Below, one piece after another: positions 1-64,000 of a stretch of DNA of 64,000 bases (position 1 is its first letter; every line of letters begins with the position of its first letter). A program made the position numbers and the translations under genes. The notes under the pieces are model-generated. The model saw nothing but the letters and a program-made list of their open reading frames with translations, made no database searches and was not told where the DNA came from. The DNA is from Deroplatys truncata (taxonomy: Eukaryota; Arthropoda; Insecta; Mantodea; Mantidae): NCBI GenBank assembly GCA_030765065.1, contig CM060984.1, positions 100,793,488 through 100,857,487 of the forward strand. The letters are read 5' to 3'.

Positions 1-621
1 GAAATATTTTCAGGAAAATCCCCTCACCCCAGATTACTCTTTACATGGAAAATGTTTCGAAAATTTTGAGTTTCTCAAAAATGGCTCTAACGATTTTGAT
101 TAAAAATCATATGATTTCATGGCAAATTAAATGTATATCTTGAATTTTCTGGGAATTCCCCTAAAAGCCCTCTTCATCCTGAATGGCTTTCACATAATTG
201 GTAAACCGTAAGAGGTAGACAAACGTTTACAACACAAAAAGTATGGATCTCATTATAACCCACAATTTATGTGATATACATTTTTCTTGTCGAGTGAACC
301 ATTTCGAAGATATCCCTTGTTATTTGTTTGAATTTTCCAATACCTATACTTTTTCTCAAATGGGAATTCGTTATTCGTTTTGTTTTTATATCCTGGACAT
401 GCAAAAAGAATGGAATGCTTCACATAGCAACCATCTCTTAAAAGATTTGACTATTGCTTAAAGTCTCCATATTCCCCTTGCACCTACAAGAAACTTAGCA
501 ATAAGACAGTTTCTGCAAATGTTTATTTCGATTAACATGAAGTAGATGGAGAATAAGCCTTTGTAAAAATAGTTTGTACACGAGTAGAGAAAGTCATGTG
601 AGTGCAACACATCAGATTTTT
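1..621 (+). repeat. R1 dispersed repeat (cut by window start)
   Basis: R1 is the dominant repeat here, about 0.9 kb when complete. On its plus strand it starts TACTTTCTCTACTACGTATAG and runs through a CA/TG microsatellite. It then passes GTATTTAGGTTCAGTATCTT and AACGATTTTGATTAAAATATC, and ends GAGTAGAGAAAGTCATGTGAG followed by ACACATCAGATTTTT. Both ends carry ACTTTCTCTAC facing inwards. This copy lacks its first third. I do not recognise R1 as a named family; no coding capacity is convincing. Confidence 0.7.
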
Positions 622-689
622 CTTGCTACATCCCCGACAAATCAGTTTTATTACCGATTTTCAAAACGTCACATGCAAGTACGTTACAC

Positions 690-790
690 AAAGAGGAAGA
701 TGGAGGATGACGAAGGAGGGAGATTGACAGAAGCAGAAAGGGGAGTGGGAAAGAGAGAAAATGAAAGTGGTGAGAGCGAAGAGTGAGATT
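690..790. repeat. GA-rich low-complexity tract
   Basis: Purine-rich run within a longer repeat. Similar tracts lie at 60,505-60,618 and, in opposite orientation, 63,560-63,740, with related flanks, so all three probably belong to one dispersed element. Confidence 0.5.
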
Positions 791-799
791 GAAGGGGAG

Positions 800-1110
800 A
801 GGGGAAAACGATGAAAGACACTCAACCGATTTTAATAATTCTTTCATCAGTGAAAAGTCCAATTCGTTCTGACAGACATGAGGCTATAAAGCATCTTCTA
901 ATTTAATTTAATGAATAACTAAAACAGATTAAAAAGGATTTACAAAGTCCTTGTACTTGAATACCAACACTTTTTGTTATTTATTTATTTTCTGTTCAAT
1001 TAAAACTAGTACAAAAATTATGTGACAGTTTTGAACGCTATGATCAGTATAGTATGGTATTTCAGTATAGTACGATAGCTATCGTTGGAGTTACAAAAGA
1101 ACATACTTGC
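800..1110. repeat. Fragment of a second dispersed repeat
   Basis: Matches 59,035-59,300 over CTAAAAAGGATTT-type and CGTTGGAGTTA segments. The 59-kb copy also has the ACTAATATTATAAAGAGAG and GTTTGTATGTA motifs common in insect dispersed repeats. Confidence 0.45.
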
Positions 1111-1378
1111 AAAGAAGGCCTTGACTTTTAATCTAGAATGCCAAGGAGTAGAAAAAAGCAGTTGTTACTCCACAGAATATAAATAGTTGTTGCATCCGCA
1201 GAGTATAAAAACAAAAGCCGGTTACATTTTATTACAAGGAATATACATAGATGTCTATGATGTAACACTTCAGCAAACATAAGAAAACGTTTAAAAAGCT
1301 ACAATCAATCCTGCGTTATATTTGTGTCTTTGTCATTTATCAAATACTACAGATACGCGTATGTAGCGAAATAGTGTC

Positions 1379-1450
1379 AAAACCTCTGAATAACCTTAGT
1401 TGTAATTATATATACATATATATAAAATTAAAACAAAGGTTATTCAGAGG

Positions 1451-1454
<4 letters not shown>
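1379..1454. mobile_element. Short hairpin (MITE-like) insertion
   Basis: AACCTCTGAATAACCTT at the left is matched by AAGGTTATTCAGAGGTT at the right, around an AT-rich 40-bp loop. A (TA)n tract follows. Confidence 0.5.

Positions 1455-1488
<34 letters not shown>
1452..1488. repeat. (TA)n microsatellite
   Basis: About 18 TA units directly after the hairpin. Confidence 0.9.
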
Positions 1489-1492
<4 letters not shown>

Positions 1493-1544
1493 TGAAGTTT
1501 CTGGATGTCAAAACCTTCCAATAACCCTGATTTAAGCACCGTCA

Positions 1545-1885
1545 ACTGGGGTGAGATTGGTCCTGCAGGGTGAGATTGTTCCATTTTGGGAAATTTTAAT
1601 TATATTTTTCCTGCCTAAATATCAGTGGGGAAATTTGGATTGTGTGGCTTCTCATGTGTTAAAGAACATATGTTGGCTACACTGAAACAGTTACAGGAGT
1701 TTCAAGAAGACTCCACGGGGGGCAGCAAAATAAAACCAGATTTTGGGGATTACCTTTATATCTATATGGCCTACCTTGCATACATCAGGGGTGACATTGA
1801 TCCAGAGCAGAATATACACCTACAAACAGTGTATTTACAATGCGGACCAAAGTCACCCCCCAAGTCTGGGTGAGATTGTCCCACA
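1545..1885. repeat. Repeat remnant with GTGAGATTG motifs
   Basis: GGGTGAGATTGGTCC, GGGTGAGATTGTTCC and GGGTGAGATTGTCCC occur near 1,550, 1,569 and 1,868. It looks like a degenerate transposon piece; I cannot name the family. No gene is supported. Confidence 0.3.
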
Positions 1886-2025
1886 TTTTTCAAAATTTTT
1901 ATTTCAAAATGCAGTTGGTACATGCTTTGTTTATTAATATGAGGTCATTCCTGCATTAGTTAATAACATATACCTGACCTTTTATAAGCCTTTCCTCGGA
2001 TCCTAGTATCGCTTCCAAAATAGAA

Positions 2026-2893
2026 AAAATCTTATGTGTTACTCTCACATGACTTTCTCTACCCTTGTAAAAACTATTTTTACAAACGCTTATTCTCCAC
2101 CTACTTCATGTTAATCGAGATAAACATTTGCAGACTCTATCTTATTGCTAATTTTCTTGTAGATGTAAGGGGAATATATATTTACAAGGTCAATATAGAA
2201 ATACAGTAGCCTTTAAGCATATACATATCTCTTAATAGCTGGTTGCTAGGTGCAGCACCATTCTCGTTGCCACAGATTAATACTCTTTGCATATACAAGA
2301 CAAAAAATGAATAACGAATTCCCATTTGAGAAAATAAGTATTGAAAAATTTAAGAGAATAACAAGCAATATCTCGAAAATGGTTCACTGAACAAAAAAAT
2401 GTATATACCATAAATTGCGTATTTTAACGCGATCTACATTTTTTGTGTAGTAAAATTTTGTCTATCTCTTATGGTTTACCAGTTATGCAAATGTCGTTCA
2501 CAATGAAGAATACTTTGGAGACATTCCCAGAAAATTCAAGATATACATTTTATTTGTCATGAAAATATCTTAAACATATGATATTTTAATCAAAATCCTT
2601 AGAGCCATTTTTTAGAAAATTAAAATTTTCGAAAAATGTTCCATGTAAAGGGTAATCTGGGGTGGGGGGATTTTCTTGAAAACCTTCGTGTCGCATCTTT
2701 GGAAGATACTGAACCTAAATACCAAGTTTGGTGTTTATCCGACTGTTCATTTCTGACTTATGATGTTCACAGACATGTTTCCAAAAATGCTTTTTTTGGA
2801 TTCAGGTGGTCTTAAAACATATATTTCCGGTGAAATCTCGGTATCGAATTTTTGGGTGGAATACAATACTTCCCCTACTTACTATACGTAGTA
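2026..2893 (-). repeat. R1 dispersed repeat
   Basis: Near-complete minus-strand copy, from AATCTTATGTGTTACTCTCA to ACGTAGTAGAGAAAGTAAAA. Its microsatellite part is almost absent. Confidence 0.75.
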
Positions 2894-2899
2894 GAGAAA

Positions 2900-3470
2900 G
2901 TAAAAAGCAGAGAGAGTAATCTTGCTCGTTGCTCGCCCTGAATCACCTACTGTGCACTGCGTGACCTTCAACTGCGCAGAAAGCAGAACAAATAATTCGT
3001 TTAGTGCAATGGTATGCAATATTTTGCTTTTGAAGTACGTAATCCACCATTCTTAGGTTAATATACCTATTGTAGGTTCAGGATTAGTAGAATAATTGAT
3101 ATATTATAATGTTTCCTACTTTAGTATTTATATTTCTGATATGAACTTATACACATTTTCATTTGGTAGTCGTAACATGAACAACTGCAAAAAGTAATGA
3201 CAATTGTTATATTATTAACATAGTAAAACAACAAGCTCCTTAATTTAGTCAGTACCATTGTAATCGCATTGTAACTCTATTATAACAGTGAAAACGAACA
3301 GGCCTCTTGGTAATTAATTGTTATCTAACACAATTCAATCAAACTACAACGTACTTAATAACTGAAGCATTACAAAGGAACGACAGACCCACCTCTAACT
3401 GATATGGCGTGTTTACCCACTGTAGTGCACGAAACAAGCCTGCTTGCTCTAGCACAAAATTAAGCGAGTT
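2900..3470. other. No feature recognised
   Basis: AT-rich spacer between an R1 copy and the foldback element. No repeat match, frame or signal was found. Confidence 0.5.
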
Positions 3471-3477
3471 AGTGACG

Positions 3478-4494
3478 TCTGGTACACTTGCTTTCATTTA
3501 TGCCATCACCGCACCTTTGGGATACATTTTACCACTTCTCAGCGGGTGCGTGTACATACGTAGCAGGAGGGATGTGTCTGGAGCGTTCTGCCTTTGTTGT
3601 CCGACCAAGCAGTGGCGTGTGTTAACTGTAGCTCACGCGATGTATAAAAGTATTTCGGAGATGCATCCGGAAGAATTGTGGATATGTGGGAAGCCAACTT
3701 GCCATTTGAAGACATTCCTAGGGCAATGCCATGCAACATTCACATGGACAGATTGCTATTTGCAAAATAATGTCTAGTAAATGTGCCCTCTTTGAGAGTA
3801 AAAAGTATAATTTGCTTCAGTTTTGCACAATAGTTGCTGTCATTAAAAATACTGTTTCAGAGAACTTTTTCTTCAGTAGCGCCCTTTAACCGTTTAGGTC
3901 ATACGGACGATGAACGGAATTATGCTCAAATGAGTCCGGGGTCCACAGAGCTTAAAGTTACGCTACATTCGTCTTTACAGGATAAGGGAAATCCCCAGAA
4001 AAACCTTATCGGGTAACTCAGTAATCGAGATTCGAACTGGGGACCTCTTGAATGCGAGGCAGACACACCCCCACACTACAGAGGATGAAGAAATTGTGCA
4101 AAACAGTGTTTTATTTAGTTGTATAATAGGACTGGATAGAGGATTCCAATAATATCTAGTAAATTTGTCCTCTTTGAGAGTAAAAAGTATAATATATTTC
4201 AATTTTACATGATGTTGCCATTATAAATATTTTTCGAGGAGATATTGCACAAAACAGGGTTTTATTTAGTTGTATATTTAAACATATTATTATAAGTGAT
4301 GATGAGTAAAGCTAATGCTCATAATTATATACTCATATGCAAATAATCTAGTACTGTGCACACAAAACAAGCGCCACTGCATGGACAGAAAGGTAAATAG
4401 ATACACACACCTCTTCCATACTCCAATTGTGAAGGGCAGTAGAATGCCGCCCCTGAAGCTGCGGTGACGGCATAAATGGAAGCGAGTGTACATA
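3478..4494. mobile_element. Foldback-type element, copy 1
   Basis: GTACACTTGCTTTCATTTATG with GCCATCACCGCA at 3,482 onward is matched in inverted form by TGCGGTGACGGCATAAATGG and AAGCGAGTGTAC near 4,460-4,490. The internal motif AGTAAATTTGTCCTCTTTGAG, here split to its core CCTCTTTGAGAGTAAAAAGT, recurs at 3,788 and 4,161 and in the second copy at 43.7-45.4 kb. A family B SINE is inserted in it. No transposase is visible. Confidence 0.55.
3893..4084 (-). mobile_element. tRNA-headed SINE, family B
   Basis: The minus strand begins with a tRNA-like head (GTCTGCCTCGCATTCAAGAG then GTTCGAATCTCG, a B-box match). Its body continues to CCGTATGACCTAAACG. The same body occurs at 54,064-54,300 and 34,790-34,970. 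Confidence 0.7.
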
Positions 4495-4499
4495 CAGGC

Positions 4500-5035
4500 T
4501 AACCAGCATTTCGAGAACTTGGAAGACTGTCCGGGGATTTGGGGTTAAGGAAGTCAGACATTCCGCCTACGTTTCACATCCTTTTGCTTGAATATGGGGG
4601 CATTTTTCATCCGTTATTAGGAATAGCCGGGTCTGTACGAAATTAAAATTATAAGGGGTAAAATGGAGGATTTACCGTATAGATGATTATACAGTAATTT
4701 CATAAAGGACGGAGGGAAGCAAATGAAATTAATTTGTCATTGGAGTTTAAAAAACTACCCGTGCAACATAAAATAGCCAGTTAGTCCTATATAAAATACA
4801 CACAATAAGAGCTAATTCCTAGCTCAATCCATACAATCTGTGACAGATTTTATTGAAAATAAATTAATTAACTCATCTGATGGTGGTTCTTTGGTAGGTA
4901 AAACAGCAGAACGTCCGATCTAGCTATCCCCATAAGTAAATTTCAAATCCTTCTAGCTCTGGTGTTACTATTAGACATGTTTCTCGGAGCACTTCATAGT
5001 TGTTAATACAAATACAATTTCACAGAACCAACGCT
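4500..5035. other. No feature recognised
   Basis: AT-rich sequence between the foldback element and the Tc1 element. Nothing assignable was seen on either strand. Confidence 0.5.
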
Positions 5036-6555
5036 GTGCTGGTGTGCAAAACCTAAGGACGAAAGTAATCTCCGCATGCTGTGACACTGCCAAGTAACAT
5101 AGCTCGATGAAATTGAATCATACATAGAGGGAAGTGCTGCGGTATGATACAGTAGGCAACTAAACGAAATATGTAATGAGATGAACAGAAATGCCACTTT
5201 AATTCATACACCATAAGCTACACTAAAGTCAATACGACATATGATGGCTCTCTAGATTTACAGAAACAGATACATGGTGCTTAAAAGGGTGTATAATGAC
5301 CACGGACAAAAATGCATGCTCTGCATCGTGCTCCCAAGCTGGCCAAAAGGTTGGTAAGCAGTTCTTGTGGTAGGGCGTTCCATTCCTCCACCAGCGTTGT
5401 TGACAACTGTTGGATGGTCGTTGGTGCATATGGATGTGCTGCAATGCGTCTCACCAAAGCATCCCACACGTGTTCCATGGCATTTAAATCAGGGGAACGG
5501 GCAGGCCAGTCCATTCGCCGAATATCCTCTCGTTCCAAGAGATCCTCCACCTGCGCTGTTTGATGGGGTCGCGCATTGTCATCCATAAAAATGAAGTCAG
5601 GGCCAACTGCACCCCTGAACTAACGCACATGGGGAAGGAGTACAGTATCACAATAAGCGTACCGTGTTCAAAGATTTGGAGGTCGGTGCGCCCATGCAAC
5701 ATTATGCCTCCCCAAACCATAACACCCGAACCACCAAAATGATCATGTTCAAGGCTGTTTTCCTAGGTTCATTACGTGTTCCCACCTTTCGCCAGATGAG
5801 GGTACGTCGAGAATCACTACTTAGACTGAATCTGCTTTCATCCAAGAAGAGCACGCGACCCCATTCCTCGTTGGTCCAATTTTGATGCTCTTGGGACCAT
5901 CGCAAACGGTGCCGCAGATGTGCGGATTTCAATGGATCACAACGTATTGGCCGTCGGGCAAAGAGACCACCTCTGTGTAGTCGCCGTGCCACTGTGTATT
6001 TTGAGATTGCGTGCCTAACTGTCCCGTTAAATGTGGTTGCAATTGCACCCGCTGTTTGTCGTGGATCCCTTCTTTCCTGTTGCTACGGTCATCTGCTGAT
6101 GAGTTGAGCGTGGTCGACCACCACCTCTCCTTGGGCAGCAGTACCTGTAGTTTGGAAGGTTCCCCATGCACGTGAAACAATGTTGTGAACAATTCCAAAC
6201 TCCTGAGCAACACTCGTCACACTTCCCCCTTCTTCCAGTTTCCCGATGATTCTTCCCCGTGTGAAGCCCGTGGTGTCTACGGGCCATGTTGCAATGAAGA
6301 ACACCACTACAGTGCACCGTAACATCTCGTTAATTGCCACACACCTGTTGTCCTGTTTCGTCAACTGCCCCGTGTTGCGAGCCCAGACACATTTGGCACT
6401 ATAGGCTCGCTATACTCACGCCATGTGACGTCCAGCTTTCTGTGCACGTGTGAGAGACCTCTGGCAACATGCTCCCGCACCTTCATCTACTTCCACCAAG
6501 TAGATAATTTGTTATGTTACTTTACCCATCTCGTCCTTAGATTTTGCACACCGGT
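5036..6555 (-). mobile_element. Tc1-like transposon, about 1.5 kb
   Basis: Terminal inverted repeats are CTGGTGTGCAAAACCTAAGG at 5,039 onward and CCTTAGATTTTGCACACCGG ending at about 6,554. Length and TA-rich right flank fit Tc1/mariner. The only gene inside is a broken minus-strand transposase. The right end abuts a (TA)n microsatellite. Confidence 0.8.
5281..6330 (-). pseudogene. Tc1-like DD34E transposase, frameshifted
   Basis: Reading the minus strand, an N-terminal helix-turn-helix (TRGRIIGKLEEGGSVTSVAQ) appears near 6,270. GRPRSTH follows in another frame near 6,120, then the catalytic core. The catalytic triad is still visible: first D in VLFLDESRFSL (about 5,850), second D in MDDNARPHQTA (about 5,570), E in SPDLNAMEHVW (about 5,480). 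The pieces lie in at least three frames, so it carries several frameshifts and cannot make active protein. Family assignment is firm from the motif order and spacing. Transposases of this type cut and paste at TA dinucleotides. Confidence 0.85.

Positions 6556-6558
<3 letters not shown>

Positions 6559-6615
<57 letters not shown>
6559..6615. repeat. (TA)n microsatellite
   Basis: About 28 TA units immediately beside the right Tc1 terminus, so either the target tract or an expanded TA duplication. A shorter TA run lies at 6,671-6,688. Confidence 0.9.
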
Positions 6616-6617
<2 letters not shown>

Positions 6618-6689
6618 TTGAATTAATAACTCTAATCATATATTTAAATTGAAAAATTTATTTTTACAATGAAATATATATATATATAC

Positions 6690-7170
6690 ACGTAAGTCCA
6701 ATTACTAAAACGTAATGCCTTAACTCCATTGTACTTGAGGTTATCTGAATTATTATGACGAGTTAGAGCTTTTTGAATTAGTAATAACGTAAAAGATCTG
6801 CCGATAAACCAAAATTAATTTCAGTATAGGACAGTAAACTGTGAAATGCGTTTTTTGGCCTTGAATATTACGTACAACGTCCTCTGAAGGAAGAAAACTA
6901 CCATTTGTTTTATAAGGGCAGAACAAGCACAGATATTTCAAATCATTTTCGTAAATAACACAGGATTTTTCATTCCTTATTAGAAATATCATGGGGGAGG
7001 GGTAGCAGATTACAGTTTTAAGGGGAAATGAATTGTTTCATCATAAACATCGTCTAAGTAATTGTACAATTATTTCATAAAAATTGACGGAGTGGTAAAG
7101 AGAATTAAACCGCCATTCGAGGATTCACAAGCCAGCCGTGCAACGTTGCACAAGCCAGCTAGTTTATACG
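6690..7170. other. No feature recognised
   Basis: AT-rich spacer; no gene or repeat match seen. Confidence 0.45.
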
Positions 7171-7179
7171 CTATGCGTT

Positions 7180-7515
7180 AAATAAATCTTATGCGTTACA
7201 TTCACATAATTTTCATTACCCACCATCGCTCATTTTTAAATATTTGCTGCAAGCTATTATGCAAAGATTTTTTTGCTGTTTACTTCATGTTAATTGAGAT
7301 AAGCCTTTACGAAAATAGTTCAATTACACATTTCGTTGACGGTACAAGGGGCATATGGGGAAACTGAATCGGTGGTCAGATTTTCATGCAAATTGCTATA
7401 CACTGGCCTTAAAATTCCATACTCTTTTTATGACAACGCGAGAAACAACCGATATCGACAGCATTTTAAAAAGTCGGATGTGTTACATTCACATGACTTT
7501 CCCTACCCTCATGCT
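7180..7515 (-). repeat. R1 dispersed repeat, old partial copy
   Basis: Shares CTTCATGTTAATTGAGATAA, ACACATTTCGTTG and the terminal GTGTTACATTCACATGACTT with other copies; strongly diverged. Confidence 0.5.
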
Positions 7516-7745
7516 AGCATCTAGTTCTCGAGGTCGTGGGTTCAAACCCGGCGGAAGGCGATGGATTTTTTCTGGCGTAAAAATCTTTAGCATGGCTTCC
7601 TTCGGAAGGGAAATAAAGCCGGTGGTTCCGTGTCGTAGTTTTACGGCACGTAAAAGAACCTTAAGCGCGATAAAGAAGTCTGTGAACAAAATTACAGGTC
7701 TTTCACGCCCAGTACGCATGGAACGCTAAGGACCACAGCAGTTAA
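7516..7745 (+). mobile_element. tRNA-headed SINE, family E
   Basis: A tRNA-like B box, GGTCGTGGGTTCAAACCCGG, is followed by a body with GGCATCC-poor, GC-richer sequence including TTTTACGGCACGTAAAAGAA. It is the only copy seen in this window. The family is new to me. Confidence 0.55.
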
Positions 7746-7937
7746 AGAGGGCCATAAGTAAAATTCGGTTTAATTTTTCTCTATCGATTACACTAGTCTG
7801 CATGATATCGGATGACTGAAAACTAATAAGTGATTCTGACTCACTTTGTTATGGTATTTCAGAACTGCTTTTAGTTTTTTTCTATCACGTACAGTTGTTT
7901 CACAATTTCACTTTAAAACTATAGAGATATAAAGATA

Positions 7938-8497
7938 TTGCTTCCGCCACTACACATAAAATTGGGCTTGATGAAGCAATTTGTAAGGGCTCTGCCACAG
8001 GATGAACCCTGCTTCAAGTACCTTTCCAAGAAATTTCCCTTCATTACACAAGACAAATTAAAGGCCGGAATTTTTGTTGGTCCTCAAATAAAGAAATTGA
8101 TGAAGGATGAAGATTTTGAGAAGACAATGAATGAGAGAGAAATAGAAGCATGGACCGTCTTCCGATCAGTTACTGAAAACTTCTTAGGCAATAACAAAGA
8201 TCCTAATTACAAGGCCATTGTCGAAACAATGTTGGAAAATTTCATGAAGATGGGTTGTAACATGGGTGTAAAGGTGCATTTTCTGCATTCACATATCGAC
8301 TACTTTCCAGAAATCTGGGACATTGTAGTGAAGAGCAGGGTGAACGTTTTCACCAAGATGTTAAGGAAATGGAGAGGAGGTACCAGGGGAGATGGAATGA
8401 AACTATGATGGCCGACTACTGTTGGATGTTGAGGAGGGACAGTCATCTTCAAGGATCTGCAAGGAAGTCAAAGAAGAGAATGTTTGGAAAAAATTAA
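7938..8497 (+). pseudogene. Fragment of a widespread arthropod repeat-associated protein
   Basis: A 156-codon frame holds LPPLHIKLGLMKQFVRAL, then FPFITQDKLKAGIFVGPQI and ENFLGNNKDPNYKAIV. From memory these match a very common uncharacterised arthropod family that is usually multicopy and thought to be transposon-derived. The frame breaks near 8,322; the expected continuation (EEQGERFHQD, then MMADYCWMLRRD) is found in the next frame up to a stop at 8,497. The 5' part of the protein is missing upstream. I infer a dead fragment of a mobile element. Biochemical function of the family is unknown to me. Confidence 0.65.
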
Positions 8498-8499
8498 AT

Positions 8500-8800
8500 G
8501 AAACACTTTGGCTTCTTGTTTTGTTAAAATGTAGTCATGAAATAAATTAGGGGAGTTCTTGAGAGTATTCTTAAAATGTTTCTTTAATAAAAAACTTACC
8601 TTGTGTGAAATGGTATTTGAATACTTTTCTACGCTCATTAGTAAAATTGGCAAAACATTACTTATTTTGTGTAAAAGCCTGACGTGATAGAAAAAAGGAA
8701 GCTATTTCTGGAATCAGCATAAAAATTTGATTCAGGAACACCTTTTAAGAAATCATCTGACAAAAAGTTTGAAAATGCAGACTAGTGTTATTAAAGAGTA
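8500..8800. other. No feature recognised
   Basis: AT-rich 3' flank of the broken frame; no clear poly(A) signal or further repeat. Confidence 0.4.
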
Positions 8801-9036
8801 CGCAAAATATTCTTACGAAAGATTATTTTTCTATCTACTTCATTATAATCGAGATAAACCTTTACAGAAATAGATGCATTACACATTTCGTTATACACAT
8901 AGCGATGGTCAAATATTTAAGAGCCAGACGGTAAATGTCGACCTTAAAATTCCATACTGTTTCCATCCAATCGCAAGCAACAGCTGAAAATCGATTGGAC
9001 TTTAAAAGAATGGCTAAGCATTGAACAATTCAAAGC
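8800..9036 (-). repeat. R1 dispersed repeat, old partial copy
   Basis: Shares CTACTTCATTATAATCGAGAT, shortened here to its core TAATCGAGATAAACC, and TAAAATTCCATACTGTTTCC. A SINE is inserted directly after it. Confidence 0.5.
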
Positions 9037-9292
9037 GGCTGGCCCCTTAGTTCAGTCGATAGAGCGATTCCTGGCTGGGGGGTGGAAATTTTTCTCTAGC
9101 CAAGATTATTCCTTATCCTCCCAGGTGTGAATGTGTGTATGATCCAATGATTAAAAATCAAAGTGCAAGAAACCGAACGACAAAAGCTACACGAGCTAAC
9201 ACCATTGCCAATGGTAATAAGTTCCAAAGGAAAGGCCGCAGATAAGACCAATGTAGTTAAAGGCGGGGTATAAATGGAACTAAAAGAAAAAA
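9037..9292 (+). mobile_element. tRNA-headed SINE, family A
   Basis: The head GGCTGGCCCCTTAGTTCAGT carries an A box; the B box is damaged. The body ends AAAGGCGGGGTATAAATGGA and an A-rich tail. Same family as 33,593-33,880 and 42,500-42,790. Confidence 0.75.
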
Positions 9293-10135
9293 ATCTGATA
9301 TGTTACACTCATATGACTTTCTCTACTCTTGTACAAACTATTTTTACAAATGCTTATTCTCCATATGCTTCATGTTAATCGAGATGTTAATCTTATTGTT
9401 AATTTACTTGTAGATGCAAGGGGAACATGGTAGGTTTTAAGCGACAGTCAAATCTTTTAAGCGCTGGTTGCTATGTGGCGCATTCCATTCTCTTTGCATG
9501 TCCAGACATAAAAAAAAGAATAACGAATTTGAGAAAAAGTATAAGTATTGAAAAACTTAATGGAATAAAAAGCAATATCTCGAAAATGGTTCACTCAACA
9601 AAAAAAATGTATATGACATAAATTGTGTATTTTAACGCGATCTACATTTTTTGTGTAGTAAAATTTTGGTTATCTCATATGGTTTACCAGTTATGCAAAA
9701 GTCGTTCACAATGAAGAATACTTCTGGAGACATTCCCAGAAAATTCAAGATATACATTTTATTTGTCATGAAAATACCTTAAACATATGATATTTTAATC
9801 AAAATCGTTAGAGCCATTTTTGAGAAAATTAAAATTTTCGAAAAATGTTCCATGTAAAGGGTAATCTGGGGTGGGGGGATTTTCTTGAAAACCTTGTGTC
9901 GCATCTCTGGAAGATACTAAACCTAAATACCAAGTTTGGTGCTTATCCGACTGTTCGTTTCTGAGTTATGCTGTTCACAGCCACACAGACTCACACACTG
10001 ACATGTTACCAAAAATGTTTTTTTTTTATTCAGAGGGTCTCAAAACATGTATTTCCGATGAGATCTCGGAATCGAATTTTTTAGTGGAATACAATACTTC
10101 CCCTACTTAGTATACGTAGTAGAGAAAGTAAAAAA
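9290..10135 (-). repeat. R1 dispersed repeat
   Basis: Well-preserved minus-strand copy, first of a head-to-tail run reaching to 12,060. Confidence 0.75.
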
Positions 10136-10897
10136 TTCGAAGCGGTAATAAAGGATATCTTGAAAATGGTTATGGCACAAAAACGTTACTTGAACTAAAT
10201 TGTGTATTTTAAGGACATCTACATATTATGTGTAGTTCTGAGTACGTCTCACGTTTACCAGTTATACAAGATTACACAAACTCCTTATGGAATAAAGAGG
10301 ACTTTACAGGCTATTCCCAGAAAACTCAAGATATACATTTTATTTATCATCTAAATATCCTTAATATATGGTACTTTAATAAAAACTGTTAAGCTATTTT
10401 TGAGAAAATAAAACATTTTCTTGAAAATTTTCGTGTCGTAACTTTGAAAGGTACTGAACTTAATTAACAAGTTTGTATTTATCCGGCTTTTCTTTTTGAG
10501 TTATGCTGATCAGCCAAGACATACACACGGACCTTTTTCTAAAACTGCTTCGTTTTTTATTCAGGAGGCCTTAAAACATGTATTTCTGTTGAAATCTCGG
10601 TATCAATTTTTGTGTGGAATGTAATACCTTCTCTACCTACTAAGTATGTGGTAGAGAAAGTAAAAATGACAAAGTATTGAACATTTCAAACCAATAATAA
10701 CGGATATCTCGGAAATAGCTGAGCCCCCCAAAAAGATTCGAAATAAATTACATGTTTAAAAATGTCTATATTATTTTATGCACTGCGTTTTTGTCTATCT
10801 CTTAACGTTCACCAGTTATACAAAATTCCTTCCGAATGAAGAGAACTTCACAGGCTGTTCTCAGAAAATTCAAGATTAGATCTTATTTGTCATGTAA
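10136..10897 (-). repeat. R1 dispersed repeat, two diverged partial units
   Basis: Units 10,136-10,665 and 10,666-10,897 of an older R1 subfamily, each truncated, head to tail with their neighbours. Confidence 0.6.
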
Positions 10898-11821
10898 ATG
10901 TAAAAAATCTGATGTGTTACACTCACATGACTTTCTCTACTCTTGTACAAACTATTTATACAAACGCTTGTTCTCCATCTACTTCATGTTAATCGAGATA
11001 AACATTTGCAGACTCTATCTTATTGCTAATTTTCTTGTAGATGTAAGGGGAATATATATTTACAAGGGCAATTTGGAAATACAGTAGCCTTTAAGCACAT
11101 ATCTCTTAATAGCTGGTTGCTAGGTACAGCACCATTCCCTTTCCCACAGATTAATACTCTTTGCATATCCAAGACAAAAAAAAATGAATAACGAATTCCC
11201 ATTTGAGAAAATAAGTATTGAAAAATTTAAGAGAATAACAAGCAATATCTCGAAAATGGTTCACTCAACAAAAAAAAATGTATATGACATAAATTGTGTA
11301 TTTTAACGCGATCCACATTTTTTGTGTAGTAAAATGCTGTCTATCTCTTATGGTTTATCGGTTATGCAAAAGTCGTTCACAATGAAGAATACTTTTGGAG
11401 ACATTCCCAGGAAATTCAAGATATACATTTCATTTGTCATAAAAATATCTTAAACATATGATATTTTAATCAAAATCGTTAGAGCCATTTTTGAGAAAAT
11501 TAAAATTTTCGAAAAATCTTCCATGTAAAGGGTAATCTGGGGTGGGGGGATTTTCTTGAAAACCTTCGTGTCGCATCCTTGGAAGATACTGAACCTAAAT
11601 ACCAAGTTTGGTGTTTATCCGACTGTTCGTTTCTGAGTTATGCTGTTCACAGACACACACACAGACAGACACACAGACACACACACGGACATGTTTCCAA
11701 AAATGCTTTTTTTGGATTCAGGGGGTCTCAAAACATATATTTCCGGTGAAATCCCGGTATCGAATTTTTGGGTGGAATACTATACTTCCCCTACTTACTA
11801 TACGTAGTAGAGAAAGTAAAA
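10898..11821 (-). repeat. R1 dispersed repeat, full-length copy
   Basis: One of the most complete copies, 924 bp, with a CA-rich tract at 11,651-11,691 and both terminal motifs. Confidence 0.8.
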
Positions 11822-12060
11822 AACGCATTAGGGTTTTAATCAAAATCGTTTGTGTCATTCTTTAAAAAATAAAAAACTCAAGGAAAAATCCATGCAAAGC
11901 GTAGTTTGGAGTGGACGGATTTTCTTGAGAATCTTAGTGTCGCATCCCTGGAAGACGCTGAACTTAAATGGCAAGTTTGGTATTTAACCGAATTTCTGTA
12001 TATTAGTTATGTTGTCCACATACTAATACACACATACAGACTTTTCCATAGACATGTTTA
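11822..12060 (-). repeat. R1 dispersed repeat, partial
   Basis: Diverged fragment ending where the orientation of the array flips. Confidence 0.55.
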
Positions 12061-12943
12061 TTACTTTCTCTACTACGTATAGTAAGTAGGGGAAGTATTG
12101 CATTCCACCCAAAAATTCGATACCGAGATTTCACCGGAAATACATGTTTTGAGAATCACTGAATCCAAAAAAAGCATTTTTGGAAACATGTCCGTGTGTG
12201 TGTCTGTGTGTGTGTGTCTGTGTGTGTCTGTGTGTCTGTGAACAGCATAACTCAAAAACGATCAGTCGGATAAACACCAAACTTGGTATTTAGGTTCAGT
12301 ATCTTTCAGAGATGCGACACGAAGGTTTTCAAGAAAATCCCCCCACCCCAGACTACCCTTTACATGGAACATTTTTCGAAAATTTTAATTTTCTCAAAAA
12401 CGGCTCTAACGATTTTGATTAAAATATCATATGTTTAAGATATTGTCATGACAAATAAAATGTATATCTCGAATTTTCTGGGAATGTCTCCAAAAATATT
12501 CTTCATTGTGAACGACTTTTGCATAACTGGTAAACCATAAGAGATAGACAAAATTTTACTACACAAAAAATGTAGATCGCGTTAAAAAGCACAACTTATG
12601 TCATATACGTTTCTTTTGTTGAGTGAACCGTTTTCGAGATATTGCTTGTTATTTCCTTAAATTTTCCAATACTTATACTTTTTCTCAAATTCGTTATTCA
12701 TTTTTTTATGTCCTGAACATGCAAAGAGAATGGAATTCGCCACATAGCAACCAGCGTTAAAATATTTGACTATCGCTTAAAAGCTACCATATTCCCCTTG
12801 CATCTACAAGAAAATTACCAATAAGATTGACATCTCGATATCTCGATTAACATGAAGCATATGGAGAATAGGCGTTTGTAAAATTAGATTGTACAAGAGT
12901 AGAGAAAGTTATGTGAGTGTAACACATCAGATTTTTTTTTATT
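12061..12943 (+). repeat. R1 dispersed repeat, full-length, opposite orientation
   Basis: Plus-strand copy starting TTACTTTCTCTACTACGTAT, with a TG-rich tract at 12,190-12,238. It faces the minus-strand copies to its left. Confidence 0.8.
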
Positions 12944-13055
12944 CATTTGGATCTGAAAACATGTATTTCCGGTAAAATCTAGGTATTGATTTTTTGAGTG
13001 GAATACAATACTCTTCTTTACTTGCCATAGGCAATAGGTAAAGAAAATAATAAGC
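12944..13055 (-). repeat. R1 dispersed repeat, end fragment
   Basis: Only the segment from TTCATTTGGATCTGAAAACA to the terminal GGTAAAGAAAATAA remains. Confidence 0.55.
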
Positions 13056-13563
13056 ATAGAACTAGTGTTATAGTGTTAAGCGGTTATATAAGAGGAACCC
13101 TTATTTTTCTTCTTTTAATTATCCTGAAGCACAGCGTTTCTCAGAATGGAGAAGTGAAACGCTTCAATTAAATGGAATCCGAAAGAAGCTATAATGCTCC
13201 ATAAAATGCTGGCCAAATCGTTACAGCTTAACCTTGACACTAGTGAGCGAAGATGGAGTCATTGACCCAGAAGTGGTGCTTTAAAATGTTAAGGAAGCTG
13301 AGTTAGTACAGATAAGATTACATATTTTATTAGCATTCCTTCTGACAAACAGCGGCCTTGCGGCTTTCGTGCATGCAAACTCACGCATTACATTAAGGTA
13401 TACTTTGAACCCAATTACGCATTTAACCTGCAAATTCCCTCAACGTATTTTAAATGGAGCCCTGAAGAATCAATCTCATTCACTGTATTTTATTGCTTAG
13501 AAAGAAAACCTTTCTACTTTCCCAGTTTCTAGATTATCGTATTGAAAAATCCTAAGATATAAC

Positions 13564-13595
<32 letters not shown>

Positions 13596-13660
13596 CAACA
13601 ATCCCGTAGCGCTACAGTCCTTTTAAGACCTAGAATGAAAAGGAAAGAGTGCTATAATAG
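13056..13660. other. Unassigned, with (AAT)n and a short repeat end
   Basis: Mostly unassigned. An (AAT)n tract lies at 13,561-13,592, followed by AATCCCGTAGCGCTACAGTC, a motif common at the edge of insect repeats. No gene was seen. Confidence 0.4.
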
Positions 13661-13665
13661 TATAT

Positions 13666-13786
13666 TATGCAATGAGACTATAATGGTAGTAATTAAAACA
13701 CGAGTATTATTATTAACCGAGCGAGCGAAGCGAGGTTAATAATTATCATACGAGCGTTTTAATCACCATTATAGTCAAGTTTCATA
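13666..13786. repeat. Long imperfect hairpin centred on GAGCGAGCGAAGCGAG
   Basis: GACTATAATGGT at 13,676 pairs with ACCATTATAGTC ending at 13,776. The arms run to TTAACC/GGTTAA around CGAGCGAGCGAAGCGAGG. It looks like a small MITE or a terminal-repeat pair of a deleted DNA transposon. Confidence 0.6.
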
Positions 13787-14053
13787 CGACTGTTTATGCT
13801 CGACCATGTATCTAAATTAAAGGTTTCATAAGTATTCGTTTCTGGTTTGAGTGATGTGTTACAATCGTTATTCCTTTATCTATGGTTACAATACCTTGTA
13901 GCACTTGTGTCAAACAAAGTTGTTAGCGTTGTGAGACGTACTACGAGAATAATTGATACTTGCGCTTTCACAATGTTACGTGGCCACTTCTGATTGGTCG
14001 AATACCAATACTTTAATGAACAGGTGTACTTTAATGAGGCCTATTATACAAGA
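13787..14053. other. No feature recognised
   Basis: Unassigned sequence between the hairpin and an R1 copy. Confidence 0.4.
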
Positions 14054-14405
14054 TTCTACAACATTCCTATTCTCAAAAATTCAAGATACGCATTTTAATT
14101 GTTATGTAAATATCTTTAATATATGGTATTTTAATCAAAATCATTATAGCTATTTTTAGAAAATAAAAAATTTGGAAAAATGTTCCATGTATAGGTAGTC
14201 GCATCTTTGGAAGGTACTGAACTTAAAGACTAAGCTCGGCGTTTATCCGATTTTTTGTTTTTGAGTTGTGCACACAGACTTTTTTTCTAATAATGCTTTT
14301 TTTGGATCCAGGGAGCCACAAAACATGTATTTCCGGTGAAATCTCGGTATCGATTTTTTGGTTCAACCTTCTCTACCTATAAGTATGCGGTAAAGAAAGT
14401 AACAA
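14054..14405 (-). repeat. R1 dispersed repeat, partial
   Basis: Minus-strand copy of the older subfamily ending GCGGTAAAGAAAGTAAC, followed at once by the next unit. Confidence 0.6.
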
Positions 14406-15077
14406 TTTGATGTGATACATTCACATGACTCTCCACCCTCCATCGTTTATTAGTGGGTAAACAAACTAGTCTTATTGAAGCTTATTTTTATATCTACTTC
14501 ATTTTAATCCCAAAAAACTTTTGCAGAAATAGCTACATTACACATTTTGTTATAAATACAAAGGAAATAGCGGTAGTCTAATGTTTAAAAACTGAACGTT
14601 ATACGCTGGTCTTAAAATGCCTTACTGTTTCAATGAAATCGCGAAAACAATTGAATGTTGTCAGGACTTTAAAAGAATTGTTAAGCTTTGAAAAAGTCGA
14701 ACCATTAATAATGGATATCTCGCAAATGGCTGATGCCACAAACAAGGCTGTTTCAAACAAATTGTGTATTTTAAAGAGATCTGCGTTTCTTGTGTAGAAC
14801 GCTTCCTCTATCGCTTAACGTTTATCAGCTATACAAGATTATACTAAATTCCTTCCGAATGAAGAGAACTTCAAAAGCTATTCCCAGAAAATTCAATATA
14901 TACATTTTATTTTACCATGTAAATACCTTTAATGTATGGTGTTTTAATCAAAATCGTTAGAGTCATTTTTTAAAACCAAACATTTAGAAAAATGTTCCAT
15001 GTAAATGGTAATTGGGATGGGGGATTTTCTTCAAAATCTTCGTGTCGCATCTTTGAAATGCACTGAACTTAAAGATA
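14406..15077 (-). repeat. R1 dispersed repeat, host copy, first part
   Basis: A diverged R1 copy interrupted after CTTAAAGATA by the nested mariner and palindromic elements. The other half resumes at 31,466. Confidence 0.7.
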
Positions 15078-15182
15078 GGATTACTCAAAAAGAAGGAACA
15101 GAGTTTAAATATGTATTTCTAATGAACGACAATAGATGGTGACACATGCGATACATCACTGAATAGAGAAAAGTTCAAAATG

Positions 15183-15443
15183 TTATTTTGTTTGTTCGAA
15201 ATGAGCACCATTTGTTACGCGAGGACGACCAGTGTTTTTCGTTTGCATACGCAACCATCTTCTACGAATTGATTGTATCAATCGTAAATTTTGTGTGACG
15301 AGGTGGCTCTTTGTTGAGCTTACAACGAAATGCACGCTACAATGAAACAATGGATTCACTCTTTGCATACTGCAGCACACAAAACGACATTTCCTGTGGC
15401 GTTGCCATTTTCTCATAAACAAACACAACGCCGCTGTAGGCAC
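15183..15443 (-). pseudogene. Fused ends of a DUF4817-type transposase
   Basis: An 86-codon frame ends in GRPRVTNGAHFEQTK. In DUF4817 transposases a segment like CLCKRKT-GRPRV lies in the N-terminal helix-turn-helix, while VTNGAHIEHL is close to the C terminus. Here the two abut, so an internal deletion has removed the whole catalytic domain. The CVCKRKT part appears in a neighbouring frame, so a frameshift is present too. Not functional; useful only for naming the parent transposon. The family call is from memory of the motifs. Confidence 0.6.
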
Positions 15444-15503
15444 TGAATGGAACTAATGGGTGGGGTCTTAAAACTATGAACTTTCCTCTATTCAATGATG
15501 TGT

Positions 15504-15509
15504 CGTATG
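15504..15509. other. Target-site duplication CGTATG, left copy
   Basis: CGTATG lies immediately before the AG start of the palindromic element and is repeated exactly at 31,391-31,396. Joining the sequence outside the two copies regenerates a continuous mariner-type terminal repeat, which confirms that this is the true insertion point. Confidence 0.92.
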
Positions 15510-16830
15510 AGTAGGATATATAGGAGAGAGCTGGGCCACTTTTTTGCGTTTATATGGGAAAGGATAGGGAAAACGAGGCTGGATGGGGTGGTTCAAGGAG
15601 GAAAATGCGTTTATATGGGAGAGATAGGGAATACGACGACCGATACTATGCTAAAGAGGGTTGAAGGAGGGAAATACGTTTATATGGAAGAAATAGTAGA
15701 GAGGTGTTAGGCTAGGAGGGTTTAAGTATGCGTTTATAAGGAGAGACGAGAAAACGGAGAGAGATCCTATGTTAGGATACAAAGGTGTTAAAGTTAGGTT
15801 AGATAGGAAACCAAAGAGATACTCAGCTAGACAGGGGACAGGAGAGGAATGCGCTTTATGAGAGGTAGAGGATACGGGGAGTGGTGTTAGGCTAGACAGA
15901 GGTTGAGAGTAGAGTATGCGTTTATATGTTTGAGAAGTATAGGAACAGGAAGAGGGTGCTAGGCTAGACAGAGGTTGAGGAGTAGAGTATAGGTTATATG
16001 AGAGGTATAGGAAAACGAGGGGAGGTGTTAGGTTAGACAGAGGCTGAGTAATGTATGGTTTATGTGAGCGGTATAGGAAAACGATGAGAGGTGTTAGACT
16101 AGACAGGGCTTGAAACGTAGTGCATGGTTTATATGAGAGATATAGGAAAACGAGGAAAGGTGTTAGGCTAGACAGAAGTCGAGGAGTAGAGTATGGTTTA
16201 TATCAGAAGTATAGGAAAACGAGGAGAGGTATTAGGTTAGGAGAATTGAGTTTGTGTTTATAAGGAGAGACGAGAAAACGGAGAGAGATCCTATGCTAGG
16301 ATAGACAGGTGTTAAAGTTAGGTTAGATAGGAAACCAAGGAGTGATACTCAGCTAGAGGGGGGTAGGAGGGAATGAGCTTTTGAGAGGTAGGGGATACGG
16401 GGAGTGGTGTTAGGCTAGACAGGGCTTGAAACGTAGGGCATGGTTTATATGTATGAAAAGTATAGGAACAGGAAGAGGGGTGCTAGGCTAGACAGAGGTT
16501 GAGGAGTAGAGTATAGTTTATATGAGAGGTATAGGAAAACGAGGAGAGGAGTTAGACTAAACAGAGGTCGAGGAGCAGAGTATGGTTTATGTGAGAGTCA
16601 TAGGTAAACGAGAGAGGCGTTAGGCTAGACAGAGCTAGAGGAGTAGAGAATGGTTTATATGAGAGGTATAGGAACAGGAGGAGAGGTGTTAGGCTAGACA
16701 GGTAGTGTAGCAGTAGGAATATGGACTTATATACAGGAGAGATAGGGAATTGGAGGTGCTAGACTTGAAAGCGACTTTAGACGTGAACTTAGTGGAAAAC
16801 TGTTTCATGTCAATGTTCTAGACATGCCCA
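15510..16830. repeat. Outer satellite block, left arm (units of about 69 bp)
   Basis: Degenerate tandem units built on GTGTTAGGCTAGACAGAGG, then GAGGAGTAGAGTATGG, then TTTATATGAGAGGTATAGG, with a spacing of about 65-72 bp. The strand is strongly purine-rich. Tandem repeats near the ends are known in Polintons. No reading frame of substance. Confidence 0.75.
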
Positions 16831-16847
16831 TCACGTAACCTATTCAG

Positions 16848-17045
16848 GGAAAAGGTGACTCGTTCAGGGGAAAAAGGTGACTGCTCAGGGAAAAAGGAGG
16901 CCCACAAAGGGAAAAAGTTGACTAGCAAAGGGAAAAACGTGACCAGTAAAGGGAAAAATGTCACCAGCAAAGGGGAAAATGTAACCAGCAAAGGGAAAAA
17001 GGTGAGCCATAAAGGGAAAAAGATGACCTGCAACGGGAAAAGCTA
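16848..17045. repeat. 21-bp tandem repeat, left arm
   Basis: About ten units of AGGGAAAAAGGTGACCAGCAA type. Because 21 is a multiple of three, frames stay open on both strands: a lysine-rich heptad (TSKGKNV) on the plus strand and a hydrophobic heptad on the minus. I treat it as a satellite, not a gene. Confidence 0.75.
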
Positions 17046-18135
17046 ACCCACTAACACTAACAGGTAAGTAATTCAGGTAGTATTGCAAGAGGCTGACTGG
17101 ATCATAGCAGTACATGATTTCACAGGTAATTCAGCTAGTATCGTATGTATTTAGGCTAATTCGTCTAATAACACAGGATAGATTCCAGATGCTAACTGCA
17201 TCATGGCTCTGCATGATTTCACAGATAATTCAGTTAGTATCGTAGGTATTTAGGCTAATTCAGCTAGTATCACAAGAGGATAGATTCTAGGGTTGGGTAT
17301 AGCATAGTTTCATATTTCACAGGTAATTCAGGTAGTATCACGGGTGCTCGTGCTAATTTAGAGCAGGAATTCGTATCAGAGCTAGTTAAGGTAATTTCAC
17401 ATGACTCGGGTAGTATCACAGGTATTTAAATCATTTTCACAGCCAATTCAGCTAGTATCTTGAGCATTTAAGCTAATTCAGCTAGTATCACAGGAGGCTA
17501 GATTCCAGAGGCTAACTGCATCATAGCTATGCATGATTTCACAGCTAATTCAGCTAGTATCATAGGTATTTAGGCTAATTCAGCTAGTATCACAGGAGGT
17601 TAGATTTCAGGGCTGGGTATAGCATAGTTTCATATTTCACAGGTAATTCAGAGGGTATCGTAGGTATTTAGGATAATTCAAGTAACATAGGTGTTTAGAG
17701 TAATTAAGCAAGCATTACAGGAGGGTAGGTTCCAGGGGTCGGTTATAGCCTAGTTTCGTATTTTACAGATAGTTCAGATAATATCGTAAGTATTTGGGTA
17801 ATCAGCATAGTTTCACAGATGCTCGTGATAATTTTGATCAGAGATTTGTATCACAGCTATTTAAGGTAAGTGCAGGTGATTCAGGTTGTATCAATGGTAT
17901 TTGTGTCATTTTAACAGGTAATTCAGATAGTGTCTAGGTATTTGGGCGATTCAAGCATCATAGGTGTTTAGAGTAACTCAGCTAGTATCACAGGAGGCTA
18001 GATTCAATGATCAGGGTTTCGTATCAGAGCTATTTAATGTAATTTCACTTGATTCGAGTAGTATCACAGGTATTTAAGTCATTTAACGGGCAATTCAGCC
18101 AGTATCACAGGTACTCATGGTAATATAGAGAGTAA
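17046..18135. repeat. Inner satellite block, left arm
   Basis: Short motifs alternate and recur, mainly AATTCAGCTAGTATCACAGG and GGTATTTAGGCTAATTCAG, with longer repeats of AGATTCCAGAGGCTAACTGC. It is a composite satellite with higher-order structure and no coding signal. Confidence 0.7.
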
Positions 18136-18502
18136 TTAAATTATAAAACATTTCTCATCCAACGTTACAACAATTTATATACTTTTTTCTAAATCTTACA
18201 AACTTATTATATGTTAAACAGTTATTGTACGATGCGGAGAGGGATAAACTGCATATTGGTTCACAAATTGAAAAGCTTTACGTCAACATACCTTTATTTT
18301 AGTTAGGTGTAGATGTCTCTCCCCTTTTATCTAGGCTTGAGAATAGCACTAGGATTGCTCCTAATGGCAGGGTTACCACCTTCCCTTCCATCTTCTTCTT
18401 TCTTCATCAGGCGTCAGCTATCTGCATATACAGCACACAGATAACCTTCTTTTTTAAGATTGTAGACTCACGATAAAATCTTTATCTTTAACTTACATTC
18501 TT
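18136..18502 (-). other. 3' flank of left polymerase gene
   Basis: About 370 bp of non-repeated sequence between the stop codon and the satellite blocks. Apart from the poly(A) signal it holds a short inverted repeat, TATCTG/CAGATA, near 18,420 that could form a hairpin in the mRNA 3' end. Confidence 0.5.
18293..18298 (-). terminator. Poly(A) signal AATAAA, left arm
   Basis: Mirror copy of the right-arm signal, 205 bp past the stop of the left polymerase gene on the minus strand. Confidence 0.6.
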
Positions 18503-21500
18503 TTAAGCACTGTTTGTAATGGCGTAATGTCCATACGCATATGTCGTTATCCCATCCTCAGCAATAATTCTTTTATCATCAAACGGAGTCAATGCAATTT
18601 TATTCACTTGCACTGTAGCAAGAGCATGCTTTCGTGATAGGATCAGATTCATAGGTGTTCTGATGATTTCACAGGTTTTAAGACAGTCTGTATAGCTGTC
18701 AAACGAAATGTACTGCTTAATAGCGCTACGTTTTATACCTTTAATCTTTTTTATCATTGACCCTTGAATATCTAAGGCATACATCTTAGGACGTAGTCCA
18801 ACAAAGCGTAGGATGATTTTGCTATTAGCCTCATCTTTAAATTTTCCCAATACCTTTTTGTTCTGAGTAGAGTAACATATATGGTTGGCAGGGTAATCAG
18901 CTGTATCGAGATGCTCAAGAAAACGTAGCTTGTCCTGGTACACATCTTCAGTTGTTACACGATGAATGAACGAATCAGTGTCCATATACATAAGCTTCAG
19001 GTTTTTAGCTCCATAATAAGGCAACAAAACGTCGTAATGATAGTTATACATTAATGTCTTGGAGATGTCCAACACACTCATACCAATGTATATAGGCTTG
19101 TTGAATACAATCTGACGAGAGGCCATATGTACAGCAGCTAGATTATCAGCATATATCGTCCTGTCGATAAACGTAGGCTTGGCGATCAGCTTCTCTAGAG
19201 TTTTTTCACTGGTCACCAGTCGTATATCCATGCGGTTACGCAGGTTCTCCATAGTTTTTCCAAACATGGCGTTGTTAAAGAGTTTGTAGAGATCCTTCTC
19301 GAAGTCATTTGCAGCTTGTTGTCGTAGCCTGTTGTTAAATTCCACATAAGGTTTCAACCACTGAGACTGTTGGAATTGTAGCACACGATGGATTTTTGTT
19401 AGTCGTAGTCCATGACTAAGAGCTTGCTTCAAAGCCATGTAATGCACTACATACTTCTTTCGAGGTCCAAGATGAGGTATCAGTTTCTTTGTAGATGCTT
19501 CCAATGGCTTCATACACTCAGGCAGGAAAGGTAGATCGTTGTGTAGATCGTGAAGTTCTACAGGATATTCGATATCAACTTCTAATATGTACCCATGAGG
19601 ATCATCTTCTTGTAGTGTTTCTAAGTTGATTTCTTCAGACGAAACCCACTGAAATCCACCAAAAGGAAGGGCGTGACACATTGCCCACCCATATTGGTTA
19701 TTGGCGTCCTCATATGTGATAAATTGGCTTGGTCTCGTAGGATCAAACTTCTCCATATACGCGTTATTAGCTTCAGCATACCGATGGGAAACTTGACATA
19801 AACCTCCTCTTATACCTGATTCCACCATGAGTAGTTGATCGTAATCTTGTAACAGCTCCAGCTTAATTCCTGTATACAACAACATGGCGTCCCATGTAAG
19901 TCCTGGAGAGGTAAAATAATGCGCGGGGTCAACTTTGTGTGTTTTGAGGGTTTGCTCTCTGAACGTCTCAAAGACATCGGCTAGGAGTAGTACATCTGAG
20001 GTTAAGTACAGGTCGCTGTACTCGCCCAGGTTTCTCACATTAAACAGCTCCCATACATTTCTAGCATGATCATAGTCAACATCACTAATTTCTTCTTCAT
20101 TTAATCTATTGTAGAAGGAGTCCTTAGGAGGCAAGCAGGTCTCGTTCAAAACATCCCATGACGTAACAAAATCATATGGAAATACACCCTTACGGGTCAT
20201 CAACTTCAATTTGTCTTCTCCAAAGTACTTTAGTGTTTCAGGATATGAGGTTAGATTTTTTACCAACTTATCCAAGCTTGTACTGAGGAATCGGAAGCTA
20301 TCCACAAATCGAAGCTTTATATCTCCTACATACTTGGTGAATGAGATATAGCTTTCTTCAGAGTTAGGAATTACCTCCACAAGTTCACTTGTACAACCCA
20401 GCTCCTTAACAATGAAATGAGAGTCATATCCGCTAAGGTTATGCATGAAGACTGGTATATATTTAGGTGTTTTACAGGCTAAATTACATTCATTATGAAG
20501 ACTTCCACGATATTCACCGCTGATGTGATCATGGTCGCGTACTTTGTAGTTCTCTTCTGTAAAGCCTTTTCCACACAAGTAGCATGTCGTAGAAGACTCA
20601 AAATCCTTTTGCTGTTGATCCGTAAGTTTCAGAGGCTTAGCAGATTTGTATATATTACCAATCATTTTTGCAAGAGATGTCAGGTACAGCATAAACTTCT
20701 GAGCAGCATCAGCACCACGATACACATAGGGATGCTTAGGAAGATCAGTTTCGAGATGTTCAACACTGGATGTAGGTTTCACGTAAACACAGAAGCTCAT
20801 TGGTGTGTGCTCTTGATAAGGTGTTGTATAGGAAGTTTCAGGATTGGGTGTACACGTATGGCATGGAGTGAGAATACTCTCAAAATCAGCATAGATGACA
20901 TAAGGTACTTTCAGCATCCTCTCAATATTTTTAAACTGTGCAATTGCTTTCTCCTTGCTAGGCATAACAACCCTTGCAACACCATGTTGAATACAGACGG
21001 CTGCATGTTCTTGTAGTTTTTCCAGTCCACTTCGTCCATATCGATCATCAAAATGTGTAAAGCAGCGCTTACAAGTATAAACCCGTCCATTATGGTTAGT
21101 TTTCTGGCGTCGAACGAGCTTCTCAAAATTCCTTATATACACGTAGTGATGTTTTCCACTGCTATCATTCAATAGTAGCAGGTCGCGATGTTCAGGTAGT
21201 TCAATATCAGCAACCTTTATCGGATACACTTCATGCTTCTCATCCAGCCCGAAAACGTTAATAGACATATTGTTAAACTTCTCAAATTTAGGTATTTGAG
21301 AAAGTGGAGTAGGGTAGGAAACACAGCTGAAGTCGTACTTGTCTTGAAGTTGTTTGTATTTGCTGACGCGTTGAGGCTTGATGCTCACGAATTTGGCCAG
21401 TATAGAGTACATGAAACATTTCTCGTCGGTAAAGTTCTGGATGTTTATACATGCTTTCCTTGCTTCAACAGCTGACGGTAGTGGTATGTAGCTACTTCCT

Positions 21501-22156
21501 CGTAACGGGTTGTACTTGTTGATACGAAGTCGAACTCCTTCCACAGCAAGCAAAGCCCAGCTGCTACCCTTAAGCTGAGACTCCTCCATTTCAGTCACCA
21601 ATTTCTTGAATTTCACTTCCATCGTTGAGTCCAGATCAGTTTCCAGGAAAACAGCTTGGTTCCGTGTTTTAAATGTTTTGTCACAGGTTTCTCCAATACT
21701 GTTAACAAATCGACACTCAGCCAGCAGATTAATTTTAACACTCTTATGAATGCTAAGCTCTTTATGCACAGCCTGGATTATACGTTGTTTTGCCTCTTGC
21801 AGATACATATTTAGGTCCTTAGCTGATTCGCATCGTATAAAATACGATTTCAATCGTCCTTCGAATGAAGTTTCGTATTCTTTCATATCACAGTCCTCCA
21901 TTGTTGACAGTAACTGATGTTTAGTTGGCTCCAATCTTCTTTTCTTCTGAGGGCTGCTTATTTCACATATATCTTCGTGTCGCTGTCCCTTATAACAATC
22001 TTTGAAGGTTACATTACAATGTTTACATTTGAAGAGCTTCTTGCAGCTCATCTCGTGTCTTCTCTTGTCATAACCTCGGAGGAACTTCTTCCCACATTTT
22101 CCGCATGCATATCCAGTAGCGCTTGGAATAATATCCTTATACGCTGAGTTATTCAT
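18503..22156 (-). CDS. Protein-primed-type family B DNA polymerase, left-arm copy (1,217 aa)
   Basis: This is a replicative DNA polymerase predicted to copy the linear mobile element in the nucleus. Two C2HC zinc fingers open the protein (C18, C21, H34, C38; C44, C47, H60, C64). The 3'-5' exonuclease motifs are intact: ExoI D424/E426 in YADFES, ExoII N573/D578 in NLSGYDSHF, ExoIII Y717/D721 in YLTSDVLL. The polymerase motifs are intact: A with D817 in EDANNQYG, B with K958 in KLFNNAMFGK, C with D1059/D1061 in YMDTDS. Between ExoI and ExoII sits an endonuclease VII-like Cys/His module (C525, C528, DHDH 541-544, C557). The length suits Polinton polymerases. The start follows a TATA-initiator promoter and nothing longer is open. 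It differs from the right-arm copy at I411 and L592 only. A dedicated terminal protein was not recognised; the N-terminal 420 residues could supply one (inference). Confidence 0.93.
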   Translation of the reverse strand: MNNSAYKDIIPSATGYACGKCGKKFLRGYDKRRHEMSCKKLFKCKHCNVTFKDCYKGQRHEDICEISSPQKKRRLEPTKHQLLSTMEDCDMKEYETSFEGRLKSYFIRCESAKDLNMYLQEAKQRIIQAVHKELSIHKSVKINLLAECRFVNSIGETCDKTFKTRNQAVFLETDLDSTMEVKFKKLVTEMEESQLKGSSWALLAVEGVRLRINKYNPLRGSSYIPLPSAVEARKACINIQNFTDEKCFMYSILAKFVSIKPQRVSKYKQLQDKYDFSCVSYPTPLSQIPKFEKFNNMSINVFGLDEKHEVYPIKVADIELPEHRDLLLLNDSSGKHHYVYIRNFEKLVRRQKTNHNGRVYTCKRCFTHFDDRYGRSGLEKLQEHAAVCIQHGVARVVMPSKEKAIAQFKNIERMLKVPYVIYADFESILTPCHTCTPNPETSYTTPYQEHTPMSFCVYVKPTSSVEHLETDLPKHPYVYRGADAAQKFMLYLTSLAKMIGNIYKSAKPLKLTDQQQKDFESSTTCYLCGKGFTEENYKVRDHDHISGEYRGSLHNECNLACKTPKYIPVFMHNLSGYDSHFIVKELGCTSELVEVIPNSEESYISFTKYVGDIKLRFVDSFRFLSTSLDKLVKNLTSYPETLKYFGEDKLKLMTRKGVFPYDFVTSWDVLNETCLPPKDSFYNRLNEEEISDVDYDHARNVWELFNVRNLGEYSDLYLTSDVLLLADVFETFREQTLKTHKVDPAHYFTSPGLTWDAMLLYTGIKLELLQDYDQLLMVESGIRGGLCQVSHRYAEANNAYMEKFDPTRPSQFITYEDANNQYGWAMCHALPFGGFQWVSSEEINLETLQEDDPHGYILEVDIEYPVELHDLHNDLPFLPECMKPLEASTKKLIPHLGPRKKYVVHYMALKQALSHGLRLTKIHRVLQFQQSQWLKPYVEFNNRLRQQAANDFEKDLYKLFNNAMFGKTMENLRNRMDIRLVTSEKTLEKLIAKPTFIDRTIYADNLAAVHMASRQIVFNKPIYIGMSVLDISKTLMYNYHYDVLLPYYGAKNLKLMYMDTDSFIHRVTTEDVYQDKLRFLEHLDTADYPANHICYSTQNKKVLGKFKDEANSKIILRFVGLRPKMYALDIQGSMIKKIKGIKRSAIKQYISFDSYTDCLKTCEIIRTPMNLILSRKHALATVQVNKIALTPFDDKRIIAEDGITTYAYGHYAITNSA

Positions 22157-22314
22157 CTTTATTCTCGATGTAATAACGTATTAATCACTGATCAATGAAA
22201 TGTAGACCTCTTCACCTTGACACCACTTTAGAAAGCTGATTATTCTTGGAGAGAACACGATGTTAACACCTCAAGACTAATTAGCACAATGAAGTCCAAT
22301 GCCCTAGATCACCA

Positions 22315-22322
22315 TATTTATA
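22315..22322 (-). promoter_or_regulatory. TATA box of left-arm polymerase gene
   Basis: Exact mirror of the right-arm TATA box, with the initiator-like element centred near 22,290 on the minus strand. It drives transcription away from the loop. Confidence 0.7.
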
Positions 22323-22441
22323 GAGGGAGCACGAACCTTTTAGATCAATCATAAACTCGCTCCATAACCACCTGTATATGATCGCTCAACGTGTACTAAC
22401 CCCCCAGCCATATAACTTCAAGTCTAGAGACAGGATGTTTA

Positions 22442-22449
22442 TGACGTCA
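22442..22449. promoter_or_regulatory. CRE/ATF-like palindrome TGACGTCA, left arm
   Basis: Mirror of the right-arm site, with the same flanking direct repeats, upstream of the left polymerase gene. Confidence 0.45.
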
Positions 22450-22783
22450 CACCCAGAGACAGGATGTCTGGCAGCATCAAACACGTTTAAACTCGTCTCA
22501 TAACTACCTGCTTATGCTGTCACACCAGCAAGAGAAGTATTCCCACACGCTCATTCAGACATATATTTCAAATTCAAGCCCACCACCACCATCACCACCT
22601 ATTGTACCAAGGTTAATTCAAGCTGTATTATCACAATACTTAAAAGTAAAAGCTTAAAAGGAAACCTAGAAGATTTTCCCCCTTATTTACTTAATTATCT
22701 CATGTTTTCATTCCCTTTTCAATTCTTCCTTTCCATCTTCTCACAGAAAGACCATTACATTTCACTACAATCATGAGAAAAGC

Positions 22784-24116
22784 AATTTTTCCATAGTTAC
22801 ACAGATTCTAAGCTTCTAAATCGAACCGGGTAATACTTTCAATAAATGTATTTTAGCTCCCCAATATCAGCATCTACCATTTCATCTTTACTCGAACCTG
22901 ATATGATCCATAAGCTTGAAGATATATGAAATCACCCCTTCGGGATTCGATCTGAGTACTTTAAAGTAATATTTGTCACGATAACGATATTTAAGGACTA
23001 GATACTCTGTTTGCGTTTACCTTGACATGTTTATCTAAATTAAATTACGAGTTATTAAATTTATAATTAAATTACATTTTATCGGTATTCGAACCCAGAA
23101 CACCAGGAACAAGATAATTTATAATATTAGTCTGACATGTTTAAAGGTGCTGTATGCAGTTATATCATCGATCTAAGTGATATATTCTAGTGTACAGAGG
23201 AAAATTAAGAAAGTCATTAAAAATCGGGAATCGAACCAAGCACAACTGATTGACAATTATATACAGTATTAATTGTCCATCATAGGAGCTATCAATCATG
23301 CTTTAGTCCACTCCTCTACCTCACTTAGTTCCCGAGATAATGAAAATTTAAAAATTAAAGATCGAATCCAGGACGTCAGGTATCTAATTACGCATTTACA
23401 AGATACTACCTAATAACATAAACGCAATAAAGTTTATTTGGCGTCTATATCTTAATTGGTAGGAGTTATTAAATTTATAAGTAAATTCCATCGAATCAGT
23501 ATTCGAACCCAGAACACCAAGAACAAAATAATTTATAATGTGAGTTTGGTATGCTTAAAGGTGCTGTATGTAGTTACAGCATCAATCTAAGTGATATTTT
23601 CTAGAGTATAGAGTAAAATTAAGGAAGTCATTAAAAATCGGGATTCGAACTAGAGACAACTGATTAAAAATTATATACAGTACTAATTACACATTATAAC
23701 AGCTATCAAACATGCTTTGGTCCATTCCTCTAGCTTTCTTAGTTTCCGAGATAATAAAGTTTTTAAAATTAAGGATCGAATCCAGGACACCAGGTACCCA
23801 AATATACATTTACAAGAAACTACCTAATGACATTAATGTAATAAAGTTTATTTGGCGTCTTTATCTTAATTAGTCTCTGAGTTATTAGAAGATGAATTTG
23901 TAATCACTCGTAGGATTCGAACCCAGGAATCCAGGTCAACTTGGAACAATACCCTAATGACGCGGCGCATTCCAAAGAATTGATTAGTTTTTATCCCATT
24001 GTTCTATCTCTTTTCATTCAGGAGATATAAGCGATTAAACAGTAGAAATATAATGGCGACTTGAGCCCACAGAGAGATGCCGACATCTGATAAAGTTCTT
24101 TGATCTATGCCGGCAA
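22784..24116 (-). repeat. Palindrome loop: 10-unit array of tRNA-like repeats
   Basis: Ten minus-strand T-loop/B-box-like motifs are spaced through the whole loop. The plus-strand TCGA cores start at 22,821, 22,947, 23,089, 23,231, 23,362, 23,503, 23,645, 23,776 and 23,917, with a degenerate TTGA at 24,061. Successive spacings are 126, 142, 142, 131, 141, 142, 131, 141 and 144. The 142-131-141 pattern repeats as a 414-bp higher-order unit, clearest over 23,045-23,930. Two motifs (cores 23,231 and 23,917) match the pol III B box GGTTCGANTCC exactly on the minus strand. Several units also share an A-box-like ATTAGGTAGT about 50 nt before the B box. No unit folds as a full tRNA by eye. Origin from a tRNA-derived repeat is inference; the periodicity is seen directly. 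Confidence 0.8.
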
Positions 24117-24450
24117 GCTTTTCTCATGATTGTAGTGAAATGTAATGGTCTTTCTGTGAGAAGATGGAAAGGAAGAATTGAAAAGGGAATGAAAACATGA
24201 GATAATTAAGTAAATAAGGGGGAAAATCTTCTAGGTTTCCTTTTAAGCTTTTACTTTTAAGTATTGTGATAATACAGCTTGAATTAACCTTGGTACAATA
24301 GGTGGTGATGGTGGTGGTGGGCTTGAATTTGAAATATATGTCTGAATGAGCGTGTGGGAATACTTCTCTTGCTGGTGTGACAGCATAAGCAGGTAGTTAT
24401 GAGACGAGTTTAAACGTGTTTGATGCTGCCAGACATCCTGTCTCTGGGTG

Positions 24451-24458
24451 TGACGTCA
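24451..24458. promoter_or_regulatory. CRE/ATF-like palindrome TGACGTCA, right arm
   Basis: A perfect TGACGTCA lies about 127 bp upstream of the TATA box, between two direct copies of ACATCCTGTCTCT (24,433-24,445 and 24,461-24,473). Arrangement and distance fit an upstream activator site for bZIP factors; function is inferred. Confidence 0.45.
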
Positions 24459-24577
24459 TAAACATCCTGTCTCTAGACTTGAAGTTATATGGCTGGGGGG
24501 TTAGTACACGTTGAGCGATCATATACAGGTGGTTATGGAGCGAGTTTATGATTGATCTAAAAGGTTCGTGCTCCCTC

Positions 24578-24585
24578 TATAAATA
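24578..24585 (+). promoter_or_regulatory. TATA box of right-arm polymerase gene
   Basis: TATAAATA, followed by an arthropod-type initiator TTCATT with its A at 24,610, 32 nt downstream of the first T. This is the expected TATA-to-start spacing and gives a leader of about 134 nt before the ATG at 24,744. The start site is inferred. Confidence 0.7.
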
Positions 24586-24743
24586 TGGTGATCTAGGGCA
24601 TTGGACTTCATTGTGCTAATTAGTCTTGAGGTGTTAACATCGTGTTCTCTCCAAGAATAATCAGCTTTCTAAAGTGGTGTCAAGGTGAAGAGGTCTACAT
24701 TTCATTGATCAGTGATTAATACGTTATTACATCGAGAATAAAG

Positions 24744-27700
24744 ATGAATAACTCAGCGTATAAGGATATTATTCCAAGCGCTACTGGATATGCATGCGGA
24801 AAATGTGGGAAGAAGTTCCTCCGAGGTTATGACAAGAGAAGACACGAGATGAGCTGCAAGAAGCTCTTCAAATGTAAACATTGTAATGTAACCTTCAAAG
24901 ATTGTTATAAGGGACAGCGACACGAAGATATATGTGAAATAAGCAGCCCTCAGAAGAAAAGAAGATTGGAGCCAACTAAACATCAGTTACTGTCAACAAT
25001 GGAGGACTGTGATATGAAAGAATACGAAACTTCATTCGAAGGACGATTGAAATCGTATTTTATACGATGCGAATCAGCTAAGGACCTAAATATGTATCTG
25101 CAAGAGGCAAAACAACGTATAATCCAGGCTGTGCATAAAGAGCTTAGCATTCATAAGAGTGTTAAAATTAATCTGCTGGCTGAGTGTCGATTTGTTAACA
25201 GTATTGGAGAAACCTGTGACAAAACATTTAAAACACGGAACCAAGCTGTTTTCCTGGAAACTGATCTGGACTCAACGATGGAAGTGAAATTCAAGAAATT
25301 GGTGACTGAAATGGAGGAGTCTCAGCTTAAGGGTAGCAGCTGGGCTTTGCTTGCTGTGGAAGGAGTTCGACTTCGTATCAACAAGTACAACCCGTTACGA
25401 GGAAGTAGCTACATACCACTACCGTCAGCTGTTGAAGCAAGGAAAGCATGTATAAACATCCAGAACTTTACCGACGAGAAATGTTTCATGTACTCTATAC
25501 TGGCCAAATTCGTGAGCATCAAGCCTCAACGCGTCAGCAAATACAAACAACTTCAAGACAAGTACGACTTCAGCTGTGTTTCCTACCCTACTCCACTTTC
25601 TCAAATACCTAAATTTGAGAAGTTTAACAATATGTCTATTAACGTTTTCGGGCTGGATGAGAAGCATGAAGTGTATCCGATAAAGGTTGCTGATATTGAA
25701 CTACCTGAACATCGCGACCTGCTACTATTGAATGATAGCAGTGGAAAACATCACTACGTGTATATAAGGAATTTTGAGAAGCTCGTTCGACGCCAGAAAA
25801 CTAACCATAATGGACGGGTTTATACTTGTAAGCGCTGCTTTACACATTTTGATGATCGATATGGACGAAGTGGACTGGAAAAACTACAAGAACATGCAGC
25901 CGTCTGTATTCAACATGGTGTTGCAAGGGTTGTTATGCCTAGCAAGGAGAAAGCAATTGCACAGTTTAAAAATGTTGAGAGGATGCTGAAAGTACCTTAT
26001 GTCATCTATGCTGATTTTGAGAGTATTCTCACTCCATGCCATACGTGTACACCCAATCCTGAAACTTCCTATACAACACCTTATCAAGAGCACACACCAA
26101 TGAGCTTCTGTGTTTACGTGAAACCTACATCCAGTGTTGAACATCTCGAAACTGATCTTCCTAAGCATCCCTATGTGTATCGTGGTGCTGATGCTGCTCA
26201 GAAGTTTATGCTGTACCTGACATCTCTTGCAAAAATGATTGGTAATATATACAAATCTGCTAAGCCTCTGAAACTTACGGATCAACAGCAAAAGGATTTT
26301 GAGTCTTCTACGACATGCTACTTGTGTGGAAAAGGCTTTACAGAAGAGAACTACAAAGTACGCGACCATGATCACATCAGCGGTGAATATCGTGGAAGTC
26401 TTCATAATGAATGTAATTTAGCCTGTAAAACACCTAAATATATACCAGTCTTCATGCATAACCTTAGCGGATATGACTCTCATTTCATTGTTAAGGAGCT
26501 GGGTTGTACAAGTGAACGTGTGGAGGTAATTCCTAACTCTGAAGAAAGCTATATCTCATTCACCAAGTATGTAGGAGATATAAAGCTTCGATTTGTGGAT
26601 AGCTTCCGATTCCTCAGTACAAGCTTGGATAAGTTGGTAAAAAATCTAACCTCATATCCTGAAACACTAAAGTACTTTGGAGAAGACAAATTGAAGTTGA
26701 TGACCCGTAAGGGTGTATTTCCATATGATTTTGTTACGTCATGGGATGTTTTGAACGAGACCTGCTTGCCTCCTAAGGACTCCTTCTACAATAGATTAAA
26801 TGAAGAAGAAATTAGTGATGTTGACTATGATCATGCTAGAAATGTATGGGAGCTGTTTAATGTGAGAAACCTGGGCGAGTACAGCGACCTGTACTTAACC
26901 TCAGATGTACTACTCCTAGCCGATGTCTTTGAGACGTTCAGAGAGCAAACCCTCAAAACACACAAAGTTGACCCCGCGCATTATTTTACCTCTCCAGGAC
27001 TTACATGGGACGCCATGTTGTTGTATACAGGAATTAAGCTGGAGCTGTTACAAGATTACGATCAACTACTCATGGTGGAATCAGGTATAAGAGGAGGTTT
27101 ATGTCAAGTTTCCCATCGGTATGCTGAAGCTAATAACGCGTATATGGAGAAGTTTGATCCTACGAGACCAAGCCAATTTATCACATATGAGGACGCCAAT
27201 AACCAATATGGGTGGGCAATGTGTCACGCCCTTCCTTTTGGTGGATTTCAGTGGGTTTCGTCTGAAGAAATCAACTTAGAAACACTACAAGAAGATGATC
27301 CTCATGGGTACATATTAGAAGTTGATATCGAATATCCTGTAGAACTTCACGATCTACACAACGATCTACCTTTCCTGCCTGAGTGTATGAAGCCATTGGA
27401 AGCATCTACAAAGAAACTGATACCTCATCTTGGACCTCGAAAGAAGTATGTAGTGCATTACATGGCTTTGAAGCAAGCTCTTAGTCATGGACTACGACTA
27501 ACAAAAATCCATCGTGTGCTACAATTCCAACAGTCTCAGTGGTTGAAACCTTATGTGGAATTTAACAACAGGCTACGACAACAAGCTGCAAATGACTTCG
27601 AGAAGGATCTCTACAAACTCTTTAACAACGCCATGTTTGGAAAAACTATGGAGAACCTGCGTAACCGCATGGATATACGACTGGTGACCAGTGAAAAAAC

Positions 27701-28397
27701 TCTAGAGAAGCTGATCGCCAAGCCTACGTTTATCGACAGGACGATATATGCTGATAATCTAGCTGCTGTACATATGGCCTCTCGTCAGATTGTATTCAAC
27801 AAGCCTATATACATTGGTATGAGTGTGTTGGACATCTCCAAGACATTAATGTATAACTATCATTACGACGTTTTGTTGCCTTATTATGGAGCTAAAAACC
27901 TGAAGCTTATGTATATGGACACTGATTCGTTCATTCATCGTGTAACAACTGAAGATGTGTACCAGGACAAGCTACGTTTTCTTGAGCATCTCGATACAGC
28001 TGATTACCCTGCCAACCATATATGTTACTCTACTCAGAACAAAAAGGTATTGGGAAAATTTAAAGATGAGGCTAATAGCAAAATCATCCTACGCTTTGTT
28101 GGACTACGTCCTAAGATGTATGCCTTAGATATTCAAGGGTCAATGATAAAAAAGATTAAAGGTATAAAACGTAGCGCTATTAAGCAGTACATTTCGTTTG
28201 ACAGCTATACAGACTGTCTTAAAACCTGTGAAATCATCAGAACACCTATGAATCTGATCCTATCACGAAAGCATGCTCTTGCTACAGTGCAAGTGAATAA
28301 AATTGCATTGACTCCGTTTGATGATAAAAGAATTATTGCTGAGGATGGGATAACGACATATGCGTATGGACATTACGCCATTACAAACAGTGCTTAA
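24744..28397 (+). CDS. Protein-primed-type family B DNA polymerase, right-arm copy (1,217 aa)
   Basis: Mirror-image partner of the left-arm polymerase, same length, with no stop or frameshift. All catalytic residues of the exonuclease (D424, E426, N573, D578, Y717, D721) and polymerase (D817, K958, D1059, D1061) are present, as are both N-terminal zinc fingers, the conserved NPLRGSSYIPLP segment near residue 216 seen in mobile polymerases of this lineage, and the endonuclease VII-like insert at about 525-561. It differs at V411 and R592; L592R is the only non-conservative change and lies outside the catalytic motifs. Its 5' leader is about 134 nt from a likely initiator, and the AATAAA signal lies about 205 bp past the stop. 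The gene points outward from the central loop, so the two copies are transcribed divergently. Both copies look functional; whether both are expressed cannot be told. Confidence 0.93.
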   Translation: MNNSAYKDIIPSATGYACGKCGKKFLRGYDKRRHEMSCKKLFKCKHCNVTFKDCYKGQRHEDICEISSPQKKRRLEPTKHQLLSTMEDCDMKEYETSFEGRLKSYFIRCESAKDLNMYLQEAKQRIIQAVHKELSIHKSVKINLLAECRFVNSIGETCDKTFKTRNQAVFLETDLDSTMEVKFKKLVTEMEESQLKGSSWALLAVEGVRLRINKYNPLRGSSYIPLPSAVEARKACINIQNFTDEKCFMYSILAKFVSIKPQRVSKYKQLQDKYDFSCVSYPTPLSQIPKFEKFNNMSINVFGLDEKHEVYPIKVADIELPEHRDLLLLNDSSGKHHYVYIRNFEKLVRRQKTNHNGRVYTCKRCFTHFDDRYGRSGLEKLQEHAAVCIQHGVARVVMPSKEKAIAQFKNVERMLKVPYVIYADFESILTPCHTCTPNPETSYTTPYQEHTPMSFCVYVKPTSSVEHLETDLPKHPYVYRGADAAQKFMLYLTSLAKMIGNIYKSAKPLKLTDQQQKDFESSTTCYLCGKGFTEENYKVRDHDHISGEYRGSLHNECNLACKTPKYIPVFMHNLSGYDSHFIVKELGCTSERVEVIPNSEESYISFTKYVGDIKLRFVDSFRFLSTSLDKLVKNLTSYPETLKYFGEDKLKLMTRKGVFPYDFVTSWDVLNETCLPPKDSFYNRLNEEEISDVDYDHARNVWELFNVRNLGEYSDLYLTSDVLLLADVFETFREQTLKTHKVDPAHYFTSPGLTWDAMLLYTGIKLELLQDYDQLLMVESGIRGGLCQVSHRYAEANNAYMEKFDPTRPSQFITYEDANNQYGWAMCHALPFGGFQWVSSEEINLETLQEDDPHGYILEVDIEYPVELHDLHNDLPFLPECMKPLEASTKKLIPHLGPRKKYVVHYMALKQALSHGLRLTKIHRVLQFQQSQWLKPYVEFNNRLRQQAANDFEKDLYKLFNNAMFGKTMENLRNRMDIRLVTSEKTLEKLIAKPTFIDRTIYADNLAAVHMASRQIVFNKPIYIGMSVLDISKTLMYNYHYDVLLPYYGAKNLKLMYMDTDSFIHRVTTEDVYQDKLRFLEHLDTADYPANHICYSTQNKKVLGKFKDEANSKIILRFVGLRPKMYALDIQGSMIKKIKGIKRSAIKQYISFDSYTDCLKTCEIIRTPMNLILSRKHALATVQVNKIALTPFDDKRIIAEDGITTYAYGHYAITNSA

Positions 28398-28764
28398 AAG
28401 AATGTAAGTTAAAGATAAAGATTTTATCGTGAGTCTACAATCTTAAAAAAGAAGGTTATCTGTGTGCTGTATATGCAGATAGCTGACGCCTGATGAAGAA
28501 AGAAGAAGATGGAAGGGAAGGTGGTAACCCTGCCATTAGGAGCAATCCTAGTGCTAGTCTCAAGCCTAGATAAAAGGGGAGAGACATCTACACCTAACTA
28601 AAATAAAGGTATGTTGACGTAAAGCTTTTCAATTTGTGAACCAATATGCAGTTTATCCCTCTCCGCATCGTACAATAACTGTTTAACATATAATAAGTTT
28701 GTAAGATTTAGAAAAAAGTATATAAATTGTTGTAACGTTGGATGAGAAATGTTTTATAATTTAA
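28398..28764 (+). other. 3' flank of right polymerase gene
   Basis: Mirror of the left 3' flank. One difference was seen, at 28,557 against 18,343. The TATCTG/CAGATA hairpin lies near 28,457-28,482. Confidence 0.5.
28602..28607 (+). terminator. Poly(A) signal AATAAA, right arm
   Basis: AATAAA lies 205 bp past the polymerase stop codon, before the satellite blocks begin. It is the first canonical signal downstream. Confidence 0.6.
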
Positions 28765-29854
28765 TTACTCTCTATATTACCATGAGTACCTGTGATACTG
28801 GCTGAATTGCCCGTTAAATGACTTAAATACCTGTGATACTACTCGAATCAAGTGAAATTACATTAAATAGCTCTGATACGAAACCCTGATCATTGAATCT
28901 AGCCTCCTGTGATACTAGCTGAGTTACTCTAAACACCTATGATGCTTGAATCGCCCAAATACCTAGACACTATCTGAATTACCTGTTAAAATGACACAAA
29001 TACCATTGATACAACCTGAATCACCTGCACTTACCTTAAATAGCTGTGATACAAATCTCTGATCAAAATTATCACGAGCATCTGTGAAACTATGCTGATT
29101 ACCCAAATACTTACGATATTATCTGAACTATCTGTAAAATACGAAACTAGGCTATAACCGACCCCTGGAACCTACCCTCCTGTAATGCTTGCTTAATTAC
29201 TCTAAACACCTATGTTACTTGAATTATCCTAAATACCTACGATACCCTCTGAATTACCTGTGAAATATGAAACTATGCTATACCCAGCCCTGAAATCTAA
29301 CCTCCTGTGATACTAGCTGAATTAGCCTAAATACCTATGATACTAGCTGAATTAGCTGTGAAATCATGCATAGCTATGATGCAGTTAGCCTCTGGAATCT
29401 AGCCTCCTGTGATACTAGCTGAATTAGCTTAAATGCTCAAGATACTAGCTGAATTGGCTGTGAAAATGATTTAAATACCTGTGATACTACCCGAATCATG
29501 TGAAATTACCTTAACTAGCTCTGATACGAATTCCTGCTCTAAATTAGCACGAGCACCCGTGATACTACCTGAATTATCTGTGAAATATGAAACTATGCTA
29601 TACCCAACCCTAGAATCTATCCTCTTGTGATACTAGCTGAATTAGCCTAAATACCTACGATACTAACTGAATTATCTGTGAAATCATGCAGAGCCATGAT
29701 GCAGTTAGCATCTGGAATCTATCCTGTGTTATTAGACGAATTAGCCTAAATACATACGATACTAGCTGAATTACCTGTGAAATCATGTACTGCTATGATC
29801 CAGTCAGCCTCTTGCAATACTACCTGAATTACTTACCTGTTAGTGTTAGTGGGT
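28765..29854. repeat. Inner satellite block, right arm
   Basis: Mirror of the left inner satellite block; same motifs in reverse complement. Confidence 0.7.
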
Positions 29855-30052
29855 TAGCTTTTCCCGTTGCAGGTCATCTTTTTCCCTTTATGGCTCACCT
29901 TTTTCCCTTTGCTGGTTACATTTTCCCCTTTGCTGGTGACATTTTTCCCTTTACTGGTCACGTTTTTCCCTTTGCTAGTCAACTTTTTCCCTTTGTGGGC
30001 CTCCTTTTTCCCTGAGCAGTCACCTTTTTCCCCTGAACGAGTCACCTTTTCC
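29855..30052. repeat. 21-bp tandem repeat, right arm
   Basis: Mirror of the left 21-bp block, with the same open heptad frames. Confidence 0.75.
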
Positions 30053-30069
30053 CTGAATAGGTTACGTGA

Positions 30070-31390
30070 TGGGCATGTCTAGAACATTGACATGAAACAG
30101 TTTTCCACTAAGTTCACGTCTAAAGTCGCTTTCAAGTCTAGCACCTCCAATTCCCTATCTCTCCTGTATATAAGTCCATATTCCTACTGCTACACTACCT
30201 GTCTAGCCTAACACCTCTCCTCCTGTTCCTATACCTCTCATATAAACCATTCTCTACTCCTCTAGCTCTGTCTAGCCTAACGCCTCTCTCGTTTACCTAT
30301 GACTCTCACATAAACCATACTCTGCTCCTCGACCTCTGTTTAGTCTAACTCCTCTCCTCGTTTTCCTATACCTCTCATATAAACTATACTCTACTCCTCA
30401 ACCTCTGTCTAGCCTAGCACCCCTCTTCCTGTTCCTATACTTTTCATACATATAAACCATGCCCTACGTTTCAAGCCCTGTCTAGCCTAACACCACTCCC
30501 CGTATCCCCTACCTCTCAAAAGCTCATTCCCTCCTACCCCCCTCTAGCTGAGTATCACTCCTTGGTTTCCTATCTAACCTAACTTTAACACCTGTCTATC
30601 CTAGCATAGGATCTCTCTCCGTTTTCTCGTCTCTCCTTATAAACACAAACTCAATTCTCCTAACCTAATACCTCTCCTCGTTTGCCTATACTTCTGATAT
30701 AAACCATACTCTACTCCTCGACTTCTGTCTAGCCTAACACCTTTCCTCGTTTTCCTATATCTCTCATATAAACCATGCACTACGTTTCAAGCCCTGTCTA
30801 GTCTAACACCTCTCATCGTTTTCCTATACCGCTCACATAAACCATACATTACTCAGCCTCTGTCTAACCTAACACCTCCCCTCGTTTTCCTATACCTCTC
30901 ATATAACCTATACTCTACTCCTCAACCTCTGTCTAGCCTAGCACCCTCTTCCTGTTCCTATACTTCTCAAACATATAAACGCATACTCTACTCTCAACCT
31001 CTGTCTAGCCTAACACCACTCCCCGTATCCTCTACCTCTCATAAAGCGCATTCCTCTCCTGTCCCCTGTCTAGCTGAGTATCTCTTTGGTTTCCTATCTA
31101 ACCTAACTTTAACACCTTTGTATCCTAACATAGGATCTCTCTCCGTTTTCTCGTCTCTCCTTATAAACGCATACTTAAACCCTCCTAGCCTAACACCTCT
31201 CTACTATTTCTTCCATATAAACGTATTTCCCTCCTTCAACCCTCTTTAGCATAGTATCGGTCGTCGTATTCCCTATCTCTCCCATATAAACGCATTTTCC
31301 TCCTTGAACCACCCCATCCAGCCTCGTTTTCCCTATCCTTTCCCATATAAACGCAAAAAAGTGGCCCAGCTCTCTCCTATATATCCTACT
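30070..31390. repeat. Outer satellite block, right arm (units of about 69 bp)
   Basis: Mirror of the left outer block, pyrimidine-rich on the plus strand. One substitution was seen, 30,684 against 16,216. Confidence 0.75.
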
Positions 31391-31396
31391 CGTATG
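31391..31396. other. Target-site duplication CGTATG, right copy
   Basis: Exact match to 15,504-15,509, directly after the CT end of the element. A 6-bp duplication is typical of Polinton integration by a retrovirus-like integrase. Confidence 0.92.
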
Positions 31397-31465
31397 TGTT
31401 GTTATCTATTGTCGTTAATTAAGAATTAATATTTAAAATCTGTTCCTTCTGTTTGAACAACTCTG
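31397..31465. mobile_element. Deleted DUF4817-type mariner relative, right end
   Basis: Reverse complement of the left terminal repeat (TGTTCCTTCTGTTTGAACAA aligns with the left end). It is the missing end of the element begun at 15,078. Confidence 0.78.
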
Positions 31466-31665
31466 TACTAGCTTTGGTGTTGATCCGACTTTTCGTTTTT
31501 GAGTTATGCTGCTCATAAGCACACACATACACTCGGACCTTTTTCTAATAATGCTTTTTGAATAAAGGGGCCTCAAAACATGTATTTCCGTTGAAATCTC
31601 GGTATCGAATTTTTGGGTGGAATGCAATAACTTCTCTACCTGATGGGTACATGCTAGAGAAAATT
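31466..31665 (-). repeat. R1 dispersed repeat, host copy, second part
   Basis: Continues the R1 copy broken at 15,077: TTGGTGTTGATCCGACTTTT follows on from CTTAAAGATA as in intact copies. Ends in the R1 terminal motif near CTAGAGAAAATTG. Confidence 0.7.
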
Positions 31666-31727
31666 GATATTCGATGTGGTACATTCACAGAATTTTATCT
31701 TTTTGTTATCATTTCGCAGATATCGAT

Positions 31728-31998
31728 GAGGATGCCGGTAGGTCGTTAAGGCCCGTTCTTGTGAGCCGGAGGTCCACGGTTCAAATTTCGCCAGGACCGT
31801 CCTCCCTGAGTGCAGTTTTTTTTTTCTTTCCAAATTTTTATGTTCTCATATGTGGTAAATGCCGGCGAAGTCCAAACTTATAGGTGGAATGTTTTCTTAT
31901 CAAACTTTCTTTTCCAATTATCACTTAATTTCATTAATAATCCGTGTGCACCGCCTATGTTAGCGTGTGAATTAAGAACGGGCGTTAAACACTAGTAA
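31728..31998 (+). mobile_element. tRNA-headed SINE, family C
   Basis: The head GATGCCGGTAGGTCGTTAAGG is shortened here to its A-box part GGTAGGTCGTTAAGG. The B-box-like ACGGTTCAAATTTCGCC follows. The body ends near GAATTAAGAACGGGCGTTAA. Related copies lie at 35,466, 38,725 (minus) and 40,107. Confidence 0.75.
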
Positions 31999-32189
31999 AT
32001 TTTAGATATCCCCTATATATTATACCATTTGTATTAAAGTTGTTCTACCCGCTTTATCTGATCACAATACAAACGTCCGGTAGAAACAATTTAAAATGTT
32101 ACATTTATTTCTACATTGGTACATGGAAGATGAAAACATCAGCCTAAATTTTACATACAGTAAAGAAAAGTTTTCTCCCACTAAACAAA

Positions 32190-32745
32190 AAGTGTGGTGC
32201 TACTTACATGTGACTTTTCCTACCTACTATTTTATATATTTTTTTCTATAAATTATTCTTAAGAAGCTTATTTGTATATCTTCTTCATGTTAATCGAGAT
32301 AAGCGTTTACAGAAATTGTATTCTCACACAGTTCGTTGCAGGTTGCTTTATGCTGGCTTTGAAATTTCATACGTTTTGCATGTCATCACAGAAATACAGG
32401 TGATTTAGCACCTCAAAATATGTACGATAAACTATTGCAAAATCCAATATATGAGAAATGGTTCATGTCAGAAAAATTTTATTGTTCCTCACATAGTGTG
32501 TTTGAAGGAAATCTAGATTTATCTTCTTATTTATCTCGTAGAATTTACCATTTATACCAAGTTATACATACGAAACTCGTTCAGAATGAAAATGACTTCA
32601 TATGATGTTCTATAGAAAATTCATATACATATATATGATGCAATTTTTGAGAAAATAAAAAATGACGAAAGCTTTCCAATATAAAGGTTAATTTGAGGTG
32701 GGAAATTTTCTTTAGAATCTTCGTGTCATATCTTTGGAAGACTCT
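32190..32745 (-). repeat. R1 dispersed repeat, degenerate
   Basis: Recognisable by CTTCATGTTAATCGAGATAA near 32,284 and CTTCGTGTCATATCTTTGGA near 32,717. Confidence 0.5.
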
Positions 32746-32956
32746 GAAAAAGCAAAAGGAAAAGAAACAAATTAAGTGTTTCATATATCACAAGAAGAGA
32801 AATATCTATAAATATATAATTTTTCTTCGGGTGGAAGTGGGAACTGATCTCGACGATTGGTAACTCAGCATAACTATTTAGAAATCTAATGAATTCTCAA
32901 TATCAATGAAAATTTAAAACAAACGTAAAAGCCATGGAAGATAAGAAAACAAGACT

Positions 32957-33230
32957 ACCTCTATAGTCGAGTGCTCAGCATTCTGGCAGAGGTACTGGGT
33001 TCAATATGTGGCTGGGGCGGGGAAATTGTTCTTTAATCCACAAGTAGGTATATAGAAGTAGAGGACGACCAGCTAAATGATGAAGCGAGAAACTATAATA
33101 AGGAGCAGGTACAGAACAAAATGATCTAAACCAGAATATTTGTCGTTGATGATGACAAAATCATTCCTTACCTTCCACAGTCTGTAAGTACGAATGTGCT
33201 CCTAAATAAAATCTATAAATACCAACAGTT
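32957..33230 (+). mobile_element. tRNA-headed SINE, family A, degenerate
   Basis: TATAGTCGAGTGCTCAGCAT and GGTACTGGGTTCAATATGTG resemble A- and B-box regions of family A; the body has decayed. Confidence 0.5.
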
Positions 33231-33592
33231 TAAAAACCTTCATTCAACGAGTTAGTTATTTCTAAAGTCAATGTCCCCGAGATGACCATAGAAGTTAATA
33301 CAAATGAAACAAAAAAACATATTAAAGGCAGTTACTAAAAGAAAAATCCGTAAAGTGCCTTGAAATTTTGAACTATTTTTTATTTATTTCGAAAGAATTT
33401 ATTAAAATTCTTTTAAGAGTTGAATGTCGATTTGTATAAAGATCTTCGGGCACCGAAAAGCAGGGCCAGTTGAACACAGTTTGTCAACATCCAGTTATTT
33501 CTCTCGATGCTATGGGAATAGAAAATTTCAAGTCAGTAGGCTATATAGCGACCCTTTTGTAACATTTGTCTATCGCTTTAGTCTCCTGTATT

Positions 33593-33880
33593 TTATTTTT
33601 TTAGTTCCATTTATACCCCGCCTTTAACTACATTTGTCTTATCGGCGACCTTTGGAACTTATTACCTATTGACAATGATGTTAACTCGTGTAACACTTGT
33701 CAATGGGTTTCTTGCACTTTTGGTTTTTTAATCATTAGATCATACACACATTCATAATTTCAGACTCTGGAGGATAGGGATTAATCTTGGCTAGACAAAT
33801 TTCCAGCCCCAACCGGAATCGAACCCAGGACCTCTCGCACAGCAGACACTTGCTCTATCGACTGAGCTACGGGACCAGCC
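33593..33880 (-). mobile_element. tRNA-headed SINE, family A, with target duplication
   Basis: The minus-strand head GGCTGGTCCCGTAGCTCAGT is followed by the B box GGTTCGATTCCGG; both pol III boxes are near-consensus. The A-rich tail is at the low-coordinate end. A perfect 11-bp duplication TCTCCTGTATT flanks it (33,582-33,592 and 33,881-33,891), the mark of LINE-mediated insertion, so this copy is fairly young. Confidence 0.85.
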
Positions 33881-33894
33881 TCTCCTGTATTGTA

Positions 33895-34055
33895 CGTATA
33901 GCATAATGTGCAATGAAACTATTTTTGAAAATGTTTATCTCGATTAACATTTAGTAAAAAGGAAAATAAGACTTTGCAAGAATAGTTCTAGAAACTATGC
34001 AAAAATAAACTATAGTAGCTAGAGAATGTAATACATCAGATTTTTAATGCACAAC
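33895..34055 (+). repeat. R1 dispersed repeat, 3' fragment
   Basis: Last 160 bp of R1 ending GTAATACATCAGATTTTT. Confidence 0.5.
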
Positions 34056-34785
34056 TTTTCTCTAATTTTGTTCACCAAGAAACTAGAGCACAGTTAATAA
34101 TTAATAATTGTGGCCTCGGAGAACTTCAAAGTTACAATTGATTTGTGTGTGATAAACTAGTTAACCTTATTGTAATTTAAGAACAGATTTTTTTCCAACT
34201 CACAAGGAATTTGAACTTCAGCCACTGTTAGCTGCAATAACACAGTGATATCATTAGCTAACATAATAGTCAATACGTTTGAGGTTACAAAACAAAGAAA
34301 AACAGAGAACGAAGCAACAAAAAATTACACACAAAATACGAAGCCACGTAATATGTTGAAAAACCGCACTTCCGTTTAGACTATCTGACCTTTATCTCAT
34401 TCTGCTTCCTTGGTGATCTAAAAACGTTCCCAAGAATTTAACCGGCACTCAGGTTTCTGAGAAACCATTCGTCGTAGCGTCAGTATACCTACTTGTGCAG
34501 ACGCACACTTTAATCGCAGTTCTTGAATAAACACTCATTCTCTTTCATATAACAACGGATTCCTAAAGGAAGAGAGGCAAGGAGATTACTGTGTGTGCGT
34601 ACGTGCGTGCGTTTGTGTGTATGTGTAAGGTTTATAAGAACCTTAAAATTTGAATTCCAAATGACAAAGATTTATAAGATCTGATTTCTAGAATACGAAC
34701 AGGTCATAGTCATAAATGAGCATATCTGCAAGACGTTTTTGATACTCAATGCTATTGAATAATTTTTAACATCATTTAACCTACG
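34056..34785. other. No feature recognised
   Basis: AT-rich, with a short GT-rich stretch near 34,590-34,625. No repeat family or gene assigned. Confidence 0.4.
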
Positions 34786-34789
34786 ATGA

Positions 34790-34970
34790 ATGGATGTTAG
34801 GGTCTATAGAGCTCAAAATTATCCGACATTCATGTTTACAGGATAAGGTAAAACACCGGGAAAAACAACATTTTTTGGTTAACTCACCCTAACTAAAATT
34901 CCAACTCTGGACCTCAAGAATGTGAGACAGACACGCGACCTACTTCCACATCACGGAGCTGGGCAAAGTA
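34790..34970 (-). mobile_element. tRNA-headed SINE, family B
   Basis: Minus-strand copy, body matching 54,064-54,300 and head GTGTCTGTCTCACATTCTTG; the B box has decayed. Confidence 0.6.
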
Positions 34971-35059
34971 ACTATTATTCTATAGAATATGTGTATAAAA
35001 TAAAACAAAACTTGCAAATATTTCATTCCATAATCTTCATGATTATGGCACGAGTGTCA

Positions 35060-35060
<1 letters not shown>

Positions 35061-35117
<57 letters not shown>
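35061..35117. repeat. (TTA)n microsatellite
   Basis: About 19 ATT units. It creates long Tyr or Asn runs in translation that are not genes. Confidence 0.9.
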
Positions 35118-35465
35118 GTATAATATTATGTAGGAGATAATAAATATAGTAAAACTACTGTATTTAGTAGGATAAATATAGTAGAAACGATGGAAAGTAA
35201 AAGAGATAATTAGTATACGCACTTTTGTAGAATGCACTCACTCCGTAGTCCTCTCCATGTGTTAAATTACCATCCAACTGGTAGAAGAAATGTTACCCAA
35301 AAAAGCAATGGCTTTAACTGTAGCCGGAACGGATCTTAAGGTTCAAACCGTATAGTTTATGGTGATAATATTATTATATTAATGTTAATATAGCCTATGT
35401 CCATTGGGAAAAACAGTACTTTTCAATGATGAAAGAAATACATACCACACACGCACACACACTGA

Positions 35466-35690
35466 CATGGATGCCGAGGTCGTTATTGCATGACTCGTGG
35501 ACGGGAGGTCCGCGGCGCAATTCCTGTCAAGAATTTTGACTGCGGTTTTTTCCAGGTGTTCCTCGATCTTCACAACTTGCAAATGCCAGAAAGGTACCCT
35601 AAACTTAGGCCTGGAACGTTTCCTTCCACAATAACCATTTCCTTTCACGTATCATCAGTAGAGCTCGGTATTTGCCTATTTTGTTCCTCT
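35466..35690 (+). mobile_element. tRNA-headed SINE, family C
   Basis: Head GGATGCCGAGGTCGTTATTG and body TTGCAAATGCCAGAAAGGTA match the 40,107 copy. Confidence 0.65.
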
Positions 35691-36640
35691 GTTTAGAATC
35701 GTAGGTTTTGTATATATAAATCTGTTTCATGCTTACTAAAGTAAAATATACTAATATTATACTGCCTATAATTACCTATTTTCATAGTGTCCCTTTCGTA
35801 GCTTAAGGGCCTATTATCGTCTTTTTTATAATTGAGAACTTTCATCAAGGATTTTGCCTATTACAATTTCATTATTTTTGTTATTGGTGTTTATTTATTA
35901 ATACTATTTATTTGTGTGATGTTAACTTTAGTATTGCAATTAATATTTCGCATTCTGAGCCAATGAGCCGTTCTTGACAACATGCCTGAGGAAGTTTGTA
36001 ATACGAGCTTTCCGTTTCTAACGCCAGGAGTTGCATTGTTTCGTGTAATAGTAATATAGAGCAGCTTAGCACAATAAAGTCTGTAAAATGGCCAACTACA
36101 AAAATCTATTGGTTTACGACTGGGGAATCGATCATTTTAGTATTAATTCATCGGTTTCTTCATTAATACGATGGCTTTTGTTTTCTACTTCCCGCATGGA
36201 GAAAGCACAGTACTGACCTGGTTGCAAACACATCAATAACCTCTTTAACAGTAATATTAAACAGACTGGATAATAATTATAAATCAGTGTGGGAGTGTAA
36301 AAGAGAGAAATCACTTAAAATGATCATAGGGTTTGCCATAAAAAATACATACAGAAGAGTATAAGTTTAAATAAATAATGCTTACTTCATTAAGAGAATA
36401 GTGGAGTTTAGTAAATTTAACATATGGTTAATGGCTACTGATATTTCTACACTGTTCTGTATCATATCAAAATGTGTTTTTAAGTAGTAAGTTAATAAAT
36501 GATTGTGCCCACTTCCATGCTTATCATTACTGGTAGTGAGTATATAGTGGCTATTTTAATTGTTTTAGCGTTGTTACGCCGAGCTCTAATTACATATCAA
36601 TGCCCACCACCTGTGGTATGTAGTATGAATGAATGATTTA
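35691..36640. other. No feature recognised
   Basis: AT-rich, unassigned; no frame or repeat support. Confidence 0.45.
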
Positions 36641-36649
36641 TTGTCTCCT

Positions 36650-37810
36650 TTGAACTTACATACAATTTATACAATGTTTACAATACAATGGAGTTGTATA
36701 TTATTTCTCTTCCCCTTATATTTAACATTCTATTGTATATATATATACACATAGTTTTTCACCATTTACTTTTTTGCCTTGTTACCCTTTTTCCGTTTCT
36801 TCTCCAATTTGCTTCACCACATTAATCTAATTTTTCCTAAATATTTTCCTGCTTTCTCCATATATTCATTTTATCTTGTATTGAAAATCTTCCTAACTTT
36901 TAGCTGTATTGGTAATTTTTTCATTTCTCTAGTATTAAATTCTCTCTTTCTTTATCTGTATCTTCGCATTCCAGAATATAATTCCAATTGTCACGTAATC
37001 CATTAGCACATCTCTCCCCCCTCCTTCTTCTCCATATTAGACCACTTAAACCATGCATACGCATTCTGGCCTCTTTGTGGCATACTTTGATGTATCTTCC
37101 TTTTCCTCATTCCGTTTTAAAATATTTATAATCTATTAATGGCTTTTTTCCCTTGAAACTACATAGAATTTCCTCCAATCTTGTTCTAATTTATTTCCAG
37201 AAACCCTTACTTTTGTTGTTTCTTTCTTCCCATGTTTCCCCCATTTCTTCTCCTAATTCTTGCAATGTTATCTGTATCTTATCCATTCACGTTTCTTTTT
37301 TCCCCATTTTCTCCTGCACAACCAAACATTGCTTTATCATCTCATTTTCCTCTAGTAGCTTTACTCTGAAACCAGTATTTGATTGCCCTTTCTACCATTT
37401 TACCTTTAGCTCCCGCCCTCCCTAGTTTTGCTTGTGCTACTCCATTCGGTGAACTCCTTGGTAATTCCAGGCTTATTTTACAAAAATTCCTATGTATAAC
37501 ATCTACATTTTCCCATTCTTTTTCCAGCCCCCATATCTCTGCTGCGTATAACATCCTTGTTTCCACCACTGTGTTATATATCCTTTCTTACCACGCAATT
37601 TGCATTTCTGGTATTTTGTTCACACATGCAGTATTTACGTGTATTGCTTGTTAGCTTATTTCCCTTTTGCTAGTACTTTCTTCTTTTGTTCTTCATTTTT
37701 CGGTCCTTTTAGGCTATATCCTTTATTAAAAGTCATGATTTTCGATTTCTTTTTGTTTATTTACAACCCTCAATCTTTACAGTATTTGCCAATTGGTATG
37801 TAGTAAGAAC
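36650..37810 (-). pseudogene. 3' fragment of a non-LTR retrotransposon (LINE)
   Basis: Minus-strand translation in several frames shows the C-terminal part of a LINE reverse-transcriptase protein. KSKIMTFNKGYSLKG lies near 37,720. AAEIWGLEKEW is followed by VDVIHRNFCK near 37,500. A terminal cysteine-containing stretch (RCANGLRDNWNYILECED) lies near 37,000, resembling the usual GLR..W.HILEC motif. Stops and frameshifts break it, and the 5' part of the element is absent, as is usual for 5'-truncated insertions. The clade cannot be fixed from this part. Confidence 0.6.
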
Positions 37811-37837
37811 GGGTATTAAACACTACTAAAACATCCC

Positions 37838-37861
37838 CCCCCCACACACACACACACACAA
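37838..37861. repeat. C-run and (CA)n tract
   Basis: About nine Cs followed by CA units. Confidence 0.85.
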
Positions 37862-38720
37862 ATTTTCTCTTTTTATAATATTAGTGTAGATTACAATAAA
37901 TCGTAAAAATAAAACCATAGCATTTTAAAAATATGACATTTTAGAACCTATATCACACTTGGAGTTCTCCTGAAAGTTATAGGTAACCTGCTTGAAAATT
38001 ATGATAGCTGCAGAATTTAATACCAGACGTAATCAAAACTTAAGTAAAAACAGATTCCAGCACTAACACAGTCCTGTTTAAATAAGAATTGCAGCTTTGA
38101 AAAGAGAAATATGAATAAATGCTGTAATTTATATTAATAGAATCAAAACAAAAATTGTATCCATTGTTCCGTTGTCTTAAATCGCAGTTTTATTCAGAGA
38201 TATTTCTATATTACTTTTGAAGGTAACTTTTTTAAATACTGCAATAATCACTTTGCACATTCAAAAGTTGCTCAAGGTCATGAGTTGCAAAGTTGCTGAG
38301 GAGGTTGTTCAGATCATTAGGCCACTGTGTCAGCACAAGCACGCGTATTGTCTTGAGATTTTACGAGTGTGTGAGGTAAACCATGCCTACGTACATACGA
38401 TCCAATCTATTACTCGTGACTAATGTTGCATAAATTAATTACATCACAATGACGTAGGGCACTAACCGTCGACAGAACAGCTTATAAACAGCTGATCTTC
38501 TCCAGACCGGGTAGCTGCCGGTATTTCCTGAAGGGACGTAGTTTCCTGGCCGTTACCTCAATGGATTTGTTCAGCAGGTAAGTCACGTATATCAAATACA
38601 AGGGAACGTTTGCAGGCCATGCTCCAGGAAATGGCTTCTCAACTAATCGTACGTAAACCTCCGCACTGAAGCAAAAGTGTCCGTCAGAAAGTTATACTGA
38701 TTGTAAGTACCAGCACTTTT
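37862..38720. other. No feature recognised
   Basis: A 68-codon open frame near 38,217-38,423 has no recognisable family and is not supported as a gene. The rest is unassigned. Confidence 0.4.
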
Positions 38721-38724
38721 AATA

Positions 38725-38968
38725 GTGTTTAACACTCGTTCGTATTACACACGGCACCACAGGCGGTGGATACTGATACATGAAATGAAATTATAATTGG
38801 GAAAGAACTTTGGGGAGGAAACGTTCTTGACTTTGCCAGGATTGAGGACTGAGGAAACACTAGAAAAAAAAACTGTCAGGAAGGACGGTCCTGGCGGGAT
38901 TTGAACCACAGACCTGTTAAGAGCCCATGCCCTAAACACCTCGGCTACCCTGTCGGTAGGAGTATGGT
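38725..38968 (-). mobile_element. tRNA-headed SINE, family C
   Basis: Minus-strand head CCGACAGGGTAGCCGAGGTG has a good A box, and GGTTCAAATCCCGCCAGG a good B box. The body matches 31,728-31,998. Confidence 0.78.
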
Positions 38969-38974
38969 TGCAGG

Positions 38975-39540
38975 AACAAAAGTAGGTCAAGTTTGTTTAG
39001 TATTTTGTTTAACCTTAACAAAACTAAGTGTAAGACATTACACAGAGCACTATTAAATCAGTTTTCTCCAATAAATATCTAATACTAAGTATTACAGACT
39101 AACTAAATAAATCACTAATACCATAATAAATGTGCGGAAATGCTTATTTTGACCCTTGTACCACAAAACCAAGCATTTCTTTTGTAAAAATTGCTACTGT
39201 ACATTTAACATCCCGCGTTGAATCACTGGAAAAGGTTGAAAAGCCCTACACTGGAAGCTTGTTTCATGCATGGAAAACATTGTGTAGATACACACATTTA
39301 TTAAATATAAACAAGCATTTCCCGGCGGAGTTAATCTCAAAAAACACCCAATATATTAATCTAGTCAAGTAAATACATTCAGCGAACGAATGGCTTATCT
39401 GAGCATTCACCGTCAGGTTCATTAGCGAGGATACGAGGTAGCAAAATGAAAGTAGGTCACTCGATCACATGTCGCCAAACATCCATCTCTTGCAGAACAA
39501 CTGTTTTTTCTGTCGATAATAATCTATCGAAATTCCGGTT
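38975..39540. other. No feature recognised
   Basis: AT-rich, unassigned sequence between a SINE and an R1 copy. Confidence 0.4.
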
Positions 39541-40105
39541 TTATACTTTCTCTATCACGTATATAGTAGGTAGAGAAATTATTCCATTCCACGCAAAAAT
39601 TCGATACGGAGATTTCACCGGAAATACATGTTTTTAGGTCCCTGAATTAAAAAAAAGGCATTTTCAGGAAAAGGTCCGTATGTTTGAACAGCATAACTCG
39701 AAAATGAAAATTCGGATAAATAACAAAATTGGTATTTAAGTTCGGTATCTTTCAAAGATGCGACATGAAGATTTTCAAGAAAATGTCCCAACCCCAAACT
39801 ACCCTTTACTAAAAAGGGTTTTCGAAATATTTTAATTTCTCAAAACTGTCTAACGCTTTTTATTAAAGTACCATATATTAAAGATAGCAAATGAATTGTA
39901 TATGTTGAATTTTCTGGGATTAGCCTGTGAAGGAATTTTGTATAATCTTTTATAACAATTTATTTCAATTAAGTCTTTTGGGCATAAAGTATTTCCGAGA
40001 TATCCGTAATTAATGGTTGAGAATTGTTCAATACTTTCTCATTCTTTTAAAGTACTGTCGACATTCAATTTGTTTCTCGCGATTGCATAGATAGAGCATG
40101 GAATT
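39541..40105 (+). repeat. R1 dispersed repeat, partial
   Basis: Starts TACTTTCTCTATCACGTATA; older subfamily. A family C SINE follows. Confidence 0.65.
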
Positions 40106-40106
40106 T

Positions 40107-40320
40107 TAAGGCCAGCATACGGGAAATCCGCGGTTCACATCTCACCATTGAAACTGAAAACCTCCCTGAATAAGGCTTTTTCCAGTCTTCTTAATTGGCA
40201 AATGCCGGTTAAGTACACTAATCTTAGATTTGGAATGTTTCCTTTTGAAACTTTTGTTCCCCAATTTATCATTGTATTTCATGTATCATCAATGTCACCG
40301 CCTGTGATGCCGTATGTAGT
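40107..40320 (+). mobile_element. tRNA-headed SINE, family C, truncated head
   Basis: Body from CCTCCCTGAATAAGGCTTTT through TGGCAAATGCCGGTTAAGTA; the tRNA-like head is partly lost. It abuts an R1 copy on each side. Confidence 0.6.
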
Positions 40321-41135
40321 AAGATGTGTTGCATTCTTATTACTTTCTCTACTCTCTATGCAAACCATTCTTATGAAAGCTTATTTTCCTGCTTCATTTT
40401 AGACGAGATAAACCTTTGCAACAATAGCTACATTACACATTTCGTTATAGGTACAAAGGGAACAGCGATATTCAAATGTTTAAGAACAGGACGCTATATG
40501 CTGCCTTAAAATTCCATACTGTTTCCATGCAATCGCGAGAAACAACTGTATGGGACAAGACTTTAAAGAATGCCAAAGTATTGAACAATTCGTGCCATTA
40601 TAACGGATATCTCGGAAACGGTTTGTGCCACAAAAGTTATTTGAAATAAATTGTGTGTATTAGAGAGATCTACATTTTTTGTGTAGGGTGCTTTGTCTAT
40701 CGCTTAACATTTACCAGTTATACAAGATTATACAAAATTCCCTTCGAATGGATACTTGTAATTTAGATATCTTTAATATATCGTATTTTAATAAAAATCG
40801 TTTCCTATTTTTGAGAAAATAAAAAAGTCATAGTTTTACGTGTAAAGGATAGTTGGGGTGGGGGATTTTCTTGAAAATCCTCGTGTTACATGTTTGGATA
40901 TTACTGAACTAAATCCTAAGATGGGTATTTTTCCGACTTTTCGTTTTTGAGTTATGGTGCTCACAGACAGACACACATACACAACGCACACACACACGGA
41001 CCTTTTTTCTAAACATGTTTTTCTTGGATTCAGAGGGCCTCGCAATCTATATTTCCGGTTTATCTGACATGAAAGTTTTGGATGAAATATAATACTTCCT
41101 CTACTTACTGTAAGTACGTAGTAGAGAAAGTAAAA
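40320..41135 (-). repeat. R1 dispersed repeat
   Basis: Older-subfamily copy with a CA tract near 40,968-41,000, ending GTAGTAGAGAAAGTAAAAAA. Confidence 0.7.
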
Positions 41136-42495
41136 AAATCCTTGTATATCACATTCACGTGACCTTCTCTGGTCATTAACATTTATTTATATGTTTATAC
41201 TTCTTCTACAAACAATTCTTTCAAAAGCTGATTTGTCTATCTGCATCATGTTAATGAAGATAAAACGTTTGCAAAAATTCTTTCATTACACATTTCATGT
41301 AATTAAAAAGGAAATACAAGAGACGAAAGTCAAATCTGTAAACTGAGGGTTGCTATATATGCTATACTTTTTGCATGATACTAAGAAACATCAGAAGAAA
41401 CAAAAGAATGGTGCCTTAGAACTTCAAAATAGTGTAGAAGTATTAGAAAAGTTAAACTAATGGTAACGAAATTGTTGTTGCCATAAAGAAAACTTTGACA
41501 TAGGATTAGAACTGCGAAGCGGCGGGGGGGGGGTTGGTCAGCACCAATCAAGGAATTAGGATATTGTACCAACCCCTAGGAGGGGACTCCTCCAGGAGGG
41601 AGGGATGAGTTGAAACACTGAGCGGCCGGAACCAGGAGCGACGGCACAGCAACGATAGGGTGCCTACAGTTTCCAGATATCTACCCCGGGCAATCGGACA
41701 GGCAGACCGAGAACCTCCACATAGGTTCCAACGCCCCTCTTGGGGGCGGTCCTTTAACTCTAGCAACCAGACGAAGGACGGAATAAGTTCACAGAGAGCA
41801 TCCTTTTTCCCTGCCATGCTGCACTGAAACTCTATCGCCGACACTTCCAACCCTGAAAGTGACCAAACGGGATGAAGTATAAAGGAAATCATTAATTGAA
41901 CGAAATGGAGAGACAGGAAATTCGGGGGTGTGAAAGAAACCACTCCAGCATTCGCCTGATGATCCGGGAAAACTTCCGGGGTCAGAGTGGGCGGTCGTCG
42001 GGGATCGAACCAAGAACCTCCCAAATGCGGTAACTTTGACATAATTTGTGTGTTTTAGAGGTCTGTGTTTTTGTGGAGTAAGCTTTTATATATCTGTTAT
42101 GGTTTACCAGACGAACAAAGTTATACAAAATTCTTTCAAATGGAGAGAATTTCGCAGGCTATCCACAACAACATTTTATTACACATGAAAATATCTTATA
42201 CACATATTAATTAGGCATTACATTCATTTCTGAGAAAATAAAAAATAACGAGAAAGCTTCCTTGTAAGGGGTGGATTGGGGTAGAGGTTTGTATCATATC
42301 CTTGAAGGATACTCAACTTACATATCATTTGGTATTTATCTGCTTTTTCGTTTTTGTTTTTATAGTTATGCTATTCATACACACAATAGTGCACTCGTAC
42401 TTTTTTTAAAAAAATGCTTGTTTCCTGAGGGGTCAGGAGCCTCTAAACGTATGTTATCGTTAAAACCTACATACCGAATTTTTTAGTGCAATACA
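41136..42495 (-). repeat. R1 dispersed repeat interrupted by a SINE
   Basis: R1 sequence at 41,136-41,514 and 42,031-42,495 is one copy, split by the SINE-like insertion at about 41,515-42,030. Confidence 0.6.
41515..42030 (-). mobile_element. SINE-like insertion, family D, inside R1
   Basis: GGGATCGAACCAAGAACCTC at its right end is the reverse of a tRNA-like B-box region. The body, with GGAGGGACTCC-type and TGCACTGAAACTC segments, parallels 56,050-56,603. GC content is well above the flanks. Confidence 0.6.
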
Positions 42496-42499
42496 ACAC

Positions 42500-42790
42500 G
42501 AATACTACATCATGCTAACCCCCCAAGTCCAGAGGTTCAGGATTCGATTCCCAGCTGCAGGATGGAATTTTTCTTTAGCCAGGATTATTCCCCAATTTCC
42601 CTAGTCTGTAAATATGAATGAGAGTGTAAATACGTGTGTGAGTTTAATAACCAAAAGTAATACAAACGTAAAGATAACACACCACTGTAAGCGAGTGAAC
42701 ATGATTGCTGGTGAGCAATTGTTATAAAGGCAAAGCCGCCAATATAACCTTGATGTCAAAGGCGGCATATAAATGGAACATTAAAAAAAA
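42500..42790 (+). mobile_element. tRNA-headed SINE, family A
   Basis: B-box region GGTTCAGGATTCGATTCCCA; body ends AAGGCGGCATATAAATGGAA with an A tail. Confidence 0.7.
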
Positions 42791-42795
42791 CAGTA

Positions 42796-43061
42796 AAGCT
42801 TCATCTACCTACCGCAGGATACAATAGAAAAAGTGATTAATAACATAAGCTAGGTAGTTTTAGAAGGGCATCAATTGCTTCCTACTATACCAACTGCCAT
42901 GCTTAGAAGACAAGTAGGTAATGGAAAGCGGCATAGCGCTATGACAAACATTTTTGTTTTAGGTTGGTACCATGTTACGATGTTAGGATACAATTTTTCT
43001 TCCCACTTTCTCAGACTGCGGAATGGCACGCGAAATGGCACGTGGTGTGGTTAAATTGTGC
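42796..43061. other. No feature recognised
   Basis: Short unassigned spacer. Confidence 0.4.
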
Positions 43062-43735
43062 TTTTACTTTATCTATCACGTAAGTAGGTAGATAGATAGG
43101 TAGAGAAGGTGTTGCATTCCATCTAAAAATTCGATATCGAGATTTCATCGCAAAGATTTTGAGGCCCATGAATTAAAAAAAAAGAAAAAAGATTTTTAGT
43201 AAAAGGTCGTGTGTGTGTATTTGTGTGTGTGTGTGTGAGTGAGAGAGAGAGAGAACAACATAACTGTAAAATTAAATGCGGGATGAATACGAAATTTGGT
43301 ATTTGAGTTCAGTATCTTCCAATGATGTGACACGAATATTTAAAAAAAAAAAATAATTTCCCAACCTACACTACATTTTATATGGAAATTTCTTGTAAGT
43401 GTTCTTTTTTTGTCAAAAATAGCTCTAACGATTTTGATTAAAATGGATATATTTAAGATATCTACTTATAATGTATATCTGGAATTTTCTGGGAGTAATC
43501 TTTGAAGTCCTATAAGGTATATGCAAAAAATTACCTCACAAAAAATGAAGAGCTTTTTAAAACACACAATTTAATTCAAATAACGTTTTCTGTATCATCA
43601 GCCTGTCCGAAATATCTATTATGGTTAGTTTTAATTTTTCAAAACTGCCATTTTTTAAACCACTGCTATTTTTCGGGATGTCATGGAAAGAGCATGGAAT
43701 TCCCAGTTCAGCATTTAGCAATACCTGATTAGGAA
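43062..43735 (+). repeat. R1 dispersed repeat
   Basis: Older-subfamily copy with a TG/GA tract at 43,207-43,255. Confidence 0.6.
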
Positions 43736-43737
43736 TC

Positions 43738-45425
43738 CTACTTTTTGTATGCCCTTTGTACACTCCTTCCATTCAAGTCGTCACTGCAGCTTCGGGAGGC
43801 TTTCTACTGGCCTTCACAGGAAGTATGTAAGGAGGAGGTGTATATCTGTTTATCTTTTCACGTATTCAATGGCGTCCTGTTTTACGTGCACAATTCTATA
43901 TTATTCACATATTAATATATAACTTTACTCGTCATCACTTATGACAACCATGTTTAAATATATAAATAAATAAATAAATACATAAAACCCTTTTCTGCAC
44001 AATACCTCCACGAAAAAATATTTTTAATGACAATGTACATAATTTAAAACCGAAGTAAATTGTATTTTTTGCTCTCAAAAAGGACATATTTACTAGACAT
44101 TATTTTAATATTATCCGTCCAATTCACATTCTTGTCCAATACATGATTTAGTCGCCTAGGCACCGAAACATTTAGGTGCTGAAAGAACTCTGACACTAAC
44201 GCAAATGTTCCTACATTTAATGGCAGCGTTCCCAGAGGACGACTAGGTGCCTAGGCGGCTAAACCAAGTACTGGACAAGAAAGGAGATTAGACAGATTAT
44301 TAAAATAATGTTTACTAAATGTGTCCTCTTTGAGAGTAAAAAGTGTAATTTACTTCAGTTTTAATTATGTCATAAAAATTGTGCAAAACAGTGTTTTATT
44401 TAGTTGTATACTTGGATGGATAGATACTTCCAACAATGTCTAGTAAATATGTCCTTTTTGGAGTAAAAGGTTTAATGTATTTCATTTTTAATTTATGTTC
44501 CCATTAAAAAGTTGTTTGTGGAGATATTGTGCAAAACGGGTTTTAACTACTTATACAGAATGGAACATTTAAGTTGAGACTGAACAATATCTACAAAACT
44601 AAGGTTGTAGAAAGAAATGTCTTGAATAAAAGTAATTGATATTATAGGGAAATGTAAATGATATTAGTCGTGTTGTGTTTGGAGGACGTTATGATGGTCA
44701 TTTTAGGGTCAATTTAATTTTTTAAATGGGAACCTACATTTCGTATGTTGTTTTCTCATTAGAAAATGGTTTATAAAAAGCTGTTATTTTGTGATGAGGA
44801 ATAAGAAAATAAAATTAAAAAATTTTGGTTCCCAATTACGAAACGTAACTTGACCCTTAAATAACCATGCATGGATGGTCCAACATTCAATGCGCTCTTC
44901 GTATGCAACCATTCAGAATTTTCGTTGTTACTTACATTGATTTAAGAACAATTGCAAAGTGCTTTAACCAAATGTTGTTCAATTTTTTATGAGAATTGAG
45001 AAAACAACACAAAAAGGTAGGTTACCATTAAAAACAATTAAATTGGGCCTAAAATGACGTCCTCCAAACAAAACACGACTAAAGGCATTTACTTTCCCCA
45101 TAATATTAAGCAACTTTTATTAAAGACATTTCTTTCTACAAAGCTGAGTTTTGGAGATATTGTACAGTCTCAACTTAAATGGTCCACCTTGTAAATTTAA
45201 ACATGCTTATTGTAAGTGATGACGAGTAAAACTATTGCTTAAAGTTATATATTCATGTATGAATAATCTAGAATTGTGAACGTAAAACAGAAGCGACACT
45301 GCACACGCGAAAAGCTAAACAGATACACACACCTCCTGCTAGACATACACACTCCACCTGTGAAGGTCAGTAAGTAGAATGCCTTCCGAAGCTGCGGCAA
45401 CGGCACAAATGGAAGCGATGCACAT
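43738..45425. mobile_element. Foldback-type element, copy 2, with MITE inside
   Basis: Left arm about 43,738-44,110 and right arm 44,300-45,425 (minus the inserted MITE) are inverted copies sharing CACTCCTTCCATTCAAGTCG-type ends and the internal GTCCTCTTTGAGAGTAAAAA motif. A second inverted pair, CTTGTCCAATACATGATTTA against its complement, forms the centre at 44,127-44,283. Related to copy 1 at 3.5-4.5 kb. No transposase seen. Confidence 0.6.
44556..45191. mobile_element. MITE with long terminal inverted repeats (636 bp)
   Basis: The left end CAGAATGGAACATTTAAGTT matches in inverted form the right end AACTTAAATGGTCCACCTTG, with similarity reaching about 200 bp inward. TA flanks both ends (44,554-44,555; 45,192-45,193). 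Removing it restores the foldback arm. No gene inside. Confidence 0.8.
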
Positions 45426-45426
45426 A

Positions 45427-45590
45427 ACTACAACGAAATATGTAATGCAACTATTTTTGCAAAGCTTTATTTCCATTACATGAAGTATATAGAACAATAC
45501 TCGTTCGTGGGAATAGTTTGTAGTAGCTATATAAAATAAACGATAGTGAGATAGAGAAGGGCATGTGAATTTAACACAATAGATTTTGGA
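45427..45590 (+). repeat. R1 dispersed repeat, 3' fragment
   Basis: Diverged end fragment finishing AATTTAACACAATAGATTTT, abutting the foldback element. Confidence 0.45.
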
Positions 45591-46379
45591 ATGTAATTTT
45601 CAACCTTCAGTTGTTTGTTTTCTATGATTCTTCTTTTATGGGCCTGCGGGGGCATGCCATTAGTTTTCAGTTTCGCTTAAATTTTGTTTAACTGAACTTA
45701 TCTTGAAAATGCCAGCGTGTGGGCTTAAATGAGGTGTTGAATTTTGTGGAAATATACACTCGTCAGATATGTAGTAATCTACAAGATAGTAATAAAGCGT
45801 TTAAGCTCTGGGCATATTGTCTTATTCTGTCATGGATAAAACAAAAAGTCATCTTCCTGTGGAGTTAAATAGGACACACCAAGACAATGTGTAAGCCACT
45901 TACCAGCGTGAGACTAATAATTGTCTTTGGAGCTCTTGCTAGGCCAATGGGTAGTTGACGTCACCATGCCTGGCCCAGATGAAACTGACAACCCATGTAG
46001 ACTGAATTCTTTCGTATACAGCAACCTCGAAATCCGCTGCTATTTTCTTAGGTTGAAGTTTTACGAAACGAAACACCAAGGAATTGATATTTTTGTTCTT
46101 ATTCGGTATTAAACAAAATACTGCTCGTAGCATAAATACCTGTGTTAAACATACTGCCTTCTTCAACCACCTTCATGACAATCTTTACGAGAACGCACCA
46201 CAATGTTCATGTCTTACAATTCAATGTCTACTACACAACGCCGACCAGACAACCAGGCACTACTACTAGATACTAGATGGATACTATGTGGGCTACCAAC
46301 CTTCCAAAAGAAGCCGTGAATGTCGTTGGCGGAAATCCATCTCCCTAATATATAACCGTATTCCTCAATTGTAAAACTC
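45591..46379. other. No feature recognised
   Basis: Unassigned. Short overlapping open frames near 45,920-46,270 lack any family signal. Confidence 0.4.
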
Positions 46380-46455
46380 TGATGTGATACGTTCACATTA
46401 CTTTCTCTACCCTCTATCTTTATTGGTGGATTAACAAACTATTCTTACTAATGCT
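46380..46455 (-). repeat. R1 dispersed repeat, short end fragment
   Basis: Starts TGATGTGATACGTTCACATT; cut off where a plus-strand copy begins. Confidence 0.5.
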
Positions 46456-48702
46456 TATTACTTTCTCTACTACGTACAGTAAGTAGGGGAAGTATTGTAT
46501 TCCACCCAAAAATTCGATACCGAGATTTCACCGGAAATACATGTTTTGAGACCCCCTGAATCCAAAAAAAGGAATTTTTGGAAACATGTCCGTGTGTGTG
46601 TCTGTGTGTCTGTCTGTGTGTGTGTCTGTCTGTCTGTGAACAGCATAACTCAGAAACAAACAGTTGGATAAACACCAAACTTGGTATTTAGGTTCAGTAT
46701 CTTCCAGAGATGCGACAGGAAGGTTTTCAAGAAAATCCCCCACCCCAGATTACCCTTTACATGGAAGATTTTTCGAAAAGTATAATTTTCCCAAGAATGG
46801 CTCTAACGATTTTGATTAAAATATCATATGTTTAAGATATTTTCATGACAAATAAAATGTATATCTTAAATTTTCTGGGAATGTCTCCAAAAGCATTCTC
46901 CATTGTGAAAGACTTTTGCATAACTGGTAAACCATAAGAGATAGACAAAATGTTACTACACAAAAAATGTAGATCGCGTTAAAATACACAATTTATGTCA
47001 TATACATTTTGTTTTGTTGAGTGAACCATTTTCGAGATATTGCTTGTTATTCCCTTAAATTTTTCAATACTTATTTTCTCAAATGGGAATTCGTTATTCA
47101 TTTTTACTTTCTCTACTACGTATAGTAAGTAGGGGAAGTATTGTATTCCACCCAAAAATTCGATACCGAGATTTCACCGGAAATACATGTTTTGAGACCC
47201 CCTGAATCCAAAAAAAGCATTTTTGGAAACATGTCCGTGTGTGTGTCTCTGTGTGTGTCTGTGAACAGCATAACTCAGAAACGAACAGTCGGATAAACAT
47301 CAAACTTGGTATTTAGGTTCAGTATCTACCAGAGATGCGACACGATGGTTTTCAAGAAAATCCCCCCACCCCAGACTACCCTTTACATGGAACATTTTTC
47401 GAAAATTTTGATTTTCTCAAAAATGGCTCTAACGATTTTGATTAAAATATCATATGTTTAAGATATTGTCATGACCAATGAAATGTATATCTCGAATTTT
47501 CTGGGAATGTCTCCAAAAGTGTTCTTCATTGTGAACGACTTTTGCATAACTGGTAAACCATAAGAGATAGACAAAAGTTTACTATACACAAAATGTAGAA
47601 CGCGTTAAAATACACTATTTATGTCATATACATTTTTGTTGTTGAGTGAACCGTTTTCGAGATATTGCTTGTTCTTCCCTTAAATTTTCCAATACTTATA
47701 CTTTTTCTCAAATTCGTTATTCATTTTTACTTTCTCTACTACGTATAGTAAGTAATGGAAGTATTGCATTCCACCCAAAAATTCGATACCGAGATTTCAC
47801 CGGAAATACATGTTTTGAGACATCCTGAATCCAAAAAAAGCATTTTTGGAAACATGTCCGTGTGTGTGTCTGTCTGTCTGTCTGTCTGTCTGTGTGACTG
47901 TGAACAGCATAACTCAAAAACGAACAGTCGGATAAACACCAAACTTGGTATTTAGGTTCAGTATCTTCCAGAGATGCGACACGAAGGTTTTCAAGAAAAT
48001 CCCCCACCCCAGACTACCCTTTACATGGAAGATTTTTCGAAAATTTTAATTCTCTCAAAAATGGCTTTAACGATTTTGATTAAAATATCATATGTTTAAG
48101 ATGTTTTCATGACAAATAAAATGATATCTTGAATTTCCTGGGAATGTCTCCAAAAGTATTCTTCATTGTGAACGACTTTTGCATAAGTGGTAAACCATAA
48201 GAGATAGACAAAATTTTACTACACAAAAAATGTATATCGCGTTAAAATACACAATTTATGTCATATACATTTTGTTTTGTTGAGTGAACCATTTTCGAGA
48301 TATTGCTTGTTATTCCCTTAAATTTTTCAATACTTATTTTCTAAAATGGGAATTCGTTATTCATTTTTTTGGTCTTGGATATGCAAAGAGTATTAATCTG
48401 TGGGAAAGAGAATGGTGCTGCACCTAGCAACCAGCTATTAAGAGATATGTATGTGCTTAAAGGCTACTGTATTTCTATATTGCCCTTGCAAATACAAAAC
48501 AAGGGGAACATAGTACGCCTTAAGCATAGCCAAATATTTTTAGAACTGGTCGCTATGTGTAAAATGTAATTCTCTTTGCATGTCAAAAGATCGTTTCTGC
48601 AAATGTTTATCTCGATTAATATGAAATAGATGGAAAATAAGAGCTTGTAAAAATAATTTGTACAAGAGTAGAGAAAGTCATGTGAGTGTAACACATCAGA
48701 TT
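46456..48702 (+). repeat. Three R1 repeats in direct tandem
   Basis: Units 46,456-47,102 and 47,103-47,725 stop at the same internal point (GTTATTCATTTTT), where the next unit starts TACTTTCTCTACTACG. The third, 47,726-48,702, is full length. TG-rich tracts sit at the same place in each (46,588-46,638; 47,235-47,262; 47,859-47,891). Confidence 0.8.
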
Positions 48703-48759
48703 TTTTGTTACATTCATGTCAAATTGTAATGATATAGTTATTGTTGTTTAGTATTTAGT

Positions 48760-49540
48760 TTGCATTACTTTCTCTGCTACGTACAGTAAGTAGCGTAAGT
48801 ATTGCATTCCACCCAAAAATCTGATACCGATATTCACCGGAAATACATATTTTGAGGTGCCTGAATCCAAATAAAGCATTTTTGGAAGCATGTCCATGTG
48901 TCTGTGAACAGCATAACTCAAAAACGAAAAGTCGGATAAATAACAAACTTGGCATTTGAGTTTAGGGTCTTACAGGATGCGACTCGAAGATTTTCAAGGA
49001 AATTCCCCCATCCCGGACTACCCTTTACCTGGAAATGTTTTCGAAAGTTTTGATTTTCTCAAAAATACCTCTAACGATTTTGGTTAAAATATCATATGTT
49101 TAAGATATTTTCATAGCAAATGAAATGTATATCTTGAATTTTCTGCGAATGTCCCCAAAAGTCCTCTGAATGATTTTCCGTAACTGCTAAGCCATAAGAG
49201 ATAGACAAAATTTTATTACACGAAAAATGTAGATCTCGATAAAACACTATATTTATGTCATATTCATTTTTTTTGTCGAGTGTCCCATTTCCGAGATAGT
49301 CTTTTGTTATTTGTTTGAATGTTCCAATATTTATACTTTTTTCTCAAACGGGAATTCGCTTTGGCTTTTTTTTTTTGGACTATTGCTTAAAACCCTTCCC
49401 CTTGCACCTGCAATAAAATTAGCAATAGGATAGTTCCTGCAAATGTTTATCTCTATTATATGAACTAGATGTATAATAAGAGTTTGTAAAAATAGTCTGT
49501 ACAAGAGTATAGAAAGTCATGTGAGTGCAATACATGAGTT
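48760..49540 (+). repeat. R1 dispersed repeat
   Basis: Plus-strand copy starting TACTTTCTCTGCTACGTACA; microsatellite reduced to a few TG pairs. Confidence 0.7.
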
Positions 49541-49829
49541 TTTTGTAAAATATAACTCTAATATACATCTATATGTAAAATAGTGTTGAAAATTGTGGAA
49601 ATGAAAAAAAATATTTAAAAAGTTACCATAGATGTTAACATTTATCACAAAATCACAGCAGTAAATTTATATCTCTCTCTAAACAAGAAGTGCATGGATA
49701 CAATATGCGGGAATCGCATTTAAATGTTTCTTTCACGATAACAAGCGCTTGAGATGAAACAAAGGAGGATCGTACAACTTCATGCATGTCCGTTTAGATG
49801 AACAATTGGAAGAAGTGTAAAATTACAAC
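49541..49829. other. No feature recognised
   Basis: Short AT-rich spacer between two R1 copies. Confidence 0.4.
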
Positions 49830-50246
49830 ATGGGATATTTCGAAAACGTCTAACGCTACGAAAACAATTGTTGGACACAAAATGTATGTTTCAATGGGCT
49901 CTAAATTTATTTTGAGTATCTGTTATGGTTTTATAGTTATACAAATTTATACAACATTTGTTCCAAATGAAGTGGACTTCACAGGATATTCCCAGAAGAT
50001 TCAAGATATGCATTTTATTACGCAAATATCTTTAATATGTGGTATTTTAATAAAAATCGTTTGAGCCACTTTTTTAGAAAATAAACCTTTTCGAAAAATC
50101 TTCCATTTAAAGATTAGCCTGAAAGCGGGGATTTTCTCGAAAATCTTCGTGTCCCATTGTTGCAAGGTACTGAACCTAAATACCAAAGTTGGTGTTTATC
50201 TGACTTTTCGTTTTTGAGTTATGCTGTTATCAGACACACACACACA

Positions 50247-50284
<38 letters not shown>

Positions 50285-50420
50285 CGGACATTATACGAAA
50301 TGCTTTTTCTGGATTCAAAGGGCCTGAAAGGTTTGTATTTACGATGAAATCTCGATATAGAATTTTTGGGTGGAATACAATACTTCACCTACTTACTATA
50401 CCTAGGAGAAAAAGTAAAAA
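49830..50420 (-). repeat. R1 dispersed repeat
   Basis: Minus-strand partial copy with a long CA tract at 50,234-50,281. Confidence 0.65.
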
Positions 50421-50424
50421 TTAA

Positions 50425-50955
50425 GTTGTCGAACTTCTTGACTGGATTTATTTTTGTCAGAAAAACAGAGTGTTATGCATAACTTAAGGAAAAGTTTGTA
50501 TTTAAATAATTGTGGGTTTCGGAAATCTCTGGAAGTTTTATAAAGGTAGTAAGAGGGTTTCATGGCAGTTTCGAAAAATTCTAATGTTCATAACTCTCTG
50601 AACGACTGTTTTAACAACTAGAATATGAAATGCCTTCTAATCATCCTGGACCATAATGTTTTAGTGTCGAGTTTCAGACATTTTGTCAATTCCAATATCC
50701 GTATTCTTCCTCAGAACTTATGAGGTGTAAAATTCTTTTTTCGACGATAGTGTTTTTTACGCACTTCCCGTTCATGCTATCATGGTTGAATTTCGCACTT
50801 AGTGTTGGTAACCTAACCTATACCTGCATGTTTTGTCTATTTTATTGCACGTATGTGCATGAACTATATTAAATCTTCTAAGTTTTTATATATTTATTAT
50901 CGCAGAAATGGATTATAATCTTATTTGACAGCTGTATTTTACCATTTAATTCCTA
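50425..50955. other. No feature recognised
   Basis: Unassigned spacer between R1 and a family D SINE. Confidence 0.4.
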
Positions 50956-50957
50956 CA

Positions 50958-51265
50958 TGGACCGAGCGAGGTGGCGCCACGGTAACATGAGCGACTCACT
51001 TTATGGAGATCACGGTTTCAAACCCCCGGGACCAAACAACCTGACCAAAGGTTTTTCGCGGTTTTCCTAGGCGAATGCTGGATTGGATAACTTGATCCGC
51101 GAATTTTCCTGTTCCCTTTCTTCACATTTCAATTCCTAATATGCTACGATCCAGACAAAGTTTGCTTGCTCCTCGACAAGCTACTGACCCAAGGCATTGC
51201 CTTGTAAGTCCTTGGGGTGTGGATCCTCCTAAGAGGAGGGTAACAATAAGAAGAATTCCTACCTG
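50958..51265 (+). mobile_element. tRNA-headed SINE, family D
   Basis: Head GACCGAGCGAGGTGGCGCCA with A box; B-box region ATCACGGTTTCAAACCCCCG; then TTTTTCGCGGTTTTCCTAGG, the diagnostic body motif of this family. Confidence 0.75.
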
Positions 51266-51269
51266 GATC

Positions 51270-52155
51270 TTTACTTCCCTTTTGTTTATATTTACTTACG
51301 ATTTAATTCATGCAGCAGTTAAATATGAGCTGCAAGTTATGGATTTTTTAAGGTCAACAACCACGTGTGGATAATCGATTGACTGTTCCCCACCATAATT
51401 AATGATGGTTATCTTGCTATTGGAACCACCATTTTCAAAAGTTGTTATAAAATCATTTTATTTTCGCATAAATATTCTTTCTATTATTCATTGGAGAATC
51501 TTGAAAGTAGAAAATATTCGACTTCTTCGTTCTCCAGTGATGCAGTCACAACACTTGTATCACAGTATACCTACTATTGGGTGCATTGCATTTGCGTAAA
51601 ATTTGTTGCTTTTTACCTATCTTCTCTACTATTTTTATATGTAATATCTACGATTTATCACCATGCGGTGTAGCTCATTGATAATCTTGAGGTTTGAATT
51701 AGATAGCAAATAAGGTTAAGATCCTGATTCCGACCAACCTACTACAGTTTGTCCCTCCTCCCTTTTCACACAAGTGAGTATTGGGTTAGTATATAGTACC
51801 ATGCCAAGGCCTTTAAGTGACATTAAAAAATATGCGAGTCCTCGGCTCTGATGTTAAACACAAATATAAATACAACAAACCAGCATTGAATTGCGCAAGG
51901 CCAGGGACACAGTGGTAAAAAATTCTTCGCAGGACGTGAAATGAGACATGTGTTACATTGTTTATTTTTGTCATTACTTAAACATTGCCAGCAGTATTAA
52001 TTAATTCACAGGTTGTGCACAATATGTGTAGCTGTGTTTGAAATGCTAATGAGGAAAACGATTGCGAAAGATTCATACTAAACTATGGTAAAAGAGGCTA
52101 TAAAAAGGCGCATAAATTCTAAACTGGTCCAGTGATGCTAGAGGGAGATACATAC
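51270..52155. other. Unassigned, possible degenerate SINE near 51,660
   Basis: AGCTCATTGATAATCTTGAG and GTCCCTCCTCCCTTTTCACA near 51,670-51,775 resemble a decayed SINE. The rest is unassigned. Confidence 0.35.
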
Positions 52156-52160
52156 ATTCA

Positions 52161-52640
52161 AACCGAGCGAGATGGCTATGGCTGCACCGTCTGTGGCCCG
52201 CATTCGGGAGGTTCTGGGTTCGATTCCCGGTGGCTGGCCACTCTAACCGTGGGGTTTTTCGTGGTTTTCCTCTGGTTACCTAGGCGAATTCTACCACGAT
52301 CGTCTTTCCTCCCTTTCCTTCCATTTCATCTCTTTTCATCTGATATTTCAGGAGTGTGTTCCGTTCCTGCAAGGTCTCACAGTGCTGTCTGACAGAGAGG
52401 TAGCTGCTTGCGCTTTGTAAAGATTTCTCCCCGTGAACACCAGGGCACGTTGTCCCTTCTACTATTTGCTTTTTTGCCCTCCCTCGGGATGTTCGCCTCT
52501 GCTGGTGAGCGGATGTTTCATCTTGGAAAATGTTAGGGACCTCTAGGCGTCTCTTTGGGCATGTCTGCTTGCGGACCTGCGGCTCCTTCACTTCACCCCT
52601 ACCCTACTCACGATACATCAAACTGGTAGCAGTGGCAGAG
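52161..52640 (+). mobile_element. tRNA-headed SINE, family D, long copy
   Basis: Head ACCGAGCGAGATGGCTATGG; perfect B-box region GGTTCTGGGTTCGATTCCCG; body TTTTTCGTGGTTTTCCTCTG. The GC-rich 3' part continues to about 52,640. Confidence 0.78.
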
Positions 52641-52754
52641 CTGTCCCCCTCCGATCAATACATCCTACCTACATTAAAACCAAATGATTAATTCATAAAA
52701 CTACAAACTCAAGAAATAAATGGTTTTAGCATTTTGAATCAAACTTGTAATAAA

Positions 52755-53691
52755 AAAAATCTTATGTGTTACTTCACATGACTTTCACTCCTATTACGAT
52801 TTATTTTTATACAGATACCACAAAATATTTTTACGAAAGCTTGCTTTTCTAACTATTTCATGTTTATTGAAATAAACATGTGCAAAAATAGTGTCATATC
52901 ACATTTCGTTTTAGGTACACGGGAAATACATTAAGTAGATTCGAGTCGCATGTCTTTATATGCTGGCCTTGAAAGTCAATACTTTTTCCATGACATTGCG
53001 AGAAACAACTGAATAGCGGCAGTACATTTAAAAAACCTGACGTGTTACATTCACACGACTTTCTCTACCCACTATTGTTTATTTTTATGTAGCTACTGCA
53101 AATAGTTTATCTGTTTTTATTCATTCATTTAAATGTACTTTTGATTCATTGGTTAAGTTTTTCTTTCATCTGAATAAAATTCATAAAAAAGTAAGATTTA
53201 AGTAACCAAGTCCTTCAAAGTATAATAAGAACTTAACTAAATATATAACTCTGCGAAAGCCTATTTTTCTGTCTACTTCATGTTAATCGAAACAGTTTCA
53301 TTACACGTTCCATTGAAACAAGGTGGATAGACAAGACAGAATGGATAGTCAAATTTCACTATACTGGGCTTGATATTCCATACTCTATGACACTGCGAGA
53401 AACAACTGAATAAGGACAAACACTTTAGAAAAATGGTGAAATGTTGAACAATTCAAAGCAATAATAATGGATGTTTATGAAACGGCTGATGCCACAAAAA
53501 TGTGATTTGAAATAAATTGTGTTTTTATGAAAGAGATCTACATTTTTGTGTAGCAAGTTTTTGTCTGTATCTTAGGTTTACCCGTTATAAAAAAATTATA
53601 TAAAATTCCTTCCTAACGAAGACGACCAACAGGCTATTCCCAGAAAATTCAAGATTTTCGTTTTTGCTGTTCACTGACAAACACATGCATG

Positions 53692-53753
<62 letters not shown>

Positions 53754-54045
53754 GGACCTTTTTCTAGAAATGCCTTTTTGGATTCAGAGACCTCAAAACA
53801 TGTATTTCGTGGATCTTACATCGATTTTAGGTGAAATGCTTCCTCTATTTACTGTAAGTGCGTAGTGCAGAAAATTAACATTAAATAAGAAATATATGTA
53901 TTGCATTCACATGATTTTCTCTATTCGTTCTTCTACAAACTATTCTTACAAAATCTTATTCTTCTATCTACTTCTCGTTAGCAGAGATAAATCTTCATTA
54001 CTCATTTACTCATTTCGTTGTAGGTATAAGAAGAATACAATAAGC
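52755..54045 (-). repeat. R1 dispersed repeats, cluster of old units
   Basis: At least three truncated minus-strand units (about 52,755-53,040, 53,041-53,885, 53,886-54,045). The middle one holds a (CA)n tract at 53,692-53,751. Confidence 0.55.
53692..53751. repeat. (CA)n microsatellite within R1
   Basis: About 30 CA units at the standard microsatellite position of the R1 repeat. Confidence 0.9.
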
Positions 54046-54063
54046 ATTGAATAAGTCTTTTCA

Positions 54064-54300
54064 CTGGGGGAGCGTGTCTGCCTCACATTCAAAAGGTCCG
54101 GAGTTCGAGTCTCGGTAAGGGTGAGTTCACGTATAGGGGTTTCTTTCCTGGCTTTCCCTTATCCTGATAAGACGAATGTGGGATAACTTTAGGTTCTATG
54201 GACCCCGGGATCATTTGAGCAACATTTTACCCATTTCACTCATCGTCCGGTATGGCCTAAACGGTTAATAGACACTAAAATTAAAAATAAAATCACAACG
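54064..54300 (+). mobile_element. tRNA-headed SINE, family B
   Basis: Head GGGGAGCGTGTCTGCCTCAC; B box GGAGTTCGAGTCTCGG; body through TATCCTGATAAGACGAATGT and CATCGTCCGGTATGGCCTAA. Confidence 0.75.
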
Positions 54301-54399
54301 GGTCGCTATGTTATGGTTTTGTAATTATTTTATCTTTACATGAACACGAAAAAGGAATGAAGGAAGCAAGAAAGAAAGAAAGTAAGTTGCGTGTTTGAA

Positions 54400-54935
54400 A
54401 TCATACCAATGACAAAGAATAACTTAGAAATTGATGCCACAAAACGTTTTATTTGACATAAATTGTGTACTTTGACGAGATTTGCATGTCTTGGGTAGTA
54501 AAATTTCGTCTATCTCTTACGGTTTCTAGTTATACAAAAGTGGTTCAGAATAAAGAGGATTTCAGAGGCTATTTCCGTAAAATTCAATATAAACATTTTA
54601 TTTATAATGGAAATATCTTAAACGTAGCGTATTTTAACCCAAATCGTTAGAACCGTATTTGAGTGAATCAAAAATAACAAAAAATGTTCTGCGTATAGGG
54701 TAGATTGGGGTGAGAGGATTAACTTGAAAATCTTCATGTTGTTGGAAGATGAACTTAAGTGCCAGGTTTCGTATTTAACCAACTTTTCGGTTGTGAGTTA
54801 TGCTGTTCTCAGACACGGAGACTAACACACGAGCCTTTTTCTTAAAATGCGCTTTTGGGTTCAGGAGGCCTCAAAACATATATATCCGGTGAATTTTTAT
54901 GTGGAATACAATACAAGCATTTAGCAATTTATATA
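54400..54935 (-). repeat. R1 dispersed repeat, partial
   Basis: Diverged unit around AAATTGTGTACTTTGACGAG and GTTCTGCGTATAGGGTAGAT; its terminal motif is lost. Confidence 0.55.
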
Positions 54936-54984
54936 CTTGTACAAGTGCAAAATATTAATTGTATATGTTTGTGTCAAAAAATTG

Positions 54985-55920
54985 TATTTTTACTTTCTCT
55001 ACTACGTATAGTAAGTAGGGGAAGTATTGCATTCCACCCAAAAATTCGATACCGAGGTTACACCGGAAATATATGTTTTGAAACAACCTGAATCCAAAAA
55101 AAAGCATTTTTAGAAACATGTCCTTTTGTGTGTGTGTGTGTGTGTGTGTGCGTGTGTGTGTGTGTCTGTGTGTCTGTCTGTGAACAGCATAACTCAGAAA
55201 AGAACAGTCGGATAAACACCAAACTTGGTATTTAGGTTCAGTATCTTCCAGAGATGCGACACGAAGGTTTTCAAGAAAATCCCCCCACCGCGGATTACCC
55301 TTTACTTGGAACATTTTTCGAAAATTTTAATTTTCTCAAAAATGGCTCTAACGATTTTGATTAAAATATCATATGTTTAAGATATTTTCATGACAAATAA
55401 AATGTATATCTTGAATTTTCTGGGAATGTCTCCAAAAGTATTCTTCATTGTGAACGACTTTTGCATAACTGGTAAACCATAAGAGATAGACAAACTTTTA
55501 CTGCATGTAGATCGCGTTAAAATACACAATTTATGTCATATACATTTTTTTGTTGAGCGAACCATTTTCGAGATATTGCTTGTTATCCCCTTAAATTTTT
55601 CAATACTTATTTTCTAAAATTGGAATTCGTTATTCATTTGTTTGTCTTGGATATGCAAAGAGTTATAATCTGTGGCAAAGGGAATGGTGCTGCACATAGC
55701 AACCAGCTATTAAGAGATATGTATATGCTTAAAGGCTACTGTATTTCTATATTGCCCTTGTAAATATATATTCCCCTTACATCTACAAGAAAATTAGCAA
55801 TAAGATAAAGTCTGCAAATGTTTATCTCGATTAACATGAAGTAGATGGAGAATAAGCCTTTGTAAAAATAGTTTGTACAAGAGTAGAGAAAGTCATGTGA
55901 GTGTAACACATCAGATTTTT
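54985..55920 (+). repeat. R1 dispersed repeat, full-length copy
   Basis: Starts TTTTACTTTCTCTACTACGT and ends ACACATCAGATTTTT; 936 bp with a TG tract at 55,125-55,181. Confidence 0.8.
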
Positions 55921-56049
55921 TCCGTTAATTGCAATATATTTGAAGATATTTTAACGTATCTTAATACTGAGGCAATTGTAACAGCTTATGTATTATTGGA
56001 GAGGAGTGGGACTGCCAACCAATTAGGCAAAATACGATTAGGATTAGGA

Positions 56050-56603
56050 TTCAACGCGGAGGGGACTTAAGATATAGATCTTTTGTGCCTATGCCTCGGA
56101 TGGGGCCCCTCCGGGAGGGAGGGATGAGGTGAGAGGAGACAGAGGGCGGCCGGACCAGGAGGTACGACAGGCAGAGAAACACCATAAGAACACCAGGGTC
56201 CTTACCATTTGCAGATTTAAACTCCCCGGATGGGCACTGATGCAGCCGGCTCCCCTCCCCCCTGTGAACTTACACATCCCCTGGGGAGCCCGGAACTCGG
56301 CGACCACCCCCATTCCAGGGAACGAAGGTTTCCACAGATCATTCTTTTCCCCTGCCATGCACATACCGGGACTCCCGCAGACACTTGCAACCCTGAAAGA
56401 GACCAAGCGGATGAAAGGTGAAGTGAAATGAGGAGGTGAAATGGAGGAACAGGAAATTTGGGGACTTGATGATCCTTTCCACCATTAGCCTAGCGACCCG
56501 GGGAAACCCTCGAAATTATCCAGGGGTCAGGAAGGTCGCTCACGGGAATCGAACCCACGACCTCCCAAATGCGGACCACTCGCCTAAGCCATCCCGCTCG
56601 CTA
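56050..56603 (-). mobile_element. tRNA-headed SINE, family D, minus strand
   Basis: Minus-strand head CGAGCGGGATGGCTTAGGCG (A box) and B box GGTTCGATTCCCGTGAG. The long GC-rich body corresponds to 52,161-52,640 and 41,515-42,030. Confidence 0.75.
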
Positions 56604-56636
56604 TTAAGCAAGAGAAGTGTCTAATTTCTCTCATTT

Positions 56637-56637
56637 A

Positions 56638-56697
<60 letters not shown>

Positions 56698-56718
56698 GAC
56701 TACTACTACTACTACTAC

Positions 56719-56753
<35 letters not shown>
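56637..56753. repeat. (CTA)n then (AAT)n compound microsatellite
   Basis: CTA units to 56,720, one interrupted by CGA, then AAT units to 56,753, starting just past the SINE head. Confidence 0.9.
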
Positions 56754-56881
56754 GAAGTACTGTTTTAACAGTCTTCTTTACCAATAAATTTTAGAACACA
56801 CAGCTATTGCTTTCCTTGACTTGGCATTTTACAAACATGAACGTAAAGGCGGTGATCCTTGAAGGCAGGGCAATTTAAATT

Positions 56882-57535
56882 TATTACTTTCTCTACTACG
56901 TAACCAGCAGATAGAGGAAGTATTGCATCCATCCAAGATCAATATTGATATTTCTCCGGAAATGCAAGTTTTGAGGCCCCCTAAATAATTAAATGGATAA
57001 ACATTTTTAGAAATAGTTCTTACCTTCCCAATATGCGACGCGAAGTTTTTCAAGAAAATTCCCCAGCCCCAACTATCCTTTACTTCGAACATTTTTCATT
57101 ATTTTTATTTTCTCATATTATTTGGCTCAAACTATCTTTTTAATTTATTATTGTAGCTTAAACTTTAAATTAATAACACGACTACAACAAATCCTAAAAT
57201 TACAATACTTTGAAACGAATTACTACTTTGATTACAAAGAATTATACGGTTATAATCCTGAAACAATTTTGATTAAAATACCGTATGTTTAAGATATTTA
57301 CATAAGAAATAAAATGTATATGTTGAATTCCTGGGAATGAAAAGTCCTCTTAATTCGAAGGGAGATTTGTGTAATTCTCTATAACTTTTACCCCAAGATA
57401 TATAAAAATACTCACTACAAAAACTTTAAACATACAAATTGTTTCAAACAATTTTTTGTGATATGACCCATTTCCTAGATATCTGTTACTATTGATTTGA
57501 ATTTTCAATATATATTATTTATTTGAAGTACTTAA
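56882..57535 (+). repeat. R1 dispersed repeat, diverged
   Basis: Starts TTACTTTCTCTACTACGTAA; the microsatellite and following segment are deleted, and AT-rich sequence has been inserted near 57,120-57,260. Confidence 0.55.
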
Positions 57536-57539
57536 TGAT

Positions 57540-59030
57540 GTTTCATTTGAATATTCGTACTGATAAATGCAAATAAAATAAATAAAGACTTAACGAATGT
57601 GGTATTGATTTCCACTCTAAAATAATTAATTTCTGCTCCACAAGCACGAAAATAACCACTATGGTATTTTGAAAGTTATAAGCAGGCATAGGAGATTCTA
57701 AGCATTAAAGCCAGTACAGAAGAATATAAGGTTTAACATCACTGGGCTATAGGCAGGGAAGTCATAGATAAAAATCCACCACACCTCTCGTCCAGTCTTT
57801 TGAGGTTTGCAGACAGCACTAGAACCGATTTTACCTACTTGTAAGTGACTATTGTTCTCTGGGGTTTTGCATTCTTTGTAGTGATAATGGTTTGAGTACA
57901 GAAAACTTGAAACCAACTGCTTAAGAATTTCAAGGCTCCATCAGCAAGGGCCAGTGCAACACTGACACCTCCACTTTCTCAAAGAGAATCATACCTACAT
58001 ATCAGAGAGATAAGCAACAGTGAGCTGTAATTATATCGCAATCACTAACGTGCTTGATCTCAATCTGGTGGTGCTGGGTTCAAACAGATGGGATATACGT
58101 TATGGAGCGAACCCAATTTTAAATTCTTGCGTTTCTTTCAACGTTTAAGTACACGTTACGGAAGTATTCACATGGGATGTTTGTACATAGCACGGCCACG
58201 ATTACCTGCAAATAGCCACAATTCAGGGAACTTTTTATCAGTGGCGTACTACTCGTTATTAATCTTGGTCTGTTTTAAACAACCATGAACTCAAAGACAA
58301 TAAGTGTTCTGTATCAAAGTGCTCGCCTAACGCTCCTCTGTAATCCTTAAATGTTGATGGGTTGAATTCTTAATATTGTGCATATTGTTTTTAACAATAC
58401 GTTGCGAATTTGTGCGTGCATGCTGAGAAGGGGGAGAGAGGAAATATTGACTCGTTACGGAACGAAGGCTTACGACGTGATGCGTAAGAACCCAAGTCAG
58501 TCGAATAATGTACTGAGAGATCTTGTTTTTACGGTAATGCATACATAATAAAACAGTTCACGGTATGTATGATCTTGAAGTTTAAACGATAATGAATAAA
58601 TTAAAATAAATTTAGTGTTAGTGTTCTTGAGTTCTCGTGTAAACAGCTAATCCCACTCTGTACTCAGTAATACTTCCCGAAACTAGGGCTATTTTTGATT
58701 GTAAGGTAGTTATTTGTGGTTTGTTTATATCTTCCTGACCGCCCATTTCACTGATTGTACGCTTGGAGTAGGCTGCGCCCGCAGTTAACCGTCAAATTGT
58801 ACACTCAGAACTCGTTACATAGCAAACCAAGTAGGCCACGTCCCAGCAAGGAGCTGATTGCAGAAATTCGTGTTTATGTCTGGCAATTAGCAAAGGCAAG
58901 CAGTGGCGGCAGTGTTGCAACCCTTTTATTGCTGACATAAGCTATAGGCAGGCTTTATCAATAACGCAGCGTTTAATGCGCTGATTCCCAAACAGCGACT
59001 CTGTTACCAGGCACTTGCCATCGGAAGAAA
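57540..59030. other. No feature recognised
   Basis: Unassigned. A tRNA-like stretch GGTGGTGCTGGGTTCAAACA near 58,066 may be a lone SINE remnant. Open frames near 58,088 and 58,755 are unsupported. Confidence 0.4.
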
Positions 59031-59034
59031 TGAG

Positions 59035-59300
59035 ATAATCTATACTAATATTATAAAGAGAGAAAATTTGTTTGTATGTACATATGTACGAACGTAGTCT
59101 CAAAAACCATTTAAGCGATTTTGATGATTCCTTCAGTATTGAAAAGCCCTATTACTACTTTATGACGATCATGGGATATAAAGTACCTACTAATTTAAAT
59201 TCATAAATTACAGGAAGACTAAAAAGGATTTAGAAAGTGTGTGTACTAAAATATAAGTACGTTGGAGTTATAAACGGACATAGAGTATTCGTCTGCACTT
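59035..59300. repeat. Second dispersed repeat, better copy
   Basis: Starts ATACTAATATTATAAAGAGA; contains CTCAAAAACCATTTAAGCGA. Related to 800-1,110. Confidence 0.5.
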
Positions 59301-59619
59301 TAAAACATTCACAGCCAAATTAATGGAGGGGAAATCTATTATTTTTTTTTTACATATATATCAAATGGTAATACAGTTTGCGTTTTTTTGGCGGATTTTC
59401 AAATCGTTCATTTTATCAGTTATATAAATGTTTGAAGAATATGCCAAAATTGCAACTTTTTTTTGTACATGGTGTTTTCATAATTATCTTTCATGCATTG
59501 GGTAAAACATTTTTTGTGCATACATCCACGCACTTAAATCGACATGTGACTTAAACTGGTAGAGAAATAAATTCATGAAGTCATCAAAATGAGGAATTAA
59601 GGCAAAAAGGGAGCCTCAA

Positions 59620-60175
59620 AACATTTCCGGTGAGATCATATCGACTTTTTGGGTGGAATGTAATAATTCTTCTACTTATACAGATAAGTAGTAAATAAAG
59701 TAAAAGTGGTCTTCAAAATATATATGATTACGTATTAGAAAATTCAAACTAACGGAAACCAATATCTGCAAATAAAATTTTAAAAAATGCATTTCAGATA
59801 TATTGTCCGTTCAAACGAGATTTATTATCTTTTTTAATACGTTTTGTCCAGCTCTTTTCCACTTATATAACCAGTCATGCAAATATCATAAAAATATGGT
59901 ATTTTAATCCAAATCCATAGCTATTTTTTGAGAAAATCAAATACAATTTTTACCATGTGAAATTTGCTTTGAGAATGGTAAATTTTATTGCAGTTTCGTG
60001 TCACAGCTTTGAAAGATATTGATCTTAAATACCAAGTTTGGCGTTTATCCGACTTTTTTGAGTTAGGATATTCACGGACTCATACGCACGCGCAGACCTT
60101 TTCCTAATTTTTATGTTTCGGTGAACTTCAAAATATGTATTTATATAAATATGTGGCAGGAAAGGTAAAAATGTA
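59620..60175 (-). repeat. R1 dispersed repeat, two old units
   Basis: Fragments ending AGTAGTAAATAAAGTAAAAG and TGGCAGGAAAGGTAAAAATG. Confidence 0.5.
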
Positions 60176-60179
60176 AATA

Positions 60180-60620
60180 TCCCGCTTATTATAGCGTTGT
60201 TTTTTGTCTTTTTTTCATTTTTCTTATCAAGAGCTTATAAATATGACGCTGATGACAAAATATGCTTTTACAAAATCTTAATGAAATTAATGTATAAGAA
60301 GTTACACAAAATGCCATTATAATGATTTGTGTCCATAAATCAATTCCCATACGAAAAGCAAACTTCAGTTCACATAACAAGCAAAAAGAAGAGGCACAAG
60401 TTTACGCACCATCGAACCTTTACTTATGTTTGGTTTTTACTAACATTCCACAAAAAGTAAAATATTTGTGGATCTAAAATTTCACATGACATGTATGCTG
60501 TTCAGGGAGGGAGAGAGAGAGGGAGAGAATAAAAGAAAGGGAAACAGAATTGAAGAGGGAAATAAACAGGGGGCGAGTGAGGGGAAGAGAGAGAGAGAGG
60601 AAAGAGGGAAAAGAGGGATG
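60180..60620. other. Unassigned with GA-rich tract
   Basis: Holds the GA-rich low-complexity run 60,505-60,618; otherwise nothing recognised. Confidence 0.45.
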
Positions 60621-60859
60621 GAAGAAGAATAAATATAATTTCCGCAGCGTACCAGCAGATTCTGCTTGTTGTTAGATTAAACTTACATACCCGGGAAACA
60701 GAGAAAAAAAGAAAATGAAAACCAAGAGCTGGAAGCGTCAATTTCAATAACTTGAAAATATGTGTTCAATTTGCACTATTGTAATTTTGAATACTTTGTG
60801 AAACACTAAATGCGTCACACAATCTAATTGTATATATTATTTCTATAATGGATACCTGG

Positions 60860-61500
60860 TCGAATTTTTACATTCTCTACAATATACCCCGTAGGTAGAG
60901 GAAGTAATGTATTCAACGCAAAAATTAGATGTCGAGATTTCACCGTTTTGAGCCCCCCTGAATGAAAAAAAAATGTTTGGGAAAAGGACTGTGTGTTTGT
61001 GAACAGCATAACTCAAAAGTGAAATATCAGATAAATACCAAATTTCATATTTTAACCCAGCATCTTCCAAAGATGCGACACGAAGATTTTCAAGAAAATC
61101 CCCCCACCCAAACTACCCTTCCATAAAAAAATTTTCAATCTTTTTTATTTGTTCAAAAATGGCTTTAAACATTTTATTAAAACACTATATAGTTAAGGTA
61201 CTTACATGACAAATAAAATTTATTTCTTGAAATTCCTGGGAATAGACAGTGAACCTTTTCATTCGTAAGGAATTATGTATATTTTGTATAGTGGGTAAAC
61301 CATAAGAGAGACGCAAACATACCATACAAAAAATATGTAGATCTCTATAAAACACACAATTTATTGCAAATAACGTTTTTGTGACACCAGCCATTTCCAA
61401 GGTATCCACTATTAATGGTTTGAATTTGTTGATACTTTGTGTTTAAAGCAATGTCGCAATTTAGTTGTTTCTTGCCATGTCATGGAAAGAGTATGGAGTT
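60860..61500 (+). repeat. R1 dispersed repeat, partial
   Basis: Older-subfamily copy from ACATTCTCTACAATATACCC to ATGTCATGGAAAGAGTATGG, ended by a family D SINE. Confidence 0.6.
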
Positions 61501-61502
61501 TT

Positions 61503-61660
61503 ACCGAGCGGAATGGCTCAGGCGGTAACGTCTGGGTCCGCATTCGGAAGATCCCGGGTTCAAATTCAGTGGGCCGACCAATTTGACTGGGTTATTTTTC
61601 GGGGTTTCTCTCAGTCGCCAAGGTATATATCGGATTGGACCAAAAGTTCCAGCTAAATAT
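61503..61660 (+). mobile_element. tRNA-headed SINE, family D, short copy
   Basis: Head ACCGAGCGGAATGGCTCAGG with a strong A box; B box GATCCCGGGTTCAAATTCAG; body TTATTTTTCGGGGTTTCTCT. Confidence 0.78.
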
Positions 61661-62029
61661 AAAACAACAGTTAAAATGAAATAATATATGGCAATAGCGA
61701 ATGCTCTGCCATCTGTCCACAGATGATGAAAGCAGACAGACTGGACAGTACCCTAATGGTGTCTGTCCGCACGTGTAGAAGCAGAGGTACAGTTACCATG
61801 GATATGTCTCAATAAACACGTATGGAAGCTGTCATCTGCCTTCACAGAAGCAGAAGTACAGTTGTTATGCACATGCCTCCGTGGACAAGTGACGAAGTAA
61901 GATGCTATGGTAAAGGGATGAGACCTAGAAGGCTAACTGTCGGTCACACACCGAACCACGAGGTATCTCCTAACAGATCCGTAGCGATATGGCCACGTAG
62001 TTAAAGCAACGTAAAATAAATAAAGGGAA
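61661..62029. other. No feature recognised
   Basis: Higher GC than its flanks, with recurring GAAGCAGA(A/G)GTACAGTT (61,781 and 61,849), a short imperfect duplication. No gene seen. Confidence 0.4.
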
Positions 62030-62255
62030 AAAACGTATGGAATTTCAAAACCAAGGTATCGATTCGCTATCCTTCTTGTATCTATCCTTCAACAAAATGT
62101 GTTATTAAAATATTTCTGCAAAGGTTTGTCTCGATTAACATGAAGCAGATAGGAAAATAAGATTTTGTAAAAAAAGTTTGTAGTAGCCGTATAAAAATGA
62201 ACTATAGTGGATAGAGAAAGGAATATGAACGTAACACGTACGATTTTTAGAAATA
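62030..62255 (+). repeat. R1 dispersed repeat, 3' fragment
   Basis: Contains TCTCGATTAACATGAAGCAG and the terminal GATAGAGAAAGGAATATGAA. Confidence 0.5.
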
Positions 62256-62765
62256 AAATGTGCCAGAATTTAAAAATAGCCATTTCTTCCTAAGAGAACC
62301 TAGTTATTTTGGGAAGAATTCGCTTTATCTCCTCGAAAGATGCCTGGCACGATTATCTTGCATTTGTATGACTTTTCGTCTTTGGGATAACCTCCTCTTT
62401 CTCATTCTCCGCGCACGTGCACTGTCTCTTTTCAGGCACACATAGACGCGCAAGTGCGGAATACATTATTGATAAAATTAGGAATTTAACATTTCATCTG
62501 TCGTAAACAATATGTAATAAAGAAAAGGAATTTGGATAATATTGGGGAACAAATTTATGGAATTATGTTTAAGAGGAAGCACGTATCAAATGACACAGGC
62601 CAAAAATAACATGAAACCAAAAATATGTTTTGTGCTTTTAGTTAAATGTCTATGTACAAGGGCATACTGGTTTTATTGTCCTTTAAATACCATTTTCTTA
62701 TATCTTAGAATTTTTACATCATAGAGTTTCTAAAACATACTACCCATGGCTTACAAACAATTAGT
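62256..62765. other. No feature recognised
   Basis: AT-rich, unassigned. Confidence 0.4.
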
Positions 62766-62769
62766 CTGA

Positions 62770-63260
62770 AAACTTCCACATAATTAGGTGACCATCATCT
62801 TTATCAAGGTTTGCACCATTACAAGATGCGTTTCGTCACCACTAATCCTCTCTCCGTCTCCACTTTGATCTTCTGAATGTATCTCTTTTATGGTCTATAT
62901 TCTGTAAATATGTTTGGTAATCTCATCCTTTACACAATGGATCTTCAGTTTTCCGTATTTAGGATAATTCTTTCTATATGTTTCAATATTTTTAATTCGT
63001 CATAATTCTAAATTCAACAATTCATAAAAATTCATTTCAACAGATTCATTTTTTTTTCTTCTCTACTTCCTTCTTGGAGCCCAGTTTCGTTTGAATATAA
63101 AAGTACGATACTCCCATTGCCTTATATCACAGCATTTTCCTTTTTGAAATTTGTCTGTCCTGCTGTCTTCTATTACAGGGGTCAATTCACATCCCAAGGA
63201 TCTAAATATCGTAACTGTCCAACGATTTCATCACTTATTACAACTTTTACTTTTGATGTA
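62770..63260 (-). pseudogene. Possible degenerate LINE reverse-transcriptase tail
   Basis: Minus-strand translation gives scattered fragments, SVEMNFYELL and HCVKDEITKHIYR, that resemble the ESVEM-FLR and DEI-K--LRWYGH segments at the end of some LINE proteins. There are many stops. Weak evidence; could be chance. Confidence 0.3.
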
Positions 63261-63559
63261 TTCTTTACCTTTAAATACTAACATTTTTATTTTAATGTTT
63301 GATTAATTGAGAAGTCAATTATTAAAGTAAAAGAGAGTTTAGATGTATTTTACAGTTCACTATTAAAATAATATATGCTATAAAATTGTAAAATTGATGA
63401 AAAATCCATTAATCAAAGGGTATTTTTCTTACTGAAAAAGACCCAATACTCCTTTAAGTATATTTCATATCCCTCTTAAGTGTTCAACTTGGGTTCATTT
63501 TATTTCGAAATAGCAGAACCCAAAGCTCGCCTTATTGAGCTACCTGCGGAATTGTACTT

Positions 63560-63740
63560 TTTGAGACTCACACTCTCACTCTCGTCTCAAAACTCCTTTT
63601 TCTCCCTTCCCCTTTCGCTCTTTTTCTGCATCCTTTTGTCTTTCCCACATTCTCTCTCTCATTTTTCATTCTATCTTCCATTCTCTCACTCAGTCGTCTT
63701 CTCTCCATCTTCTCTCCATTTCCCTCCCTCTCTCTGTGCA
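63560..63740. repeat. CT-rich low-complexity tract
   Basis: Pyrimidine-rich run, inverted relative to the GA tracts at 690-790 and 60,505-60,618. The open frames across it reflect composition only. Confidence 0.5.
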
Positions 63741-64000
63741 ATGCATATTTTATGTGAATTTTTAAAATCGACAATGCGGTGTTTAGAAAACTTAAACGTA
63801 AGTAAAATGTTTAACAGAAGACAAACTTGAGCCTATTGCTTATATTTTCAGTGCGACAGGAACCGTGGAGTTTCCCGTGGTAACCGATTTACATACAGGA
63901 ATAATAGTATAGAAAAATTAGTATAACTTCCTAAATACCTATCCTATCGAAATTTTGTACATAACATTATGTTTATTAACTTCTTTATAAAATAGTTTTA

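What the first reader, a model, noticed from the sequence alone, without database searches (positions are those of the whole stretch)
15510..31390. Polymerase-only giant palindromic element of the Polinton lineage
Two 7,274-bp arms, each with an intact 1,217-aa family B polymerase, face away from a 1.3-kb loop. None of the other Polinton genes (integrase, cysteine protease, packaging ATPase, capsid proteins) is visible. I know of no described element with this architecture. A plausible origin is fold-back copying of a displaced single strand during protein-primed replication, which would duplicate the polymerase-bearing end and lose the integrase-bearing end. That the whole palindrome is bounded by one target duplication shows it moved as a unit.
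Basis: partly seen in the sequence, partly recalled or inferred. Interest (0 to 1): 0.95.

Follow-up and report, generated by a model that had tools for sequence, protein, structure and literature searches.

The report
Palindromic polymerase-only Polinton-like transposon family
A mobile DNA element present in many copies in this large genome is built as a giant mirror image of itself, with one DNA-copying gene in each half, and the two halves stay matched, which suggests it is remade by folding back on itself each time it is copied.

Summary
In detail: a 15,881-bp element (15510-31390) with two 7,274-bp arms (6 mismatches), a 1,217-aa PolB in each arm, a 1,333-bp "loop" and a CGTATG target duplication.

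It is not unique. I paired 67 copies with both ends in the 4.29-Gb host genome. All 12 read in full are palindromic to some extent, and 38 of 40 probed ones have pol mirrored. A typical copy is a near-perfect 17.2-kb palindrome. The window copy lost about 1.3 kb beside the centre, so its "loop" is the surviving half of the middle.

Of 42 copies, 39 have exact, distinct 6-bp duplications. In pol, arms of a copy differ by 0.05-0.16%, against a 2.35% median between copies. 401 differences are mirrored, 31 are not. Mirrored ones show purifying selection; unmirrored ones look neutral.

So the arms are re-matched during replication, most simply by fold-back copying by the phi29-like polymerase at a conserved central hairpin (inferred). 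The 6-bp duplications imply a Polinton-type integrase acting in trans. No source is known, because helper-gene searches of the genome did not complete. The listings of nine literature searches showed no such element.

The parts
15504..15509 (.). left target-site duplication CGTATG
   Evidence: direct sequence
15510..22783 (+). left arm of the palindrome, 7,274 bp
15857..17802 (.). tandem-repeat arrays (periods about 21, 69, 102 and 125-135 bp) between the left end and pol; mirrored in the right arm
18503..22156 (-). intact 1,217-aa family B DNA polymerase of the protein-primed type, left copy
22784..24116 (+). surviving half of the central region ('loop'), 1,333 bp, with two 85% matching 414-bp tandem units
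24078..24115 (-). central hairpin, the symmetry point of typical copies
24117..31390 (-). right arm, inverted copy of the left arm; about 1.3 kb between it and the hairpin is missing compared with typical copies
24744..28397 (+). intact 1,217-aa polymerase, right copy (2 codon differences from the left copy)
31391..31396 (.). right target-site duplication CGTATG
   Evidence: direct sequence

Best explanation
The window holds one centre-deleted member of a multi-copy family of DNA transposons derived from Polintons/Mavericks. The transmissible form is a near-perfect palindrome of 2 x 8.6 kb carrying two divergent copies of one gene, a phi29-like DNA polymerase of the protein-primed type. Shown: the architecture, the multi-copy state, separate insertions with 6-bp duplications, selection on the polymerase, and concerted evolution of the arms. 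Inferred: the polymerase starts with a protein primer at the identical ends and displaces a strand up to the centre. There a conserved hairpin lets the new or displaced strand fold back, so both arms of the progeny descend from one arm (variant: the displaced self-complementary strand anneals on itself and mismatches are repaired). Inaccurate fold-back or later loss at the hairpin gives centre-deleted copies such as this one. Integration is done by a Polinton-type integrase supplied in trans.
For: Family: one search scored 150 end matches (of 22,973 first-look candidates); 67 head-to-head pairs, 37 of 67 being 17.0-17.3 kb. Structure: 12 of 12 copies read in full are palindromic, over 580 bp (C3_131) to 8,553 bp (C2_88) per arm; 38 of 40 further pairs carry a mirrored stretch about 4 kb from both ends, and the other 2 are short copies (11.3 and 11.5 kb) whose second probe falls past the centre. 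Central region: 34 of 40 scored sites are face-to-face pairs; of the 6 others, 4 (window, L052, L056, C12_40) are centre-deleted palindromes. Insertions: 39 of 42 copies have exact 6-bp duplications, all distinct. Arms: sisters in 6 of 6 copies with two long pol arms; 2-6 differences within a copy, median 2.35% between copies; 401 mirrored versus 31 unmirrored differences in 9 copies (counted per copy, so a change shared by two copies counts twice). Selection: median dN/dS 0.205 over 36 pairs of 9 copies with intact pol; private mirrored codon changes 78 of 140 synonymous, unmirrored 8 of 28, neutral expectation 27.4% under an assumed transition bias (binomial p 2.8e-12 and 0.83; Fisher p 0.012). 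Enzyme: motif residues invariant among 17 aligned sequences, including a dragonfly adintovirus PolB at 49% identity; AlphaFold2 pLDDT 92.8 for residues 400-1217, best PDB match phi29 polymerase, E 1.2e-18. Centre: the hairpin core is nearly unchanged in the 13 copies in which it was found. phi29 amplification makes inverted chimeras with intervening deletions in over 85% of rearrangements (PMC1855051, abstract).
Against: No integrase is encoded by the element, and no helper was found (genome searches for PF04665 and PF00770 did not complete). Two copies carry a broken pol with a lesion at the same place in both arms (C1_133, C11_191), so some copies were copied with polymerase in trans or were converted in place. 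In the terminal 660 bp the arms were each other's closest relatives in only 6 of 22 copies, because copies barely differ there. Arms are not always equal: in 5 of the 38 mirrored probe pairs the two probes were offset by indels, C16_363 has 18 mismatches between arms, and C14_39 and C7_76 are about 98-99% alike. C15_74 has 2,451 bp of host flank mirrored as well, so in-place inverted duplication can happen. The window pol does not reach the Pfam PolB family PF03175 at E 0.01 (2 of 17 scanned do). The hairpin-switch step rests on anatomy only, and the hairpin was not tested against shuffled sequence.
Confidence: 0.7

Rival explanations
1. Palindromes are dead-end by-products: full-length Polintons (or an exogenous adintovirus) keep producing them by snap-back during replication, as adeno-associated virus makes snapback defective genomes. 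Selection and mirrored changes are inherited from the parent, and the palindrome does not replicate itself.
For: Selection on pol and mirrored changes would look the same. Snapback defective genomes are known in AAV (PMC8235507, abstract). The typical length of 17.2 kb equals the mean size of vertebrate Mavericks, about 17 kb with 10% variation, read there as a constrained genome size (PMC8097293, passages).
Against: No non-palindromic copy turned up among the 52 end pairs tested inside (12 read, 40 probed; 2 of the 40 uncertain) or the 38 central sites resolved out of 40. The centre is the same hairpin in copies several per cent apart in pol. The genome was not searched for other Polinton genes, so a rare parent is not excluded.
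Confidence: 0.17
2. Ordinary elements inserted first and became palindromic in place by gene conversion or inverted duplication between the arms.
For: C15_74 shows a mirrored host flank of 2,451 bp at 99.7%, so such events occur. Two copies with mirrored pol lesions could be explained this way.
Against: 39 of 42 copies have intact, different direct 6-bp duplications. Unmirrored changes look neutral while private mirrored ones show selection; in-place conversion of dead copies would mirror neutral changes too. Conversion would have to produce the same hairpin centre at many sites.
Confidence: 0.08
3. Assembly or amplification artefact.
For: Long palindromes are hard to assemble, and phi29 amplification makes inverted chimeras (PMC1855051, abstract). 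Raw reads could not be checked.
Against: Dozens of copies on many contigs with their own flanks and matching duplications; arms of one copy differ at specific sites; the same centre recurs.
Confidence: 0.02

Closest known systems
Polinton/Maverick elements
   Same: protein-primed-type PolB, 6-bp target duplications, AGT-type ends (vertebrate Mavericks: (AGT)2//(ACT)2, PMC8097293 passages), total length near 17 kb
   Different: no integrase, protease, ATPase or capsid gene; the 'inverted repeats' make up nearly the whole element; two pol copies
Adintoviruses
   Same: PolB is 49% identical to the Ladona dragonfly adintovirus PolB
   Different: adintoviruses are defined by PolB with an OTU-like domain plus hexon, and also encode an integrase (PMC11071296, passages); only PolB is seen here
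AAV snapback defective genomes
   Same: part of a genome in snapback (self-complementary) form (PMC8235507, abstract)
   Different: AAV uses another replication system (recalled); those are packaged by-products, not a chromosomal transposon family with selection on its gene
Adenovirus palindromic defective genomes (recalled, not from a call)
   Same: protein-primed replication, inverted duplication of one genome end
   Different: by-products of virus growth, not a chromosomal family
Foldback transposons (recalled) and phi29 amplification chimeras
   Same: long inverted repeats; inverted chimeras with intervening deletions (PMC1855051, abstract)
   Different: Foldback elements have no such polymerase (recalled); the chimeras are test-tube products

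Membership tests
[quoted passage not shown]
   but the window protein itself does not reach PF03175 in Pfam at E 0.01, and protein priming itself was not tested
Polinton/Maverick | retroviral-type (rve) integrase gene | tested here: not met
   ORF list: beside pol only ORFs of 71-173 aa, including a 76-aa ORF in the tandem repeats and ORFs antisense to pol; genes split by introns were not sought
Polinton/Maverick | adenovirus-like protease, packaging ATPase, capsid genes | tested here: not met
   same ORF list; the 11 other copies read in full are covered almost entirely by matches to the window's arm and loop
Polinton/Maverick | 6-bp target-site duplication | tested here: met
   39 of 42 copies exact
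Polinton/Maverick | terminal inverted repeats with AGT-type ends | tested here: met
   AGTAGG...CCTACT in 42 of 42 copies, which were picked by their match to this end; vertebrate Mavericks (AGT)2//(ACT)2 by PMC8097293
Polinton/Maverick | length near 17 kb | tested here: met
   median 17,147 bp over 67 pairs; window copy 15,881 bp
Adintovirus | PolB with OTU-like domain plus hexon | tested here: not met
   no second long ORF; OTU domain not tested
Snapback defective genome | part of a genome joined to its own mirror copy | tested here: met
Snapback defective genome | depends on a full-length helper | not tested
   helper-gene searches did not complete (PF04665 first, last; PF00770)

The most novel reading that the evidence does not exclude
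A self-perpetuating class of DNA transposon whose heritable genome is a giant palindrome. It encodes only its polymerase, rebuilds one arm from the other in every replication cycle at a central hairpin, and borrows a Polinton integrase (and perhaps a capsid, given the 17-kb size) as a satellite.
Probability: 0.55. Interest if true: 0.95.

Novelty: new variant of a known kind. Interest (0 to 1): 0.87.

Why it matters
Long palindromes are usually thought unstable, yet here one is the standard form of an amplified transposon. The arms form a natural record of replication: mirrored changes predate the last cycle, unmirrored ones postdate insertion, so each copy carries its own clock. It offers a natural system for asking how protein-primed polymerases fold back, how virus-like transposons shed genes and become satellites, and whether Maverick size reflects packaging.

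Tried and rejected
Chance and artefact: rejected (see rivals). "Most 17-kb pairs are ordinary full Polintons": my first reading; dropped when pieces were read. Using only the terminal 660 bp to show arm matching: uninformative, too conserved. tRNA genes in the element: none. Rfam in the window: none at gathering scores. Viral contigs (IMG/VR) with a related pol: 5 stretches matched a pattern, none confirmed. Phage records: no match. PDB by sequence: no match at E 0.01. PHROGs: only endonuclease VII matches. Pfam of two ORFs outside the element: none. Literature: the listings of searches (open-access library; only the best 8-15 papers shown each, none in 32) named no palindromic Polinton; I saw passages of PMC11071296, PMC6431247 and PMC8097293 and the abstracts of PMC1855051 and PMC8235507. 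The host was not identified; contig sizes (one of 707 Mb) made me think of an insect with a large X, but nothing tested it.

Limits of the samples. Copies for full reading were ten of unusual length and one of typical length, so they over-represent centre-deleted copies; the end search favours copies with the window's termini, and both genome searches were capped. Searches used the 9 copies with both arms present over the region; C3_131, C8_53 and C7_76 dropped out. One search used only intact pol frames, which leans towards low dN/dS. One search's chance test had 60 shuffles per segment.
Full report
Observation. The palindrome is real and at the stated coordinates: two 7,274-bp arms, 6 mismatches, 1,333 bp between them, CGTATG on both sides. 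Each arm has an intact 1,217-aa ORF read outward from the centre; no other ORF exceeds 173 aa.

A family, not one element. A search of the host genome (4.29 Gb, 818 contigs) with the terminal 63 codons returned 150 scored matches, its limit, from 22,973 first-look candidates. I paired 134 of the 150 into 67 head-to-head pairs; 16 stayed unpaired and were not followed, though one of them (C4:134351392) lies by a palindromic centre. Median length is 17,147 bp and 37 of 67 lie between 17.0 and 17.3 kb. I first took these for ordinary Polintons. Reading 11 of them in pieces showed otherwise: all 11, and the window, are palindromic, though the mirrored stretch ranges from 580 bp (C3_131, most of one arm lost) to 8,553 bp. 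In the typical copy C2_88 the arms match over 8,553 bp with 3 mismatches and 1 gap around a 70-bp centre. Two 150-base probes per copy, about 4 kb in from each end, hit the same arm in mirror orientation in 38 of 40 further pairs; 32 of the 38 probe pairs are identical, 1 differs at one base, and 5 are offset by indels. The two exceptions are 11.3- and 11.5-kb copies whose second probe lies past the centre. Fifteen of the 67 pairs were not tested inside. A search with the loop scored 40 sites (of 4,929 candidates); 34 are face-to-face centres. Of the other six, four are centre-deleted palindromes (window, L052, L056, C12_40), one (C9_88) keeps part of the hairpin and was not read, and one is at a contig end.

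What the window's loop is. Mapped on C2_88, the window's left half runs through to the hairpin at the symmetry point (24078-24115) and the right half lacks about 1.3 kb beside it. Of 13 asymmetric centres mapped, 6 (window, C8_53, C14_39, C11_191, L052, L056) keep the hairpin with one break at or near its foot; the other 7 have lost it. The breakpoints all differ, so these deletions are private to each copy. The hairpin core was found in 13 copies and is nearly unchanged there; its fold was computed without a shuffled control.

Insertion. 39 of 42 copies tested have exact 6-bp duplications, all different; C13_185 and C8_43 have one mismatch; C15_74 has its host flank mirrored for 2,451 bp at 99.7% and no duplication. 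The duplications lean towards nAYRTn (not tested statistically), a symmetry that an integrase acting on both strands would leave. The element has no integrase gene, so I infer one in trans.

The arms evolve together. In the pol tree the two arms of a copy are sisters in 6 of 6 copies with two long pol arms (support 0.74-1.0), with 2-6 differences against a between-copy median of 2.35% (range 0.33-4.6%, 130 comparisons). Over up to 4.35 kb of arm in 9 copies, 401 differences from the commonest state of the other copies are mirrored and 31 are not; shared changes count once per copy. In pol, unmirrored changes are 8 synonymous of 28, as expected without selection (27.4%); private mirrored ones are 78 of 140. 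dN/dS between copies is 0.205 at the median, with dS up to 0.104, among intact frames. The plain reading: changes become mirrored during active replication, under selection for a working polymerase, and arms drift apart after insertion. The terminal 660 bp cannot show this because copies barely differ there (arms closest in 6 of 22 copies). Intact pol is found in 13 of 24 arms, 9 of 12 copies. Two copies have pol lesions at the same place in both arms (C1_133 a stop at codon 35; C11_191 a frameshift near codon 650); these were either copied with polymerase in trans or converted in place.

The enzyme. The best 120 of 3,517 relatives listed are 45-67% identical; the named ones are mostly arthropod proteins and include a dragonfly adintovirus PolB. 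Exonuclease and polymerase motif residues are invariant among 17 aligned sequences (motif names recalled). The model of residues 400-1217 (pLDDT 92.8) matches phi29 DNA polymerase best, a protein-primed, strand-displacing enzyme (established knowledge). Pfam finds Endonuclease_7 in 17 of 17 members and the PolB family PF03175 in 2 of 17, not in the window protein.

Mechanism. Shown: mirrored structure, mobility, selection, arm matching, a recurrent hairpin. Inferred: protein-primed start at either end, strand displacement to the centre, fold-back at the hairpin (or snap-back of the displaced strand with mismatch repair), integration in trans. phi29 polymerase in amplification reactions makes mostly inverted chimeras with intervening deletions (PMC1855051, abstract), much like the centres here. 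The 17.2-kb size is close to that of vertebrate Mavericks (PMC8097293, passages), so a doubled half-genome may also suit packaging by a helper; this is speculation.

Known kinds. By its polymerase, ends and duplications it is Polinton-like; by gene content it fails the Polinton definition; by form it resembles snapback defective genomes of AAV (PMC8235507, abstract). The listings of nine library searches named no palindromic Polinton family.

Noticed in passing
G000:C15:74232019-74249182 (L045, L046, L057, L058): One copy lies inside a larger inverted duplication: 2,451 bp of host flank is mirrored on both sides at 99.7%, and there is no target duplication.
   Followed up: partly
L056 (also L050, L012) centre: Some centres carry a 16-base stretch resembling the element's own terminus (positions 15-30): 15 of 16 in L056, 14 of 16 in L050; 0 of 60 shuffles of either segment reached 15. 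It may be a templated insertion from the end.
   Followed up: partly
copies of 18,009, 18,012 and 18,013 bp: A second length class about 0.84 kb longer than typical, which would fit one extra 414-bp unit in each half; sequence not checked.
   Followed up: no
window 1-15100 and 33500-61500: The flanks hold many copies, in both directions, of a repeat family with stretches of about 150-900 bp (for example 2018-2775, 9287-10135, 10896-11822, 12057-12938, 46455-48494, 54987-55921).
   Followed up: no
C3_131 and C13_185 right flanks: Two copies share the right flank GGATAAATACCAAACTT, so both seem inserted at the same place of another dispersed repeat.
   Followed up: no
window pol, residues 521-560: Weak Endonuclease VII match inside the polymerase, shared by all 17 members scanned; role unknown.
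   Followed up: no
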